From assembly GCA_029555415.1 (NCBI GenBank), contig JAKPSI010000119.1, positions 1-64,000 of the forward strand: 64,000 bases of DNA, written 5' to 3'. The number at the start of each line of letters is the position of its first letter. Position 1 is the first letter of the stretch. Shown here in pieces: positions 1 through 64,000 of the stretch. The position numbers were made by a program, and so were the translations under genes. This DNA comes from Bacteroidota bacterium (GTDB taxonomy: Bacteria > Bacteroidota > Bacteroidia > Chitinophagales > Chitinophagaceae). Under the pieces are notes generated by a model. It was not told where the DNA came from. It made no database searches and was given only the letters and a program-made list of their open reading frames with translations.

Positions 1-308
1 AAGAGTAAGGGAATTTTTAAGCGCGACTGCATCGCGATGTCCTGCAGTTCTTTGGTTCGTTTCACACCTGTTACATTCAGCATGGAACCGACCTTGCCGT
101 CTTTGATCTGGGATAACAGATTATCGTCATTGGTCAGCGGACCGGTCGCGGCCCAGGGACCATTGTACTGGTTCATCTGCCCCACTTTTTCTTCCAGGGT
201 CATCAGTTTCAGCACGGAGTCCACTTTCTGCGGAATGGTTTTGCGTTGTGCGGACACGGTCATGGACGCGAGCAGGCCCGCGCAAAGGATCAGGTGTTTC
301 ATCTTCAT
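1..308 (-). CDS. GH3 beta-glucosidase, N-terminal part (cut by window edge)
   Basis: The reading frame runs off the left edge, so only about 102 N-terminal residues are seen. It begins with a Sec signal peptide (MKHLILCAGLL, ending near SAQ) and continues with VDSVLKLMTLEEKVGQM, the usual opening of secreted GH3 beta-glucosidases; the closing LKIPLLF leads into the conserved GMDVIHG segment. Two in-frame ATGs exist (308 and 302) and the choice between them is open. The complete GH3 gene ending at 2309 has the same N-terminal architecture, so two GH3 paralogues flank the GH97 gene. The catalytic part lies outside the window. Confidence 0.85.
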   Translation of the reverse strand, partial: MKMKHLILCAGLLASMTVSAQRKTIPQKVDSVLKLMTLEEKVGQMNQYNGPWAATGPLTNDDNLLSQIKDGKVGSMLNVTGVKRTKELQDIAMQSRLKIPLL

Positions 309-313
309 GTTTG

Positions 314-2284
314 TTATTGTTGGACGAGCCGCAGCAGGAAACCCCCGCCCGGCGCCATATGTATCGTGATCTTGTCTTTGTTGTTCAGTGTTCCGTGCTG
401 CATTGCATAGTCACTTCCATAGCTCTCCGCATTCACCCCATCCTTACATAACGTAAAGGTATAACCGCTTATGTTCAGGAATCCCAAAGGCAGTTCAATA
501 TCCCTTGCGGTATGATTGTTCAGTCCGGCAATATACCAATCATTGCCATTTCTTCTTGCGGTCACGATGAATTCCCCGATCCTGCCCTGCAGCACCCTTG
601 TGGCATCCCATTCGCGCGGAATGCCGCCCAGTAATTCCATGAAGGCCGGTTCTTTGAAACCCTGACTGATATTGCCGCTGAAGATCTGCAGCGGACTGTC
701 ATACACCACAAACATCGCCAGCTGCTGGCAGCGCGTACCCTGGCTCATCGGGTTCTTTCCCACCATACGGAACTGGTCCTTCGGTGCATTGAGGAGAATG
801 CCGGGTTCATAATCCAGAGGACCGGCCAGCATCCTTGTATAAGCGATGGCCACATTGTGTTCGGGGCCGGGCAGCTCACTCCAGATATTCCATTCCGAAC
901 CGAGTACGCCTTCTTCCGTGATCACATTGGGCCATGTGCGGTTGAGGCCTTTGGGCCCATACGCGCCATGGAACATGACGGTGATATGATGATCCGCGCA
1001 GGCCGAAGCGATGCGGTGATAAAAATTGACCATCGGCTGATCATCACGGTCCATGAAATCGGTCATGATCGATTCCACGCCCCAGCGGTTGAATTGCGCG
1101 AGCGCGCTGTCGAGTTGTTTATCAAGGGTGGAGCATAGCGTCCACAACATGAGTTTGATGCCCTTCTCTTTTCCGTAACGAAGCAGCTCCGGCATATCCA
1201 GGTCCGGATTGAGTTTGAAGAGATCCTGGTAATCGCTCCAGCCCGCGTCCAGCATGATCTGCGTGAAACCAAAGCGTTTGGCGAAATCGATATAATATTT
1301 ATAGGAAGCGGTATTGATACCTGCTTTGAAGGGCACATCAAACAGGTTGATGCCCGTGATCCATTCATCCGTTCCTTTCGCGGAGCGGACCCAGGAGAAA
1401 TCTTTTTGCGCCGGCGCATCGCCTAATAAATAAATGAGATCATTCATGGGCAGTTCAACATCTTCCTTCGCTACCAGTACCGCGCGCCAGGGCAGCATGC
1501 GTGTACCGGATGTACGTGCGATGTAGTCCGCTCTTTCCGAAACGATCCACTGCGGGAACTCCCCTTTGGTCGCCACTTCTTTTAACGGATAGGGTGCGAA
1601 TACACCCTGCAACCCATCTTTTGTTTTTTGCAGGAACATGCCCGGGTAATCTTTCAGGTTGGCATCGCAGAGGGCGAGATGATAGCCATTGAGCAATGAA
1701 AGGGTCACCGGCGCGAAGGTCATCATCGTGTCCGGGATCTGTCTCAGTATTTCTTTTTTATACAACCCTTCATAGCTGGTATGGAAGCGGTCCTGATCCG
1801 GACGCTTGTCGATATGCGCGAACCAGGCAGCCGATCCGGCATCGATACTGAATGAAGCCGTTTCATTTTTGATGATCACGGTATCCGGCAAACGCATGCC
1901 GATGCGGTAGGCCATGCCATTGTTATACAGCCTGAACTCCAGGATGAACGGCTGTTGCAGCGTTAATGCAAGATTATTATAATGATCCGGGAGGGTGCTG
2001 CTGCGGTATGCTAATTGAGGATGAACCGTTCTTGTGACTGTTGAGAATTTCTTTGAGGTAATAACTAATGCATCTGACAGATTCCTTCCGCCAGCCAGCT
2101 GCAGGTCAATGGATGGCGACTGTACCAGCACCTGCTGTCCGGCATACAACGTATACGCGATCTTGTCTTTCGTTTGTATCTCCAGTCGCAATGACGAATC
2201 CGGCGAATACAAAAGCAAAGGCCGCTGCGCGAAACCCGCGGCTGTTAACAGGATCAGGGAACATGTTGTCAGCAGGGTTTTCAT
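314..2284 (-). CDS. GH97 family alpha-glycosidase (SusB-like)
   Basis: Secreted alpha-glycosidase, 656 residues from the ATG at 2284. An upstream TTG would add eight residues and run into the preceding GH3 stop, so the ATG, which opens a signal peptide (MKTLLTTCSLILL, cleavage near GFAQ), is preferred. The N-terminal half is the GH97 beta-sandwich, then a TIM barrel with LDAGW and the segment MTDFMDRDD, followed by ITEEGVLGSEWN. In the retaining alpha-galactosidase branch of GH97 the nucleophile is an Asp at the DF position, and this protein has that form, so alpha-galactosidase-type activity is more likely than the inverting glucosidase type (inference). It lies between two GH3 genes on the same strand, consistent with joint oligosaccharide trimming in the periplasm. 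Confidence 0.88.
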   Translation of the reverse strand: MKTLLTTCSLILLTAAGFAQRPLLLYSPDSSLRLEIQTKDKIAYTLYAGQQVLVQSPSIDLQLAGGRNLSDALVITSKKFSTVTRTVHPQLAYRSSTLPDHYNNLALTLQQPFILEFRLYNNGMAYRIGMRLPDTVIIKNETASFSIDAGSAAWFAHIDKRPDQDRFHTSYEGLYKKEILRQIPDTMMTFAPVTLSLLNGYHLALCDANLKDYPGMFLQKTKDGLQGVFAPYPLKEVATKGEFPQWIVSERADYIARTSGTRMLPWRAVLVAKEDVELPMNDLIYLLGDAPAQKDFSWVRSAKGTDEWITGINLFDVPFKAGINTASYKYYIDFAKRFGFTQIMLDAGWSDYQDLFKLNPDLDMPELLRYGKEKGIKLMLWTLCSTLDKQLDSALAQFNRWGVESIMTDFMDRDDQPMVNFYHRIASACADHHITVMFHGAYGPKGLNRTWPNVITEEGVLGSEWNIWSELPGPEHNVAIAYTRMLAGPLDYEPGILLNAPKDQFRMVGKNPMSQGTRCQQLAMFVVYDSPLQIFSGNISQGFKEPAFMELLGGIPREWDATRVLQGRIGEFIVTARRNGNDWYIAGLNNHTARDIELPLGFLNISGYTFTLCKDGVNAESYGSDYAMQHGTLNNKDKITIHMAPGGGFLLRLVQQ

Positions 2285-2308
2285 GCAGCGGCCTTTTTGC
2301 GCATTCAA

Positions 2309-4582
2309 TTATTTGGACCAGTTCACCGAAGCCGTTTTCACATCGCGTGAATTGGCACCGATCATGATCTGGAATTCACCGGCTTCCCAGTCGTATTTCA
2401 GGTCATAATTATAGAACTTCAGGTCGTTCGGCGTGATGTCGAAGGTGACGGTTTTGCTTTCGCCTGCTTTCAGGTCGATCTTCTGGAATCCTTTCAGCTC
2501 TTTCACCGGACGGGTTACAGAGCCCACCACATCGCGTATGTAGAGCTGTACCACTTCCTTGCCATCGCGGTTACCGGTATTGGTAACGGTCACGCTGGCT
2601 TTTAATGTTTGTTGTCCTTTCAGATTCGTGCTGCTCAGTTTCACATCACTGTAGCTGAAAGAAGTATAGCTGAGGCCATAACCAAAGGGATACACAGGGT
2701 CATTGGATACATCCAGATAGTTGGAACGGAATTTCTCGAACCAGGTACCGAGGGGGCGACCTGTATTCTTGTGCGCGTAGTACATCGGCACTTGACCGAC
2801 ATTCTGCGGGAATGTGGTGGTGAGTTTACCGGAAGGATTCACATCCCCGAACAGCACATCCGCGATCGCGCTGCCGGCTTCAGAACCGCCGAACCATACA
2901 TTAAGGATCGCGGGAACATTTTCATTCTCCGCTTTGATCGCCATCGGGCGACCCGCGAAAAGCACCAGCACCACAGGTTTGCCGGTTTTCAGCAAAGCAG
3001 CCAGCAGGTCTTTCTGCGCCTGCGGAATTTCGATATTGCTGCGACTGGAAGATTCACCACTCATTTCAGCGGACTCACCCAGTGCGGCCACGATCACATC
3101 ACTCTGGTTCGCGATGTTCACCGCTTCCTGAATGATCTCGGCGGCAGGACGGTTATCACGGCCGAAGGCTTTTCCGAACATACCCGCGCGTTCTTCGAAT
3201 GCGGCATCATAATCCAGGTTGGAACCTTTGGCGTAAACGATCTTCGCTTTATCACCTACCGCATCTTTCAAACCCTGTAATACAGAAATGGGTTTGGAGA
3301 AATCAGCCGCTACACTCCAGGTGCCGGGCATGTTCTCTTTGGTATCCGCCAGGGGACCGACCAAAGCGATCGTTCCTGTTTTTTTCAGCGGCAGCACATT
3401 ACCCTGATTCTTCAGCAGTACGAAACTCTGCGCAGCCACGGAACGGGCCACCGCGCGGTTTCCAGCGGTAAAGACATCCGTCTTCGCGCGGTTCTCATCG
3501 CAGTAACGGTAAGGATCTTCGAAGAGACCGAGTTTGTATTTCGCTTCCAGGATCAGGCGGCAGGACTTATCGATCTGCGCCATCGTTACTTTACCTTCTT
3601 TGAGTGATTGCTGCAATGTGGTGAGCATGCCTTCACCCACCATGTCCATATCGATACCGGCGTTGAGCGCACGTGCGGTCACTTCTTTCAGGTCACCGAT
3701 ACCATGCGCCACCATTTCATTGATGCCGGTATAGTCGGTCACCACAAAACCTTTGAAGCCCCATTGTTTGCGGAGCACATCGGTCATCAGCCATTTGTTG
3801 GCGGTCGCGGGTACGCCATCCACTTCATTGAAGGAAGCCATGAAAGAACCGGCACCGGCATCGGCGGCTGCTTTATACGGAGGCAGGTAATCGTTGTACA
3901 TGCGCTGATGGCTCATGTCGGTGGTATTGTAATCACGACCGGCTTCAGCGGCACCATACATCGCGTAGTGTTTCACACAGGCCATGATGGTATTGTTCTT
4001 TTTCAGGTCATCGCCCTGGTATCCTTTCACCATCGCACGGGCGATCTGTGAACCGAGATAGGGATCCTCGCCATTACCTTCCGCAATGCGGCCCCAGCGG
4101 GCATCACGGGCGATATCGACCATGGGTGAGAAGGTCCAGTTGATGCCATCGGCACTGGCTTCGGTGGCAGCGATGCGTGCGCTTTTTTCCACCAGGTCCA
4201 TATCCCAGCTGCAGCTCAGTCCGAGGGGAATGGGGAATACGGTCTCATAACCGTGGATCACATCCATCCCGAAGATGAGCGGAATTTTCAGTCTGCTTTT
4301 CTCTACGGCGAGTCTTTGCACTTCTTTGATCTTGGCAACGGATTTAATATTGAACAGTCCGCCTACCTGTCCGTCCGCGATCTTCTTCGCGATATCGGAA
4401 TTACCGGCCTGGCCGGTGGTGATATCCCCGGCACCGGGCAGGTTGAGCTGTCCGATCTTTTCGGTGAGCGTCATCTTCTTCATCAATGCATCCACAAATG
4501 CTTTCATTTTGGCATCCTGTGCAGCCGCGGGCAATGAGGCGGTCAGGCAAACCAGCAAGGCCAATCGTAAGAAACGTTTCAT
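2309..4582 (-). CDS. bglX: GH3 beta-glucosidase, BglX-like
   Basis: Periplasmic exo-acting beta-glucosidase, 757 residues, full length for the BglX group. A signal peptide ends near residue 22 (AAAQ). The N-terminal TIM barrel carries GMDVIHG (about 105-111), KHY (204-206) and VTDYTG with the likely nucleophile Asp283. A middle alpha/beta sandwich (about 380-600) includes MSGESSSRS, and a fibronectin-III-like C-terminal domain (about 660-757) holds VTNTGNRDGKEV. The usual SDW at the nucleophile is TDY here, as in many BglX-type proteins. It starts the GH3-GH97-GH3 run and follows the SGNH esterase gene at 14 bp. BglX-type enzymes take beta-1,2, 1,3, 1,4 and 1,6 gluco-oligosaccharides; the exact linkage is not readable from sequence. 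Confidence 0.92.
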   Translation of the reverse strand: MKRFLRLALLVCLTASLPAAAQDAKMKAFVDALMKKMTLTEKIGQLNLPGAGDITTGQAGNSDIAKKIADGQVGGLFNIKSVAKIKEVQRLAVEKSRLKIPLIFGMDVIHGYETVFPIPLGLSCSWDMDLVEKSARIAATEASADGINWTFSPMVDIARDARWGRIAEGNGEDPYLGSQIARAMVKGYQGDDLKKNNTIMACVKHYAMYGAAEAGRDYNTTDMSHQRMYNDYLPPYKAAADAGAGSFMASFNEVDGVPATANKWLMTDVLRKQWGFKGFVVTDYTGINEMVAHGIGDLKEVTARALNAGIDMDMVGEGMLTTLQQSLKEGKVTMAQIDKSCRLILEAKYKLGLFEDPYRYCDENRAKTDVFTAGNRAVARSVAAQSFVLLKNQGNVLPLKKTGTIALVGPLADTKENMPGTWSVAADFSKPISVLQGLKDAVGDKAKIVYAKGSNLDYDAAFEERAGMFGKAFGRDNRPAAEIIQEAVNIANQSDVIVAALGESAEMSGESSSRSNIEIPQAQKDLLAALLKTGKPVVLVLFAGRPMAIKAENENVPAILNVWFGGSEAGSAIADVLFGDVNPSGKLTTTFPQNVGQVPMYYAHKNTGRPLGTWFEKFRSNYLDVSNDPVYPFGYGLSYTSFSYSDVKLSSTNLKGQQTLKASVTVTNTGNRDGKEVVQLYIRDVVGSVTRPVKELKGFQKIDLKAGESKTVTFDITPNDLKFYNYDLKYDWEAGEFQIMIGANSRDVKTASVNWSK

Positions 4583-4595
4583 GATCGTGTTTTTA

Positions 4596-5261
4596 TTATT
4601 TCAGTAAATAAGGAGCGATGATCTTTTGCCAAATTTTATAGCCTTTGGCATTCATATGTAAATGGTCTTCCACAAAGATATCCCCGATCGGGTTCCCGTC
4701 CGTATCCAGCATGGCATGATATACATCAATGAACGCTGTTTTTTTCTGTTTGGACAGGAAATCCGCGATGGCCTGGTTGGCGATCACGTAACGGGGCAGG
4801 AATTTGGCGCGGCTGGCGCTGGGTTTCATTGATACATAGGCCACCGGTACTTTCGGGTAGCGTTCCCTGATATACCCGAACAATTCTTTAAAACGGTCCA
4901 CCGCGGTGGCCGGGGAAAGGGTGTCCGCATACGCGAAATCATTCTCCCCGCAGTAGATCACGATCTGTTTGGGATCATATTTGAAGATCACATCTTCCCG
5001 GTAGCGGATCACATCCAGCAGGGTGCTGCCGCCGAAACCGCGGTTCAGGATGGGATAGCCGGGAAAATAATCCTGTACATCCGTCCATTTGGTGAAGGAA
5101 GAACTGCCCACGAACAATATCTGATGCTTCGCAGGCATCTGGATGCTGTCCTTCTTTTTGAAGGCCTGGATGTCATCCCAGAAAGGCGGTTTGCTGTTCT
5201 GCGCCGCAACACTGAACAGCAGGAAACAAAGCAGGATACTGCCGAATAGTTTTTTCATCAT
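4596..5261 (-). CDS. SGNH/GDSL-family hydrolase (carbohydrate esterase-like)
   Basis: A 221-residue secreted hydrolase. After a signal peptide (LLCFLLFSVAA) come the SGNH blocks: GSSS with the likely nucleophile Ser54, NRGFGGS supplying the block II Gly, GEND with the block III Asn, and DHLHMN with the catalytic Asp and His. Block I is GSSS rather than GDS, common in the acetyl-esterase-like members that remove acyl groups from sugars. The start overlaps the GH43 stop by a few bases (ATGs at 5261 and 5258), indicating translational coupling; a deacetylase partner for the glycosidases is the natural reading. The acyl substrate is unknown. Confidence 0.85.
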   Translation of the reverse strand: MMKKLFGSILLCFLLFSVAAQNSKPPFWDDIQAFKKKDSIQMPAKHQILFVGSSSFTKWTDVQDYFPGYPILNRGFGGSTLLDVIRYREDVIFKYDPKQIVIYCGENDFAYADTLSPATAVDRFKELFGYIRERYPKVPVAYVSMKPSASRAKFLPRYVIANQAIADFLSKQKKTAFIDVYHAMLDTDGNPIGDIFVEDHLHMNAKGYKIWQKIIAPYLLK

Positions 5262-7084
5262 TCTGATTTAATGATCTTCGAACGTTCACTCACGCCATTC
5301 TCATTGATGGCTTCGATCTGATAATAATAGGTCTTCAGTTTGTCCATGCCCTGGAACCAGTATTCATTATTGTCCAGCACCATGATACAGTTGTACAGTT
5401 TATCCGGCGCCGTACCATAATAAATATTGTAGGCGAAGGCATTGGAGGTCTGGTTCCATTTCATCCAGCAGCCGCGCTTGTCCTTGTCGGAACGCAGGAC
5501 GATAAAGGATTTCACGGCATCGGGCTTATTGCCGTTGCCATTGCCAAAAATGCGGAAGCCGCTCAGCGCGAATTTGCCGGTGGGCATATGCACATTCTCC
5601 AGCCGGATATAACGGGCCTGCACGGGTTGCGCGAGTTCGATATAATCATGCGGTACGTCGGTCTGGTTATTGCTTTTATCGGTGAGCACGATCCACTTCT
5701 TTCCATCCACGGAATATTTCAGCACGTACTGGTGGAACTGACCGTTGATCTTGCCGAGACGATCATCCGCCACATCCTGATCGGCATAGTTGATCTGAAT
5801 GGCATTGACGGTGGAAACTGTGCCGAGATCGGACTGGATCCATTCGCCTTTGTCACCGGTTGCTGCGCTCCAGTAGGTTTTCAGGTCTTCATCATTCGCG
5901 TTGTTGGCATGGTAGCCGCCGAGTGTGGAAGAGACCTGCAGTGGTTTTTTATAATTCAGCAGCATCCAGCCGGTGAACATCGTGTTCTGTCCGTTTTGCT
6001 GGTACCCTGTGACCGGTTTGGAAGCATCCGGGATATAATGAGGGTAATCGCCGAAGGCGGTATTGCACCACATCACATCATCCTTGTCAAAGCCCGCGGG
6101 CCAGATGCCCAGTCTTCTTTCGAAGTTGTTCTTCACCGAGAGCATGATGGTGCTGATATGCCAGTAGTTGTTGTAATTATCCAGGAAGGTGCTGCCGTGA
6201 CCCGCGCCCCGCGCGAATCCGCCGAGTTTCAGGCTCAACGGGTCCGATTGATTTTCCGGAAAACCCAGTGGTTCTGTTGACACAGCAACGCCATCCGCAT
6301 AACCGCTGAACTCCGTACCTGGTGCGCCATACTGTAAATAATATTTGCCATTGTGCTTGGTCATCCATGCGCCTTCCACGAAAGGATCGAGGAAGGTATT
6401 GTCCATATGCTCACCGAAACGCTGCCAGCCATAACGCCAGTCGTGCAGTTTCAGTAACTCCTTACGGTAACCCATCGGCTTCAGCGTAGTACGGTTCAGT
6501 TGGATGCCATATAAAGGAAATTCATTGCTGCTGCCATTGTACATGTACAGTTTGCCGTCATCATCGGTGAAGAAAGCGGGATCCCAGCCCCCCATATCGA
6601 ATGAATCCACCAGCGGTTTCCAGTCGTTGGCCTTCGGATTCGTGCTCATCCAGATGGTGAACTGGCTGGTGTAGGTAGAACCGAATACGATCATCGTATC
6701 ACCGATCACACCCACAGCAGGCGCGCACAATTCGTCGTAGCCTGCATTCCAGGGCCGCAGAAAACGTTTGGAGTTGAAATGCCAGTTGAGCATATCGGGA
6801 CTCCACCAGTAACCCCACTGGTTGGTGGAGAAGAGGTAGTAATCCCCTTTATAGTTCACGATCACCGGATCAGCGGTGGCGCGGTGGCGGCCGGATTCGC
6901 TGAAATTCGGTATTGGAGTATAACCGTAATCTATATTGATCGGGTTGCAGTATGTTGCGGGTTGCTGGTTGCCGGTTACTGCGTACTGTTTACTGCCTAC
7001 TGCCGGCTGTTTACCGGGTTGGGCGTACGTTATTTGGAAAATAGATCCAACAAGCAGAGAGAGTATCAGGATGTAATGTTTCAT
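5258..7084 (-). CDS. GH43-type glycosidase with discoidin-like and FN3-like domains
   Basis: A 608-residue secreted protein. A signal peptide (residues 1-21) is followed by a short Gln/Ala/Pro-rich linker, then a five-bladed GH43 propeller (about 45-370). Acidic residues in the expected places are ATADP (base), GGWDPAFF (pKa modulator) and DPFVEGAW (acid). Residues about 375-515 look like an F5/8 type C (discoidin) carbohydrate-binding domain (YWSAATGDKGEW, VQARYIRLENV), and the end resembles fibronectin III. The family acts on arabinose, xylose or galactose linkages; this subfamily is not identifiable here. The start overlaps the GMC stop by one base (TGATG). The DNA coding the linker looks like an intergenic repeat inserted in frame; see findings. 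Confidence 0.85.
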   Translation of the reverse strand: MKHYILILSLLVGSIFQITYAQPGKQPAVGSKQYAVTGNQQPATYCNPINIDYGYTPIPNFSESGRHRATADPVIVNYKGDYYLFSTNQWGYWWSPDMLNWHFNSKRFLRPWNAGYDELCAPAVGVIGDTMIVFGSTYTSQFTIWMSTNPKANDWKPLVDSFDMGGWDPAFFTDDDGKLYMYNGSSNEFPLYGIQLNRTTLKPMGYRKELLKLHDWRYGWQRFGEHMDNTFLDPFVEGAWMTKHNGKYYLQYGAPGTEFSGYADGVAVSTEPLGFPENQSDPLSLKLGGFARGAGHGSTFLDNYNNYWHISTIMLSVKNNFERRLGIWPAGFDKDDVMWCNTAFGDYPHYIPDASKPVTGYQQNGQNTMFTGWMLLNYKKPLQVSSTLGGYHANNANDEDLKTYWSAATGDKGEWIQSDLGTVSTVNAIQINYADQDVADDRLGKINGQFHQYVLKYSVDGKKWIVLTDKSNNQTDVPHDYIELAQPVQARYIRLENVHMPTGKFALSGFRIFGNGNGNKPDAVKSFIVLRSDKDKRGCWMKWNQTSNAFAYNIYYGTAPDKLYNCIMVLDNNEYWFQGMDKLKTYYYQIEAINENGVSERSKIIKSE

Positions 7085-8811
7085 CAGAGGTTTCCTTTTT
7101 TTAATTCTTCGATCGCGTGGTTCACCGCGCGGGCAGTGAAGGCCATGTATAATATGGAAGGACTCTGGCTGCCGGTACTCGTCATACAGGCGCCATCGGT
7201 CACGAATACATTCTTACAATGGTGGAGCTGATTCCATTCGTTCAGCAAAGATCGCTTCGGATCGCTTCCCATGCGCACACCGCCCATCTCATGGATGTCG
7301 AGCCCGGGCGCCTGATGGTTGTCATTCGTATGGATATTCTTTACGCCGGCCGCTTCCAGCATGGCCTGGCCCTGTTCCAGGAAATCCTTCACCATCTTAT
7401 CATCGTTATCATCATAGCCAACGGACGTGATGAGTAAGGGAATGCCCCACTGATCGGTCTTGTCCTTGCTCAGGCGGACATGATTGGTCTCCTTCGCGAT
7501 CGTTTCCCCCTGCATGTACATGTACACACCCCAGGTACCCGGTTCGCTGATCGCATCCTTGAATTCCGCACCCACCACAGGTTCCACATGTTTATCACTG
7601 AGCCGTTCGCGGTACGCGCCGGAATAGATCACATAGCCGCCATAAAAATCAGTATCGCGTTTTTCCACGTTGCGGTAATTGGCGATGATGCATTCGGCCG
7701 GTTTGGAGACCTTGTAATATTTATCTTCAAAACCATCGATATCACCGCCCATGCTGCCGCGGTAATTATGGTGACAGATGTACTTGCCGAGCAGGCCACT
7801 GTCGTTCCCCAGTCCGTTCGGGAAACGATTGGAAGTGGAGTTGAGTAAGATCAGATTCGTGTTGAGCGCGGAAGCATTCACGAAAATGATATCTGCAAAA
7901 AAGTCCGTCGCTTCTTTGGTATTGGCATCGATCACACGCACACCTGTTGCTTTCTGTTTCTGTTCGTCATAGATCACCGAATGCACGACGGAATGCGGGC
8001 GGATGCTGAGTTTGCCGGTCTTTGCCGCCCAGGGAAGCGTGGAGGCATTGGAGCTGAAATACCCGCCGAACGGGCATCCGCGCATGCACAAATTGCGGTT
8101 CTGGCATTGCGCACGGCCCTGGTCCAGGTGGATCTGTTTGGGTTCGGTCACATGCGCCCAGCGGCCCGATTCATAATGCCGGCCGAATTTTTCCTTCAGC
8201 ACCTGCTGCATATGTTTCTCTACCGTATTCAGTTCATAGCCCGGTAAGAATTCACCGTCGGGCATGGAAGGAATGCCGGCTTTCACACCACAAACGCCGA
8301 TGAAGGTTTCGACATGACTGTACCAGTCCTTGATATCATCATACCCGATCGGGAAGGCATCGCCATAACCATAGCGCTGCGGCGCGGTGAAATCATAAGG
8401 ACTCCAGCGGGCACAAGCCCGGCCCCAGGTGAGGGATTTACCGCCAACCTGGTAGCCGCGGATCCAGTCGAACGGCTTTTCCTGTATATAGGGATGATCC
8501 GCATCCTTCACGAAGAAATGGGAAGTGTCTTCCCCGTACCCTGCGGCTTTGGAGATGAGCGGATTCTCCTGTTTCTGTTTTTGGGTGATCCATCCCCGGT
8601 GCGGCAGTTCCCAGCGTTCGAGGTTCATGGTGGGATAATCCTTCAGGTGTTCCACCATGCGGCCGCGTTCCAGCACCAGCGTCTTCAGGCCCTTTTCACA
8701 TAATTCCTTCGCGGCCCAGCCACCGCTGATGCCGCTGCCGATCACGATCGCGTCATAATGATGATCGTCGCTGTTGTGGGGCTGGAATTGCGTTCCCGTG
8801 GTATCCGGCAT
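7084..8811 (-). CDS. GMC-family FAD-dependent oxidoreductase
   Basis: A 575-residue FAD enzyme. The N-terminal Rossmann motif is IVIGSGISGG (about 22-31) with LVLERG closing the ADP-binding unit; the C-terminal GMC part contains HEMGGVRMG and FVTDGACMTSTGSQSP. A Cys-rich stretch NRNLCMRGCPFGG occurs in the middle, as in the gluconate/glucoside dehydrogenase-like branch. In Bacteroidota such enzymes often oxidise sugars at C3 or C2 together with a small subunit 3 carrying a Tat signal; no such subunit is seen here. No Tat or Sec signal is evident at its own N-terminus. The next gene upstream, DoxX, is a membrane protein that could accept electrons (inference). Confidence 0.88.
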   Translation of the reverse strand: MPDTTGTQFQPHNSDDHHYDAIVIGSGISGGWAAKELCEKGLKTLVLERGRMVEHLKDYPTMNLERWELPHRGWITQKQKQENPLISKAAGYGEDTSHFFVKDADHPYIQEKPFDWIRGYQVGGKSLTWGRACARWSPYDFTAPQRYGYGDAFPIGYDDIKDWYSHVETFIGVCGVKAGIPSMPDGEFLPGYELNTVEKHMQQVLKEKFGRHYESGRWAHVTEPKQIHLDQGRAQCQNRNLCMRGCPFGGYFSSNASTLPWAAKTGKLSIRPHSVVHSVIYDEQKQKATGVRVIDANTKEATDFFADIIFVNASALNTNLILLNSTSNRFPNGLGNDSGLLGKYICHHNYRGSMGGDIDGFEDKYYKVSKPAECIIANYRNVEKRDTDFYGGYVIYSGAYRERLSDKHVEPVVGAEFKDAISEPGTWGVYMYMQGETIAKETNHVRLSKDKTDQWGIPLLITSVGYDDNDDKMVKDFLEQGQAMLEAAGVKNIHTNDNHQAPGLDIHEMGGVRMGSDPKRSLLNEWNQLHHCKNVFVTDGACMTSTGSQSPSILYMAFTARAVNHAIEELKKGNL

Positions 8812-8817
8812 AGTCAG

Positions 8818-9243
8818 TTATTTTAAGACCGATGTTCTCTTGAATACGATGTTATCGAGCGCCAGTGCGCCTGGCCCGGTACAATAGAATACGATCGCGA
8901 GCAGGATGAACAGGAAGGGATGCTGATCGCCTTCAAACACTTTTCCTTTATCGCCCAGTAAAAAGATGATGCCCGAAAAGGCCGCGATGGAAGCAAGTGC
9001 GGCCAGTCGCGTAAGGAAACCCAGTACGAATCCGATGCCGGACAGGAATTCCGCGATCTTTCCCGCGTAGGCCCAGGCTGCCGGCTGCACATAATGTTTA
9101 TCCACGAACCAGCCGGTATACAGCTGCATCTTTTCGCTGTCAAAACATTCCGAACCGTGCCAGATGAGCAGCGTGCCGGTGATGATCCGGACCACGGCGA
9201 TGCCGGGACGCATAAAGACAGGAGTGGGCGCGAAAAAAGACAT
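8818..9243 (-). CDS. DoxX family membrane protein
   Basis: A 141-residue inner-membrane protein with four predicted helices (around residues 15-30, 58-80, 83-98 and 108-125), of the DoxX/DoxD type. The N-terminal GTLLIWHGSECF resembles the first-helix signature of the family. It lies 6 bp upstream of the GMC oxidoreductase on the same strand, so both are probably on one transcript. DoxX-like proteins accompany redox enzymes, but the biochemical role of this subgroup is unsettled. Confidence 0.8.
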   Translation of the reverse strand: MSFFAPTPVFMRPGIAVVRIITGTLLIWHGSECFDSEKMQLYTGWFVDKHYVQPAAWAYAGKIAEFLSGIGFVLGFLTRLAALASIAAFSGIIFLLGDKGKVFEGDQHPFLFILLAIVFYCTGPGALALDNIVFKRTSVLK

Positions 9244-9254
9244 ATGACAGCGAT

Positions 9255-10106
9255 TTAAACCGTTGATCCGTTGAATAATTCACCGCCCCGAAGTACCCGG
9301 TACGGCTGTTTCTGCTGTTCCGCTTCTTTCACAAAATCGCGCACATCGGCCGTGTTGAAGAGAAACATATCATAATGACAAGGTATTACACAACTTACCC
9401 CTAAAGACCGGGCCAAATGAACCGCTTCTTTTATATTTAGATTCCCGGCCACCTGACGGGCGGGATCATTGCCGTTGATCGGCAGCAGTGCCAGTTGCGG
9501 CTGATGGGCTTTTACCAGCGGGACCATTTCATCGAACCAGAGCGTGTCCCCGCTGTGATAGATACGGTGCGGGCCAAAGCTGATCACATAACCCATGTAG
9601 CGGCAATTGCCGAATTCATCGCGGTCGATTTCATTGTGTTTGGCGGGAATGCCGTGAAATGTGAAATGCCCGACCGTACAGTGATCCCCGTCGTTCAGCC
9701 CGATGGGAAATGAGGGATCACATTGCACCCGTTCACTGACGAACGCGCGGTTGGCTTCCGGAATGATGAAACGGATACCGGGATTATTCTTCAGGACAGG
9801 TACCAGGGTTTCCGCATCCAGATGATCGGTATGGTTATGACTGGATGAAACGACAGTGATATCGTGCAATAAAGCAGGATCCAGCACCAGCTCACTCATC
9901 CGGGTGTGTGGCTTTGCCGTATCCGCATATTTTTTCGTGAGGGAATCAGAAAGATAAGGATCGATGAGGGCGCGTTGTCCCTGGTACTGGATCAGGTAAC
10001 CGCTCTGCCCCAGCCACCACAACTGATAACCGGAAGTATCGTTGCGCATCGCGTCCATTTCCGCGATGAGTGCCGCGTCTTTTTTTATCGCGGGGATGAG
10101 ACTCAT
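9255..10106 (-). CDS. MBL-fold metal-dependent hydrolase, UlaG-like
   Basis: About 283 residues from the ATG at 10106. The longer frame reaching 10193 is rejected because it overlaps the upstream gene deeply; the chosen ATG forms a 4-bp ATGA overlap with that gene's stop. The metallo-beta-lactamase motif is SSHNHTDHLD, further ligands lie in GIPAKHNEID and YHSGDTLWF, and CHYDMF ends the metal site. The layout matches the UlaG (L-ascorbate-6-phosphate lactonase) group, which hydrolyses phosphorylated lactones in the cytoplasm. The actual substrate is unknown; the sugar-catabolism setting fits a lactone. Confidence 0.82.
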   Translation of the reverse strand: MSLIPAIKKDAALIAEMDAMRNDTSGYQLWWLGQSGYLIQYQGQRALIDPYLSDSLTKKYADTAKPHTRMSELVLDPALLHDITVVSSSHNHTDHLDAETLVPVLKNNPGIRFIIPEANRAFVSERVQCDPSFPIGLNDGDHCTVGHFTFHGIPAKHNEIDRDEFGNCRYMGYVISFGPHRIYHSGDTLWFDEMVPLVKAHQPQLALLPINGNDPARQVAGNLNIKEAVHLARSLGVSCVIPCHYDMFLFNTADVRDFVKEAEQQKQPYRVLRGGELFNGSTV

Positions 10107-11131
10107 AATCCGGCTCTCACTTTTTGCGCACCCTTCACCATGTTGATGAGTTTCTGACGGGAGGCCCAGCGGGCGGTCTGGCTCAGGCCGCAATCCGGTG
10201 CCACGGATAATTTTTCGGCGGGCACATATTTCAGACAGCGATGGATGCGTTCCACCACATCATCCACCGATTCGATATAATAATTCTTCACGTCGATAAT
10301 GCCCACGGCCACATGCATCTTCTCGGCAAAGGGCGCGAGCAGTTCGATCTCCGCGAATTCACGGTTGGCCATTTCAATGTGGATCTCATCCACGCTCATG
10401 TCCAGGAAATCCGGCAGCATGGGTTTGATGCTGCGATAACCGACGGGACGGCCTTTGAAATTACCGAAGCAGAGATGCGTACTGAGATTGCATTTTCCCA
10501 CGACCGGTTTCACGGTGCGGTTGAAAATATCGACGAATCGTTTGGTGTCTTCTTTATACGCGTAACAACTCATGCTCGGTTCATCCACCGTGATCTCCGT
10601 ACAACCCGCTTCCACCAGGGCTTGCAGCTCGGCGCGGACGATCGGCAGCAGGGCTTCCGTGATATCGAAACGGGTCTTGTATTTTTCATTGGGGAATAAC
10701 CGTCCGCTCAATGTATAGGGACCGGGCACACTGGCTTTGAGGGTCGGACCTGCAGGCGCGAGTTTTTTCAAGCGCTGGAATTCTTTCACCGCCCCGAGTC
10801 CGTTGGGAGCCACGAGCTCGCCCACGATATTGTTCTTCCCGCGTTGATCATGCGCCGGGGGACCGAATTTGCGGGTTTCGGTCTCGTTGTTCTCAATGCC
10901 TTTGATGTAGCCGTAAAAAGACAGGTTGAAATCGAGGCGGGTCTGTTCCCCGTCGGTGATCACATCGAGTCCGGCTGTGACCTGATCATGGATCGCGGCG
11001 ATGACCGCGTCTTCGATCATTTCTTCCACATCGGCAGCGCCGAAGCTTTTCAGGTTTTGTGTGGCGAATTCCAGCCAGCCGGGGAAAGGATAACTGCCGA
11101 CGACAGTGGTCCTGATGGGAATATTCTTCAT
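10103..11131 (-). CDS. Cobalamin-independent methionine synthase-like protein (MetE C-terminal domain only)
   Basis: 342 residues from the ATG at 11131; a TTG at 11149 would add six residues and is less likely. It is a single MetE C-terminal-type barrel: TTVVGSYP at the start, DVITDGEQ, VDEPSMSCYAY, the zinc-ligand-type HLCFG (HxC), and PDCGLSQTARW near the end with a further Cys. Full MetE is about 750 residues with an N-terminal duplicate domain, absent here. Such short forms occur in archaea and bacteria; some are methyltransferases with a methyl donor other than folate. Position between a UlaG-like hydrolase and a SIS protein gives no direct methionine link, so the acceptor is open. Confidence 0.8.
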   Translation of the reverse strand: MKNIPIRTTVVGSYPFPGWLEFATQNLKSFGAADVEEMIEDAVIAAIHDQVTAGLDVITDGEQTRLDFNLSFYGYIKGIENNETETRKFGPPAHDQRGKNNIVGELVAPNGLGAVKEFQRLKKLAPAGPTLKASVPGPYTLSGRLFPNEKYKTRFDITEALLPIVRAELQALVEAGCTEITVDEPSMSCYAYKEDTKRFVDIFNRTVKPVVGKCNLSTHLCFGNFKGRPVGYRSIKPMLPDFLDMSVDEIHIEMANREFAEIELLAPFAEKMHVAVGIIDVKNYYIESVDDVVERIHRCLKYVPAEKLSVAPDCGLSQTARWASRQKLINMVKGAQKVRAGL

Positions 11132-11153
11132 ACGACGATCGTTGTTCAATTTA

Positions 11154-11933
11154 TTATTTGCCCGCGTTGCGGTACAGTTCCGCTACCCGGTGCGCATGTT
11201 CATCATAAGCCGCTTCGAATAAGGCGGTCGCTTTTTCAGTCCCCACTACACAACCTGCTGTTAATACTTTCGGGGGTTGTCCCGCTTCGGTCAGCAGTTT
11301 CGCTAACTCCGCCTTGATGCTGTTGATGATCAACACCCCGCCCACGGTGGATCCTGGCGCAACGGGTGTTTCGAGTCCGGGTATCATCACCATTGAATCG
11401 CCTGCCGGTGCGCCGGTATCGATCACGAGATCGGCGAAGTCGGACAGTTTCTTCTCATCCGCTCTTTTGCTGGTACTCGCCGCTAAATGTTCAGACGTTA
11501 CCACGGCCACGACTTTGATCCCGCGTTGCTGAAACAATTCCGCCATTTCAATAGGCACGATATTGCAGCCGCTGGATGAGATGATCAGTGCGGTATCTTT
11601 TTTGTCGAGACCGAAATTGCGGAGGATGCGGTCGGCCAAACCCGGTACATTCTCCAGGAACATGGCCTGGCGTTGTCCGTTCGCACCCACAACATTATTA
11701 TGATAGGTCAGTGATAATTCAACGATAGGATTGAAGCCCGGGAAGGAGCCATAGCGCGGCCACATTTCTTCCACCATGATGCGGCTGTGGCCGGATCCGA
11801 ATACATGCACCATTCTGCCGGCAAGGATCGTTTCGGCGAACCAGCCGGCGGCTTTTTTCAGCGCGGCTTCCTGCCTGCTGACGGTTTCAATAATGGATGA
11901 ACATTTTTCAAGATATGAGCCGATCACATTCAT
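11154..11933 (-). CDS. SIS-domain phosphosugar-binding protein (UPF0309-like)
   Basis: About 259 residues from the ATG at 11933; the open frame extends to 12035 but those residues look non-coding. The start MNVIGSYLEKC with an amphipathic helix is followed by VHVFGSGHSRIM, the sugar-phosphate loop typical of SIS domains, and LIISSSGCNIVP as the second Ser-rich loop. The closest pattern known to me is the UPF0309 group, which may act on amino-sugar phosphates. It is divergent from the NagB-like gene, with roughly 120 bp of shared promoter space, and neighbours a ROK kinase, so a small amino-sugar module is plausible (inference). Confidence 0.8.
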   Translation of the reverse strand: MNVIGSYLEKCSSIIETVSRQEAALKKAAGWFAETILAGRMVHVFGSGHSRIMVEEMWPRYGSFPGFNPIVELSLTYHNNVVGANGQRQAMFLENVPGLADRILRNFGLDKKDTALIISSSGCNIVPIEMAELFQQRGIKVVAVVTSEHLAASTSKRADEKKLSDFADLVIDTGAPAGDSMVMIPGLETPVAPGSTVGGVLIINSIKAELAKLLTEAGQPPKVLTAGCVVGTEKATALFEAAYDEHAHRVAELYRNAGK

Positions 11934-12056
11934 GGCAACACGGTTAATGCGGGAAATTTGCGGGCGACTAAATTTACAGGAATTTGTTGGTTCAGGACCC
12001 GTTAACTGATTGATATTTGCTACCTTATCGGTCATTTACTACTAACACTCATCAGT

Positions 12057-12794
12057 ATGAAACTGAATACTTTCCCGAATCCCGAAGCCCTCGCTGAATT
12101 TGTGGCCGGAACCATGATCGAACAGCTCCGCCAAAAACCGGATTCGGTCATTTGCCTGGCTTCCGGCAATTCACCCAAGCTGACCTGCGCGGAGTTCACG
12201 GAAAAAGCCAAAGCGGAAGGACTGGATACCTCCCGTTTCTTCTTTGTGGGGCTGGATGAATGGGTGGGCCTCGAACCCGGCACCCCCGGCAGCTGCGCCA
12301 ATGATTTTCAGACGCGACTGTTCGGTCCGCTCAACATGGCAACTTCGCAATACCATTTGTTCAATGGCTTGTCGGACGACCTGCGCCAGGAATGCTTCAA
12401 AATGGATGAAGTGATCCGCGTGAAGGGCGGCATCGACCTGATGATCGTGGGCATCGGCATGAACGGGCATATCGGTTTCAATGAACCGGGCACCAGCTGG
12501 AATAACCGTTCGCATGTGATCAAACTGCATGAGACCACGACCAGTGTGGGACAAAAATATTTTCAGGAAAGAAAAACCCTCGATCAGGGCATCACGCTCG
12601 GCTTCGCACATTTGCTGGCAGCGAAGCAGGTGATCCTGTTAGCAGATGGATCAGCCAAAGCGGAAGTGATCAAGGCAGCCATAGAAGGTGCGCCGGATGA
12701 GGATTTCCCGGCCACCGTCATGCAATTGCATCCCAATGGCATCATTGCGGTGGATGCGGCGGCGGAATCTTTACTGACTCCCAAAAATTCATGA
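12057..12794 (+). CDS. nagB: Glucosamine-6-phosphate deaminase-like protein (NagB family)
   Basis: A 245-residue cytoplasmic enzyme that would convert glucosamine-6-phosphate to fructose-6-phosphate and ammonia. Visible family marks: CLASGNSP (phosphate loop), GLDEWVGL (catalytic Asp of the LDE motif) and GIGMNGHIGFNEPGTS, the active-site signature; Asn before Gly-His is the Gram-positive-style variant. Its length matches short NagB forms (about 242), not the 266 of E. coli. It is alone on the plus strand, between the minus-strand SIS and ROK genes, and its 3' end overlaps the ROK stop by 6 bp in a tail-to-tail arrangement. A different amino- or keto-sugar phosphate cannot be excluded. Confidence 0.85.
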   Translation: MKLNTFPNPEALAEFVAGTMIEQLRQKPDSVICLASGNSPKLTCAEFTEKAKAEGLDTSRFFFVGLDEWVGLEPGTPGSCANDFQTRLFGPLNMATSQYHLFNGLSDDLRQECFKMDEVIRVKGGIDLMIVGIGMNGHIGFNEPGTSWNNRSHVIKLHETTTSVGQKYFQERKTLDQGITLGFAHLLAAKQVILLADGSAKAEVIKAAIEGAPDEDFPATVMQLHPNGIIAVDAAAESLLTPKNS

Positions 12795-13691
12795 GGAACT
12801 GCGCTGCATGGCGAATGCCGCAGCACCCATAGCTCCGGCCATATCACCATACACCGCTTTCACGATCGGTGTTTTGGAACCTCCCGGCTGCCATTCATAC
12901 TGATCCATGTAGCGTTGTAAGGGAATAAAGAGTGCGTCACCGGCCTGAGCGATGCCGCCACCTAATACAATTAATTCCGGCGAGAGAATATTAGAGATAG
13001 AAGCTAACCCAAGTGCGAGGTGCTGTACGGAACGCAGCCAGACTTCTGTCGCATACTCGTCTCCGTTACGGTGATCATCCAATAACGCAGCAGTCGATGT
13101 ATATTTTCCCTTCGTTCTTTTCTCAATGGTACAGTTGCCGATGCATTCTTCCAGGCTGCCCGGCATGCCGGTGACATCGGGTTCGCCGCCGGGTTCAATG
13201 ACCATGTGACCGATATGTCCCGCTTTGCTGAACTGTCCCTGATAGGGTTGACCGTTGATGAGGATAGCCCCGCCCACACCGGTGCCCAGCGTGAGCATGA
13301 CGACGTTCTTTTTGTATTTCGCAGCGCCGAATTTCGCTTCGCCCATCATGGCGGCCACGGCATCATTCAGTACAAATGTGGGCTGATCCAGAAAAGCCGA
13401 CCAGTTGAAATGTTCGAGACCCTGCATGCGGCCGGGCATGAAGGCGATGGCAGAGTTATCGGCATTGGGAAGCCCGGGTGCGGAGAGGCCCACCGGTACG
13501 GTTCCCTGATCGAATTGTTTACAGAGATCGTGGACGGTGGTTTGCACGGCCTGTTTCCAGACTTTGTCGTCACCGTCGTTGGTGGGGGTGTATAGTTCCT
13601 GCAGGACGGTACCGCTTGCATCTATAGCGATGGCTTTGATGCGGGTGCCGCCGAGGTCGATACCGATCGTTATGGGTGATGCGTTTTTCAA
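12789..13691 (-). CDS. ROK family sugar kinase
   Basis: A 300-residue kinase. The phosphate-1 motif is GIDLGGTRIKAIAID at the N-terminus, and TLGTGVGGAILING plus SKAGHIGHMVIEPGG follow. The second half has VLGGGIAQAG as the adenosine motif. The usual ROK zinc signature CxCGxxGCxE is absent: the corresponding stretch reads PGSLEECIGNCT, a form seen in polyphosphate/ATP glucokinase-like members. It probably phosphorylates glucose or an amino sugar released by the neighbouring secreted hydrolases. Convergent with nagB. Confidence 0.85.
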   Translation of the reverse strand: MKNASPITIGIDLGGTRIKAIAIDASGTVLQELYTPTNDGDDKVWKQAVQTTVHDLCKQFDQGTVPVGLSAPGLPNADNSAIAFMPGRMQGLEHFNWSAFLDQPTFVLNDAVAAMMGEAKFGAAKYKKNVVMLTLGTGVGGAILINGQPYQGQFSKAGHIGHMVIEPGGEPDVTGMPGSLEECIGNCTIEKRTKGKYTSTAALLDDHRNGDEYATEVWLRSVQHLALGLASISNILSPELIVLGGGIAQAGDALFIPLQRYMDQYEWQPGGSKTPIVKAVYGDMAGAMGAAAFAMQRSSS

Positions 13692-14025
13692 TTTTTTTTA
13701 ACCACTTAGGTACTTAGATTATTTAAGGGCACTTAGTTTTTTCAACACACCTGCCTGCCGGCAGGCAGGGAGTTACAGAGCGCACAAAATAACACAGAGC
13801 TCAGTGACCTCAGTAACTCTGTATCTCTGTGTTGAGCCGGCCGCAGGCCCAAGCATCAATTTTAACAGCCAGTTTCCTCGCATAGCTCGGAATGACAAGT
13901 GAAAGCTTCAAGCTGTAAGCTGCGAGCTACAAGTATTGCCTGCCTGCAGGCCTGTGTCCTCCAAAAAAATCTACCCGCTATAGTTCGCCTCCCGATTTAA
14001 TATCTCCGTGCCTCCGTGGTTAAAT
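13692..14025. repeat. Intergenic repeat block, no gene seen
   Basis: 334 bp without a credible ORF. It contains a palindrome CCTGCCTGCCGGCAGGCAGG (13751-13770), a low-complexity stretch of the accacttaggtacttag type, a CTCTGTGTTG/ACACAGAG-type stretch, an inverted copy of the recurrent TGTCATTCCGAG element (near 13885) and CTCCGTGCCTCCGTGGTTAA at the end. Most of these pieces recur elsewhere in the window, notably in inverted order at 32190-32370. Confidence 0.75.
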
Positions 14026-14805
14026 TTATCCTTCAGTTACCGACCAGCCGCCATCCACAGCCACCACCTGCCCCGTCGTATAAGCCGAACCATTTGACAT
14101 AAAATACACCGCCAGCGCATCCAGATCCTCCGGCTGCCCGATGCGGCCCCCATCCAGCGGCTGCTTGCCTTTAATAAATTCCAAAATCTCCTCATCCTTC
14201 GCCGCCCGTTGCGCCATGGGCGTTTCCACCAGCGCCGGTGCGATCACGTTGATGCGGATATTATCCTTCGCATAATAAGCCGCTACCGACTTACTGAACC
14301 CGATGATCGCCGCCTTGGCCGCGGCATACGCATGCGTACTGAAATATTCCGGCGAGGGCGAGAAACCCAGCACCGATCCCATGTTCAGGATGGTGCCGCC
14401 TTTTTTATTTTCCAGAAAATGATTCACCGCTGCCTGGTTCGACAGCATCAGTGAAGTCAGATTCAGTTGTAAAGTTTTATCCCAGCCCTCCAATGTCAGT
14501 TCATGCAGCGGACCATCACCCATCTTTCTGCCACTGCCACCCGCCACATGATACAATCCGTCAAAGCTGCCGAAAGCAGATACACAAAGCTTGATCGCCT
14601 GCTTCGCTGTTGCTGCATCAGTAGCATCTCCCACCAACGTGCGGCATGCATTACCCAACTCCGTGCCCGCCGCGCTCACCGTGGTTCCATTCCTTCCCAC
14701 GATCACCACGCTGGCACCTTCAGCAATGAATGCCCTGGCCGCCGACAAGCCAATGCCGGTTGATCCGCCGATGATGACGATATGTTTATTGGTAAGTTGA
14801 CTCAT
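14026..14805 (-). CDS. SDR family oxidoreductase
   Basis: A 259-residue classical short-chain dehydrogenase. GGSTGIGLS near residue 14 is the NAD(P) glycine motif, LNMGSVLG carries the catalytic Ser and YAAAKAA is the YxxxK active site; the C-terminus DGGWSVTEG is typical. The start overlaps the stop of the Gfo/Idh/MocA gene by 4 bp (ATGA), so the two should be co-translated and may perform consecutive oxidations or reductions of one sugar or polyol. The substrate cannot be told from sequence. Confidence 0.88.
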
Positions 14806-15983
14806 GATCTGACTTCAATGGATCCCGTCTTTTTATGTTTCAGGATCCTTTTCTTTTCACCGGTGGGGAGTACTTCTTCCTTGATCAGGTAATAGTTATC
14901 GTCGAACGACTGATACTGTTTCTGCACCTGTTCGTATTTGCCGCGCCAGTCGGCCAGCTGCACCGGCTCCCATTTTTTTGTTTTCGCGGAAAGATAGGCC
15001 GCATCTAAAATGGCGTTCACCACATAGCCGTCGTAGAAATTTTCCGCGGGTTCACGTTTCTGATCGATGGCATCGAACATATCGGTGAACATATGGCTGT
15101 AGCCGAGTTCATGTACTTCGTCACCCACGGGAAAGAGCCAGCCGGAGCTGCTTTCAGCCTTTTCGGCCACATAGTTGGTGCCCTTGCCGGTCGTGAACAT
15201 TTCAAATCCGGTGCGCAGGAAATTATTGGCCCAGATGGTGCCTTCGGTCCCCATCACTTCATCGCGCAGGTCCATGCCGCCGCGGAAACTCCAGCTCACT
15301 TCAAATTGTCCGATCGCGCCGTTCTCATATTTCACGAGGGCGATGGCATTGTCCTCCGCATCGATGGGGTGCACGCGGGTATCAGCCCAGCACATCACTT
15401 CTACGGGACGGATATGTTTGCCGATGAAATTTCGGCTGATCTCCACGCAATGACAACCGAGGTCGATCATCGCGCCACCGCCCGATTTTTCTTTATCCCA
15501 GAACCAGTCGCTGTGCGGCCCCGGATGTGTTTCCCGGCTCTTGGCCCAGGTCACTTCACCGATGCTGCCGGCTTTGATGGCCGCGAGTGATTTCAAAAAC
15601 TTGGGGGTATAACAAAGGTCTTCCAGGTAACCGCCCACCACGCCGGCTGCTTCCACGGCACGTAACATTTGTAAGGCCTCCGCGCCGTTGCGACCCAGGG
15701 GCTTGGTGCAAAGCACGTGCTTACCGGCGGCGGCGCAGGCCAGGACGGCTTCCAGGTGCATATCATTGGAGAGGCCGATGATGACGGCATCCACATCGGG
15801 ATGAGCAGCGGCTTCGTGTATACTTGTGGTATAGTGCGGGATGTTATAATCATCCGCGAATTTTTTGGCATTGGCTTCGGTGCGGGAGTAGACCATGGTG
15901 ACGACGTCCTTTCGTCGTTGGGCGACGAGAGATTCGGCGTAAAAACGGGAGATGAATCCGGAGCCGAGAATAGCAAGCTTCAT
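14802..15983 (-). CDS. Gfo/Idh/MocA family oxidoreductase
   Basis: A 393-residue NAD(P)-dependent sugar or inositol dehydrogenase-like protein. The N-terminal Rossmann fold starts [14 protein letters not shown]; the conserved EKP motif is altered to CTKPLGRN (Thr for Glu, Lys retained). The second half has [14 protein letters not shown], in which the His of the DxGxH-type motif is the usual catalytic residue. First gene of a two-gene unit with the SDR. Family members act on a wide range of sugars, so no symbol is given. Confidence 0.87.
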
Positions 15984-16441
15984 GTACTGTGATATTTTCT
16001 ACGATATTACGAATATTCCCGTTTTGTAGCGGCTTTCGCCTGCGGCGGGCTTAACACATAGGCACATAGGAAATGTAATAGGAAGATGACTAAAGCAGCA
16101 GGTTTTTTTTAGAGGACACATAGGCCTGCAAGCAGGCTCGTACGCTGCTCACGAGAGCATAAAATTTTGAAAGAGCTTCCGCAGCGATTTCCTAATAACG
16201 ATATACCCTGTCATTCCGAGCCTCGCGAGGAACCTGGCTGTTTTAGTAGCTCGATACTTCTGTGCCCTTTTTCTCTAAGTGTATCTAAGTTTCTACATGT
16301 TCTAAGTGTTTAAAAGTCTGACTTAGTGTCCTTCAAAAGTGCACTGAGCAAAAGCTTAAACACTTAGGGCACATAGGCACTTAGATACACTTAGAGAAAA
16401 AGGTCACTTCAGTAAAAAATATAACGAGCACTCATTCTTAA
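15984..16441. repeat. Intergenic region with a large imperfect inverted repeat
   Basis: 458 bp without a gene. Arms near 16262-16311 and 16355-16410 are nearly complementary (pieces like CTCTAAGTGTATCTAAGT against ACTTAGATACACTTAGAG), enough for a long hairpin in either strand. A TGTCATTCCGAG...CGAGGAACC element lies near 16210. A related but distinct palindrome occurs at 30335-30444. Confidence 0.75.
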
Positions 16442-19018
16442 CTAATAACGCAGTATAATCTTGCCTGTAATATTCTGCACGGAAATCTGTTGCTGCACAG
16501 GATGCACTTCCGCTGATCTTAAAGACTTATAATACGAAGGATCATAGATCTCCTGCATATTATCTAAAACATCTAGCACCGGCCTGGAGACCGCTGTACT
16601 AGACTGTTTCACGCCATTGACCTCAATTGTGAATGGCTTCTCTCCGAACCCGTGAAGAATGAAACAAAGCTGTTTGAACGGCGAACTAAACTTCCCCTCC
16701 TGTGCAGACACTTCAATTGTTTTGCTCTTGGGATCTAAACTTAATAAACGCTTTGCATAAACTCCCTCTTTGTATTCCAACCCATCCCCCGCATCATCAT
16801 ACCAAACATAGTTGTTTACTTCACTGCCAATATAGACATGAACGAAGAGCGTGTCCCCCGGATGATCCTGGGTGGATTCCACCGCCCGCTGCATGGGGAT
16901 GATGGCCGAAGCTTTTACGTACAGGGGTAACTGATAGACGGGAAATTCCTGCATCCATTCCTTCGGGCCGCTGATGATTGCATCCGTATACAGATCATAC
17001 CATTCCCCCTTGGGCAGGTAGAGCTTCTTGATCTTTTCCTTGCTGGTCACGGGTGCGAGGAGAATGGAAGGACCGAACAGGGTCTCGTACTGGTACTGGT
17101 GATCGTATATTTTATCATCAAAGGGATCGGTGATGGCGAGGCTGCGCGCGACGGGCATACCGGTCTGCGTAGCTTCATAAAAAGCGGAATAGAGATAGGG
17201 CATCAGTTTGTAGCGGAAGCCGACATAATTGCGGGCGATGGCCTCGCCTTCTTCCCCGTAGCTCCAGGGTTCATTGGCGGTGGCGAAAAATTCCTTGTGA
17301 TTGCGCATGTAGGGATAGAAGGCCCCCACCTCGATCCAGCGTTTGAAGAGTTCTTTGGTACCGTCCCCGATATAACCGCCTACGTCCGCACCTACGAAGG
17401 GCACGCCGGAAAGGCCGAGCTGGTTATTGAGCAGGTTACCCAATAGCAGGTGTTCATCCTTGGCCTGGTTATCGCCGCTCCAGATGGCGGAATATCGCTG
17501 CACGCCCGCAAAGCCGCTCCGGGTGAGGATAAAAGGGCGACGGTTGCCGCCATTGGCCACTGCTGCTTCATAGCTGCTGCGGGCCATGAGCATGCCATAT
17601 AAGTTCTTAGCCTCCGGCGTATTCGCACCGAGGCGCTGACGGCCTCGGCCTTCGGCCCCGACACTTGCACTGCGGTGCTGACCGCTCTGCGCGTCAGTAG
17701 CACCGTCGAGACCTTTAGCGTCTCGATCGAAGTTGAAGTCTATATTATCCGGCAGATAAGATCCGCCCACGGCCGGTTCATTCATATCATTCCAGTAACC
17801 GTGGATACCGTTATCGGGCAGAAATTTCATGTGCCGCACCCACCAGGCCCGGGCCCGGGGATCGGTGAAATCCGGAAAATGGTTGGTGCTGGGTGCAATG
17901 GGTGCCACGAAGCGGCGGCCATCGGTATATTTCAGGAAGATATCTTCTTTGAGTCCGTCGTTATTGCCCACATAGGTTGAATCCAGTTTGATGCCCGGAT
18001 TCACCGAGGCGGTCAGCTCGATATGCATAGCTGCAAGGTTCTTAGCGAGACCCGGCATATCCGGAAAGCGGTGGGTATTGATGCGGAAGGGTTCATAGTC
18101 CTGCAGGTAATCGGCATCCAGCACGATGCCATCTACGGGGAAATGTTTGTTGCGGAAAGTTTCTGCCAGTTGCTGTACCACCGACTGCGGATAATAACTG
18201 CAGCGCGACTGCTGATAGCCCAGGCTCCAGCGCGGCGGCAGGGGCATGCGTCCGGTAAGTGATGTATACTCCTTAATGATGTCCGCCACCGTATTCCCCG
18301 TGATCAGGAAATAATCCAGATCCCCGCCCGCGAAGGACACCGAACTGAATTCATCCGCCGAGATCCCGAAATTAAAATAAGCCGAAAAGCTGTTGTTATA
18401 AAAAATACCATAGACCAGTCCGTGGTGCAATCCAATAAAGAAAGGAATACTGCTGTACATGGGCACGCGCACATCATCATACCTGTAGTTATCGGTATTG
18501 TTCAGCGTCACCCCGCTCCCCCTGCGATCCAGATCTCCCAATGCCTCTCCCAGTCCGATGAACCGTTCCCCCTCCTGCATTTTCCGGTACACGGTCACTT
18601 TATCACCCATGAATGCCGTGCCCAATGCTGCACCGGGCATGTCTTCGGTGATCACCTGACCTTCTTTATTATAGAGGATAACGCGGAAGGCGGGGGATTT
18701 TTCGACGACCAGTTTTACGGGGCCATTATCGAGAATGAGCTTGTCTTTGGTTTCTGTTTTGGTTACCTGTGGGGGTTCGGGTTCTTTGCCGGCAAGGGCG
18801 TAGTTTAGTTCACTGAACTTTCCTTTTGAGGTGAGGCGTATGCGGTATATGTTGGCGTTATAAGTCCGGATATCAAAATTGGAGTTGGTGGTTTTGCCGG
18901 AGAAACCGGAGGGGGTGGGTTTCGTGGAGGTTACCAAGCCTGAATTATTGATCTGACCAATTGTGTTAAGATGAATCAATAAGGCAGTGATTATTATTAG
19001 GAAGGCAAGACGCGGCAT
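16442..19018 (-). CDS. GH31 family alpha-glucosidase-like protein
   Basis: An 858-residue secreted enzyme. A signal peptide covers the first 22 residues or so. GH31 marks: GYQQSRCSYY, GIVLDADYLQDY, and YWNDMNEP, where Asp411 is the expected nucleophile; ILTRSGFAGVQRYSAIWSGDN with the downstream Asp as acid/base candidate and MRNHKEFF follow. The family hydrolyses alpha-glucosides and alpha-xylosides. Residues about 432-466 (DNA 17621-17725), just after the nucleophile loop, form an Arg/Gly/Gln-rich insert that does not look like family sequence and whose DNA is packed with short palindromes; the frame is intact. Transcribed alone. Confidence 0.9.
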   Translation of the reverse strand: MPRLAFLIIITALLIHLNTIGQINNSGLVTSTKPTPSGFSGKTTNSNFDIRTYNANIYRIRLTSKGKFSELNYALAGKEPEPPQVTKTETKDKLILDNGPVKLVVEKSPAFRVILYNKEGQVITEDMPGAALGTAFMGDKVTVYRKMQEGERFIGLGEALGDLDRRGSGVTLNNTDNYRYDDVRVPMYSSIPFFIGLHHGLVYGIFYNNSFSAYFNFGISADEFSSVSFAGGDLDYFLITGNTVADIIKEYTSLTGRMPLPPRWSLGYQQSRCSYYPQSVVQQLAETFRNKHFPVDGIVLDADYLQDYEPFRINTHRFPDMPGLAKNLAAMHIELTASVNPGIKLDSTYVGNNDGLKEDIFLKYTDGRRFVAPIAPSTNHFPDFTDPRARAWWVRHMKFLPDNGIHGYWNDMNEPAVGGSYLPDNIDFNFDRDAKGLDGATDAQSGQHRSASVGAEGRGRQRLGANTPEAKNLYGMLMARSSYEAAVANGGNRRPFILTRSGFAGVQRYSAIWSGDNQAKDEHLLLGNLLNNQLGLSGVPFVGADVGGYIGDGTKELFKRWIEVGAFYPYMRNHKEFFATANEPWSYGEEGEAIARNYVGFRYKLMPYLYSAFYEATQTGMPVARSLAITDPFDDKIYDHQYQYETLFGPSILLAPVTSKEKIKKLYLPKGEWYDLYTDAIISGPKEWMQEFPVYQLPLYVKASAIIPMQRAVESTQDHPGDTLFVHVYIGSEVNNYVWYDDAGDGLEYKEGVYAKRLLSLDPKSKTIEVSAQEGKFSSPFKQLCFILHGFGEKPFTIEVNGVKQSSTAVSRPVLDVLDNMQEIYDPSYYKSLRSAEVHPVQQQISVQNITGKIILRY

Positions 19019-19075
19019 GAGGCTGGTTTTAAGAAGGAATACTTAATAGACCCAAATTAAGCGTTTTCAAATCAT

Positions 19076-19684
19076 CTACCAGCCAACTGCATCTTCCGGC
19101 ATGATCCCTCCAATAAGTTTTTCTTTTTCGGTGATTTTCTGAACACGAATTTGATAGTAATTCATCTGTTGTTTAAAAAATTGATTCTGTTTGTCGAATG
19201 TTGAAATCAATGCAGGTCCATACCCATGCTGAGTAGCATATGAGTCAGCATAAGTTTCCATTAAAATTGCGTTCTCAATTCGCGCAGCTTCTTCTTTCTC
19301 CTTGCTATATTCAATAGCGTACTCCATACAAACAGCCATAGTAGGGACAACGAATAGGTTTGGGAAGTTTACAAGGTGACCTAGCTCATGATATAAAATT
19401 GCCATTATTTCACCTTCAGAAAGCCGGGCCCGAACCATGTTATCGATATTAAAAACAATGATTTTTTTAACTTCCCAGTGTTCTCGAAATTGACAAGAAC
19501 TAAAGCCAAATCCCTTTTCGGCTACTTCTGCAAAAAAAGGTTTCAAATTTCTAATATTATCCCAAATATCTACTTCCAGGGATTCGCTTATTTCCCGAAA
19601 CTTATGGCAAGCAAGCTTTTTATCGACGCTATTAATAGCGTTTGATAAAACGGGGAATTGCACTTCTGAAAATCTTCTTACCAT
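19076..19684 (-). CDS. Putative HELGH metallopeptidase-like protein
   Basis: A 202-residue protein with no signal peptide. ILYHELGHLVNF (about residue 100) is a zincin HExxH motif, and METYADSYA downstream could supply the third zinc ligand, as in gluzincins. I do not recognise the family. It stands at the left edge of an AT-rich island and is followed, on its upstream side, by a strong bidirectional terminator. It might be a host-type protease domain of a mobile or defence element; no function is claimed. Confidence 0.6.
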   Translation of the reverse strand: MVRRFSEVQFPVLSNAINSVDKKLACHKFREISESLEVDIWDNIRNLKPFFAEVAEKGFGFSSCQFREHWEVKKIIVFNIDNMVRARLSEGEIMAILYHELGHLVNFPNLFVVPTMAVCMEYAIEYSKEKEEAARIENAILMETYADSYATQHGYGPALISTFDKQNQFFKQQMNYYQIRVQKITEKEKLIGGIMPEDAVGW

Positions 19685-19703
19685 TACTTAATTACTTAGA
19701 GAA

Positions 19704-19752
19704 CAAAAAAAGGGGTAAGAAAAAAACAATTATTTTCTTACCCCTTTTTTTT
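19704..19752. terminator. Bidirectional intrinsic terminator
   Basis: A near-perfect palindrome with AAAAAAAGGGGTAAGAAAA on the left and TTTTCTTACCCCTTTTTTTT on the right. Both strands give a stem followed by a U-run. It separates the HELGH gene from the 51-residue ORF, which is transcribed toward it. Confidence 0.85.
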
Positions 19753-19906
19753 ACTTGAGCATTTTGCAAAGCAATGCAATTGCTGCAATTGAAACAGTCG
19801 CCACAATTACAGTGTTAACGAATCTGGCTGTTTCGCCATAAACTGTTACACTGGTCTTTCCTGCATATACAGTAGCCCGTTCCTCTGTTAAATAGTATTT
19901 ATTCAT
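19751..19906 (-). CDS. Small membrane-anchored protein (51 aa)
   Basis: ATG at 19906, stop at 19751. The product begins MNKYYLTEERATVY and ends with one hydrophobic helix (FVNTVIVATVSIAAIALLC, about residues 29-47). The stop coincides with the terminator. It lies downstream of the 57-residue ORF on the same strand. No family recognised; the single transmembrane helix would be compatible with a small toxin or a structural peptide, but nothing proves this. Confidence 0.5.
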   Translation of the reverse strand: MNKYYLTEERATVYAGKTSVTVYGETARFVNTVIVATVSIAAIALLCKMLK

Positions 19907-19972
19907 ACTAAATATTTAAGAGTAAAAAATCACCCCGCTCTCACCCGGGGGCTTTAGGTTTTTCATAAGACA

Positions 19973-20146
19973 TTACTTTTCTTTTGTAACGCCTTTAAAA
20001 GGCTTTTGATCAGATTTCTGATCAATGAACTGCCCGGTGTCTGAGTCGCGCTTAACCCATTTCTCAGTTTTAGGGTTAAAAGTCTGGCTACGGTCTTTCA
20101 CCGCTCCGTTTCTGTGACCATCACCGGTCTTACCATTTTTTGCCAT
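19973..20146 (-). CDS. Small basic protein (57 aa), conserved type
   Basis: ATG at 20146, stop at 19973. The product starts MAKNGKTGDGHRNGAVKDRSQ and continues FNPKTEKWVKRDSDTGQF, ending KGVTKEK. This pattern matches a widespread small hypothetical family in bacteria and phages whose role is unknown to me. It is divergent from the XRE-ImmA gene, and the shared 257-bp spacer contains the operator-like sites listed below, so it may be under the same repressor. Confidence 0.7.
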   Translation of the reverse strand: MAKNGKTGDGHRNGAVKDRSQTFNPKTEKWVKRDSDTGQFIDQKSDQKPFKGVTKEK

Positions 20147-20197
20147 GTTTTATGGATTTTAAATGAAAATTTAAAAAATAATACAACACTCTGCAAG

Positions 20198-20366
20198 TTA
20201 CAAAATGTTATATTAAATGCCATTTTGTAAACCATATATGACAACTCAGAAAAGCTAAGTTATATATTTAATAACTGATTTACAATGTTTTAGTTGTTTT
20301 ATTTGTGGAAAACAAGTTTACAATTTGTTTCATTTTAGATATTATTTAACCTACTTTTGTAAACCA
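20198..20366. promoter_or_regulatory. Probable operator region of the XRE-ImmA regulator
   Basis: A perfect inverted repeat TTACAAAATG (20198-20207) / CATTTTGTAA (20221-20230) lies in the divergent spacer. The sequence TTTTGTAAACCA occurs twice (20224-20235 and 20355-20366), and further TTTACAA half-sites are at 20279 and 20318. The second copy overlaps TACTTTTG (20352-20359), which fits the Bacteroidota -7 box TAnnTTTG in front of the XRE gene. Repressor binding there would give autoregulation; this is inferred from site placement. Confidence 0.6.
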
Positions 20367-20403
20367 ATTCAGCACCAAAACCGTCTATTCTTAAACCTTC
20401 CTT

Positions 20404-21474
20404 ATGCCGCAACTCTTTACCGAGAGGTTGAAATCTGCTCGTATGCTCAACGGACTTTCACTACAAGACCTGGCAGAAAAACTTGAAAAAAAAATGTCCC
20501 GGCAGGCTTTACATAAATATGAAAGGGGGGATGTCATGCCTGATAGTGAAATGCTGGGGTTTCTTGCCAAAGCGCTTAATGTAAGCCCTGATTTTTTCTG
20601 GCGTGATACCAAAATTGAATTTGGTGAAATTGAATTCCGAAAACTCCGAAATCTTCCTGCTAAAGAGGAAAACAGAATCATTGAAGAAGTAAAGGATAAG
20701 CTTTCCAGGTATTTAGAACTTGAAGAAATTTTAAATATTAAATCTGCATTTGATAACCCTTTAAAGGACATTGGAGAAATTAAATCTTTTGATGATATTG
20801 AAGAAGCTGCAAAAAAACTTAGAAGTGCCTGGAAATTAGGGAACGACCCCATTTCTAACTCAATTGAGCTTTTAGAAGATAAACATATAAAAGTTATTGA
20901 GGTAAATGCAGGAATTGATGGATTTGACGGAATGCAAACCTGGGTTAATAATAACATTCCTGTAATTGCAATAAATAAGGATAAAATTAAATCTCCCGAT
21001 CGGGTTCGGTTTACTTTACTACATGAACTTTGTCATCTTTTAATAAAAGATCTTTCAAGACATCCGGAAAAAAGCAAAGAAAAGTACTGCCATCAGTTTG
21101 CTGCAGCATTACTATTACCAGCAGACGCTGCAAAAATTGAACTGGGAAAAGAAAGGACTAAAATCCTTATTCAGGAATTAGGACTTCTTAAAAAGCAATA
21201 TGGTATTTCAATACAAGCAATCGTAATGCGCTCAAAGGATTTAGGCATCATCTCTGAAAGCTATTGCAGACAATTTTTCTTTTTCCTGAATCAAATGGGA
21301 TGGAAAGTATCTGAACCGGAAGAATATCAATATACCGGCAGTGAAGAGACCAATAGATTCAAACAGTTACTATTCAGAGCATTAGCTGAAGAGGTGATTT
21401 CTGTCAGCAAAGCCGCATCTTTAACCAACTTATCATTGGCTGAATTCAAAGAAGCCTATTTGAAGGTTTCGTAA
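20404..21474 (+). CDS. XRE-family regulator fused to ImmA/IrrE metallopeptidase domain
   Basis: A 356-residue protein. Residues about 5-65 form an HTH_XRE domain (NGLSLQDLAEKL ... SRQALHKYERG). Residues about 150-260 form an ImmA/IrrE (M78, COG2856) domain with the zinc motif HELCH at 207-211 and FAAALLLPA downstream. Fusions of this kind act as self-cleaving or signal-responsive repressors; ImmA of ICEBs1 and IrrE of Deinococcus are the studied relatives. The PIN-like gene begins 33 bp downstream, so the pair has toxin-antitoxin-like architecture. Low GC compared with flanking metabolic genes. Confidence 0.9.
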   Translation: MPQLFTERLKSARMLNGLSLQDLAEKLEKKMSRQALHKYERGDVMPDSEMLGFLAKALNVSPDFFWRDTKIEFGEIEFRKLRNLPAKEENRIIEEVKDKLSRYLELEEILNIKSAFDNPLKDIGEIKSFDDIEEAAKKLRSAWKLGNDPISNSIELLEDKHIKVIEVNAGIDGFDGMQTWVNNNIPVIAINKDKIKSPDRVRFTLLHELCHLLIKDLSRHPEKSKEKYCHQFAAALLLPADAAKIELGKERTKILIQELGLLKKQYGISIQAIVMRSKDLGIISESYCRQFFFFLNQMGWKVSEPEEYQYTGSEETNRFKQLLFRALAEEVISVSKAASLTNLSLAEFKEAYLKVS

Positions 21475-21507
21475 TTTTGGTAATAACCTTATCCAAAACG
21501 CTGCCAA

Positions 21508-22023
21508 TTGAGAATTGCAATTACAGATGCATGTATATTTATTGACCTTCTGGAACTTGGTTTAATAAATCCTTTCTTTGAACTTTCTCTTGAAGTGCAT
21601 ACGTCATTAGATGTAATCAATGAACTGAATGCTACACAAATTGCCATCCTAAAGGCATATCAGTCAACCGGCAAGCTTACAGTACACAATATCTCTGATA
21701 ACGAAAGGCAACAAATCCTTAGTTCAAAATATCCTAAAACGCTCTCATCAAGCGACCAAACTGTTTTGTTTCTGGCAGAAAAACACCAGGCTATACTATT
21801 AAGTAGTGATAAACCTGTAAGACATAATGCTAAAATCAAAGCCATAGAATATCATGGAATGCTATGGATTTTTGATCAGTTAGTCGAACAGGGTATGATA
21901 AAGCCATCTGAAGCAATTGAAAAAATTAATACTCTCTTTACTGAGAACATAATCTATCAGAATAACCGTACACTTATCGCGGAAATGAATACCAGGGTAA
22001 AAAGTTGGGAAAAGAAAAAATAA
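21508..22023 (+). CDS. PIN-domain-like protein, partner of XRE-ImmA
   Basis: 171 residues starting at TTG (21508). TTG is favoured because the PIN fold opens at once with IAITDACIFIDLLEL, whose Asp is the first acidic ligand; no ATG lies upstream. Other acidic positions: VINELNA (Glu) and SSSDQTVLFLAEK (Asp), then LLSSDKPVRHNAK (Asp). PIN proteins are Mg-dependent ribonucleases and often toxins in type II systems; Xre-COG2856 genes paired with a second gene have been proposed as toxin-antitoxin-like modules. Activity of this protein is inferred only. Confidence 0.75.
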   Translation: MRIAITDACIFIDLLELGLINPFFELSLEVHTSLDVINELNATQIAILKAYQSTGKLTVHNISDNERQQILSSKYPKTLSSSDQTVLFLAEKHQAILLSSDKPVRHNAKIKAIEYHGMLWIFDQLVEQGMIKPSEAIEKINTLFTENIIYQNNRTLIAEMNTRVKSWEKKK

Positions 22024-22143
22024 TCCCCATCTTCTTTACAGGAAAATATATTCAACTCTTATCCCTATTTTCTTTCTCCTTTGCAACTCCCCCCATTTCT
22101 CTCTATATTTGAGTGAGTTCACCAAACCTTCCTCTCTAAATTT

Positions 22144-23637
22144 ATGATTACCGGAGACTTACGCAGTAAAATCGATAAAGTTTGGGAAGCATTCTGGACC
22201 GGGGGACTCTCAAATCCCATCACGGTTATTGAGCAGATGACCTACCTTCTGTTCATCCGCCGCCTGGATGATATCCATACCCAGCGGGAACAGAAAGCAA
22301 ATTTCCTCAAGAAGCCTATTGATCAGCCTATTTTCAGTAAAGGGCAAAATGAACTCCGCTGGAGCTATTTCAAGAATACCGATCCGGATGTCATGTTCCG
22401 ACAATTCACAAAGGAAAACGGTGTCTTTGATTTCCTGAAAAATATGGGTGCTACCGACAGTGCCTTTTCAAGCTACATGAAAGGTGCCACGTTCATGATC
22501 CCCACTCCACGGCTGCTGGCACAGGTAGTGGATATGCTCAGCCAGATCGACATGGACGACCGGGATACCAAGGGTGATGTATATGAATACCTGCTCAGTA
22601 AAATAGCTTCTGCCGGACAAAACGGACAGTTCCGCACACCGCGCCATATCATTAAACTGATGGTGGCCATGGTAAAACCCACCCCGGAAGATATTGTCTG
22701 CGATCCCTCTGCCGGCAGCGCGGGATTTCTGGTCATGACAGGTGAATATCTGCGCGAGCATTATTCCAAAGAGTTGCTGAAACCTGCCGTACAAAGGCAT
22801 TTTCAGGAAAAACTCTTTATGGGAATGGAATTTGACCCTACCATGATCCGTATTGGTGCCATGAACCTGATGCTGCATGGCATTGAACAGCCGAATCTGA
22901 AAATGGTGGATGCGCTGAGTGAAAGCAATCAGGACTTTTCCTCCAAAGCAACTATTGTTCTGGCCAATCCGCCATTCAAAGGCAGCCTGGACCGTGAAGC
23001 TATTGATACCAAACTGCTGAATATTGTTGATAGCAAGAAAACAGAGCTTTTGTTTCTGGGATTGATTCTGAAAGGGCTGAAACTGGGTGGCCGCGCAGCA
23101 GTTATTGTACCGGACGGCGTACTTTTTGGAAACAGTAAAGCCCATCAGGTAATCCGCAAAAGGCTGATTGATGAACAAAAGCTGGAAGCGGTGATCTCTA
23201 TGCCCAGCGGGGTTTTCAGGCCCTATGCAGGTGTCAGCACCGGTATTTTGATATTCACAAAAACAGACAGCGGCGGTACAGACAATGTATGGTTCTATGA
23301 TATGACTGCCGATGGGTTCAGTCTGGATGACAAAAGGAACCCCATAACTGATAATGATATACCCGACATTCTTCATCGTTGGGATAATCTCAAAGCCGAA
23401 AACAAACGCACCCGTACCGATAAAAGTTTTATGGTACCGGTTAAAGATATTCGGCATAACAATTATGATCTCAGCAATAATCGCTACAAAGAATTAGTAC
23501 ATGATGAGCAGATATATGAAAGGCCAGAACTGATTATCGGACAGATTGAAGAATTGGATAAAGAACGACAAGCATTACTAAAAGAGCTGAAGAAAATCTT
23601 ATCTGCGGATTTTGATAATGAAAAAAAAGAGTTGTGA
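22144..23637 (+). CDS. hsdM: Type I restriction-modification DNA methyltransferase subunit
   Basis: A 497-residue N6-adenine methyltransferase subunit. An HsdM N-terminal helical domain (1-120) precedes the SAM-binding motif DPSAGSAGFL (187-196) and the catalytic NPPF (275-278). GQFRTPRHIIKLM is the family's FxTP-type motif. It works as M2S modifying complex and as part of the R2M2S nuclease. The hsdS ATG overlaps its stop by one base, so the three hsd genes form one operon. Confidence 0.95.
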   Translation: MITGDLRSKIDKVWEAFWTGGLSNPITVIEQMTYLLFIRRLDDIHTQREQKANFLKKPIDQPIFSKGQNELRWSYFKNTDPDVMFRQFTKENGVFDFLKNMGATDSAFSSYMKGATFMIPTPRLLAQVVDMLSQIDMDDRDTKGDVYEYLLSKIASAGQNGQFRTPRHIIKLMVAMVKPTPEDIVCDPSAGSAGFLVMTGEYLREHYSKELLKPAVQRHFQEKLFMGMEFDPTMIRIGAMNLMLHGIEQPNLKMVDALSESNQDFSSKATIVLANPPFKGSLDREAIDTKLLNIVDSKKTELLFLGLILKGLKLGGRAAVIVPDGVLFGNSKAHQVIRKRLIDEQKLEAVISMPSGVFRPYAGVSTGILIFTKTDSGGTDNVWFYDMTADGFSLDDKRNPITDNDIPDILHRWDNLKAENKRTRTDKSFMVPVKDIRHNNYDLSNNRYKELVHDEQIYERPELIIGQIEELDKERQALLKELKKILSADFDNEKKEL

Positions 23638-24800
23638 TGAAGTGGGAAAAGTTGAAAATCAAAGATTTTGCATCTGTGGTAACTGGAGGCACTCCCTCAA
23701 CAAGTGTTTCAGAATACTGGGATAATGGGAATATACCTTGGCTTAATTCCGGTGAATTAAATCAAGGTTTAGTAACTTCTTGTTCAAACTATATTACTAA
23801 TGCTGGCTTGAAAAACTCATCAACAAAGATGATGCCTGCTGATACAGTACTTATTGCTTTAACAGGTGCGACAACAGGAGTTACCGGCTATCTCACTTTT
23901 GAAGCTAGCGCAAATCAGTCTGTTACAGGCATACTACCTTCTCAGAAACATGAACCGAGGTATTTATACTATTATCTTTCTTCGATCAGACCTAAAATAC
24001 TTAATGATGCATATGGTGGGGCGCAGAAACACATAAGTCAACAATATGTTAAGGAAATAGAAGTCCTGCTTCCGCCCTTAAATGTTCAGAAAAAAATCGC
24101 CGACACATTAGACAAAGCCGATGCCCTTCGCAAAAAAGACCAGCAATTACTGCGGAAATATGAAGAGTTGGAGAAAGCACTTTATTTCCAATTTATCAAC
24201 TCAGTCGAAAGCAAAGAAGTGAGTTTAATTGAACTAGCAGAAGGTAAAGATGGAATAAAATGTGGTCCCTTTGGTACACAGTTATTAGCAACGGAATTTC
24301 AATCGAAAGGTATCTTTCTGTGGGGTATTAAACATGTAAACAAACACTTTTCGTTTAATACAACTGAGTTTGTATCGGAAGAAAAGGCGAAAGAGTTGGA
24401 AAGCTATAATATAAAATCAGGTGATTTAGTAATGACACGAAAAGGTACAATTGGAAATGTGTGCATTTATCCAAATCATTTAGCTCCTGGAATAATGCAT
24501 TCAGACCTTCTAAGATTAAGGGTAGATTCTAATTTAGTTAATAATATTTTTATGCAATATCAATTCCGTTTTGATAATAAAATTAAGGAAGAGATAACAA
24601 AAATTAGTCACGGTGCGATAATGGCAGGGATAAATGTGTCAAAACTCAAAAAATTAAAAGTCCGAGTTCCAAGCATGAAGCTTCAAAATGAATTCTCAAA
24701 AAAAATTTCACGCATTTTCGATATGAAAAAATCATTAAGCGTTTCTGATGAAAAAGGAGGAGAGTTGTTTCAAAGCCTTATTTCTAAATTTTTAAGTTGA
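23637..24800 (+). CDS. hsdS: Type I restriction-modification specificity subunit
   Basis: 387 residues from the ATG at 23637 (TGATG junction with hsdM; a GTG one codon earlier is also possible). Two target-recognition domains can be seen: residues about 1-150, starting KIKDFASVVTGGTPST, and about 200-370, starting LIELAEGKDGIKCGPFGTQ, separated by a helical spacer (IADTLDKADALRKKDQQLL). Each half recognises one half-site of a bipartite target. It is markedly AT-richer than hsdM and hsdR, as expected for specificity genes that exchange by recombination. The recognition sequence is not readable here. Confidence 0.93.
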   Translation: MKWEKLKIKDFASVVTGGTPSTSVSEYWDNGNIPWLNSGELNQGLVTSCSNYITNAGLKNSSTKMMPADTVLIALTGATTGVTGYLTFEASANQSVTGILPSQKHEPRYLYYYLSSIRPKILNDAYGGAQKHISQQYVKEIEVLLPPLNVQKKIADTLDKADALRKKDQQLLRKYEELEKALYFQFINSVESKEVSLIELAEGKDGIKCGPFGTQLLATEFQSKGIFLWGIKHVNKHFSFNTTEFVSEEKAKELESYNIKSGDLVMTRKGTIGNVCIYPNHLAPGIMHSDLLRLRVDSNLVNNIFMQYQFRFDNKIKEEITKISHGAIMAGINVSKLKKLKVRVPSMKLQNEFSKKISRIFDMKKSLSVSDEKGGELFQSLISKFLS

Positions 24801-27800
24801 AAAGTAATTTTATAAATATAGTTTTATCAATTTATAAACCACTCTCTCCAACATTATTGGATGCAGAAAAACACATCTTTACTGCTCCACCTTATGCCGC
24901 TGTATTGTGTCGCAAAAGTCTCGAAGAATGGATCCGCTGGCTCTATGAAAATGATGCGGACCTTGAAAAACCTTATGATACTTCACTCAATTCATTATTA
25001 CATAATCAGGATTTAAGGAATTTACTAGCACCGTCTTTATTCAAACAGGTGAACCTGGTGCGCAAGCTGGGCAATGATGCTGTGCATGCTTCAAGCAAAA
25101 TTTATCCGGAGCAGGCTCTGCACGCTTTACAGATCATGCATGGTTTTACCGCATGGGTGATGCGGGTATACAGTGAAACAAAACCTGAGATTCCTGCCTT
25201 TGATGCCTCACTGATACCCCGTGAAGCGCCGGTGGCCAAATACAAGGACCGCATCAGTGAACTGGAAGCGCAGTTCCAGCAGGCCAAAGAATTGCTGAGA
25301 CAGAAAGAAAACGAACTGCAGCGGATTCACCAGATCAAGGAACAACATGCTAAAACACCGCCGCCACCGGATCCCAATGAAGCGGTAACTCGTGAGATTT
25401 ATATCAACCTTTTATTACAGGAAGCCGGATGGGATCCCAAAGGTCTCAATGTGGCGGAATATGAAGTAACTGGTATGCCCACCGGTGACGGAAAGAACAA
25501 TGGTCCTGGTTATGTGGACTATGTGTTGTGGGGAGATAACGGTAAACCACTGGCTGTAGTGGAAGCCAAACGCACCAGTCGTGATTCCAGAGTAGGCGCC
25601 AACCAGGCCAAGCTATATGCTGATTGTCTGGAACAAATGCACGGCCAGCGTCCGATAATATTTTATACTAACGGATTTGAAACCTATATCTGGGATGATA
25701 CCTGGTACGCCGCAAGGGAGATCTATGGCTTCTATAAAAAAGAAGAACTGCAATTGTTGATTCAGCGCAAGAATACAAGACTCCCGCTGGCGCAGGCACC
25801 AGTGGATCCTTCCATTGCAGAGCGGTATTATCAGATTGAAGCGATCCGCAGTGTTGGCAAAGTACTGGAGAATCGGGGCCGGGAGGCTTTGCTGGTCATG
25901 GCAACAGGTTCCGGGAAAACCAGAACAGCCGCAGCACTGGTCGATGTACTGAGCAAACACAATTGGGTAAAGCGTGTTCTTTTTTTGGCAGACCGGAATG
26001 CACTGGTCTATCAGGCCAAAAACGCGTTTACCAATTTACTGCCCAACCTGCCCGCCATTGATCTTACCAAAGAAAAGGATAACCTGCATGCGCGGATCGT
26101 CTTTAGTACTTACCAGACCATGATCAATCTGATCGATAATGAGTATGATGGCAGTCAGCGTCATTTCAGTATCGGGCATTTTGACCTGATCATATTTGAT
26201 GAGATCCACCGCTCTGTGTACAATAAATACAAGGCTATCTTCCAGTATTTTGATGGTTACCGGGTAGGCCTCACCGCCACACCCAAAGCCGAAGGTGACC
26301 GGGATACCTATCATTTATTCGGACTGGAGCCCAACATGCCCACCTATGCCTATGAGCTGGAACAGGCGGTGGGAGATCATTTCCTCGTACCACCCCTGAG
26401 TGTTTCAGTGCCCGTGAAGTTTCACCGGCAGGGCATCAAATACCATGAACTGAGTCCGGAAGAGCGGACCCGCTATGAAGAAATGTTTGCAGACCCGGTA
26501 ACCGGTGAATTCCCGGATGAGATTGACAGTTCCGCACTCAACACCTGGTTATTCAATGAAAATACGGTTGACCGCGTGCTGGCGTATGTGATGGAAAACG
26601 GGATCAAAGTAGCGGGAGGTGACCGCTTGGGCAAAACCATTGTTTTTGCCCGCAGTCACAAGCACGCCTTGTTTATTAAGGAAAGATTTGACAGGCAGTA
26701 TCCCCAATTAGGCGGTCACTTCTGCAAAGTGATCGATAATTACGAGGAGTATGCGTATGATATTCTGAAATCATTCAGTGAAAAAGATAAAATGCCACAT
26801 ATCGCAGTATCAGTAGATATGCTGGATACGGGTATTGATGTACCGGAATGTGTGAACCTCGTATTTTATAAGCCGATCCGCTCCAGCAGCAAGTTCTGGC
26901 AGATGATTGGTCGCGGTACCCGTTTGTGTAAAGACTTGTTCGGTCCCGGAAAAGACAAAGAGAACTTTATCATATTTGACTTCTGCGAAAACTTTGAATT
27001 CTTCGGCAATAAGCCCAAGGGCTTAGAAACAAAAAAAGGCAAATCACTCACAGAGCGCTTATTTGAACAAAGGCTGAAACTGACACACCTGCTGCAGAAG
27101 AAAGGCGGTGATGCATATCTGGCTTATGCAGAAGAGTTGAAGGCATTCATGCATGATCAGATCAATAAGCTCAGTGAAGAGAGCTTCCTGGTAAGGCAGC
27201 ACTGGCGTGTTGTTGAAAAATACCGGGATATCTTCCGCTGGAATGCGCTGAATGAACTGGAGGTAAAAGAAATACTGGATCACCTGGCACCGCTGATCTA
27301 TGAAGCCGGAGATGATGAACAGGCCAAGCGCTTTGACCAGCTTTGCTATAACCTACAATTGGATTACATACAAAAGGGTTCCGTGGCGGATCAATGGATG
27401 AATGAAACCATTGTAATTGCTGCCGCGCTCAGTAAACGCGGTGCTATTCCCTTAGTGGGTGCCAAAATGGACTTGATCCGCCTGATACAGACAGCGGCAT
27501 ACTGGCAGGAGCAGTCGGTTGAGAAATTTGAATCGCTGAGAAAAGATATACGCGGACTGGTTCGGTTTATTGAAAAAACATCAGGGATTCTGTACTTCTC
27601 AGATTTTGATGATGAGATCTTGCCTATAACCGGGGAAGTAAAACCCGTATTTCTCTCTCAAAACCTTGAAGCATACCGGAAACGGGTTACAGAATATATT
27701 CAGAAGAACCGCCACCATATCACAATCCATAAGCTCCGCACCAATCAGCCTATCTCCAGGCAGGAATTCAAAGGGTTGGAACGTATGTTATTTGAACAGG

Positions 27801-28135
27801 GAGAACTCGGAACGCAGGAGCAATTTGTGAAAGCTTACGGGGAACAGCCGCTGGGAGTCTTCATCCGCTCTATTGTAGGAATGGACCAAACCGCTACCAA
27901 TGCAGCATTCAGCAAGTTCATCAACGAACCCTCCATGAATGCCTCCCAGATCCGTTTTGTGAATATGATCATCCAGTACTTTACCACCAACGGAATCATT
28001 CATGCCGATAAACTATTTGAGCCCCCCTTTACAGAAATCGCTTCCAATGGTTTACTGGGTGTATTTAATCAGCAGCAGGCAAATGAAGTGGTGCAGTTGA
28101 TTGAGGGAGTGAATAGGTTGGCGGAGGCGAGGTGA
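24797..28135 (+). CDS. hsdR: Type I restriction-modification endonuclease/translocase subunit
   Basis: 1112 residues from a TTG at 24797, which overlaps the hsdS stop (TTGA). The next in-frame ATG is about 113 codons in and would remove a whole N-terminal domain, so TTG is preferred. Order: DUF4145-like N-terminal domain (about 20-130), coiled coil (145-185), PD-(D/E)xK nuclease with Asp241 and EAK 256-258, then the SF2 translocase with TGSGKT (Walker A, 370-375) and DEIH (468-471), and a long helical C-terminal domain. It cuts unmodified foreign DNA after translocation. Presence of all motifs suggests an active enzyme. Confidence 0.94.
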   Translation: MKSNFINIVLSIYKPLSPTLLDAEKHIFTAPPYAAVLCRKSLEEWIRWLYENDADLEKPYDTSLNSLLHNQDLRNLLAPSLFKQVNLVRKLGNDAVHASSKIYPEQALHALQIMHGFTAWVMRVYSETKPEIPAFDASLIPREAPVAKYKDRISELEAQFQQAKELLRQKENELQRIHQIKEQHAKTPPPPDPNEAVTREIYINLLLQEAGWDPKGLNVAEYEVTGMPTGDGKNNGPGYVDYVLWGDNGKPLAVVEAKRTSRDSRVGANQAKLYADCLEQMHGQRPIIFYTNGFETYIWDDTWYAAREIYGFYKKEELQLLIQRKNTRLPLAQAPVDPSIAERYYQIEAIRSVGKVLENRGREALLVMATGSGKTRTAAALVDVLSKHNWVKRVLFLADRNALVYQAKNAFTNLLPNLPAIDLTKEKDNLHARIVFSTYQTMINLIDNEYDGSQRHFSIGHFDLIIFDEIHRSVYNKYKAIFQYFDGYRVGLTATPKAEGDRDTYHLFGLEPNMPTYAYELEQAVGDHFLVPPLSVSVPVKFHRQGIKYHELSPEERTRYEEMFADPVTGEFPDEIDSSALNTWLFNENTVDRVLAYVMENGIKVAGGDRLGKTIVFARSHKHALFIKERFDRQYPQLGGHFCKVIDNYEEYAYDILKSFSEKDKMPHIAVSVDMLDTGIDVPECVNLVFYKPIRSSSKFWQMIGRGTRLCKDLFGPGKDKENFIIFDFCENFEFFGNKPKGLETKKGKSLTERLFEQRLKLTHLLQKKGGDAYLAYAEELKAFMHDQINKLSEESFLVRQHWRVVEKYRDIFRWNALNELEVKEILDHLAPLIYEAGDDEQAKRFDQLCYNLQLDYIQKGSVADQWMNETIVIAAALSKRGAIPLVGAKMDLIRLIQTAAYWQEQSVEKFESLRKDIRGLVRFIEKTSGILYFSDFDDEILPITGEVKPVFLSQNLEAYRKRVTEYIQKNRHHITIHKLRTNQPISRQEFKGLERMLFEQGELGTQEQFVKAYGEQPLGVFIRSIVGMDQTATNAAFSKFINEPSMNASQIRFVNMIIQYFTTNGIIHADKLFEPPFTEIASNGLLGVFNQQQANEVVQLIEGVNRLAEAR

Positions 28136-28176
28136 TTGATATCTCGAATAAATCGTAACATCTAAAATGTGTGTTT

Positions 28177-28929
28177 ATGATTAAATATTACAAACGACTC
28201 CTTTTATTATTGGTTTTATTTTCATGCAAATCAGAAAAAACATATAAATATTATGAAAGCGCCGGCACTTCTGAAACAGGTATTACTTATAAAGATCCGA
28301 TAACTTTAAAAGCTAATAGCGACTCCGAGGCCTATCTACAAGCATATACAACATTTTGTATTTCTCAATCTGTTAGCAGTGAATTCAGTAAAAATTCAAA
28401 CACTAAACTAAATAATCCCATTCCATTCAAACTGATTAACAAAGATGGTGTAGATATTTTTTTAACTATTAATTTTGCTCATAAAGACAGTCTCGAAAAA
28501 GAAATTGAAAGCAGCATCAAATCAAGGGTCAAGGAGCTACATAACAATGCAGAAAACAGTCTATCAGATGTTGAAAAGCCAGATTCTTCTACTTACGAAA
28601 TATTAGAAACTAACCACAATCAGGCGGTTGAAAACTTTCACATCTTTTATAAGAATAGTAAAACTGACAAACAGTCTCTGCAGGATTTCGTTAATAAATT
28701 CAGGCAGTCTTTTTGTACAAGAAAATGCAACATATTTTTATACGATTCAAAGGCAATAAAAAAATTGGTGACGGCATACCCATTAACCGATAAAGAGTAT
28801 CTGCTTCTTGCAGATCATAATACAGCACAATCCCTTTTTGATTTAACCGAAATCTGGCTGTATCCACTTCAAGATATAAAGTATAAAGAACTGGGAGGCA
28901 AGAACTGGAAGAAGAAACCAGTAGAATAA
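28177..28929 (+). CDS. Lipoprotein of unknown function
   Basis: About 250 residues from the ATG at 28177 (a GTG at 28171 is also in frame). LLLLVLFSCKSEK is a lipoprotein signal with the lipidated Cys in LFSC. The rest is hydrophilic with many Lys, Asn and Ser residues; no domain is recognised. The low GC content and position 3' of hsdR place it in the defence island, but it need not belong to the restriction operon. Confidence 0.65.
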   Translation: MIKYYKRLLLLLVLFSCKSEKTYKYYESAGTSETGITYKDPITLKANSDSEAYLQAYTTFCISQSVSSEFSKNSNTKLNNPIPFKLINKDGVDIFLTINFAHKDSLEKEIESSIKSRVKELHNNAENSLSDVEKPDSSTYEILETNHNQAVENFHIFYKNSKTDKQSLQDFVNKFRQSFCTRKCNIFLYDSKAIKKLVTAYPLTDKEYLLLADHNTAQSLFDLTEIWLYPLQDIKYKELGGKNWKKKPVE

Positions 28930-28950
28930 AATATTAAAATAGATCTATTT

Positions 28951-30177
28951 CTACTTTGCAAATAGATACCACTTTGTAAGCACATTCTCAGGCATCTCCA
29001 CCACCAACTTATAAAAATCCGAAGGCATATCCTTCAGCTTAAATGATGCCTCCCCCTTACTCACTGCCACACTCGTGATCTGAAAATAATGGTCCTTTCC
29101 ACCCTTGCCGAACTCATTGGTCGTGCTGACCCAGATGCGGGCGATACCTTCGTTTAACAGGGGTGTCCAGTGAATGGTCAGGATGCTGTCTTGTACGGTA
29201 ATGACCGGATGGATGGCGGAGAGCCGGCCCGTCAGTGGTATGCCGTCCAGTTCCACTTCCACCGTCCGGGGTATTGTGAGACGCAAGTGCTTCGCCATCG
29301 TGGGCATGATGTCCACAATACCCGGGTTGCCGGTTTTGAAATAGCTGTTCAGTCGCTTTGCATTCGTAGCGATCCAGGTGGTACGCTCGCGGTCGCCCTG
29401 GCCGCCATGTCCATAGCCGTTCTCCTCCCGGCCATGATCGGTGGTGATCCAGATCTGCCAGTCTTCATTGAAATGTTGTTGCCGGTACTGAATGGCCGCC
29501 CAGATACGGCCGAGCTGCTTGTCCAGCATCTTCACCGCATCGGTCAGCTCCTTGCTGTTCCCGTGCCTGTGCCCCAATTCATCCGTATACTCCAGGTACA
29601 CCCAGCTCAGGTCCGGCGCGTGGCGCCTGATATTCGCAGCGGCGCTGTCCGTCACCGCCTCATCAATGACATGATAAAAATACCCGGCCGTATCATGCGG
29701 AAAACGGACCGTGTCCAGCTCCATGCCGTCATAATAATACTCGGGCATGATCTTCCCCGCATCCGCGGAATCACTGCCCACCAGCTTCGTGCGGTTATCC
29801 AGCCAGGTGGAAAAGACCGCCGTGGTTTTCTCCGGGTGCCGCTCTTTCAGTAAGCGGAAGATATTATAGTAATGATAGTTCGGGGCGGCAATATCATTGT
29901 CCCACACATTGTGCTTGTTCACCCAGGTTCCCGTCAGCAGACTGTTATACCCCACCGCTGAGATCGTCGGGGTTTCGGAATAACCTCCCTTCTCGCCGCC
30001 TACATGCGCGCGGGTGTAGCCGCCATGTTTGGTAATAGCGTGTAGATTGGGCATGGGGAGGGATTCAATGAGATCGGCGGGAATGCCGTCGGCGATGATG
30101 AAGATGACTTTTGGGGTGCGTTGCGCCGTTAGCTGAAGGGATAGGATGAGCGTGATGAGGAGGAGGAGCTTTTTCAT
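28951..30177 (-). CDS. Alkaline-phosphatase-superfamily phosphodiesterase/pyrophosphatase
   Basis: 408 residues from the ATG at 30177; the extra 16 residues of the longer frame come from a repeat module and are rejected. After a signal peptide (KKLLLLITLILSLQLTAQ) comes VIFIIADGIPADLI, with the metal Asp, and TPTISAVGYNSLLTG holding the Thr/Ser nucleophile region. WVYLEYTDELGHRHG and ITTDHGREENGYGHGG give the remaining metal ligands (DxxxH, DH, H). This matches type I phosphodiesterase/nucleotide pyrophosphatase proteins. Secreted or periplasmic; substrate unknown. Confidence 0.85.
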   Translation of the reverse strand: MKKLLLLITLILSLQLTAQRTPKVIFIIADGIPADLIESLPMPNLHAITKHGGYTRAHVGGEKGGYSETPTISAVGYNSLLTGTWVNKHNVWDNDIAAPNYHYYNIFRLLKERHPEKTTAVFSTWLDNRTKLVGSDSADAGKIMPEYYYDGMELDTVRFPHDTAGYFYHVIDEAVTDSAAANIRRHAPDLSWVYLEYTDELGHRHGNSKELTDAVKMLDKQLGRIWAAIQYRQQHFNEDWQIWITTDHGREENGYGHGGQGDRERTTWIATNAKRLNSYFKTGNPGIVDIMPTMAKHLRLTIPRTVEVELDGIPLTGRLSAIHPVITVQDSILTIHWTPLLNEGIARIWVSTTNEFGKGGKDHYFQITSVAVSKGEASFKLKDMPSDFYKLVVEMPENVLTKWYLFAK

Positions 30178-31007
30178 ATGTAATGGCTGCTGGCTTCTGG
30201 TCACTGGCCCGTCCGAACGGTTCATCCGGGCGGGCTGCTGGGGCGTGCTAAGTAGCAGCTGTTAAATTTCGGGCGATTTTTTCATATTTAGCTTTCGTCT
30301 GGTTTTTCAGATGTGTACCCTATGTACCTCAACTATGTGTCCCTATGTGTCTACTGTGCCTATGTGGTTAAGCTTTTTATGTGTTCTACAGTGAATCTGC
30401 GAAAGCTTAAACACATAGAAACATAGGCACATAGGGACACATAGAAGAAAGCAAATCCACTTTCGCTGCGTAGGAGATGTTTCATTTTAAATTGATCTTT
30501 CCCGCAGCGTCCGTTACACTGCACCTCCTGTCATTCCGAGCTTCGCGAGGAACCCGGCTGTTTTGTTCTGAAGTAAAACAGCACTAAACGAAGAGCCATT
30601 GTATTATTTCTTCATTTTACTTTTTTTCTTGATAAAAAAAGTAACAAAAAAATCAAGGCTGCGGAAAAATTTGCTAAAAATTGTGCCGTCAGCCAAAAGA
30701 AAGCTGCTAGCTTCTAGCTGTTAGCTGCTAGTACCTTCTAACAGGCATCCTGTAAAGCTTCTACACCTATTACCTTTCACCTGCAACCTATTACCTGCTC
30801 CAACCGCAATTTTTCCGAGGCCGATCATCCCCGTTAATTATTCGGACTCCTGTCGACCAGTCTTTAAAGAGTGCTACTACTAGAAAAGTGTAAATAGTTT
30901 ACTCGAAGCCCATTATCATTTATCCATTATCATCTATCCATTATCATCTATCCATTAACCCAAACTTCCTACGAAGCAACTTTTATCTATTACCTAATAC
31001 CTATTAC
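30178..31007. repeat. Long intergenic region made of repeat modules
   Basis: 830 bp with no credible gene. Modules: a 32-bp hairpin element (30207-30238, also at 33704-33735), a large inverted repeat (30335-30378 with 30402-30444), a TGTCATTCCGAG element near 30531, an exact 90-bp element 30605-30694 (also 34093-34182) that includes an A/T hairpin, a CTAGCTGTTAGCTGCTAG stretch, and a 113-bp element 30805-30917 (also 34281-34393). Short tandem pieces of the CTATTACC and CCATTATC type fill the end. Confidence 0.85.
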
Positions 31008-32114
31008 CTACTCCACTATTCTATAACTCGTGCTTCTCCCTCCTCCCTCTTCCTTCACCAGTATATTTTTATGCATCATGTCCTGTATATCTCTCAAAGC
31101 CGTATCAGTTGAGGTTTTCGTGATCTTCGCGTATTTGGAAGTATTCAGTTTTCCTTCAAAGCCATCTAACAATTTATTCAGTATGATACGCTGCCTGGGG
31201 TTCAGATCTGTAGCAGCATATTTTTCCCAGAACCGGGCTTTTTTCAGTACACCGAAAAGTGTTTCACTGCTGGCTTCCAGGGCACGGTCAAGGCACTCTA
31301 AGAACCAGATGATCCAGTTGCTGATATCCATGGAACCTTTTTGAGTGCTTTCCAGTATCTCATAATATTCTCTTCTTTCTTTACGTATCTGCGCGCTCAT
31401 GCTGTAAAAACGCTGGGATGACCGATCAGCGCGGGAGAGTTGCATGTCTGCAATAGCCCGTGCAATACGTCCATTCCCATCATCAAAAGGATGGATGGTC
31501 ACAAACCAAAGATGCGCTACCGCAGCTTTGATGACCGGATCCATATGCTTGTCCTCGTTGAACCAGTTGATGAATTGCCGCATCTCTTCTTCAAGACGGT
31601 CTGCATCCGGCGCTTCAAAATGCACCTGCTGTTTTCCCATTGCTCCGGAAACCACCTGCATCGGATCATCTTTTTTATGATCCCGCCAGGCAGCAACCGT
31701 TATTTTATGCATCCCACTTCTGCCCGTTGGGAAAAGTGCGGCATGCCATCCAAACAATCTTTCTGCAGATAACGGTTCCTGAAATTGTTGCGTTGCATCG
31801 AGCAGCATTTCCACCACACCGTCCACATGACGGTCGCTGGGTACCAGCCCGGCTATTTCCATTCCTAAGCGACGGGCAATGGAGGACCGGACCTGTCCTG
31901 CATCCAGTAATTCTCCTTCTATTTCGCTCGACTTCAGCACATCCATCGTCAGGGTCTGGAGACTGGCTTCAGCCTTCAGCTGAAAACCCATTGCTTCCAT
32001 CCGGCCCAATAATCTTCCCTGCCGGTTGCTGATCCCGGCTAATAATTGTCCGACCCGCTCCTGATCCCAGGTAAAACGGGGCCAGTGTGGTAATTGATAT
32101 ATGTAGATGGGCAT
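31008..32114 (-). CDS. Fic-domain protein with N-terminal DUF4172-type domain
   Basis: 368 residues from the ATG at 32114. The N-terminus PIYIYQLPHWPRFTW is the DUF4172 type, and SSEIEG (about 62-67) fits the inhibitory (S/T)xxxE(G/N) helix, placing it in class II Fic proteins that hold their own activity in check. The active-site loop is HPFDDGNGRIAR (about 208-219), complete with catalytic His. The C-terminus looks like a winged helix. Such proteins AMPylate targets; the target is unknown. It is a single gene between repeat-rich spacers. Confidence 0.9.
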   Translation of the reverse strand: MPIYIYQLPHWPRFTWDQERVGQLLAGISNRQGRLLGRMEAMGFQLKAEASLQTLTMDVLKSSEIEGELLDAGQVRSSIARRLGMEIAGLVPSDRHVDGVVEMLLDATQQFQEPLSAERLFGWHAALFPTGRSGMHKITVAAWRDHKKDDPMQVVSGAMGKQQVHFEAPDADRLEEEMRQFINWFNEDKHMDPVIKAAVAHLWFVTIHPFDDGNGRIARAIADMQLSRADRSSQRFYSMSAQIRKERREYYEILESTQKGSMDISNWIIWFLECLDRALEASSETLFGVLKKARFWEKYAATDLNPRQRIILNKLLDGFEGKLNTSKYAKITKTSTDTALRDIQDMMHKNILVKEEGGGRSTSYRIVE

Positions 32115-32448
32115 TCTCCGCAATTTATGCGGTGAATATATCCTTTATTTACCGCATTTTCAAGTTTAGGGGGTAAAATGAGGAGAATAAGGAGGTTAAT
32201 CACCGCATCTGAGGCCTGCGGCCGGCTTAACACAGCGTTAGAGCGTACATTGAACTCCGTGTTACCCTGTGCCCTCTGTATCTCCCTGCCGGCAGGCAGG
32301 TGTGTTGAAATATTCATGGTAAACCAGCGGGCCGATCCGATATACAGCCAGTTTCCCCGCCAGGCCCGGAATGCTGGAGAAAAGGTAAATTCAGGAATGA
32401 AAAAAGGGATATGCCCTGCAGAACAGTCATGAAACCGAACAAGCACCC
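32115..32448. repeat. Intergenic repeat block
   Basis: 334 bp between the divergent Fic and esterase genes. Around 32190-32370 it carries, in opposite orientation, the same modules as 13740-13890: GCCTGCGGCCGGCTTAACAC, the CTGCCGGCAGGCAG palindrome (near 32290) and GCCAGTTTCC. Promoters for the two flanking genes should be here, but none is clear. Confidence 0.65.
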
Positions 32449-33603
32449 ATGCACAAATTCATTATCATACTGTACTTCCTCCCCTCACTCCTGTTCGGGC
32501 AAACCACTACAGAACTATCACTCCACTCATCATACTTAAATGCAGACCGGAAAATATGGGTGAACACCCCCGAACATTATGAACTGCGGAAAGACAGCCT
32601 GCACCTGATCTTCCTGCTGGATGGCAATAACAGATCGCTTTTTGAATATACGGTCGCCTCTAAAAGATTCCTGGAACACAATGCGGTTGACCTTTCTGAT
32701 TTCAATACGCCGGAATCGATCATCATCGGCATTGAGCAGTCGGAAGACCGCTGGGATGACTTTGGCGACAGCCTGAGATCCCCGCTGTTCCAGTCCTTCC
32801 TGGAAAAAGAACTCATTCCTTATGTAAATGCTCATTACAGGACCGTTCCCTACAGGATCCTGATCGGGCATTCGCTGGCAGCACGTTTCGCTATCAATAC
32901 CCTGCTCAGCCAACCGGATCTGTTCAATGCCATCATCGCGGCCAGTCCGGCATTTCCGCAAAAGCTGACAGATAAGATCCTTGCCCGATTCGATATGCTC
33001 TTACATACAAAACTGCCCCACGATAAGGCTTTGTTTTTTTCCACTACCTATCTCAAAGACGATAACACGGAAGAGGGCTTCCGCTACTTTTCAGAATCAC
33101 TGGTTAAATCCTGCAAGAGCAATGCTGTAAATAATTTCCGTTTCCAATTCAATAGTTCCAAAACTTTGGGCCACGGAAAAAGCCCCTATTTCTCCATCCC
33201 CGAGGGATTGCATTTTATTTACGACCCCTCCCTTTGGCAATTAACAACAGACAGTCTATTCCCGAATGGAAACACCTCACCGGCAGCTGTAAACCGTTAC
33301 CAGCAGCGCATACAACAACGATTCGGTATCCCTGTTTCGATCCATCCATTCGCTACGATTCTGGCAGATGAGCTGGTTAAACAGCATAAAACAAAAGAGG
33401 CGATCGCATTACTCAGGACGGAAGCAGAGCTGCAGCCCACAGATATCAACCTGTTCGCGCAGTTACTCGCGTTGATGAAAAAGTATCAGTCGGCCGACTA
33501 TTCAAATTATGAAGCAAAACTAAAGAGCACCTTCAGTGAGTTAAAGCTGTCGCAGAAAGAACAAAATGACTGGATGGATTGGATCCGGGCGAATAGCCAA
33601 TAA
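32449..33603 (+). CDS. Alpha/beta-hydrolase esterase (enterochelin-esterase-like)
   Basis: A 384-residue secreted protein. Signal peptide MHKFIIILYFLPSLLFGQ; then the D-family esterase fold with FLLDGNNR, RILIGHSLAA (nucleophile Ser in GHSLA), and GHGKSPYFSIPEG for the His. The C-terminal 100 residues are helical, TPR-like (EAIALLRTEAELQPTDINL). The putative substrate is an ester of a secondary metabolite or a sugar; a siderophore role is not supported by neighbours. Confidence 0.82.
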   Translation: MHKFIIILYFLPSLLFGQTTTELSLHSSYLNADRKIWVNTPEHYELRKDSLHLIFLLDGNNRSLFEYTVASKRFLEHNAVDLSDFNTPESIIIGIEQSEDRWDDFGDSLRSPLFQSFLEKELIPYVNAHYRTVPYRILIGHSLAARFAINTLLSQPDLFNAIIAASPAFPQKLTDKILARFDMLLHTKLPHDKALFFSTTYLKDDNTEEGFRYFSESLVKSCKSNAVNNFRFQFNSSKTLGHGKSPYFSIPEGLHFIYDPSLWQLTTDSLFPNGNTSPAAVNRYQQRIQQRFGIPVSIHPFATILADELVKQHKTKEAIALLRTEAELQPTDINLFAQLLALMKKYQSADYSNYEAKLKSTFSELKLSQKEQNDWMDWIRANSQ

Positions 33604-34578
33604 TGTCAATTGGAGATACGTTCGTATTATTTCTCCTTACTTTTTTTCCTGATAAAAAAAAGTAACAGCAAATTGAGAGAAAGCTGCCAGCTACTGGCTT
33701 TTAGCCCGTCCGAACGGTTCATCCGGGCGGGCTGCCAGTACCTTCTAACTGGCATATGTGATGCTTCTTCATCTATTACCTTTCAACAATTACATGTTAC
33801 TGGTTCAAACGACATTAGAACAAAAGGGGTAACCAGTTGACTGTCGCGCTGCGTAAGAAATGTTTCAATTGAAATTGATCTTTCCTGCAGCGGCCCCCCT
33901 AAACTGCAGCGCTTGTCATTCCGAGCCAGGCGAGGAACCTTGATGAATTGTTATACCAAACGATGAAATGCAACGGGTCTACTAGTGGCTAGTAGCTAAC
34001 AGCTAGCAGCTTTCCTCTGTCCTTCCGAGCTTCGCAAGGAACCCGGCTTTTTGTGCTGATGTAACACCGCAATCATCGTGGGGCTATTGTAGTATTTCTT
34101 CATTTTACTTTTTTTCTTGATAAAAAAAGTAACAAAAAAATCAAGGCTGCGGAAAAATTTGCTAAAAATTGTGCCGTCAGCCTAAACCCGGCGAACTCGC
34201 CACTTACTTTCTTGTCGCGTCATCATCCGTTTGGGCTCAAACAGCGCCGGCTTTTACGGCTTCCTGCCCAATTTTCTTAACGCAATTTTTCCGAGGCCGA
34301 TCGTCACCGTTAATTATTCGGGCTCCTGTCGACCAGTCTTTAAAGAGTGCTACTACTAGAAAAGAGTAAATAGTTTACTCGAAGCCCATTATCCTTTATC
34401 CATTATCTTCTATCCATTAAACCAAACTTCCTACGAAGTAATTATTGCCTGTTACCTTATACCTGTCCCCTATTACCTCGTTCCTGCGCCCCGCGCGGGC
34501 CGTGTCCTCTAGTCCCCTGCCCGCTTTTGCCCACCTCTCGAATATAATTCCTCCGTGCCTCCGTGGTTAAAAAAAGCG
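33604..34578. repeat. Long intergenic region made of repeat modules
   Basis: 975 bp without a credible gene. It contains the second copies of the 32-bp, 90-bp and 113-bp elements described at 30178-31007, a diverged A/T hairpin at about 33627-33667, two TGTC(A/C)TTCCGAG elements (near 33916 and 34019), a GCTGCGTAAGAAATGTTTCA segment resembling 30477-30500, and CTCCGTGCCTCCGTGGTTAA at the end. Between the 90-bp and 113-bp copies the spacer sequence is unrelated in the two loci. Confidence 0.85.
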
Positions 34579-36012
34579 TTATTTAAAATACGGACTGCTG
34601 AATCCTAACCGTTTCAATCCATTTTGCACATCCGGTATATTCATAAACAACTTCCACAGCAACCCGCTCCGGTAGTTCTCTATCATCACCACGATCGGCC
34701 CCTGATCGATCGCCAGGTGCGTCTTCGCATACCAGTTATGCTCAATACTGAAGCCATCGGCAAAGCCGTAAGGACCCCAGATCTTATCTCCGAGGTTGTA
34801 ATAGAAGTAACGCAACGCCTGCATACTCTCCTTCGGCGCGTAAGGCAATGAAGAGATCGCCGCCGTGGGCTGGATCACCCCACGGTCATTCTCCGGACTA
34901 TGCGCCACATAACCCTTGTAGCTGTCGCCCGCCGTCAGGCCCCAGCACTGCTCGCTGTAACCCTTATAATGATGCGGGTTTTCGATGCAGTAAGCCCGGT
35001 TGATCAGTGTATGGTTGCGGCCCTGTTCAAAATAATCATTGCCGAGAGAGTCTTTCAACCCGTTCGGGTCAATGCCCTGGAAGGTGTACTGCTCAAAGAA
35101 GAGCGGGCCGCCCTTGTCCTTATCATAATTACCTAACGGTAACCAGTATCCGTAATATTCCTTGCCATTTTTAAAGCCCTGACTCCCCGCCCAGGTGCCG
35201 TCGTACACGGCTTTGGAGATCGGGTGACTGGGTGAAGAAGCCGACATGATGTAGGTGATCAGACATTCATTCCATCCCCATACCGGAAAATTCATATCGA
35301 AATCGTTATTCGGACTCCAGTGCCAGAACAATTTGTTCTGTCCGTTCGTATGCCAGTTCCAGTTGGCCGCACCCCACATCTGGTTGATACGCTTGCGGAG
35401 ATAGACTTCCCGCGGATCATCACTCTTGAAGTATTCACGCGCGCATAAAAATCCCATCAGCAAATATGAGGTCTCTACAATGTCCGCGCCGTCATCCAGT
35501 CTGTCGAACCGGATCGTCTTGCCCGTCCGCCCGTTCATAAAATGCGGATAGATGCCATGGTAACAATCCGCATTGATCAGGAAGTCCGCGATCCGCATCA
35601 GCCGTCCCACGGCAGTATCCCGCCCGATCCAACCGCGTTCCACGGCCACGATCGTACTCATGATCCCGAATCCCGTACCGCCCACAGCACAGGCATCCGG
35701 ACCAAAATCCGTTTTGCTGAAATTGGGTTCATCCCAGGCTTCATTGATATAATCCCAGTAATGCTCGGCCTTCACCGTATTGTCCCGCTCCAGCGCCATA
35801 CCACTGATGGGATGCGCACCATGCCAGAAGAAACGGAAGGTTTGCCGTTGTACCACATCCAGCAACGCTGAATCCGACAGATCCTGGATGATCCCTACCG
35901 GTGTAATAAAACCCTTGCGGGGTTGCGCAAATTTCTTTTTCTCCTGAGCATGTGCGAATAAGACACTGAACAGGACCGGCAGCAGTAGCGCCGCTTTTAT
36001 TTTTTTATCCAT
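34579..36012 (-). CDS. GH144-type (glucoamylase-family-annotated) glucanase, copy 1
   Basis: A 477-residue secreted protein; signal peptide ends near AHAQ. Conserved blocks shared with the two upstream paralogues: LLDVVQRQTFRFFW, CAVGGTGFGIM, YPHFMNGRTGKTI, DDGADIVETSYL, FWHWSPNNDFDMNFP and AIDQGPIVVMIENYRSGLLW. The family includes CpSGL of Chitinophaga pinensis, an endo-beta-1,2-glucanase that founded GH144. It lies at the 3' end of the locus and its start overlaps the stop of copy 2 by 16 bp. Copy 1 differs by an extra loop around AEHYWDYINEAWDEPN. Exact specificity is not established. Confidence 0.85.
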   Translation of the reverse strand: MDKKIKAALLLPVLFSVLFAHAQEKKKFAQPRKGFITPVGIIQDLSDSALLDVVQRQTFRFFWHGAHPISGMALERDNTVKAEHYWDYINEAWDEPNFSKTDFGPDACAVGGTGFGIMSTIVAVERGWIGRDTAVGRLMRIADFLINADCYHGIYPHFMNGRTGKTIRFDRLDDGADIVETSYLLMGFLCAREYFKSDDPREVYLRKRINQMWGAANWNWHTNGQNKLFWHWSPNNDFDMNFPVWGWNECLITYIMSASSPSHPISKAVYDGTWAGSQGFKNGKEYYGYWLPLGNYDKDKGGPLFFEQYTFQGIDPNGLKDSLGNDYFEQGRNHTLINRAYCIENPHHYKGYSEQCWGLTAGDSYKGYVAHSPENDRGVIQPTAAISSLPYAPKESMQALRYFYYNLGDKIWGPYGFADGFSIEHNWYAKTHLAIDQGPIVVMIENYRSGLLWKLFMNIPDVQNGLKRLGFSSPYFK

Positions 36013-37331
36013 GGGCTTTCAAATCCGAGTTTGGTTAATCCTTTTTGTATTTCGGGGCAGCTCATGAAGAGCTTCCACATTAATCCTGTTCTGTAATTCT
36101 CGATCATGACGATGATCGGACCCTGGTCGATCGCTAGGTGACTCTTCGCCACCCATCCCTTCGTTTCATTGAAGGCGTCCACAAATCCGTAAGGCGACCA
36201 GATCTTATCTCCCAGATCATAATAAAAATGTTTCAGCGCCTGCATGCTGTACTGCGGTGTGTACGGAAAGGCACTCAATGCCGCGGTGGGCGATATCGTA
36301 CCCAGATCTTCCGTCGGTGAATGCGCCGCATAACCATTGTAGGTATCACTGGCCGTCAATCCCCAGCAATCCGCACCATAACCCTTGTATTGTTTGGGAT
36401 TGCGTATGCAATGCTCACGATTGATCAGCGTATGATTCGTATTCTGTTCCCAGTAATCCGCATACTGATCTTTCAATCCATGCGGATCTATACCCAGGAA
36501 AGTATAATGCGAGAAGAAGAGCGGACCGCCGTAATCAAAGCCCAGCGGGAGTTTGATGCCGTAAAAGCTTTTACCGTTCCTGAAATAGTTACTGTTCGTC
36601 CAGCCCTCATGATACACCGATGCCGGCACCGGATAACGCTCCCCGCTCGCCGCCATGATATACGTGATCAGGCATTCATTGAATCCATGGATCGCATTGT
36701 TCATCGCCCAGTCATTATTCGGACTCCAGTGCCAGTACAATACATTTTTGCCGCCCTGCGTGAACCAGTTCCATTCAATATCACTCCACATCCAGTTGAT
36801 GCGGTTGCGCAGATCGCGTTCTACCCGGTTATCACCTGTGAAATACTGCCGCGCGCAAAGCAATCCCTCAAATAAGTAAGAAGTCTCTACCAGATCCGCG
36901 CCGTCATCTTTTCTGCTGAAGGGAATGGTCTTACCCGTAGCTCCGTTCAGCCAGTGCGGGAAAGCACCATGATAGGAATTGCTCTTCAAAAGGAAGTTCA
37001 CCATCTTCAGTAAGAACTTCGCCGCCGTATCCCTGCCGATCCATTTTCTTTCCGTCGCCACGATCACACTCATCACGCCAAATCCCGTTCCGCCCACCGC
37101 GCATACTTCATCGCCATATTCATAGGCGATATTGCTGCGCTCTCTGGCCAGTCCGCTCACCGGATGCGCGAAATCCCAGAAATAACGGAAGGTTTGTTGC
37201 TGAACGCGATCCAATAATGCGGAATCACTCAGGCCGGCGGGACGGTCCATCATAGACGGAATGCTGGACTGGGCTTGGATTGTAACGGATGCTACAAAAA
37301 ACGCAACAAGAAATAGAGGGTGCTTAAACAT
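35997..37331 (-). CDS. GH144-type glucanase, copy 2
   Basis: A 444-residue secreted protein with a Sec signal (VAFFVASVTIQAQ). It carries the same block order as copy 1 (QQTFRYFWDFAHPVSG, EVCAVGGTGFG, FPHWLNGATG, DDGADLVETSYLFEG, YWHWSPNNDWAMNN). Of the three paralogues it is the most compact, essentially the bare catalytic alpha/alpha barrel, and therefore the best match for a soluble endo-glucanase. It overlaps copy 1 and follows copy 3 after an AT-rich repeat spacer. Confidence 0.86.
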   Translation of the reverse strand: MFKHPLFLVAFFVASVTIQAQSSIPSMMDRPAGLSDSALLDRVQQQTFRYFWDFAHPVSGLARERSNIAYEYGDEVCAVGGTGFGVMSVIVATERKWIGRDTAAKFLLKMVNFLLKSNSYHGAFPHWLNGATGKTIPFSRKDDGADLVETSYLFEGLLCARQYFTGDNRVERDLRNRINWMWSDIEWNWFTQGGKNVLYWHWSPNNDWAMNNAIHGFNECLITYIMAASGERYPVPASVYHEGWTNSNYFRNGKSFYGIKLPLGFDYGGPLFFSHYTFLGIDPHGLKDQYADYWEQNTNHTLINREHCIRNPKQYKGYGADCWGLTASDTYNGYAAHSPTEDLGTISPTAALSAFPYTPQYSMQALKHFYYDLGDKIWSPYGFVDAFNETKGWVAKSHLAIDQGPIIVMIENYRTGLMWKLFMSCPEIQKGLTKLGFESPWIKK

Positions 37332-37516
37332 ATGTTGTTAGAAGGGAATTAGTAATTAAGAATTAAAAATTAAAAATTGAGGGCACTGGTTTCCACCCAT
37401 GATGCTTTGGTAGCATAGGGAAGTACGATCGGGACGGCATGTTGATTTTATACATTTAGCGGATTGGGAAACGCAATTCCAAATTCTGAATTTTAAATTT
37501 TTAATTTTTAATCCCT
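37332..37516. repeat. AT-rich inverted repeat spacer
   Basis: AATTAAAAATTAAAAATTG (37360-37378) is inverted at AATTTTTAATTTTTAATC (37494-37511), so the two ends of the spacer can pair. It sits between GH144 copies 2 and 3 and could act as a weak terminator or mRNA-stability element. Confidence 0.55.
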
Positions 37517-39184
37517 TTACAAATATGGAGCGCTGAATCCCAGCGACAGCATCCCATTTTTTACTTCGGGACAGCTGGTAAAAAGATTCCATAATAATCC
37601 GGAACGGTAATTCTCGATCATCACAATGATCGGACCCTGATCAATGGCCAGGTAAGAATTCGCGAACCAGAGATCCTTCAGGTTGAACGCGTCATAGAAG
37701 CCATAATCACCCCAGATCTTGTCACCCAGTACATAATAAAAATATTTCATCACCTTCATGGATTCCGTAGGCGTGTAAGGAAATGAGGAGAGAGCTGCCG
37801 TAGGTGCAATGGTGCCGATATCATTCGTGGGTGAACTGGCCGTATAGCCATTCTGGATATCGCTCGCCGTTAATCCCCATACCGAATCACTGTATCCGAA
37901 CCATGAATTGGGATTGCTGCGGCAGTATTCATAATTGATCTTGCTGTGGTTCACCGTTTGGGTCTGATAGTTCGCATACGCGTCACTCAGGCCCACCGGC
38001 TTGATGCCCATGAAAGAATAATGTTCAAAGAACAAGGGGCCGCCGCCCGGAGGACCCAGCGGTAACACATATCCATTGTAATTGCCCCCATTCGTGAAAC
38101 CCGCGCTGCCATTGCCTGTCCAACCCTGTGAATATACAGTTGCCGGCACGCCATGCGTGGTGGAAGAAGCGGCCAGCACATAAGTGATCAGGCATTCGTT
38201 CCAGCCGCGGATGGGCATGTTCATGTCCCAGTTATAATCCGGACTCCAGTGCCAGTACAGCACATTCTGTCCGCCATGGCGGAACCAGTCCCACTCCACG
38301 CCATTCCAGATCGAATTGATATCATTCCGCAGGTTGGTCTCGGCCACACCCGGGTCATTGAAGTATTGTCGGGCACATAACAAGCCTTCCATTAAATAGG
38401 AAGTCTCTACCAGGTCCGCGCCATTGTCCTTCGTACTGAAAGGCACCACGGTTCCCGTAGCACCATTCAGCCAGTGCGGAAACGCGCCATGGAATTTCTG
38501 TGCCGTATTCTTTAAGAATGATACGATGGTCTGCATGCGGGTCAGTCCCTGCGCACGCGTGATGAAATTCCTGCTCACACCCGTCACCATCGCCATGATC
38601 CCGAAACCGGAACCACCGGAAGTAACGATATCACCGGAACTGTTTCGCTCTCTGGCCAATCCGCTCACCGGATGCCCGAAGTCCCAGAAGTATTTGAAGG
38701 TTTGCTGCTGCACCAGGTCCAGCAACGCGTTATCACTGATCACCGGGAATTTGCGGGAAGAATCGATACTCGTATATAAAGTGATCTCCGTACCGGCCAG
38801 CAAAGCGCCACCGGCAGCGGAAGTGATATTATTGACCACTGATACTTTGTACTTGGTCAGGAAGCTCAGGTTGGAAGCGGGTTTCAGGACGATCACACTG
38901 TCAGACGCCTCATAACTGATATTGCAGGAGATATTACCTCCCCCGGCATTCGCTATAGTGACCATACCGGTTACCGTACTGCGTTTGACGGGCGCATTGA
39001 AACGAAAGCGAACAGCCATACCAACAGACGCGTCATAATAAGTGCCCAGCTTATTGCTGTTATTCGTGATGCTCCAGTTGGTCAGGCTCATCGGCGTTAC
39101 TACAGGCGGCGGATCTTTTTTCTTCCTGCAGGATGCCAGTACGAAAAGTACTCCGCACAATATGACAGCTTTCGTTGGATTCAT
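37517..39184 (-). CDS. GH144-type glucanase lipoprotein with Ig-like domain, copy 3
   Basis: 555 residues from the ATG at 39184; the upstream extension to 39253 lies in the GH30 gene region and is rejected. VLFVLASCRKKKD is a lipoprotein signal. Residues about 30-140 look like a bacterial Ig-like (Big_5) domain (MAVRFRFNAPVKRSTVTG, VSVVNNITSAAG), followed by the GH144 barrel (QQQTFKYFWDFGHPVSG, WLNGATGTVVPF, NGADLVETSYLMEG). The lipid anchor and extra domain suggest the surface-exposed member that attacks polymer first, while copies 1 and 2 finish in the periplasm (inference). Confidence 0.86.
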   Translation of the reverse strand: MNPTKAVILCGVLFVLASCRKKKDPPPVVTPMSLTNWSITNNSNKLGTYYDASVGMAVRFRFNAPVKRSTVTGMVTIANAGGGNISCNISYEASDSVIVLKPASNLSFLTKYKVSVVNNITSAAGGALLAGTEITLYTSIDSSRKFPVISDNALLDLVQQQTFKYFWDFGHPVSGLARERNSSGDIVTSGGSGFGIMAMVTGVSRNFITRAQGLTRMQTIVSFLKNTAQKFHGAFPHWLNGATGTVVPFSTKDNGADLVETSYLMEGLLCARQYFNDPGVAETNLRNDINSIWNGVEWDWFRHGGQNVLYWHWSPDYNWDMNMPIRGWNECLITYVLAASSTTHGVPATVYSQGWTGNGSAGFTNGGNYNGYVLPLGPPGGGPLFFEHYSFMGIKPVGLSDAYANYQTQTVNHSKINYEYCRSNPNSWFGYSDSVWGLTASDIQNGYTASSPTNDIGTIAPTAALSSFPYTPTESMKVMKYFYYVLGDKIWGDYGFYDAFNLKDLWFANSYLAIDQGPIIVMIENYRSGLLWNLFTSCPEVKNGMLSLGFSAPYL

Positions 39185-39194
39185 ATTTCTGTTT

Positions 39195-40649
39195 TTACAG
39201 TACCAGCGTACTGATGGAATGCGGCAGCGCCGTGATCTCCGCGGCCTTGCCATTGATCCAGAGATAATACGGGAACTTGTCCTTACCGGTATTCATCACC
39301 ACCACTACCAGTTTGCCATCCGGGTTGCGGAAAGCAGTAGTGAGTAACTGACTGCGGCTCGCGGCACTGCTGACGCGGCTGGCACCCGGTGTAATGAATT
39401 TGGAAAAATGACCGATATAATAATAGGAGTTCGTGAAAATGAGTTTGCCGCTGCGTGTATCCGCATGCACAGGCGCGTAACAGAAATTACCCACGTGGTT
39501 GGGACCGCCGGTTTCATCCAGTAGCACGTTCCAGTCCGTGAAGCCCACCATACCATTGTTGAAATCATTGATCATATTCAGGCCGTATTTCTCACCCAGT
39601 GCCCAGTTGGCATATTTGGTGGAATCGAAACGCTCCGCGCAACCTTCAGTGAAGAACAGGTTGGTGTTCGGATATGCTTCATGTACACGTTTCACATTCT
39701 CGAACATATGGGTTCCGCCACTCCAGTTCTCATACCAGTGGAAACCCATACCCCAGATGTATTTGGCGGCTTCGGGATCATCGAAATAAGTTTGCGCGCG
39801 CTGATACATCAGGTCGCGGTTATGATCCCAAACAATGATCTTCTTGTCTTTCAAACCTTCTTTCTCCATCGTGGGGCCCAGGCTCTTCTTCAGGAAATCT
39901 CTTTCTTCTTCTGCAGTATAGTTGCAGGACTCCCAGGTTTGTTTGGCCATGGGTTCATTCTGTACACTGATGCCCCATACCGGAATGCCATCAGCTTCAT
40001 AAGCCTTGACGAATTTGGTGAAATACATCGCCCAGCTGTCGTAGTATACCGGAAGCAGTTTACCGCCGTGCAGCATTTCTTTATTATCCTTCATCCAGCC
40101 CGGAGGACTCCAGGGGCTCGCAAACAAGGTCAGCTTGCCACCCGCCGCTTTCATGGCCGCTTTGATGAAGGGGATCTTGTATTTTTTATCATGGTCGATA
40201 TTGAATGTTTTCAGTTCCTTGTCGCCTTCAGCAACATACGTATACATATCACTGCTGAAATCGCAGCTGTTGATATTGGTGCGGGCCACGGTATAACCGA
40301 TGCCTTTCTCTTTATCAAAGTACGCATTGAGCAAAGCCTGCTGCTGATCGGCCGGGAGTTTGGCATAAGTCTCCGCAGATGCATCCGTCAGCGCACCACC
40401 GATACCGAGATAGGTCTGATACGTTTTGGAAGGATCCACGAATACACAGATCTGTGTTTCCATCGGCTGGGCCATATCCGTAAAGGCCACGGAATCCACC
40501 GCGCTGAGGCGCAGGTTACTGCTGTCGGCCGTAATAAAGACCTTTACTTTTTTTCCGTCCGTTGAAAAGGCGGGGGCTTTCTCTTTTTCTGAAGTAGTGC
40601 TGCAGGAAACCAATCCCGTTATCACTGCGGCAAGCAGGAATTTATGCAT
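39195..40649 (-). CDS. GH30 family glycosidase, copy 1 (lipoprotein)
   Basis: A 484-residue lipoprotein (AVITGLVSCSTT). The barrel has GIGGALTDASAE, ASPWSPPGWMKDN, VQNEP with acid/base Glu232 and FFTEGC with nucleophile Glu335, in the standard GH30 order, followed by a beta-sandwich. The family holds beta-1,6-glucanases, glucosylceramidases and xylanases; the combination with GH144 favours a beta-glucan. The gene ends 11 bp upstream of the third GH144 gene. Confidence 0.92.
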   Translation of the reverse strand: MHKFLLAAVITGLVSCSTTSEKEKAPAFSTDGKKVKVFITADSSNLRLSAVDSVAFTDMAQPMETQICVFVDPSKTYQTYLGIGGALTDASAETYAKLPADQQQALLNAYFDKEKGIGYTVARTNINSCDFSSDMYTYVAEGDKELKTFNIDHDKKYKIPFIKAAMKAAGGKLTLFASPWSPPGWMKDNKEMLHGGKLLPVYYDSWAMYFTKFVKAYEADGIPVWGISVQNEPMAKQTWESCNYTAEEERDFLKKSLGPTMEKEGLKDKKIIVWDHNRDLMYQRAQTYFDDPEAAKYIWGMGFHWYENWSGGTHMFENVKRVHEAYPNTNLFFTEGCAERFDSTKYANWALGEKYGLNMINDFNNGMVGFTDWNVLLDETGGPNHVGNFCYAPVHADTRSGKLIFTNSYYYIGHFSKFITPGASRVSSAASRSQLLTTAFRNPDGKLVVVVMNTGKDKFPYYLWINGKAAEITALPHSISTLVL

Positions 40650-40671
40650 GTGTACTTTTTTATGTATTTAA

Positions 40672-42123
40672 TTACCAGGTATAGGTTCCCGCGGCGCCGG
40701 CAGGCAGCATCACAGTGACCCATTTCCCTTTATAATTGATATTGAAACTCACAGGCGCGTTGCTGTCGTTCATCGTGACCAGCACTTTCTTGCCCGCGGG
40801 TGTTTTGAATGCGGCATTGAAGATCGGTGCATCCTGGTTACTGGCGATCCGTACAGAACCGGCCGGTACGAATTTGGATGCATGCGCTACGATATAATAA
40901 CCCACGTTACGTGTGAAATTGGAACCACTGATAGTGATCGCACCCTTGCATTCTGTACAACCACCGGGTGTATGGATGCTGTAGGTATTGTCACTCGCCA
41001 GGTTCCATTCCAAAGCGTTGCGGCTCCAGTTGCGCATGGTGCCGATGATCACGTTCTTCACGTGCCATTGCAGGTCACCATTGAAAGTGCCGTTCGCGCC
41101 CGTCCACTGTTCCGTGAAATAAAGTGCTTTATCGGGGAAGTTGTTATGCACGGTTGACAACGCGCTCACATCACCACCATATAAATGGAAGGCGGAACCA
41201 TCAATGAATGGTTTCGCACCCGTATCACCCAGTACCGCGATCGGATAATTCGGATTATCACAGTTATGGTCCCAAACGATGATCTTGGTCGTGATACCCG
41301 CAGTCTGGAACGCAGGTCCCAGCGCGTTCTTCACGAAATCAGCTTCCTGTCCGGAACTGAGCACCATGCTCGGGTTGTTACCCCCATGCTGCGGTTCATT
41401 CTGGATCGTCACGGCATCGATATTGATACCGCGCGCTTTCATTTGCTGAATGTATTTCACGAAGTACTGCGCGTATACACTATAATACTGCGACTGCAGC
41501 GTACCGCCCATGGAATTACCGTTATCCTTCATCCATACCGGCGCGCTCCAGGGTGAGCCGAGGATCTTGATATTGGGATTGATGGCCAGGATCTGTTTCA
41601 GGACCGGGACCACATCCAGCGTATCTTTTGACAGACTGAAATTTGCGAGGGTGGGATCGGTTTGTCCGGTCGGCTTATCATCATAACTGAATACCGTCGG
41701 GTTCAGATCGGAAGCACCGATGCTGACACGCAGGTAACTCACACCAATGCTGGTACCGGTATTGCCGAATAATTCCTGCAACAGCGCCGCGCGTTCCGTG
41801 GAACCCATCTGCATGATGAGCTGCGCGCTGCCACCGGTGAGGGTATACCCAAATCCATCAATGGTCTGATAAGAAGTGGCGGAATCCACCGTAATGTTCT
41901 GAAAACTGTTAGCAGTGGTACCAAAGGAAAGCGTGGTGCTCTGCTTCTGCAATTCAGAAGTGCGGTCACCCGTAGTGATCCATGCATCCACATCATTGGT
42001 GCCGGAATTGGGAGGCGGATTGTTGCCACCGCCGCCACCGCCACCATTGTCTTTTTTCTTGCACACACCGAAGATGAACAGACTGCTCAGCAGCAGGATC
42101 ACCGGCACTTTCCTTTTTATCAT
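40672..42123 (-). CDS. GH30 family glycosidase, copy 2 (lipoprotein)
   Basis: A 483-residue lipoprotein (LFIFGVCKKKD) with a Gly-rich then Pro-rich flexible linker (residues 26-42), typical of surface lipoproteins. Barrel motifs: DGFGYTLTGGSA, GSPWSAPVWMKDN, IQNEP with Glu243 as acid/base and YFTEQWT with Glu338 as nucleophile. It is clearly diverged from copy 1, suggesting a different linkage or chain-length preference. It precedes copy 1 by 22 bp. Confidence 0.92.
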   Translation of the reverse strand: MIKRKVPVILLLSSLFIFGVCKKKDNGGGGGGGNNPPPNSGTNDVDAWITTGDRTSELQKQSTTLSFGTTANSFQNITVDSATSYQTIDGFGYTLTGGSAQLIMQMGSTERAALLQELFGNTGTSIGVSYLRVSIGASDLNPTVFSYDDKPTGQTDPTLANFSLSKDTLDVVPVLKQILAINPNIKILGSPWSAPVWMKDNGNSMGGTLQSQYYSVYAQYFVKYIQQMKARGINIDAVTIQNEPQHGGNNPSMVLSSGQEADFVKNALGPAFQTAGITTKIIVWDHNCDNPNYPIAVLGDTGAKPFIDGSAFHLYGGDVSALSTVHNNFPDKALYFTEQWTGANGTFNGDLQWHVKNVIIGTMRNWSRNALEWNLASDNTYSIHTPGGCTECKGAITISGSNFTRNVGYYIVAHASKFVPAGSVRIASNQDAPIFNAAFKTPAGKKVLVTMNDSNAPVSFNINYKGKWVTVMLPAGAAGTYTW

Positions 42124-42127
42124 GATT

Positions 42128-43450
42128 TTATTTTTTCATTTTCAAACGATCCACCACCAGGTCACCCACTTTGGTGCCGTATTCCGTACTCACCAGACAT
42201 GAATTATGGAAGTGGATACCACCATAAAAACGGGCCCAGTTATTCTCGATCGCCGCGGCACGGAATGATTCGAAAGAACGGTTGGCGATGCCGAACTCCA
42301 GTTCTGAAGTATCGGTATAGGCCATATGATCACCATACACACTGGTCAGCGCTTCCGCGCAGGATGCAGAAACCGTACTGTGTCCGCAGGTATATTCAGG
42401 GAACGGCGGTGTTTGCAGATACGGCGCCCAGTTGGGGTCGATGTATTTATTGATCACGGTTTCAGGACGTACACAGTTGCTGCGGAATTTTTCATCCCAG
42501 CACTGAATGAACGCGTCGAAACCGGCGATCGCTGTTTTAGCATACGCACATACCGTTGTTCCGAAATCGGCTTTCGCGGTTTGGGAAGCGATGCCCACGA
42601 TATTCATCCAGTGACCCGGAGGGGAGAATTTCTTGGCCATGAACATCACGTGACCTTCCACGATCATACGCGTACCCAGGTCATCCCAGAACTCCGCGAT
42701 ATGCTGCTGTTCTTTGGTGAGGCTGTCGCGCGCGATCTTCACTTTCATCACTTCCTGATAATACTTGCTGTTCTTATCCTTCATGTTGAAAGCGGGCGGC
42801 GGCGGGGTCCGGAACTGATCGGCACTGTCCATCACCATGGGACGGATCTCATTCCAGTGCGGCTCCAGCGCTTGCTGGTACTGCGGCGGCGTGGGTACCC
42901 AGCGGCCTTCTTCTTCCGTGATATGGTATTTTTCAGCGGTACGCGTTTGCGCATAATTGTCTTTCTTGCTCCAGCGGAGGATGTGGTTACCTACGGAATC
43001 CGCCAGTTGTTTACTGGCTTTCTTCATCTCATCCGTCATGCCATTCGCGGTGGCGATGGAATCCAGTTCCTTCACATAATCCTGCATGCTGCCTTCGGGG
43101 AAGGTCACCGCCTCGCCCACTTTGCAGAAAGCTAACATAGTGGCATAACCGAAATTCACATTGGCGGTATCCTGTTTGGGGATGGCGGGCAGGTGTTTGA
43201 TCTGTCCGGCCAGCGATTGGAACCTTCCGTCGCCCAGCGCCATCACTTCATACGCCGCGATGGTAGCATAGGTGTAGTTACGGCTGGCGATGATGGGCGG
43301 GAAATTATTCTGCATCACCACATTGTTCAGCTGCTTCACTGTTTTGGAGAACAGGATGGGGTCATTGAACACATCATGATAGGCAGGTTTTTGTTTACAA
43401 CTGCCCAGGGCCAGCACGGTTGCCAGCACTAAAAATCGGAAGGGTCTCAT
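42128..43450 (-). CDS. PAP2-superfamily / vanadium-dependent haloperoxidase-like lipoprotein
   Basis: A 440-residue lipoprotein (LALGSCKQK). The three parts of the PAP2/haloperoxidase site can be seen: KFRSNCVRPET (Lys, Arg), PEYTCGHSTVSAS (Ser, Gly, His) and ARFYGGIHFHNS (Arg x5 His). Length and helical N-terminal half fit the vanadium haloperoxidase-like branch rather than short lipid phosphatases. It could be a haloperoxidase or an acid phosphatase. It lies 4 bp from the GH30 copy 2 start, so it is part of the glucan operon. Confidence 0.8.
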   Translation of the reverse strand: MRPFRFLVLATVLALGSCKQKPAYHDVFNDPILFSKTVKQLNNVVMQNNFPPIIASRNYTYATIAAYEVMALGDGRFQSLAGQIKHLPAIPKQDTANVNFGYATMLAFCKVGEAVTFPEGSMQDYVKELDSIATANGMTDEMKKASKQLADSVGNHILRWSKKDNYAQTRTAEKYHITEEEGRWVPTPPQYQQALEPHWNEIRPMVMDSADQFRTPPPPAFNMKDKNSKYYQEVMKVKIARDSLTKEQQHIAEFWDDLGTRMIVEGHVMFMAKKFSPPGHWMNIVGIASQTAKADFGTTVCAYAKTAIAGFDAFIQCWDEKFRSNCVRPETVINKYIDPNWAPYLQTPPFPEYTCGHSTVSASCAEALTSVYGDHMAYTDTSELEFGIANRSFESFRAAAIENNWARFYGGIHFHNSCLVSTEYGTKVGDLVVDRLKMKK

Positions 43451-43488
43451 AACATTATTTTTATAAAGCTACACCCCGCAGGGTTTTA

Positions 43489-46400
43489 TCATTGCAAAAA
43501 AACTAAAGTCCCGTTATTCCGGGCAATGACCATCATTTTCTTTCCATTGATCGTCGTCACCCATTTGCTGTCCCGGATCTCCCCGTCCACACGCGGCATG
43601 CCCTTTTCCACGCTGAAACCGCCCCCTTTCGCATTAAATTGGAAGGCGCTCAGCGGCAGGGCATCATAACGGCCCTCATAAGGCACTACCCCGTAAAAAT
43701 TGCCTCCCAGCACATAATTTCCGGTGGTTCCGGGCTGCAGGGGCGCAAAGGAGAAGACGGGCGACAACTGCAGGTCTTCCGGCAGCAGCACTTTTTTGAA
43801 ATTGCCCTTGCCATCGTTCAGGAAACAGCAGGAACCCAGCTCTTCAGCGGTCAGTTCCTTGTAATCCTTGAACAGGTCATAGAACATGTACTGCACCGTT
43901 TTACCCGCCACCTCACTGTACGTGAGATAAGCTTTCTTCAGTACGGGCAGCGCGCGCTCCAGTTCATCCTTGGCCAGGAAAGTATATTGTTTGCCATCGA
44001 TCGTATAACACATGATCTGTTCCACCATGCCGTTATTGTCGAAGTCCTTTACATATAATTTCAGCGGACCGTTCTTGCCGGACCAGAGTTTGGAATTATG
44101 TCCCCAGTTACCCGCCAGCAGGTCCGGATAGCCATCACTGTTCACATCGGTTGCATAGAGGGATTGCCAGAGGCCCGTTGACTGCGGGATATCCTGCGGT
44201 GTGAACACGCCTTTATTATTGATGAAGATCTTCACCCCCATCCACTCACCTGCTATGGCCAGATCAGGCCACCCATCTTTATTGATATCCGCGAAGGAGG
44301 CGGAAGTGACCATGCCCACATTGATCAGGTTGACCATTTTGGAAGGCGCGATCGCGAATTTGCCCTTGCCGTCATTGAGATAGAGATAAGAACTCTGTGG
44401 CAATCCGTATTTCATCGGGTCAGAAAGAAAACCCACGAATACATCCAGGTCACCATCATGATCCACATCTGCCGTAGTTACACATGATTTATTCTCGAAC
44501 AATTGCGGAATATTGCTCATGGTCAGCGAAAAGTGACCTTTACCATCATTGATATACAAACGGTCGGCCGATGATACATCGCTCGACGGCATTTCATTGC
44601 CGCCACTCACCACCCACAGGTCCTGGAACCCGTCACCATTCGCGTCAAAGAAAGTGGCATCCACATCCTCACATACCGCGAAGTGACTGAACAGGGATGT
44701 GTCAATGGATTGGAAGCTGCCGTTCTTTTGCTGCACCATCAGGGCCCCCGGTTGCAGCTTGGCGCCGCATACATAGATATCATCCAGCCCGTCATTGTTC
44801 ACATCACCCACCGCGATCTTGGGTCCGCGGGTGGACAATTCATGCGGGATGAGGTATTGAATATTGAAATCAATGAAATCATTTTCCTTGTGCTTCCAGT
44901 TCACACCGGCTTGCGCGGTGATATCAGAGAGCAGCGGAGTTGTTTCCGGGAAAAAGGTATTGAACCTGCGGAATAAACCCACAGAGGCATCCGATTCTTT
45001 GAGCGACAGTTGCTGATCGGCCTTTACATTTTTCAGCACCTGAACGTTCTTGTTGGGCCATACGATAACCAGGCTATCTGCCACCGAAGTAGTATCCATC
45101 CCAAAATGCAGGCGGGGTTCACAGGATGATTCAAAGCCGCGTGTCAGCATCAGCTGATTGTACTGTACACCGCTTTTGGTGAACAGGTAGGCTTTGGCAC
45201 CCACAGCAAAATGATTGGCACTGTCGCTGTGCAGGGAAACGGTGAGATAATGTTTTTTCGGTGCGTTGTTCTTCAGGATCACTGCTTCTGAATTGATGCA
45301 GTTCATCACCAGGTCAAGGTTACCGTCATTATCCAGATCGGCATAAGAAGATCCGTTGTAATACCCTTTCATTTTACCGGTACCCCAGTCGTTGCTCACA
45401 TCCGCGAATTTCATTTTGCCATCGCCCCGGTACAGGAACGGATGCGAAGCACCATCGGGCATCGCTTTGATAGCCGGCTCATCATACGCGTCGGTCTTGT
45501 CCATGCCCTTCATTTTGAGGTCGGACACAAAACGCACATAATCCAGGTCCACCGGGCGTTTCACGATACCGCTGGAAATGAAAAGGTCTTTATTTCCATC
45601 ATTATCAAAATCCGCGAACAGGGGACACCAGCTCCAGTCCGTTGCCGGCATACCACTGGCCAGGGCCACATCACTGAAGCTGTCGCCGTTGCCATTATTG
45701 CGCTGCAAAGTGTTACGGGAATACTGGTTCTGATAACCCTTGTACTGCAGTTTCACTTTATAGATATCCATGTTCTCATCACTGCCATAGGTCTTGAGTG
45801 TTTTTTCATCGGGCGGCAGCATGTCCACCGTGACCACATCCAGCTGGCCATCATTATTATAATCCGCGATATCATTACCCATGCTGAAGCGGCTGTAATG
45901 TTTGAAATGGTCTGCGCCGCTCTCCGTGAAAGTACCGTTGCCGTTATTGATGTAATAGTAATCGTTCTCGTGGAAGTCGTTACCCACATAGATATCATCC
46001 CAGCCATCGTTATTCATATCCCCGATCGCGATACCGAGTCCATAACCGAGATTGCTCTGATAGATACCGGCCTGTGCCGATACATCCGTGAATTTATGTG
46101 TAGGCGTATTCAGATCATTGCGGTAGAGGCGGTCGCCGGAAGAAGAATCATATTTGTGGCGGTTGCTGGTATCCACGATGTTGGCGTGGGGATGGTGCGA
46201 CTGATTGAGGATGAAACAATCCAGGTCACCGTCATTATCATAATCAAAGAAGGCGGTCTGTGTGGTGAAGCAGGACGTGTTCAGTCCGTATTCCGCAGCG
46301 CTTTCCGTGAACGTATTGTTCCTGTTGTTGATGTAAAGCTCATTGTGGCCGGTCAGTCCGTATTTATTGCTGACGGTGGACACATAGATATCCAGATAGC

Positions 46401-46782
46401 CATCACCATTCACATCGGCCATGGTGGAACCGGTGCACCAGTCGGACAAACCTTTCACACCGGCCTTGTCCGTGATATCCTCGAACTGGAAATTGCCTTT
46501 GTTCAGGTAGAGTTTATTATTCCCTTTGGAATTGGCGGTAAAATAGATATCCGGCAAACCGTCATTATTGATATCACCGGTGGATACGCCACCACCATTA
46601 TAGAAATAGAGATAGTAGAGGATGCTGAAAAGATGTTTGTTCTCCAGCTTGTTGACAAAGTTTACATGCGTTTGCGAAGAGGGCATTGTTGTGAAAAGAG
46701 TCTGGCTCTTTTTACAGGATCCCAGCACGAACACAAGGGCAATGGCAGCTGCACTGATACGTAACCTACTTGACATGGTCAT
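43489..46782 (-). CDS. FG-GAP/VCBS repeat protein with ASPIC/UnbV domain
   Basis: A 1097-residue lipoprotein (VLGSCKKSQ). It holds many FG-GAP/VCBS repeats with Ca-binding DxDxDG-like loops (DINNDGLPDIYFT, DVNGDGYLDIYVS, DYDNDGDLDCFIL, and others) in an N-terminal and a C-terminal group, with an ASPIC/UnbV-type segment between (HLRTRGFESS-like part around residues 545-610: LTRGFESSCEPRLHFG). Such proteins form beta-propellers on the cell surface and often accompany SusC/D. The ATG overlaps the cytochrome stop by one base (TAATG). Confidence 0.87.
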   Translation of the reverse strand: MTMSSRLRISAAAIALVFVLGSCKKSQTLFTTMPSSQTHVNFVNKLENKHLFSILYYLYFYNGGGVSTGDINNDGLPDIYFTANSKGNNKLYLNKGNFQFEDITDKAGVKGLSDWCTGSTMADVNGDGYLDIYVSTVSNKYGLTGHNELYINNRNNTFTESAAEYGLNTSCFTTQTAFFDYDNDGDLDCFILNQSHHPHANIVDTSNRHKYDSSSGDRLYRNDLNTPTHKFTDVSAQAGIYQSNLGYGLGIAIGDMNNDGWDDIYVGNDFHENDYYYINNGNGTFTESGADHFKHYSRFSMGNDIADYNNDGQLDVVTVDMLPPDEKTLKTYGSDENMDIYKVKLQYKGYQNQYSRNTLQRNNGNGDSFSDVALASGMPATDWSWCPLFADFDNDGNKDLFISSGIVKRPVDLDYVRFVSDLKMKGMDKTDAYDEPAIKAMPDGASHPFLYRGDGKMKFADVSNDWGTGKMKGYYNGSSYADLDNDGNLDLVMNCINSEAVILKNNAPKKHYLTVSLHSDSANHFAVGAKAYLFTKSGVQYNQLMLTRGFESSCEPRLHFGMDTTSVADSLVIVWPNKNVQVLKNVKADQQLSLKESDASVGLFRRFNTFFPETTPLLSDITAQAGVNWKHKENDFIDFNIQYLIPHELSTRGPKIAVGDVNNDGLDDIYVCGAKLQPGALMVQQKNGSFQSIDTSLFSHFAVCEDVDATFFDANGDGFQDLWVVSGGNEMPSSDVSSADRLYINDGKGHFSLTMSNIPQLFENKSCVTTADVDHDGDLDVFVGFLSDPMKYGLPQSSYLYLNDGKGKFAIAPSKMVNLINVGMVTSASFADINKDGWPDLAIAGEWMGVKIFINNKGVFTPQDIPQSTGLWQSLYATDVNSDGYPDLLAGNWGHNSKLWSGKNGPLKLYVKDFDNNGMVEQIMCYTIDGKQYTFLAKDELERALPVLKKAYLTYSEVAGKTVQYMFYDLFKDYKELTAEELGSCCFLNDGKGNFKKVLLPEDLQLSPVFSFAPLQPGTTGNYVLGGNFYGVVPYEGRYDALPLSAFQFNAKGGGFSVEKGMPRVDGEIRDSKWVTTINGKKMMVIARNNGTLVFLQ

Positions 46783-48050
46783 TAGTGTATTTTAACGGCA
46801 ACTGAACTCATGGTCGTATGCTTACCAGAGATCAGTTTCATCACTTTTTCTGTTTCTTCCGGATATACTTTGATATAATGCGTTCTCAATAATGCAGCGG
46901 TGGGTATCTCCGCGCCTTCCATGAATACCGCGACCGCATGTGACTTTTGTTTCGGCATATGGCAATCCACACAATTCTGTTTGATCACTGGACCTGCGGT
47001 AGCCAGCAGTTTACAATCCTTCTCTTTCCCCTGCTGATGACAATTCAAACAGCGTTGTGAGAAGACTTCCACTTTATCTCTTTCGTTCTCGTGCACATTG
47101 TGACAGCTCAGGCAGGTCATTTGTCCAGCCATGAAGCATTTGCTCATCTCCAACAGGCCTAACTGATTACCATGAAGGTCTATATTATCGGCCATTGCCG
47201 GTGTTCCGCTCCTGTAAAAATAATCCATCAGGCTGTCGCCGGCCATATAGGTGAATGAAGGTTTTGTTTTATTGAGCTGACCACCGTGACAAAGCGCGCA
47301 CAGGTCAAGATTCCGCTGGCGTGACAGCTTTCCGGTATTGACGATATAGCGCGCTTCTTTAACGGAAGGATTCTTTGTATGGAATTCCACGTGTTCCGCG
47401 GCAGGGCCGTGGCAACGTTCGCAATCGACACCGTAGATGAATTGATTGTGGTCGAATGTTTCGGGGCGTGTGGCGGTGTCGGATGTTTTCCATGCATAGG
47501 TCATGTGACATTCCAGACAACGGGAAGTAACTACCCTGTTAAATACGATCTTTTTAGGATCGAAGCCGGGGCTGTTGGCCCAGGTACTTTCAGGGGAGAA
47601 ATAAGTGATGGGCATCTGGATCAGGCTGTTGCGGATCCAGGAGAGATAGCTCTGTCCTTTGCGGCCGGAGCCGACAGTGATATCAAAACGGCCGGCACGT
47701 TTTTCCTGGCCGTTGATATAAGCGACCTGAAAGAGGCCGCTGTCCCTTTTTTCCATGACTACTTTGTTCATGGGGTTAAAGGCAAATGCGTTATGTCCGG
47801 GTTCAAAACTACCCAGGATATTATCTTCTTTGGAGGGCTCCGAAGAAAGAAAATGTTCGGTGCGGAGATGTTTTTCGTAGAGGTCTTTATGGCAGGGCGC
47901 ACAGGAAGCGGAGCCGGCGAATGACGGGTATTTATCATTGACCGTTTCCTTCTTGTTATTGTTGGCGGTGCAGCGAACGAGCAGGAATGTACCGGTTACA
48001 ATCGCAAGAATGACGAGGTAGGAAACGCTGACCTTTTTAAGTATTGCCAT
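46782..48050 (-). CDS. Multihaem c-type cytochrome (seven CxxCH)
   Basis: 422 residues from the ATG at 48050; the longer frame upstream crosses the hairpin at 48095-48135 and is rejected. An N-terminal membrane anchor or signal (VSYLVILAIVTGTFLLVRC) is followed by seven haem sites: CAPCH, CLECH, CERCH, CALCH, CLSCH, CLNCH and CVDCH. The pattern resembles cytochrome c554-type multihaem proteins that carry electrons in the periplasm. Its place inside a polysaccharide locus, coupled to the UnbV gene, is unusual; a partner reductase is not present nearby. Confidence 0.88.
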   Translation of the reverse strand: MAILKKVSVSYLVILAIVTGTFLLVRCTANNNKKETVNDKYPSFAGSASCAPCHKDLYEKHLRTEHFLSSEPSKEDNILGSFEPGHNAFAFNPMNKVVMEKRDSGLFQVAYINGQEKRAGRFDITVGSGRKGQSYLSWIRNSLIQMPITYFSPESTWANSPGFDPKKIVFNRVVTSRCLECHMTYAWKTSDTATRPETFDHNQFIYGVDCERCHGPAAEHVEFHTKNPSVKEARYIVNTGKLSRQRNLDLCALCHGGQLNKTKPSFTYMAGDSLMDYFYRSGTPAMADNIDLHGNQLGLLEMSKCFMAGQMTCLSCHNVHENERDKVEVFSQRCLNCHQQGKEKDCKLLATAGPVIKQNCVDCHMPKQKSHAVAVFMEGAEIPTAALLRTHYIKVYPEETEKVMKLISGKHTTMSSVAVKIH

Positions 48051-48094
48051 AATGAAGGGAAGGCGGGAAGGGTCACCGGAGCTTCTGTATAAAA

Positions 48095-48135
48095 TCAGAA
48101 AATGGGCTGACATTGAAGTCAGCCCATTTCTGATA
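48095..48135 (-). terminator. Hairpin between the LamG and cytochrome genes
   Basis: AAATGGGCTGAC and GTCAGCCCATTT form a 12-bp stem around a 6-base loop, extended by ATCAG/CTGAT. On the minus strand it is followed by TTTTCTGATTTTAT. It lies between the susC-susD-LamG group and the cytochrome, so it may end or attenuate transcription and let the surface-binding genes be made in excess. Confidence 0.7.
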
Positions 48136-48165
48136 CACACGATTATTACAACTTAGAAAACTGCT

Positions 48166-49020
48166 TTACAGCTTATTGTTAAAGAGATCCAGAACTTCAG
48201 CATCTGTCAGCACCTTGTTGTACAAGCGGAACTGATCGATACCACCTTTCCAGGACTCCATCCAGTCGTCTGTAGGACCAGGCAGACCTACGTGTTTGTT
48301 CATACCGCCCACAACCAGGTTGAATACGCTGGAAGCGGTCAGTTTGATCTGGCCGTGACCACCCCAGTTCAGGGTATTGATCAGGACGCCATCACGATAG
48401 ATCTTCATGTTAGAAGTAGTTTCATTGTAAGAGAACACCAGGTGGTGCCAGTTACCATCATAGATGCGGGGGATACGGTTGCCGCCAACCAGCTCGAACC
48501 AGTGGTCGCCGCCGTTATCGTTCACATAGAATTTTACAACAGCTGAGTCGGTTGTTGCACCTGAACCAGTGTGGTCGAACAGGATGAACATCGCTGTTGT
48601 GGACCAATAGTCTTTATCAGGCAGGGTGAACGCGAACTGAGCTTTACCGCCAGTGGGAACAGAGTTCTTTTCCCAGAAAGAAACGGTGAAAGATGTTGAC
48701 TTGCTGAAGTCATTCGCATTCAGGTACTGCAGGGCAGCACCACCGGAACCTACATAAGAGGTACCGCGAATACCCGTACCCACTTTGATAGCACTGTTCG
48801 GGAAGAAGCTCGGATAACCCGAGATACTGTCACCGAAGCGGATGTTGATCTGCTTGCCATCTGCGTTGGTAGAATCGAAATTAGCATAAAAACGGAGCGG
48901 GGTCGTCGGGCTCACCGTATGGTCTTTCGGATAGTCACCCAGCGCCGGCCTGTCCATCTTCTGACAACTCATCATCCCTGTTACCAGAGCGATCGCTGCC
49001 AGGCTGTTGAATAATTTCAT
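48166..49020 (-). CDS. LamG-domain lipoprotein (surface glycan-binding candidate)
   Basis: 284 residues from the ATG at 49020 (another in-frame ATG at 49032 adds MIAN). VTGMMSCQK is a lipoprotein signal. Residues about 80-285 form a concanavalin-like LamG jelly roll (FTVSFWEKNS, GNWHHLVFSYNETT, DQFRLYNKVLTDAEV). It sits in the SusE/SusF position directly after SusD and probably binds the glycan at the cell surface. Confidence 0.85.
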   Translation of the reverse strand: MKLFNSLAAIALVTGMMSCQKMDRPALGDYPKDHTVSPTTPLRFYANFDSTNADGKQINIRFGDSISGYPSFFPNSAIKVGTGIRGTSYVGSGGAALQYLNANDFSKSTSFTVSFWEKNSVPTGGKAQFAFTLPDKDYWSTTAMFILFDHTGSGATTDSAVVKFYVNDNGGDHWFELVGGNRIPRIYDGNWHHLVFSYNETTSNMKIYRDGVLINTLNWGGHGQIKLTASSVFNLVVGGMNKHVGLPGPTDDWMESWKGGIDQFRLYNKVLTDAEVLDLFNNKL

Positions 49021-49065
49021 GTTTGCAATCATACTTTATGTTTTAAAAATTGGTATTAATAGATT

Positions 49066-50622
49066 TTACCAAAGCGGGTTTTGTACTAACACACCACCAG
49101 ACAGGTCGATCGCTTTCTGGGGAATGGGATAGTAGTTACAACGGGCAGTATAACCCAGTGTTCCCAGTACGGCCTGAGCATCACCCCAGCGTACGAGGTC
49201 ATCAAAGCGATAGCCTTCCATTGCGAATTCCCAGCGACGTTCGTTCTTGATCGCAGTACGCATAGCGGCCTGAGTTGTGAACGGAATAGCGGGAAGAACA
49301 GCGTTGTTACCACCACGTGCACGGGCACGGATCAGTTCCAGGTTGGCAGCAGCAGTTGCGCCGTCACCCAGTTCGTTGGCAGCTTCAGCTTTCATCAGGA
49401 TCACGTCTGCATAGCGCAGGATCCTGTGGTTGATCCATGCGGGATAACCGGAAGTTGTAGTACCAGTGTACTGACGCATTGCGGGATCAGAGTAAACTTT
49501 TTTGCTCCAGTATTTCTGGTCTAAAGAAGAACCGGGAGCGTAAGCGGGCAGGGTTGCACCGTAACCGCCTGTTGCAGTTCCGCCATCTGACTGACCAGAG
49601 TACAGGATCGTTGCAGCTTTGCGGGGGTCAGTGGGATCCCATGCAGTTTCAAGTACATCGGTAGGCGTGTTCCAGCCCCAACCGAGGTTCCATGCATTGG
49701 ATGCACCACCCTGGCGAACGTTCTGAGAAACGGCCCAGAAAGAACCGTAGTCAGGAGAACCGCCGGAGCCGAGATATGCCTGCATTTCGAGGATAGATTC
49801 TGAACTGTTCTTACCTGCACCACCTACACCATCTTTCCATACATCGGTGAATTTGGGAAGCAGGGAGTACTGACCTGAAGCGATCACCTGATTGGCGAGC
49901 GCCAGGGTCTGAGCCCAGTTACCGCGGAACAGGTAAGTTTTAGCCCACAGTGTTTTAGCAGCACCGCTGGTCAGCCTTCCGGGGAAGGGGTTCTGGCCGG
50001 TTGTACTGTTGAACCAGGAAGCGGGTAGCTGAGTTGAAGCAGCCTGCAGGTCAGCGTCGATCAGCGCATAGATATCAGCCACAGGAGATTTGGGGCGGAC
50101 ACCATCAGCGGCGTTCGTATAGAAGTAGTCGATCTTCGGAATGGGACCGTAAGCTTTTACCAGTTCAAAGTAGGAGTAAGCACGGAAGAAATGTGCTTCA
50201 CCCACGTTGCGCTGAGAAGCGTCGTCGGTCAGATTGAGAGAATCAGCGAAGTACAGCAGCTGATTCGCTTTGTTGATCATATAATAGTGGTCGTTCCAGT
50301 AGGTGTTGGTTGCCCAATCATCCTTTGTGTACTGGAATGTTTCGAACTCTGTATTGATCTCAGCACCATCCGTTGCGCTGGAACCTTTTTGCGCGTCATC
50401 GTCACGGATGCTGTTGAAGTCGAGCCAGGGAAGGGTTGCAAAACCAGCCCAGCTGTTGAATACGGAATACATACCGATCGCCTGTCCGTCAACTACACTG
50501 CCATAATCGGACAACGTTGCGGAGAGTGGCTTTCTGTCAAGAAATTTTTTACAGCTTGTAACACCCGCAAACGCGACAGTTACCAGTAAAAAACTCCAGA
50601 AAATTTTATTTGCTTTTTTCAT
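49066..50622 (-). CDS. SusD/RagB family outer-membrane nutrient-binding lipoprotein
   Basis: A 518-residue lipoprotein (AFAGVTSCKKFLDRKP), with the typical CxKFLDxxP start of SusD proteins. The helical TPR-like N-terminal half contains YYMINKANQLLYFADS and FFRAYSYFELVKAYG; the C-terminal part ends with NERRWEFAMEGYRFDDLVRWG, a strong family signature, and YYPIPQKAID. It caps the SusC barrel and delivers glycan. It is 24 bp downstream of susC. Confidence 0.95.
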   Translation of the reverse strand: MKKANKIFWSFLLVTVAFAGVTSCKKFLDRKPLSATLSDYGSVVDGQAIGMYSVFNSWAGFATLPWLDFNSIRDDDAQKGSSATDGAEINTEFETFQYTKDDWATNTYWNDHYYMINKANQLLYFADSLNLTDDASQRNVGEAHFFRAYSYFELVKAYGPIPKIDYFYTNAADGVRPKSPVADIYALIDADLQAASTQLPASWFNSTTGQNPFPGRLTSGAAKTLWAKTYLFRGNWAQTLALANQVIASGQYSLLPKFTDVWKDGVGGAGKNSSESILEMQAYLGSGGSPDYGSFWAVSQNVRQGGASNAWNLGWGWNTPTDVLETAWDPTDPRKAATILYSGQSDGGTATGGYGATLPAYAPGSSLDQKYWSKKVYSDPAMRQYTGTTTSGYPAWINHRILRYADVILMKAEAANELGDGATAAANLELIRARARGGNNAVLPAIPFTTQAAMRTAIKNERRWEFAMEGYRFDDLVRWGDAQAVLGTLGYTARCNYYPIPQKAIDLSGGVLVQNPLW

Positions 50623-50645
50623 ATTAAATCCACTTTAGTAGTTTA

Positions 50646-53600
50646 TTAGAACGTTACATTCAGACCAAAGGTTGTCACCATCGGGATGGCACCACCACCA
50701 TTATCGAATCCGAAGCCGGTTGCATCACCACCATACTCTGCAGTATAGCCATTGTTATGCTTCCATGTTTTCAGGTTCTGAGCGTTCGCATAAATACGCA
50801 ACGCTTTGATCTTCAGCTTAGAAAGACCCTTCGGATCAACATCGTATCCGATCTGGGCGTTCCTGATCCTGAAGTAGCTGCCATCTTCCATGTTCAGGGT
50901 AGAACCATTATAGTTGAAACGGTCAGCCTGGCTGATGATGGGCTCCCAGTTGGAAGTACCGGCACCATGCCACCTGTCAAGTTTGAAAGCAGGATAGTTA
51001 ACACGCTGGAACGGAGATTCCAGTGATCCCCATGTGCGGAAGACCTCGTTACCGTAAACACCACCAAAGTCAACAGACAGATTGAAGCGTTTGTAAACAA
51101 CGTTGATATTACCACCGTACATGAAATCAGGAGAAGGGTTGCCGATGAATGTGCGGTCTTTCGCATCGATCACACCATCACCATTCAGGTCCTTGAACTT
51201 CAGGTCACCCGCGCGGTAAGCACCAAGTGAAGAAGCCGGGGGAGAAGAAAGGATATCCAGATTGCTCTGATAGAGACCTTCTACAACATAACCCCAGAAA
51301 GAACCGATCGCATAACCGGGAACGGTACGGGCTTCTGCAGAACCGTTGTTCATGAAACCACGGATGATCATACCACCGGGAAGATCTTCCGCAACACCCA
51401 GTACTTTATTCTTCATGAAAGTGATGTTACCATTAACGTTGATCGTCAGGTCGCTGTTCACTTTCTGTGTCCAGGTTGCAGACAGTTCCTCACCCCAGTT
51501 GTGGATCTTACCACCGTTCTCGAGTTTGTTATCCAGACCGAGTGAGCTCAGGTCAACATAGGTCATCATGTCCTTAGTGACCTTAGTATAATAAGTGGCT
51601 TCAAAATGCAGGCGGTTGTTGAAAGCGGTCAGTTCAAGACCGATATCCGTTGCATTCACAGTTTCCCATTTCAGGTCGGGGTTCACACGGTATTGGGGTA
51701 ATGCACCCGTAACCAGGTTGCCGCCGAAAGGAACAACGGTACCGGGTCTCAGACCGGGATATGTCGGATAGTCACCGGCAAAACCGTAGCTGGACTGGTT
51801 ACCCAGTACACCGGTAGAACCTTTTAATTTCAGGTAATTGATGACTTTCTGATTAGCCATGAAATCTTCTTTCGAAACTTCCCAGCCCGCACCTACTGAC
51901 CAGAATTTCTGGTGACGGTTAGCGGTAGCGATACGGGAAGAAGCATCATCACGGAAAGATCCGTTCAGATAATACTTGTTCTTGAAGCTGTAGAGGAAAC
52001 GACCCAGCGCAGAAACGGTAGTTCCTTCTGTCTGGCTGGAAGAAGCGCCTGCCTGACCAACATAGCCGAAGCCATTGTTGAGGTACCACAGTCTTTTATC
52101 GTTGGGGATCGGAAGATCCGCAGCGCCTGAACCTTGTGTAGATGTACCGAACAGCTCGTTAAAGCCATTATAGTAAGTGGTGAAACCACCCAGTACGGTC
52201 AGGTTGTTATCGCCGAATTTCTTCTTGTAAGTCAACAGATAATCCTGCTGGAATTTTTTGTAATTCTGATTGGACTCGAATACACTGGTCTTTGTGTTAT
52301 ACAAATAAGGTGTATTGTTCATCGGGTTGTAAGCATAGTACAGTGGGCTGTACACGCGTGTGCTTACATTGCTCATATCCGCATACCAGTTACCACGGAA
52401 AGTGAAATCCTTCAGGAAGTTCACTTCAGCGTATACGCTACCTACGTTACGGAATTCGTAGCTGATGGTTTTGTCCCATGTATTCTCGATCTCAAGAACA
52501 GGATTCACCACACCTGAGTTCTGGAGGGCAACGTTCAGGCCTGAGTACAGGTTGGCGTTGATACTGTCAGAACCATAAGGATTCTTCACGCGGAAGGGTT
52601 TGGTCAGGGAAGATACGTGCGGCATTACTTTGCGTGCAGCATCCAGTACCCATCCTGCACCATAAGGATTGTGCTGGCGTGTTGAGTTCAGGGTTACGCC
52701 GATCTTGATGTTCTTGTTCACTTTGAATTCATCGCTGAAAGAAAGGAGGATCTTCTCCAGTTTCTCATGCCTGATGATACCTTCATCGGACTGATAACCG
52801 AGGCCGAAAGAGAAACGGTTGTTCTCTGTGCTTCCGGAGATGGTCAGGTTGTCCGTATTGAACTTACCTGTACGTGTTACCGCACTGATCCAATCCGTAT
52901 TTGAGGTAAGCTGAGAGTAACTCGGCGTAGCTACGTTGTTGTTTGCATTCTCTTCAGCGAACAGCTGATCGAACTGACCTGCATTCGCCATTTGAATTTT
53001 ATCAACCAGTTTCTTGAAACCGTAAGAAGTGTTGAAGTTGATGATGGTCTGACCCACTTTCGCTTTCTTGGTAGTGATCGCGATCGCACCGGTCGCACCG
53101 CGTACCCCGAAGATCGCCAGTGAAGACGGGTCTTTCAGGATCTCGATTGACTCGATATCGTTGGGGTTCAGGTAATCGATATTATCGTTCAGGATACCAT
53201 CCACTACATAAAGGGGGTGTACCTGACCGATGGATACGGTACCGCGGATCCTGATATCAGGAGCCTGGCCGGGCGTACCATTATTCACTACATACAGACC
53301 GGGCACCTTGCTTTGCAGGGAAGCCACGGGGTTGGTGTTGGGTTTGTCTGCAACTTCCTTACCGGCGATCTTAACGATAGAACCGGTCAGGTCCCTTTTG
53401 TTGGCGGTACCATAACCGATCACCACTACTTCATCGATCTTTTTAGTCGATTGCTGCAGGGTGATACCGAGTGTGGTTTTACCGGCAACCGCTACTTCAG
53501 TGGTTTCGAAACCAACGTAGCTGAATACCAGGGTTGCATTGTCGGGAACACTGATGGAGAAGTTACCATTTGCGTCTGTAGTGGTACCGGAGCGGGAACC

Positions 53601-54065
53601 TTTTACAAACACGGAAACACCCGCCAGGGGTTCACCATTGGAGGAAACTACCTTACCGGTCACTCTGATGTCGTTTACATCGGTCAGGGCTGCTGCATCA
53701 GCACCGTCCTTCAGTACGACCAGGTTCGAACCCAGGATCTTGTAGCTGACACCGGTATTCGACAGAATACGGTCCAGTACATCCGTGAGCGAAGCCTGAA
53801 CAACGTCCAGATTAACACGGGGTTTTCCTTTGATCATTTCTTCGTTGAAGAGGAAGCGGTATTCGCTTTTCTTTTCAATAGCGAAGAGAACTTTTTTGAT
53901 CTCTGCCCCGTCCATTTTCAGGGTGATCCTTTCCTGGGACCATCCTTTAGCGGATACCTGGAGGCAGGCGAACAGCAGTAAAGCAATCATCATTCTCATA
54001 ATTCTGGCAATCTTTGAGTAGAACATGCCCTTTCCTGAGAAAGCAGTCGTTCCATTTTTTTTCAT
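50646..54065 (-). CDS. SusC/RagA family TonB-dependent transporter with STN domain
   Basis: A 1139-residue outer-membrane transporter. Signal region 1-45, then an STN domain (about 50-115: ERITLKMDGAEIKKVLFAIE), a carboxypeptidase-regulatory-like domain (about 130-215: VTGKVVSSNGEPLAGVSV), DEVVVIGYGT as the SusC signature, a plug (about 220-345, with VDGI and IESIEILKD) and a large barrel ending GLNVTF. The STN domain is what lets such transporters signal to FecR-type anti-sigma factors, and a sigma/FecR pair lies just upstream, so induction by substrate is likely. Confidence 0.95.
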   Translation of the reverse strand: MKKNGTTAFSGKGMFYSKIARIMRMMIALLLFACLQVSAKGWSQERITLKMDGAEIKKVLFAIEKKSEYRFLFNEEMIKGKPRVNLDVVQASLTDVLDRILSNTGVSYKILGSNLVVLKDGADAAALTDVNDIRVTGKVVSSNGEPLAGVSVFVKGSRSGTTTDANGNFSISVPDNATLVFSYVGFETTEVAVAGKTTLGITLQQSTKKIDEVVVIGYGTANKRDLTGSIVKIAGKEVADKPNTNPVASLQSKVPGLYVVNNGTPGQAPDIRIRGTVSIGQVHPLYVVDGILNDNIDYLNPNDIESIEILKDPSSLAIFGVRGATGAIAITTKKAKVGQTIINFNTSYGFKKLVDKIQMANAGQFDQLFAEENANNNVATPSYSQLTSNTDWISAVTRTGKFNTDNLTISGSTENNRFSFGLGYQSDEGIIRHEKLEKILLSFSDEFKVNKNIKIGVTLNSTRQHNPYGAGWVLDAARKVMPHVSSLTKPFRVKNPYGSDSINANLYSGLNVALQNSGVVNPVLEIENTWDKTISYEFRNVGSVYAEVNFLKDFTFRGNWYADMSNVSTRVYSPLYYAYNPMNNTPYLYNTKTSVFESNQNYKKFQQDYLLTYKKKFGDNNLTVLGGFTTYYNGFNELFGTSTQGSGAADLPIPNDKRLWYLNNGFGYVGQAGASSSQTEGTTVSALGRFLYSFKNKYYLNGSFRDDASSRIATANRHQKFWSVGAGWEVSKEDFMANQKVINYLKLKGSTGVLGNQSSYGFAGDYPTYPGLRPGTVVPFGGNLVTGALPQYRVNPDLKWETVNATDIGLELTAFNNRLHFEATYYTKVTKDMMTYVDLSSLGLDNKLENGGKIHNWGEELSATWTQKVNSDLTINVNGNITFMKNKVLGVAEDLPGGMIIRGFMNNGSAEARTVPGYAIGSFWGYVVEGLYQSNLDILSSPPASSLGAYRAGDLKFKDLNGDGVIDAKDRTFIGNPSPDFMYGGNINVVYKRFNLSVDFGGVYGNEVFRTWGSLESPFQRVNYPAFKLDRWHGAGTSNWEPIISQADRFNYNGSTLNMEDGSYFRIRNAQIGYDVDPKGLSKLKIKALRIYANAQNLKTWKHNNGYTAEYGGDATGFGFDNGGGAIPMVTTFGLNVTF

Positions 54066-54211
54066 AATTTACAATTGAAGGGTTATGAATCCGGGTCCAA
54101 TTGAGACCCGGTCTGCATTTGATCAACCTCGGGACGGTAAATGTTGCAGCATCTACTGTCCCTTTTTTATGCACCTTTAAGAAGTATTGTTCTTATACAT
54201 AAGCAGCAATC
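54066..54211 (-). promoter_or_regulatory. susC leader with two hairpins
   Basis: Between fecR and susC two stems are visible: CCGGGTC / GACCCGG (around 54089-54110) and GGGACGGTA / TACTGTCCC (54131-54162, with one G-U pair). The second is followed by TTTTTT on the plus strand, but no plus-strand gene precedes it. The region must carry the sigma-dependent promoter of the glucan operon and may also fold as an attenuator; the promoter itself is not identified. Confidence 0.45.
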
Positions 54212-55312
54212 TTAGCGGTGAATAATGATTTTATTTCCAGCCTGTTCATACTTGAACGGCACAGTAATTTTTAAAGCTTCCAGCGCCTGGGCGATCGTCT
54301 CCTGTTCAAAAATACCTGAGAACCTTTTTTGCTGCAGCGCTGCATCATCGATCTCCATCTCCACATCATACCACCTTTCCATCCTCACTACTAACTCACT
54401 GAACGATTCATCCCGGAATACGAATTTATTGTCGATCCACTGCGTCTCTGCCACTGTACTGTCAACCGGGTTATACTTGAGCTTGTTGATCGCAACAAGT
54501 GTATTGATCGTAAGTGGGGACACTGTTTTCTCTGCTTTCGCTGCATGAAACTGCTCTGAAGCAGCGATATTCTCAACGACCAGCTTCTCGCTGGGGGACA
54601 GGATGATCTTGTCATTCGGGCGATTCTTGATCGTCACCTCGATACTGCCGCGGATCAGACTGGTCTCCGTTTGTTTGTCTTCCGGATAAGCCTTCACATT
54701 GAACACCGTACCCAGTACCTTAATATTGATACTTGAAGTATGGATGATAAAAGGCTTTTCCTTCATCTTCATTACATCAAAGAACCCCTCACCTGTCAGT
54801 ACCACTTCTCTGGTTTCGATACCAAAGTCTTTATTATAAGTAAGCTTACTTCCTGCATTCAGCCAGACAACGGACCCGTCGGGGAGCTTGACTCTCGACT
54901 TGGATCCGGGTCTTGTAGAGATCTCATTCAACTGACGGGCAACGGAAGTACTATCATCTGAACCTGAAAACAGGTTGCGGAACAGGAATAAGCCTGCTAT
55001 CGCAAACAGGACCGCCGCAGCAGCCCAATACCAGCGTTTTGACCTGCGGACAGGCGCTGCTTCAGGATCAGTATCAGTATTTGATGTGGAATCGTTGTTT
55101 TCAGTCATCCGGTGCAGGTGAAGCATGAAAGCGTCTTCGCCCTGCATGATATCAACGTTTGGCTCCTGTTTCCAGAGCTCCTCAAGGTTCTGAATGGCGT
55201 ATTGCCATTCCGGATGGTCCAGGATAAGGGTACCCAGCTCCTTCAGCTCCTCTGCGGTAGCCTCATTTGCTAGTTTTTTAGACAGTAAAACCCAAAACAT
55301 TTCCTGGCGCAT
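54212..55312 (-). CDS. FecR-type anti-sigma factor
   Basis: 366 residues from the ATG at 55312; the frame reaches 55393, but those extra residues overlap the sigma gene. Cytoplasmic N-terminal part (about 1-100), one membrane helix (WYWAAAAVLFAIAGLFLF), then the periplasmic FecR domain (STRPGSKSRVKLPDGSVVWLNAGSKLTYN, VLTGEGFFDVMK) and a C-terminal DUF4974-type segment (FSGIFEQETIAQALEAL). It holds the sigma factor inactive until the STN domain of SusC signals across the periplasm. Confidence 0.93.
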   Translation of the reverse strand: MRQEMFWVLLSKKLANEATAEELKELGTLILDHPEWQYAIQNLEELWKQEPNVDIMQGEDAFMLHLHRMTENNDSTSNTDTDPEAAPVRRSKRWYWAAAAVLFAIAGLFLFRNLFSGSDDSTSVARQLNEISTRPGSKSRVKLPDGSVVWLNAGSKLTYNKDFGIETREVVLTGEGFFDVMKMKEKPFIIHTSSINIKVLGTVFNVKAYPEDKQTETSLIRGSIEVTIKNRPNDKIILSPSEKLVVENIAASEQFHAAKAEKTVSPLTINTLVAINKLKYNPVDSTVAETQWIDNKFVFRDESFSELVVRMERWYDVEMEIDDAALQQKRFSGIFEQETIAQALEALKITVPFKYEQAGNKIIIHR

Positions 55313-55376
55313 GCAATCGTTGGTTGTGCGTAAACCATTAAGACAACAAAAGTGAGTAGTTACCCCTAAAAAAAAT

Positions 55377-55967
55377 TTAACTTTTTTTTGCAATACTGGC
55401 TTGGGGTGAAGCCTTGATTTCCAATTGAATACATTTTCCGATCCTCCTCAGAGCGATCGCCATCTGGGCCTCGATGGTCTTTACAGAGAGCTGGAGCAGC
55501 TCGGCCACGTCTTTATATTTGAGCTGATCTTCCTTTATTAGCTTGAAAATCAATCTACAACGAGGGGGCAAGTCGTTTATCGCCTTCCTGATCTGGGCCA
55601 CCATCTCCTCAGTTACCATCAGGCGCTCCGGATCAAAATAGATGCTGTCCATTTGTACCAGCCACTCCTCGCCCACATTCGGCGGTATCCTTTTCTGCTT
55701 TTTCAGGCGGTTAAAGGCCAGATTGCGGACACTGGTATAGAAATAAAGGAGGGGAGATTCGATGATATGCAGCTGGTCACGCTTTTCCCAGATCCGGATA
55801 AAAACGTCGGAAACCAGTTCTTCGGCTTCTTCATGCGACTTGACGATGGAAAACGCGAATTGCCGGAGGCGGCTGTGCAAAAGCACGAACAGCTCCTTGT
55901 AGGCAGCCTGATCTTCGTAAACAGCCACCCGGTTCAGCAATCGTTTTAACTGTATATTCTCCGGCAT
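55377..55967 (-). CDS. ECF RNA polymerase sigma factor
   Basis: A 196-residue sigma-70 factor of the Bacteroidota SusC-associated type. Region 2 includes FAFSIVKSHEEAEELVSDVFIRIWEKRDQL; region 4 includes LPPRCRLIFKLIKEDQLKYKDVAELLQLSVKTIEAQM. It is the first gene of the sigma-FecR-SusC-SusD series and should direct transcription of the locus when the anti-sigma factor is released. Confidence 0.95.
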   Translation of the reverse strand: MPENIQLKRLLNRVAVYEDQAAYKELFVLLHSRLRQFAFSIVKSHEEAEELVSDVFIRIWEKRDQLHIIESPLLYFYTSVRNLAFNRLKKQKRIPPNVGEEWLVQMDSIYFDPERLMVTEEMVAQIRKAINDLPPRCRLIFKLIKEDQLKYKDVAELLQLSVKTIEAQMAIALRRIGKCIQLEIKASPQASIAKKS

Positions 55968-56038
55968 CGCAATAAGCAGGGGGTAAATCTACTGTTTTCC
56001 TTCAAATTATTATCTGAAACGGTTCAAGCCGTTTTATT

Positions 56039-56046
56039 TATTTTTG
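56039..56046 (+). promoter_or_regulatory. Candidate promoter -7 box upstream of tRNA(CAT)
   Basis: TATTTTTG matches the Bacteroidota -7 consensus TAnnTTTG and is followed by CAACCC, exactly as in front of tRNA-Asn (59120-59133). The shared 14-base TATTTTTGCAACCC supports a common tRNA promoter. A convincing -33 element is not seen here. Confidence 0.5.
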
Positions 56047-56123
56047 CAACCCGGAAAATGTGATAACACTCACAACGGAAAGCTCTTATTATAAGTAATT
56101 CAGATATTGACTGTTTACAGTCG

Positions 56124-56200
56124 GGACCCTTAGCTCAGACGGTTAGAGCATCTGACTCATAATCAGAGGGTCGTAGGTTCAAATCCTACAGGGTCCACCA
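56124..56200 (+). tRNA. tRNA with CAT anticodon (Met elongator or Ile2)
   Basis: A 77-nt cloverleaf: acceptor GGACCCT / AGGGTCC, D arm GCTCAGACGGTTAGAGC, anticodon arm TCTGA-CTCATAA-TCAGA, T arm GTAGG-TTCAAAT-CCTAC, discriminator A and encoded CCA. The anticodon CAT is compatible with elongator Met or with lysidine-modified Ile2. The acceptor has C4-G69 and C5-G68, the pairs recognised by TilS in E. coli Ile2, so Ile2 deserves consideration. It is not initiator Met. Confidence 0.92.
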
Positions 56201-56308
56201 TACAGTATGGCGTCCCGGGTTTCAGTCCCGGGACATTATATTATCAGGGGGTTCTTTAACCTTTTCTTAACCGCATTGAAAATACATTTGCTCCTTAGTC
56301 AATCATTT

Positions 56309-57031
56309 ATGAAGAAGATTTTACTGTTCAGCTCCTGTGTGCTTTTGTCCCTGTCCCTGTTCGCCCAGGAAGATCCGAAACCCGTCAAAAAGAAAGAAGT
56401 CATCAGCCTTGCCAACCGCAACGGCGATCATTTCATGGTTCAGTTAGGCCTCACTTCCCTGGCAGGTAAACCGGATACGATCGTTACCGGCGGACTTTCC
56501 AAAAGCATCAACGTGTACCTGATGATGGACTATCCCTTCAAGACGAATCCTCATATGAGTATGGCCTTTGGTCCTGGTATCGCCAGCGATCAGATCGGTT
56601 TCGATAAAACGAATGTGGGTATCAAAGATCTGACCACTACCCTTCGCTTCACGGATGTATCCGATACGAACCATTTCAAAAAAACCAAGCTGGCCACTGT
56701 TTGGCTGGAAGCACCGATCGAATTCCGTTATTCCAAAGACCCGCTGGGCAAGGGTTTCAAATTCGCCGTGGGTGTGAAAGTAGGTACGCTGCTGAACGCG
56801 CACGTGAAGAATAAGGACCTCGTGAACAAAAGCAATTCCTCTATCAACTCTTATGTTGTAAAAGAATACAGCAAGAAATTCTTCAACACCAATCGCCTCT
56901 CCGTTCAGGGTCGCGTGGGTTATGGTCACTTCAGCATCTTCGCCAATTACAGTCTGACGCCGTTGCTGAAAGACGGTAAAGGACCGGTGATGCGGCCTTT
57001 CTCGGTGGGTTTGACGATGAGCGGCATTTAA
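56309..57031 (+). CDS. Outer-membrane beta-barrel protein, PorT-like
   Basis: 240 residues from the ATG at 56309, which opens a signal peptide (MKKILLFSSCVLLSLSLFAQ); the longer frame starting in the tRNA 3' flank is rejected. The mature part alternates short beta strands (MVQLGLTSLAG, SINVYLMMDYPF, SMAFGPGIASD, FKFAVGVKVGT, FSIFANYSLTPL) as in small outer-membrane barrels. Substrate or partner unknown. An intrinsic terminator follows about 80 bp downstream. Confidence 0.75.
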   Translation: MKKILLFSSCVLLSLSLFAQEDPKPVKKKEVISLANRNGDHFMVQLGLTSLAGKPDTIVTGGLSKSINVYLMMDYPFKTNPHMSMAFGPGIASDQIGFDKTNVGIKDLTTTLRFTDVSDTNHFKKTKLATVWLEAPIEFRYSKDPLGKGFKFAVGVKVGTLLNAHVKNKDLVNKSNSSINSYVVKEYSKKFFNTNRLSVQGRVGYGHFSIFANYSLTPLLKDGKGPVMRPFSVGLTMSGI

Positions 57032-57526
57032 TTTTAACCGCAGTAATACATTTCACGCAACGACGCGGCGGCGCGACGGCGCAACGAAATAAGATCAGAT
57101 AAAATGTTTTAACGAAAAGCGCGACTTGCAGTCGCGCTTTTTTATTCTATCGCTTGCAGCGATCTCATGAAATGCATTTACAATAGTTCTGCGAAGCCTC
57201 CGGGCTTCGCAGGAAAAGCCCCACCCAGCCTCCCCGAAGGGGAGGAGTACCCCAATGTTCTGAAATCATTTTCTACAACATGAACATCCTTGTGCTAAGA
57301 CCAAAAGCCTGGGCATCATCTTGAGCGCTGTTCATCGTGAAGACCCGGTTACTTTCGTCGCGTCGCCGCGCCGTTGCGTCGTTGCGTGAAAACTTCAAAA
57401 TCTCTTCGCGTAACTCTCCGTCTTTCCGGCCAAAAAAATTAACTCCTCTTTCTTTCACTAATAAATACGTCGCGCCGCCGCGTCTTTGCGCCGTTGCGTG
57501 AAAACTTCAACTAATTTTACACTCCA
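57032..57526. repeat. Intergenic region with GC-rich repeats
   Basis: 495 bp with no gene. A repeat of the form CGTCGCGCCGCCGCGTC...GTTGCGTGAAA is present three times: inverted at 57051-57088 and direct at 57355-57393 and 57468-57510. The last copy ends 17 bp before the hflX ATG, so it may overlap the hflX 5' leader. Confidence 0.7.
57114..57143 (+). terminator. Intrinsic terminator after the beta-barrel gene
   Basis: GCGCGAC-TTGCA-GTCGCGC forms a 7-bp GC-rich stem with a 5-base loop followed by TTTTTTT and preceded by AAAA, so it may also work in reverse. Confidence 0.85.
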
Positions 57527-58717
57527 ATGATCGACAAGAGCAAACAAATACAACAGGAAGAAACCGCAGTCCTCGTCGGACTCGTGAGCAAGGAGCAGAC
57601 AGAAACCCAGGTACAGGAATACATGGATGAACTGGCGTTCCTGGCCGAGACCGCGGGCGCGGTGACCGTGAAAAGATTCACACAGAAAATGCAGCACCCG
57701 GACAGCCGCACGTTTGTAGGCAAGGGCAAGCTGGAAGAGATCGCCAAATATGTGAAGGAGAAAGAGATCCGTGTCGTGATCTTCGATGATGAACTGACAG
57801 GCGCGCAGATCAACAATATTGAAAAAGAGATCGGCGCCAAAACGATCGACCGGAGTGACCTGATCCTCGACATCTTCGCACGCCGTGCCAAGACCGCACA
57901 GGCGAAAGCACAAGTGGAGCTGGCGCAGTATCAATATATCTTACCACGACTCCGCGGGATGTGGAAACACCTGGAACGTTTGGGTGGTGGTATCGGAACG
58001 AGAGGTCCCGGTGAAAGTGAAATTGAAACGGACCGTCGTATCGTGCGTGATAAAATTTCATTGCTGCGCAAACGCCTGCTGGAGATCGACAAGCAGGCCT
58101 TCACACAAAGAAAGGACCGCGGTGAATTCATACGCGTGGCATTAGTAGGTTATACGAATGTGGGCAAGAGTACCATCATGAACCTGCTGAGCAAGCGTGA
58201 TGTGTTTGCAGAGAATAAATTATTCGCGACGCTGGATACCACCACGAGTAAAGTGGTTTTTGAAACAACGCCTTTCTTATTAAGTGATACGGTAGGATTC
58301 ATCCGCAAGCTGCCGCACCATCTGGTAGAGAGTTTCAAGAGCACGCTGGATGAGGTGCGCGAAGCGGATATCTTATTACACGTAGTGGATATTTCCCATG
58401 TGAATTATGAAGAGCAGATCGGTGTGGTGAATAAGACATTACAGGAACTGAATGCATTTGAAAAGCCCACGCTGACCATCTTCAATAAAATGGACCTGTA
58501 CGAAAAGCACACTTTTGATGAGTGGCTGGAACCGGAAACGAAGCAGGACATCCTTAACGATCTGTATGAACGCTGGCAGCACGAGACTGGCAACAATGCC
58601 GTGTTCGTATCCGCGGTAGAAAAGCGGAACCTGGAGCAGCTGCGCGCTTCCATTCTGGAAAAAGTGCGGGAGATGTACCGCAAGCGTTATCCTTATAAAT
58701 CAGAATTCTTTTACTGA
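57527..58717 (+). CDS. hflX: GTPase HflX
   Basis: A 396-residue ribosome-associated GTPase. The N-terminal HflX domain includes FVGKGKLEEI and the conserved GGGIGTRGPGESEIE (about 153-167). The G domain has G1 GYTNVGKST (208-216), G3 DTVGF, and G4 as NKMD. HflX splits stalled ribosomes under heat or antibiotic stress. The stop overlaps the Rieske ATG by one base (TGATG). Confidence 0.96.
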   Translation: MIDKSKQIQQEETAVLVGLVSKEQTETQVQEYMDELAFLAETAGAVTVKRFTQKMQHPDSRTFVGKGKLEEIAKYVKEKEIRVVIFDDELTGAQINNIEKEIGAKTIDRSDLILDIFARRAKTAQAKAQVELAQYQYILPRLRGMWKHLERLGGGIGTRGPGESEIETDRRIVRDKISLLRKRLLEIDKQAFTQRKDRGEFIRVALVGYTNVGKSTIMNLLSKRDVFAENKLFATLDTTTSKVVFETTPFLLSDTVGFIRKLPHHLVESFKSTLDEVREADILLHVVDISHVNYEEQIGVVNKTLQELNAFEKPTLTIFNKMDLYEKHTFDEWLEPETKQDILNDLYERWQHETGNNAVFVSAVEKRNLEQLRASILEKVREMYRKRYPYKSEFFY

Positions 58718-59079
58718 TGTCCGGCAAAGCATACGACTGGGTGCAGATCGCGGAGAGTCCGGATGAACTGGACTTCGGCGATAACGGCATTGCGGTGGCA
58801 GAGGTCCGGGAGAAGAAGATCTGCATTGGCCGGGTGGGCGACCGTTATTTCGGCTTTGCATATAAGTGTCCGCATGCCGGGGGTATCCTGGCCGACGGCT
58901 ATATCGATGCCCTGGGGAATGTGGTTTGTCCATTGCACCGCTACAAATTCAGCATGGGGAACGGCCGGAACGTTAGCGGGGAGGGTTATTACCTGAAGAA
59001 CTGGCCCGTGGAATGCAGGCCGGACGGGCTTTGGATCGGCCTGGAGCCGGCCGGCGGCTTCTGGAATATTTTCCGCTAA
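58717..59079 (+). CDS. Rieske [2Fe-2S] protein, ferredoxin-like
   Basis: A 120-residue soluble Rieske protein. CPHAG supplies Cys51 and His53 (CxH) and CPLHRY gives Cys71 and His74 (CxxH), the standard cluster ligands. It resembles the small subunit of nitrite reductase or a dioxygenase ferredoxin. The partner enzyme is not nearby; translational coupling to hflX is positional only. Confidence 0.88.
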   Translation: MSGKAYDWVQIAESPDELDFGDNGIAVAEVREKKICIGRVGDRYFGFAYKCPHAGGILADGYIDALGNVVCPLHRYKFSMGNGRNVSGEGYYLKNWPVECRPDGLWIGLEPAGGFWNIFR

Positions 59080-59100
59080 AAATTTGGATGTGAACAGTCT

Positions 59101-59127
59101 GTTGAAAACCCAAAAATCCCTATTTTT
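59101..59127 (+). promoter_or_regulatory. Candidate promoter of tRNA-Asn
   Basis: TTG at 59101-59103 and TATTTTTG at 59120-59127 (TAnnTTTG type) lie about 100 bp upstream of the tRNA. The -7 box and following CAACCC are identical to those upstream of the CAT tRNA. Confidence 0.5.
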
Positions 59128-59223
59128 GCAACCCCTTAGCGACCAAACGGAAACTGAGGGTAGCTTCGAACTTTCAGCGGCTGCCTAGCGGCTAGCAGCT
59201 AAAAGCCAGCAGCTAACATAGAC

Positions 59224-59297
59224 TCCCCTTTAGCTCAGTTGGTTAGAGCATCTGACTGTTAATCAGAGGGTCGTTGGTTCAAGTCCAACAGGGGGAG
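59224..59297 (+). tRNA. tRNA-Asn (GTT)
   Basis: A 74-nt cloverleaf without encoded CCA: acceptor TCCCCTT / AGGGGGA, D arm GCTCAGTTGGTTAGAGC, anticodon arm TCTGA-CTGTTAA-TCAGA, T arm GTTGG-TTCAAGT-CCAAC, discriminator G. The anticodon GTT is at 59258-59260. An integrase gene follows in the same direction, so the 3' half is a likely attachment site. Confidence 0.95.
59270..59297 (+). other. Probable attachment site at the tRNA-Asn 3' end
   Basis: Integrases of the tyrosine family often target the T-arm and acceptor end of tRNA genes. The integrase begins about 160 bp from this tRNA on the same strand. The partner copy (attR) is not in the window, so the exact core is unknown. Confidence 0.5.
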
Positions 59298-59311
59298 CGA
59301 AGAACAAAATC

Positions 59312-59347
59312 AGCCTTGTAAGTCAATCACTTACGAGGCTTTTTTTT
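59312..59347 (+). terminator. Intrinsic terminator after tRNA-Asn
   Basis: AGCCTTGTAAGT and ACTTACGAGGCT pair over 12 bases (one mismatch) with loop CAATC, followed by a run of seven T. It ends the tRNA transcript. Confidence 0.85.
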
Positions 59348-59457
59348 GCCCAAAATTACCCCAAAAGGTGGCAAAAAAGGAGGCATGGTTTCAATCCTCA
59401 AATGCCCTCTCCTTCTTCTTTTCAACTGATTGTTTCCTCCCAATAATTGCAAAACCG

Positions 59458-60648
59458 ATGGCAAATATTATTAAACCGCTTTTCTGGCTGCGTAAAACAA
59501 AAGCCAATAAACTGGGGCAAGCACCTTTGATGATCCGACTGAGTTTCCAGAATAAAAGGTTGGACAGGGCTACGGGACATTATATAAAACAAGAACTCTG
59601 GAATGCTGAAAAGCAGCGTGTAAAAGGAAATAAAGACACCTCCACAGAAATCAATGGCTGGATTAACAGCGTGTTCTCAAAGATCTCTGCCATTAATACT
59701 GGAACTGCTGCCGTTGAAAATGTCCACTTACCTACCCTCATGGACAGGTTGTTCGCGAAGGCCATAGATGAGCCAACTTTACTCGGGGTTATTGAACAAC
59801 ATATTAATGATCTGAAAGAACGGGTTGGGAAGGACTTCGCATATTCAACGTATGAGAAATACAAGTTCATGGGTGATAAGGTGCGCTCGTTTATTCATGA
59901 GTCAATGAGGAAGAAGGATATCCTGCTGAAAGATGCCAGCACCAGATTTATCATGGATTTTGATCACTACTTAAGGGTACAGGACAACAACAAGCACAAC
60001 ACGGCAGTGAAATATTGCCTGAACCTAAAGCGGGTCATGAACGTTTGCGTGATGAGAGGGCTAATATCTGTAAACCCATTTCTGCCCTACAAGACCGTAT
60101 ATAAAGATACTGAGCAGATTTACCTAAGTGAGGAAGAAGTTGCCAGATTATACAATGCCAGGCTGACTAAACCGAATCATCAGTTGGTACGGGACCTTTT
60201 TATGTTCCAGTGTTACACTGGGCTTGCGTATACGGACATGATGACATTAACTAGCAGAAATATCAGCAGCGATCATCACGGGAAGCAATGGATTATTAAA
60301 GTCAGGCAGAAAACGGGCATCACAAGTACGATCCCATTATTGCCAAAGGCTTTTGAGATGATAAACAGATACTCGAAGGGTGAACGCGTATCTGGCCCCA
60401 TCTTCGTTGGATATAGTATTCAGAAGTATAACCAGTACCTGACAGAAATTGGCGACCTGGTTGGCTTGAATAAAAAGCTTAGTTCACATGTTGGGCGTCG
60501 CACGTTCGGGAACATCGCTCTCACAAAAGGAATTTCCTTGAACGTTATTTCCAAGATACTGGGTCACTCCAATACGATCATCACCCAACGGATATACGCC
60601 ATTACAACACAGGGTATCATCAGTCAGGAAGTTGAAAAATGGAAGTAA
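59458..60648 (+). CDS. Tyrosine recombinase/integrase
   Basis: 396 residues from the ATG at 59458; the earlier frame start is not supported by the domain. An arm-type DNA-binding region (residues 1-80), a SAM-like core-binding domain (about 95-190), then the catalytic domain: FQCYTGLAYTDMMTL, SSHVGRRTFG (HxxR), LGHSN and RIYA with the Tyr nucleophile. The first catalytic Arg, normally in TGLR, is Ala here (TGLAY), a feature of several Bacteroidota element integrases. It is placed beside tRNA-Asn and marks the left end of an integrated element. Confidence 0.93.
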   Translation: MANIIKPLFWLRKTKANKLGQAPLMIRLSFQNKRLDRATGHYIKQELWNAEKQRVKGNKDTSTEINGWINSVFSKISAINTGTAAVENVHLPTLMDRLFAKAIDEPTLLGVIEQHINDLKERVGKDFAYSTYEKYKFMGDKVRSFIHESMRKKDILLKDASTRFIMDFDHYLRVQDNNKHNTAVKYCLNLKRVMNVCVMRGLISVNPFLPYKTVYKDTEQIYLSEEEVARLYNARLTKPNHQLVRDLFMFQCYTGLAYTDMMTLTSRNISSDHHGKQWIIKVRQKTGITSTIPLLPKAFEMINRYSKGERVSGPIFVGYSIQKYNQYLTEIGDLVGLNKKLSSHVGRRTFGNIALTKGISLNVISKILGHSNTIITQRIYAITTQGIISQEVEKWK

Positions 60649-60651
60649 GGT

Positions 60652-61143
60652 TTACATGTACTGTAAACATGTAGGGTTGGACCTGATACCTCCATTCAGG
60701 TAGTTCCTCAGGGTGTTATAATTAATCCCAAAATAAGCAGCGGCAATTTTTGAATTTGAAAAAACCATTCCGGTGCACACGTCAATGAGTGGCCTGACAT
60801 TGTGCGTGATAAGATTCGTACGATAAGCATGTTTTATGTTTTCAGAATGGGTGACCCACTCCAGATTTTCAATGGAATTGTCCAGCTTATCTCCGTTGAT
60901 GTGGTTGACAAATCGTTTGTTATGGGGATTGGGAATGAACGCCAGAGCAATGAGCCTATGTAGATACTTGGTATGGCACTTACCATTCTTGCTTAGCCTT
61001 ATTGTCAGGTACCCATCTCTCCCTGTACGAGGAGCAATCAGTTTCCCTGCACTCCGTTTATAATGGCTGCGAACAGCTCCTGAAATGCTTATCTCATAGC
61101 TTTCAAAGCCGGTGATGGGGGTCCAATTGTTCAACTGGTGCAT
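60652..61143 (-). CDS. NUMOD4/HNH endonuclease, copy 1
   Basis: A 163-residue homing-endonuclease-like protein. NUMOD4 at the start ([21 protein letters not shown]), HNH-type core with [38 protein letters not shown] and AYRTN, and a C-terminal DNA-binding helix part ([21 protein letters not shown]). It would nick or cut a specific target and spread its own gene. It runs opposite to the integrase, leaving a 3-bp gap tail to tail. Confidence 0.9.
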
Positions 61144-61575
61144 GTTTTTCGTTTTGGGTTTGCATAACCTGGTCTTCCCCTCCAGGTGTTTTTATCTTCA
61201 GATCAACCGAGGATAGATCCATGGTGCTGATAAATAAATTTTCTTGGAGAAGGCGGAAGGGGGAGTAGCTCATGTGCCCCTTCCGCTCAAGAATCTACAG
61301 ATCCGCGTCCCCTCGTATTCATCCCGTTAGTCCAAAGGCTACTGGTTGCGAACGAATACTACTGATAGCGCGAGGTCCCGTGTTGTGTAGCCCTTGGTTC
61401 ATTCTGGAGGCACTCGTTGACACAGGTAAGTCAGAGCGAGATTATTTCACGGTCCTATAGCCGGTCAGCCAGGGTTTTATCCGACGAAGACCGGTTTCTG
61501 TATGTCTTCACTCTTTTTCACAACTTGCACATGCATTGCAGGGAAAGAATGGTGGAAACCTTGGAGTATGTGTGG
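61144..61575. ncRNA. Unassigned region with many self-complementary stems, candidate structured RNA
   Basis: 432 bp with no credible ORF on either strand, lying between two HNH genes. Stems I can read: 61253-61262 with 61277-61286 (10 perfect pairs, GCGGAAGGGG/CCCCTTCCGC), 61315-61320 with 61354-61359 (GTATTC/GAATAC), 61332-61342 with 61387-61397 (11 pairs, one mismatch), 61413-61421 with 61430-61440, and 61461-61466 with 61489-61494. The second and third cross, so a pseudoknot is implied. The strand of the RNA is unknown. Confidence 0.5.
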
Positions 61576-62073
61576 TTAAACTGCCAATCTTAGGCATGTA
61601 GGGTTGAACCTGTTACCGTTGAGGTAATTCTTGCAGGTCGAATAAGGGAGCTTATAATCTGCGGCTGCTGCTTTGATACTTGGGTATTCAGTTCCCGAGC
61701 ATTCATCAACAACCCGTTTGCGGGCACCCCAGCAACAAAGGTTGTTTTGCGCTGCGTGGATCATGTTTTCAGAATGCGTAACCCATTCCAGATTTTCGAT
61801 CCGGTTATCGGTCTTGATCCCATTACGGTGATTCGTACACGGTTTGTTTTCCGGGTTAGGAATAAATGCGGCTGCTACAAGACGATGAACGTAGTAATAG
61901 GTGCTTACCCCTTTTTTACTGAGCTGAATTTCAAAATATCCAGCGCGCTCAATTCGTTGAGGTAGGATCTGGCCTTTTCTTCGGGGATGCAGGCTACGAA
62001 TATGCCCTTCACTGCTTACCTGATAGAGCCCTTCGTAACCAACTACAGGCTTCCATTGAGTAGTTGTTTTCAT
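61576..62073 (-). CDS. NUMOD4/HNH endonuclease, copy 2
   Basis: 165 residues from the ATG at 62073 (an upstream ATG at 62109 adds 12 non-conserved residues). Same layout as copy 1: NUMOD4 (QWKPVVGYEGLYQVSSEGHIRSL), HNH ([40 protein letters not shown]) and a C-terminal helix segment (PSIKAAAADYKLPYSTCKNYLNG). The two copies are clearly related but not recent duplicates. It is divergent from the DUF5131 gene. Confidence 0.9.
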   Translation of the reverse strand: MKTTTQWKPVVGYEGLYQVSSEGHIRSLHPRRKGQILPQRIERAGYFEIQLSKKGVSTYYYVHRLVAAAFIPNPENKPCTNHRNGIKTDNRIENLEWVTHSENMIHAAQNNLCCWGARKRVVDECSGTEYPSIKAAAADYKLPYSTCKNYLNGNRFNPTCLRLAV

Positions 62074-62109
62074 GGATTTCGGTTTGGTTATTAATGGATG
62101 CCCCTTCAT

Positions 62110-62543
62110 TATAATATACGGATTCAGGGGCCCGTTTCCAAAATCCCGCGCAAATCATTTATGTTTTTTTATAAAATTATTGGCGGCATAACGCCATGAA
62201 TTTCAAATGAAAAATGTTTACAAGAAGTCTTATTCACGATTGTGAAAAGGAAAAGTGAAAGAAAAATGCTAACGCCCGTCGTAAGTTTGCAGTTCGGCCT
62301 GAAGAAATTGAATCATGGCCACTAACGTTCGGACCGCCGAACTAAAAGCTACACCGTGTAACGGTATTATGAGGCCCCTCCTGAGCAATGAACTTAGCGG
62401 GCTACCGACTTTAAGAGTCTCTGCAAAACTTCAGCTGGCCACTTGGGATAGTTTCCAATGGCAGAGCCAGTCCTGAAGCCGCCCTTCAAGGGCGTAACTC
62501 CTTTTATTTACCGGCTATCATTTGATAGCAAAAACAATTTATT
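62110..62543 (+). ncRNA. Structured leader or non-coding RNA upstream of the DUF5131-ATPase gene
   Basis: 434 bp with no ORF. Stems: 62291-62297 with 62337-62343 (AGTTCGG/CCGAACT); a competing hairpin 62327-62332 with 62337-62342 (GTTCGG/CCGAAC); a long hairpin 62429-62439 with 62466-62478, extended inside by 62440-62446 with 62455-62460; GCCC/GGGC at 62481-62493; and GCTATCA/TGATAGC at 62514-62529, 14 bases before the ATG. The two alternative pairings for 62337-62343 look switch-like. Assignment to the plus strand is inferred from the position in front of the gene. Confidence 0.5.
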
Positions 62544-64000
62544 ATGGAAAAGTCCAAAATACAATGGACGCAGGCCACTATAAACTTCTGGACAGGATGT
62601 AAAAAAGTGTCTGCCGGATGTAAATACTGTTATATGTTCAGAGATAAAGAACGTTATGGGCAGAATCCTGAAAAAATATCCCGTGTTTCTGATGCAAAAT
62701 TCAAAGAAGCGCTAAAATGGCAACAACCAAAACTGATTTTCACTTGCTCTTGGAGCGACTTCTTTATCGAGGAAGCCGATCAGTGGAGAAAAGAAGCGTG
62801 GGAAGTCATACGAAAAACACCTCATCACCGATGGCAGATATTAACCAAGCGGCCAGAAAGAATTTTAGAATGCCTGCCTCCCGATTGGGGAGAAGGGTGG
62901 GATCATGTTTGGTTAGGTGTAACAGTGGAGAATAATGACACCCTGCACCGAATCAAAACGCTTTCAGAGGTTCCGGCAAAGCATCGGTTTATATCAGCCG
63001 AGCCAATACTGGAGAAACTGGATCTTACGAGTGTCCCTGAGCTTAGTAGTTTTCATTGGGTTCTTGTTGGCGGCGAGTCCGGGAATAAAACTGGCAACTA
63101 TCTTTTCAGGACCTGCGAGCTTTCCTGGATTGAGGATGTTGTAAAAAGTTGCAGAAACACTAAAATTCCAGTCTTCGTCAAGCAACTGGGATCATTTCAA
63201 GTAGAAGAATTGAAGCTTTCTGACCGTCATGGAGGGGACATTTCTGAATGGCCTGAGTATTTGCGGATAAGAGAGTACCCTATACAGATGGAGGGCTATA
63301 TTACATCTGAAGCTGTAAATGGTGACCCTGATGAAGACCCTGTTGAGATAAGCGACTCTCCTAGCGGTCCGACTTTACCTCTTGGACAGATGCTTGACAT
63401 TGTTTCACAGGCTCCAGAGCTCCGATATGTATTCAGAGGTATTATCCACCCGTCTGTGGGTGTAATCTTCGGTCCTGCGAAATCCGGAAAGACCATAACC
63501 GGGGAAAGCCTCCTTATGGCAATAGCCTCTGGACAGGAAACTTTTATGGGGGAACGGTTATACAGTCCGTCAAGGAAGGTAATGATCATTGGGCTTGAAG
63601 AGTTCTATCGAAACCGGATTCGCCGGAATGGAATACAGGCGAAATATCTTGCACAAGCACACGGCCTAAACCCAGAATGGGTAAATAACGTTTTCGTGGC
63701 CGATGACCAATTCCCCAGATATTTTCGCTCTGAGGCTGACTGGAGACTGCTGGAATCAGAGATAAGTAAAGTAAAACCTGCAATTGTCATGATAGATTCT
63801 CTGACGCGGCTAACGGTTGACCCGATCGAAGAAAGTACCGTGGCAAATGATTTGATGAGACGGCTCAGGGAAATCTCGCACCGGCAGAATGTCGTTTTTC
63901 TGATCATCCATCATACCCAGAAAATCGAAAACCGGCCCTTAACACTGGCAACGCTGGCAGGTTCACGCGTCATTGGGCAGGAAATGGATTTTATGATCGG
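62544..64000 (+). CDS. DUF5131 (Gp37/Gp68) domain fused to RepA/AAA_25-like ATPase, cut by window edge
   Basis: An uninterrupted frame from ATG 62544 to the window end, at least 485 residues. Residues 1-235 look like DUF5131/phage Gp37-Gp68: IQWTQATINFW, then C19-x6-C26-x2-C29-Y, a three-Cys pattern proposed to bind an iron-sulfur cluster, later LTKRPERI, ISAEPILE and LVGGESG. An acidic linker (about 250-285) leads to a RecA-like ATPase: Walker A GPAKSGKT (310-317), Walker B AIVMIDS (413-419) and LIIHHTQK (453-460), as in RepA-type hexameric helicases. The stop is outside the window. The gene belongs to the tRNA-Asn element and its role may be replication or stress response. Confidence 0.8.
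   Translation, partial: MEKSKIQWTQATINFWTGCKKVSAGCKYCYMFRDKERYGQNPEKISRVSDAKFKEALKWQQPKLIFTCSWSDFFIEEADQWRKEAWEVIRKTPHHRWQILTKRPERILECLPPDWGEGWDHVWLGVTVENNDTLHRIKTLSEVPAKHRFISAEPILEKLDLTSVPELSSFHWVLVGGESGNKTGNYLFRTCELSWIEDVVKSCRNTKIPVFVKQLGSFQVEELKLSDRHGGDISEWPEYLRIREYPIQMEGYITSEAVNGDPDEDPVEISDSPSGPTLPLGQMLDIVSQAPELRYVFRGIIHPSVGVIFGPAKSGKTITGESLLMAIASGQETFMGERLYSPSRKVMIIGLEEFYRNRIRRNGIQAKYLAQAHGLNPEWVNNVFVADDQFPRYFRSEADWRLLESEISKVKPAIVMIDSLTRLTVDPIEESTVANDLMRRLREISHRQNVVFLIIHHTQKIENRPLTLATLAGSRVIGQEMDFMI

Follow-up and report, generated by a model that had tools for sequence, protein, structure and literature searches.

The window, a stretch of 64,000 nt from a Bacteroidota genome, carries on its minus strand a SusC-SusD-LamG group, then genes for a heptahaem cytochrome (MHC), an FG-GAP/UnbV protein (UnbV) and a vanadium haloperoxidase homologue (VCPO), and then GH30 and GH144 genes (Table 1). 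The MHC stop codon is joined to the UnbV start codon in a TAATG overlap, and the ORF table gives spacers of 109 nt between LamG and MHC, 38 nt between UnbV and VCPO, and 4 nt between VCPO and GH30. These coordinates and spacers confirm an earlier note on this DNA, which had placed the three genes between SusC/D-LamG and the GH genes, on one strand, with short spacers and a TAATG junction. The MHC reading frame extends to a GTG at 48140, with the ATG at 48056 being the likelier start. SusC and SusD homologues lie next to each other and glycoside hydrolases are present, as expected of a PUL.

Table 1. Features of the probable glucan locus, in window coordinates
Feature	Position	Strand	Evidence
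GH144-type (PF10091)	34579..36012	(-)	Pfam; 5gzh match 3.6e-141
GH144-type (PF10091)	35997..37331	(-)	Pfam
GH144-type (PF10091), endo-beta-1,2-glucanase relative	37517..39253	(-)	5gzh match 3.7e-144
Second GH30	39195..40649	(-)	Domain profiles
GH30 (endo-1,6-beta-glucanase-like)	40672..42123	(-)	PF02055, NF053856 386.9 bits, 5ngk match
VCPO, vanadium-dependent haloperoxidase homologue, N-terminal LGSC, Cys at usual active-site Ser	42128..43450	(-)	4cit match, active-site columns
UnbV, 1097-aa lipoprotein, FG-GAP repeats and ASPIC/UnbV domain	43489..46782	(-)	PF13517, PF07593, Foldseek
MHC, 424-aa heptahaem c-type cytochrome, N-terminal membrane helix, OcwA-type fold (predicted)	46782..48056	(-)	CxxCH, AlphaFold
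Terminator/attenuator-like hairpin, LamG-MHC gap	48099..48130	(-)	Folding
LamG-domain protein (Laminin_G_3)	48166..49032	(-)	Pfam
SusD-like	49066..50622	(-)	Domain profiles
SusC-like, N-terminal STN domain	50646..54065	(-)	Domain profiles
FecR-type anti-sigma factor	54212..55393	(-)	Domain profiles
ECF-type sigma factor	55377..55967	(-)	Domain profiles

The locus probably serves the utilisation of beta-1,2/beta-1,6-glucan. PF10091, named Glycoamylase in Pfam, is presumably GH144, and by their homology to 5gzh, a solved endo-beta-1,2-glucanase matched by two of them, the GH144-type genes would encode relatives of that enzyme. The two GH30 proteins score 386.9 and 257.7 bits against NF053856, both below its curated cut-off of 700 for BT3312-type endo-1,6-beta-glucanases; they belong to the same GH30 family and are putative glucanases. 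The GH30 protein beside VCPO matches 5ngk (5.9e-81), with the NEP and FTE motifs aligned. Like the window, the 1,6-beta-glucan PUL of B. thetaiotaomicron (BT3309-BT3314) combines SusC/D with a relative of the GH30 endo-1,6-beta-glucanase; in contrast, the available portion of its description names no cytochrome, UnbV, haloperoxidase or GH144, and its regulator is unlike that of the window (PMC5481569).

The seven CxxCH motifs that the earlier note had counted in MHC are all present, and all are invariant in 21 aligned orthologues. The Pfam families cytochrome c3, c554 and c7 match the protein above their cut-offs. Its haem-free AlphaFold model (pLDDT 88) aligns with OcwA of Thermincola potens (PDB 6i5b; NrfA/HAO/MccA superfamily) over 298 residues, with Z 17.8 and rmsd 3.8 A; in addition, 6i5b is matched at the HMM level (1.1e-10) and haem motifs 1-4 align in order with those of OcwA. 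The same model scores Z 12.7 against 6qvm, 10.7 against MccA and 6.6 against NrfA, the last of these weak by itself; folds missing from the alignment rows do not count against those folds. As modelled, MHC appears to carry the characteristic fold of the OcwA/NrfA/HAO-superfamily multihaem cytochromes. It differs from OcwA in that its gene lies in a glucan locus of Bacteroidota and in that its seven CxxCH motifs fall short of the nine haems which we take OcwA to have, the word nonaheme occurring in its paper. Five invariant histidines (H68, H222, H295, H322 and H393) lie outside the seven motifs, and there may thus be room for two open haems. OcwA itself is reported to reduce nitrite and hydroxylamine and to have two open haems (PMC6703420). 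MHC is without a standard lipobox: of 51 rows, 43 have the Cys, and 37 of these 43 show R, K or Q at position -1. The protein may therefore be located in the inner membrane, remote from the surface enzymes.

UnbV matches both FG-GAP_3 (PF13517) and UnbV_ASPIC (PF07593) well over the Pfam cut-offs, and its best solved fold in Foldseek is CRTAC1 (9etn, E 1.4e-27). This combination of FG-GAP repeats and a UnbV_ASPIC domain places it among the CRTAC1/ASPIC-UnbV proteins. However, it is about twice as long as CRTAC1, its FG-GAP repeats flank the UnbV domain on both sides, and it is a bacterial lipoprotein, with LGS preceding its N-terminal Cys. A CRTAC1 gene adjoining hydrazine-synthase homologues has been reported (PMC12758564).

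The third protein had been called vanadium haloperoxidase-like, and the match of PDB 4cit, a vanadium-dependent haloperoxidase, to VCPO residues 15-438 (E 2e-110), nearly its full length, bears this out. We take 4cit to be the vanadium iodoperoxidase of Zobellia galactanivorans. In Pfam only VCPO_2nd was hit, at 25.9 bits and hence below its cut-off of 27; PF01569 (PAP2), searched at E 0.001, matched neither the window VCPO nor that of locus L073, and it was matched by a distant relative in L113. The vanadate site of vanadium haloperoxidases presumably consists of Lys, Arg, Ser-Gly-His, Arg and His, and we assume the same role for the matching VCPO residues: the site columns hold W318, K321, R328, G356, H357, R407 and H413, and Cys355 stands where Ser is usual. 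Cys occupies this column in 17 of 22 close aligned sequences (window included), and the change might lower haloperoxidase activity. VCPO further differs from 4cit in that its gene is part of a PUL and its activity is putative. A vanadium iodoperoxidase is reported to be raised in Zobellia on A. nodosum relative to alginate, and is discussed there with algal halogen defence (PMC9296495).

A similarity search with MHC gave 94 other loci with this cytochrome; SusC/D, UnbV or GH144/GH30 accompanied it in 83, UnbV was the next gene in 52, and none of these genes lay near MHC in 11; the MHC-profile loci are the best 80 of 436 confirmed and a further 20 were picked by MHC score, and the sample thus over-represents MHC-bearing loci. 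With 83 of 94 loci so linked, the adjacency is not due to chance. A census anchored on UnbV covered 394 family genomes, of which 87 carry 89 orthologous loci between them. MHC lies no more than 12 kb away in 43 of these loci, VCPO no more than 500 bp away in at least five, and 41 have neither among the matches listed; at most two candidates per genome were scored, so that orthologues may be missed, and two of the loci without MHC begin less than 4 kb from the contig start. The census took in all 89 UnbV places of at least 1400 bits, 85 of 125 MHC rows and 20 VCPO rows among the matches listed; by eye, no listed MHC or VCPO row left out falls within 12 kb of a counted UnbV. Among the matches listed, both partners come within 500 bp of UnbV at just one of the 89 loci, that of the window; two loci found by the MHC-anchored search (L073 and L082) also carry all three genes. 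The trio is therefore not a set unit: its constant member is UnbV, to which MHC and VCPO are optional additions, both present in the window. Since 41 of the 89 loci have neither partner nearby among the matches listed, neither seems needed for glucan use.

The VCPO proteins of the window, L073 and L082, which occupy the same slot, form one clade with support 100/100. The slot beside UnbV holds VCPO in L073, L082 and five of six further genomes, and MHC lies alongside in three of the eight slot VCPO loci known. Across 99 genomes, at least 24 of 74 VCPO genes lie less than 500 bp from a same-strand UnbV; all 74 VCPO of 250 bits or more were compared with 101 of at least 150 UnbV, and by eye the other 49 listed are not within 500 bp. 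A further pair, in L054 of the window's own genome, is additional to this count. Chance adjacency would amount to 0.6% per VCPO, assuming five UnbV in 4.5 Mb. The earlier note had proposed a search for the same gene order in other Bacteroidota, with chance adjacency as the opposite outcome. The order MHC-UnbV-SusCD-GH does recur, UnbV-VCPO recurs less widely, and chance adjacency is not borne out. Its three-gene redox module is partly supported but is too strong a description, as MHC and VCPO together are rare beside UnbV. A literature search for the combination of MHC, UnbV and VCPO in a PUL found no paper on it.

Several candidate relationships did not hold up. That VCPO strictly replaces MHC is not supported: MHC is present in one of five VCPO-slot UnbV loci listed versus 43 of 89 overall, but these counts are low and both genes occur in L073 and L082. 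As members of the same system, longer 7-haem cytochromes were set aside, with no UnbV match alongside them in 14 short loci (L020-L033; flanks about 1.5 kb or less). A sugar oxidase next to MHC was likewise dropped: the ORFs of about 583 aa proved to be GH5-CBM35 in L128, GH43 in L061 and, in L089, a protein that bears a sorting tail. In 10 canonical-type loci MHC is flipped to the other strand, and we therefore scanned 400-nt flanks for inverted words. Exact words of 9-11 nt occurred in eight of these 10 flipped loci versus six of eight unflipped controls, and none of at least 9 nt in the other two of each set (one flipped locus, L085, is without its upstream flank); an invertible switch was thus discarded.

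The hairpin in the LamG-MHC gap, which the earlier note does not mention, has 13 pairs, its 81-nt stretch folding at -30.9 kcal/mol (z -7.5), and may uncouple the flanking genes. Relatives' LamG-MHC gaps have z < -3 in 21 of 36 foldable cases, as do 10 of 30 SusD-LamG gaps and two of four LamG-UnbV gaps; such hairpins are therefore not special to MHC. Terminator-like sites as a whole class showed no enrichment, the region having 19 of them where 17.6 would be expected. The motif TTTG-TAnnTTTG, which we take to be the Bacteroidota promoter, had two matches in 64 kb against 1.67 expected, and a sigma-70 scan gave 16 against 21.1, so that neither scan was informative.

We tentatively favour the reading that this is a glucan locus in which a constant UnbV is joined by two optional redox partners that handle oxidants outside the cytoplasm and do not hydrolyse glucan. 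Oxidant handling outside the cytoplasm, rather than hydrolysis, is what we infer as the most likely redox function of MHC and VCPO. ECF/FecR and SusC would sense the glucan and turn the locus on, SusC/D, LamG and UnbV would capture and import it, and GH30 and GH144 would cut it. MHC, presumably anchored in a membrane by its N-terminal helix, might reduce peroxide or N-oxides through an OcwA/NrfA-type haem chain, or pass electrons on, and the lipoprotein VCPO might use vanadate to consume peroxide with halide. Together they would keep the uptake apparatus working under oxidising conditions, with UnbV as their shared docking partner.

The earlier note had suggested, among other roles, oxidation of an attached lignin- or phenolic-type component. 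Hypohalous acid from VCPO and an electron drain through MHC would then break a phenolic, lignin or melanin part of the glucan, as the homology of VCPO to VHPO, the many haems of MHC, and a PSCyt1-domain protein, seen in L100 and, as clustered relatives, in L081, L094 and L097, might lead one to expect. We consider this improbable, and the suggestion is left unsupported: a scan of 47 of the neighbour proteins revealed no phenol oxidase or LPMO family (other redox families among them were PSCyt1 in L100, Gfo/Idh/MocA in L053 and 2-hydroxyacid dehydrogenase in L128), an LPMO_10 search of the genome gave no match, and VCPO is absent from most relatives' loci among the matches listed. Furthermore, C. 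pinensis CAZyme expression is nearly the same on high- and low-melanin necromass, although the main text of that study is silent on cytochromes, peroxidases and FG-GAP (PMC11497827).

The closest solved folds to MHC, the cell-surface reductase OcwA and the C. ferrireducens S-layer cytochrome 6qvm, would also suit electron export, in which MHC belongs to a respiratory or extracellular transfer route that serves cells feeding on polymer at low oxygen, with UnbV as the outer partner. Yet a NapC/NirT profile search of the genome gave no match, the genome holds a single match to this MHC, and VCPO is left with no role, so that such export has a low probability. PAP2 phosphatases and VHPOs have a common active site, and periplasmic-type beta-1,2/beta-1,6 glucan presumably bears phosphate substituents. 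VCPO might thus be a PAP2-type phosphatase acting on such groups of a bacterial glucan, with a separate role for MHC; GH144 and GH30 cover both linkages, an Exo_endo_phos protein occurs in L093 and, as clustered relatives, in L069, L100 and L103, and the window has a phosphodiesterase gene (28951-30225) and an esterase gene (32449-33603). Both genes are outside the operon, however, and the PAP2 result together with a haloperoxidase as best solved match makes this quite improbable. That MHC and VCPO are passengers brought by recombination, with no part in glucan use, is very unlikely: another, GH65-type SusCD cluster (one representative scanned as GH65) houses the next VCPO relatives in 10 of 19 fetched loci, 41 of the 89 UnbV loci have neither partner among the matches listed, and the strand and place of MHC vary, with 11 of 94 loci lacking the other genes, but same-strand VCPO-UnbV pairs, MHC in different PULs and its retention through at least four strand changes on a quick UnbV tree of 47 loci are hard to explain without selection, and MHC and UnbV distances correlate in these loci (r 0.54, reached by 0 of 1000 permutations), although species history alone could yield the same.

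PULs are understood as machines for binding, cutting and import. Our favoured reading, oxidant handling by optional partners of UnbV, could be extended to a view in which UnbV-type propeller lipoproteins quite generally give interchangeable redox enzymes (heptahaem cytochrome or vanadium peroxidase) a place to dock in the glycan loci of Bacteroidota, physically coupling glycan capture to redox reactions outside the cytoplasm. We regard so general a role as doubtful; if true, it would mean that some PULs possess a redox arm. In the family sampled, 96 of 394 genomes and 42 of 101 genera have MHC; its frequent linkage to a beta-glucan PUL, and VCPO as second option, suggest a redox layer in glycan use. 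MHC is placed among GH genes in L081, L094, L095, L097 and L100, and lies in other PULs with GH16 (L051) or, in eight Pedobacter loci, with GH30, one of them (L128) also having GH5. Named strains with the cytochrome locus include Flavisolibacter nicotianae X7X (L059), Parafilimonas terrae DSM 28286 (L132) and Puia dinghuensis CGMCC 1.15448 (L127).

The heptahaem cytochrome (MHC), the FG-GAP/UnbV protein (UnbV) and the vanadium-haloperoxidase homologue (VCPO) are encoded, as the earlier note had claimed, between the SusC/D-LamG group and the glycoside hydrolase (GH) genes on the same strand, with the MHC stop and the UnbV start overlapping in TAATG and spacers of 38 nt between UnbV and VCPO and 4 nt between VCPO and GH30. 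The 109-nt LamG-MHC spacer includes a strong 13-pair hairpin. Among relatives, a folding z-score below -3 was found in 21 of 36 foldable LamG-MHC gaps, 2 of 4 LamG-UnbV gaps, 10 of 30 SusD-LamG gaps and none of 8 MHC-UnbV gaps. Because the LamG-MHC hairpin recurs, the transporter genes and the later genes may differ in expression level.

Features of the glucan locus and its surroundings in the window
Feature	Transcription order	Strand	Coordinates
ECF-type sigma factor	first	-	
FecR	second, after the sigma factor	-	
SusC with STN domain	third, after FecR	-	
SusD	fourth, after SusC	-	
LamG protein	fifth, between SusD and MHC	-	
LamG-MHC hairpin			48099-48130
MHC	sixth, after LamG	-	46782 to ~48056
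UnbV	seventh, after MHC	-	43489-46782
VCPO	eighth, after UnbV	-	42128-43450
GH30, two genes	after VCPO	-	
GH144-type, three genes	last, after both GH30	-	
PF01663 phosphodiesterase, Fic protein, esterase	beside the locus		28951-33603

The most likely substrate, judging from the hydrolase sequences, is a beta-1,2/beta-1,6 glucan. Both GH144-type proteins compared, two of the three in the window, match the endo-beta-1,2-glucanase structure 5gzh. The first GH30 matches 5ngk, which we take to be BT3312, an endo-1,6-beta-glucanase, with NEP and FTE motifs aligned, but its score against the BT3312 model, 386.9 bits, falls below the cut-off of 700. Both linkages are present in bacterial periplasmic glucans, and to our knowledge the beta-1,2 linkage is absent from fungal glucans. 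The phosphodiesterase and esterase beside the locus could act on glucan substituents.

The gene order proposed for a search in other Bacteroidota was indeed recovered there. Ninety-nine genomes, the window's own included, held 20 strong MHC places (275 bits or more) besides the window's, in 15 genomes, together with weaker cytochromes mostly longer than MHC. In some genomes of the window's family the MHC is identical to that in records of Ginsengibacter hankyongi, Hydrotalea sp. and Parafilimonas terrae, so the window most likely comes from a member of the Chitinophagaceae, to which these genera belong. Scanning named genomes with the MHC profile contributed the best 80 of 436 loci, whose titles name Bacteroidota, mostly Chitinophagaceae where a family or genus is given, but also Mucilaginibacter, Pedobacter, Chryseolinea and a Flammeovirgaceae bacterium. 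All seven haem motifs are present in 79 of these 80, the exception (L122) being cut by a contig end. After removal of six duplicates, 94 distinct loci remained besides the window, all picked by MHC similarity. In this sample UnbV is the gene next to MHC in 52 loci (39 on the same strand) and present anywhere in 61, SusC or SusD is present in 68, and GH144 or GH30 in 64; 11 loci have none of these.

The orientation of MHC varies. A quick tree built from 47 UnbV proteins implies four or more strand changes of MHC, with the neighbourhood retained, and MHC opposes the rest of the locus in L063, L066, L071, L074, L077, L080, L085-L087 and L101; around the flipped genes we found no inverted repeats beyond those of control loci. 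In five loci it is placed among the GH genes, and in L051 it lies in a locus of other make-up, with GH16. In the Pedobacter loci L126, L128-L131 and L133-L135, SusC, SusD and GH30 genes are accompanied by a gene for a related heptahaem cytochrome; in L128 this gene is flanked by those of a GH5-CBM35 protein and of a TonB receptor, after which comes a DUF4249 protein. Related genomes also encode longer seven-haem cytochromes (full ORFs of about 640 aa; loci L020-L033); downstream of several of these lies an ORF that runs off the end of the locus.

What stays constant in the locus is UnbV. Among 394 family genomes, 87 carry 89 orthologues (1400 bits or more). Among the matches listed, MHC lies within 12 kb of 43 of these and within 500 bp of 38 (five on the opposite strand); VCPO lies within 500 bp of five, one with and four without MHC, and 6.7 kb from another; 41 have neither. 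Four UnbV loci without MHC were fetched: L156, L157 and L159 are of the same kind, also without VCPO, and L158 is a different SusCD locus.

The complete trio noted earlier does occur elsewhere, with VCPO in the same slot in L073 and L082, but only in these two of the 80 named MHC loci (best 80 of 436). Their VCPOs and the window's form a single clade (support 100/100); the UnbV proteins of the window and L073 stand apart on the UnbV tree, from which L082 is absent. VCPO exceeds 700 bits in seven of 394 family genomes, the window's included. In five of the six others UnbV-VCPO is followed by GH30 or GH144 genes, with MHC absent from the fetched stretch and, in L171, UnbV recognised only in part; the sixth has VCPO beside GH65. 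Besides the VCPO in the window, the same genome encodes two more, and both adjoin UnbV genes. Among the UnbV matches listed for 99 genomes, UnbV lies within 500 bp of at least 24 of 74 VCPO genes and within 10 kb of at least 39, the first match always on the same strand. Around VCPO's next relatives (52-69% identity; 19 loci fetched), ten loci carry a family whose representative is GH65 and seven have UnbV genes beside SusC/SusD-like genes. On another contig of the window's genome, L136 reads SusC-SusD-UnbV-UnbV, without VCPO or GH65 in the fetched stretch.

A second recurrent locus (L137-L151, e.g. L140:1849-18848) combines SusC/SusD-like genes and two or three UnbV genes with a 309-334-aa protein, GH65, a 187-aa protein, VCPO and a 365-aa protein, often also a 314-aa protein, a second PAP2/VCPO-like protein and a TonB receptor. 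Pfam gave no match for the one representative scanned from each of the 187-, 309-, 314- and 365-aa families.

The predicted MHC model (pLDDT 88) has OcwA as its best solved match (Z 17.8 over 298 residues), followed by 6qvm (12.7), MccA (10.7) and NrfA (6.6). According to excerpts of its description, OcwA reduces nitrite, can both reduce and oxidise hydroxylamine, and leaves its haems 2 and 5 open (PMC6703420). Motif order suggests that MHC haem 2 is the counterpart of OcwA haem 2. An N-terminal Cys is conserved in 43 of 51 MHC rows and missing from eight; in 37 of the 43 the residue before it is R, K or Q, which is no standard lipobox, whereas the UnbV Cys follows S, A or G in 33 of 35. MHC is thus more likely a membrane-anchored periplasmic protein than a lipoprotein, and UnbV and VCPO more likely lipoproteins. 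The UnbV model (pLDDT 84.6) best matches CRTAC1 among solved structures. VCPO matches 4cit over nearly its full length and keeps every residue of what we take to be the haloperoxidase vanadate site save Ser, replaced by Cys355; Cys stands there in 17 of 22 close sequences, the window's included, and Ala in a distant relative (L113).

Since UnbV neighbours both redox genes and both enzyme families, haloperoxidases included, react with small oxidants, we tentatively favour the handling of oxidants outside the cytoplasm by MHC and VCPO as the most likely function. MHC may instead export electrons, the proteins may oxidise a substituent, or VCPO may remove phosphate. The window's genome gave no match to LPMO_10 or to NapC/NirT; it encodes a cytochrome c assembly protein. 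Further redox families in a scan of 47 neighbour proteins were a 905-aa PSCyt1/PSCyt2/PSD1 protein with a planctomycete-type cytochrome domain near MHC (L100:12308-15025), with clustered relatives near MHC in L081, L094 and L097 (four loci in total), a Gfo/Idh/MocA protein (L053) and a 2-hydroxyacid dehydrogenase (L128).

Among the literature matches listed, titles and abstract openings gave no published treatment of MHC, UnbV and VCPO in a glucan locus, most subscription journals lying outside the coverage. The main text on a C. pinensis fungal-wall locus is without the words cytochrome, haloperoxidase, FG-GAP, GH30 and redox (PMC10449523). Excerpts of two other papers record a CRTAC1 gene adjoining hydrazine-synthase homologues (PMC12758564) and a vanadium iodoperoxidase upregulated in Zobellia on A. 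nodosum (PMC9296495).
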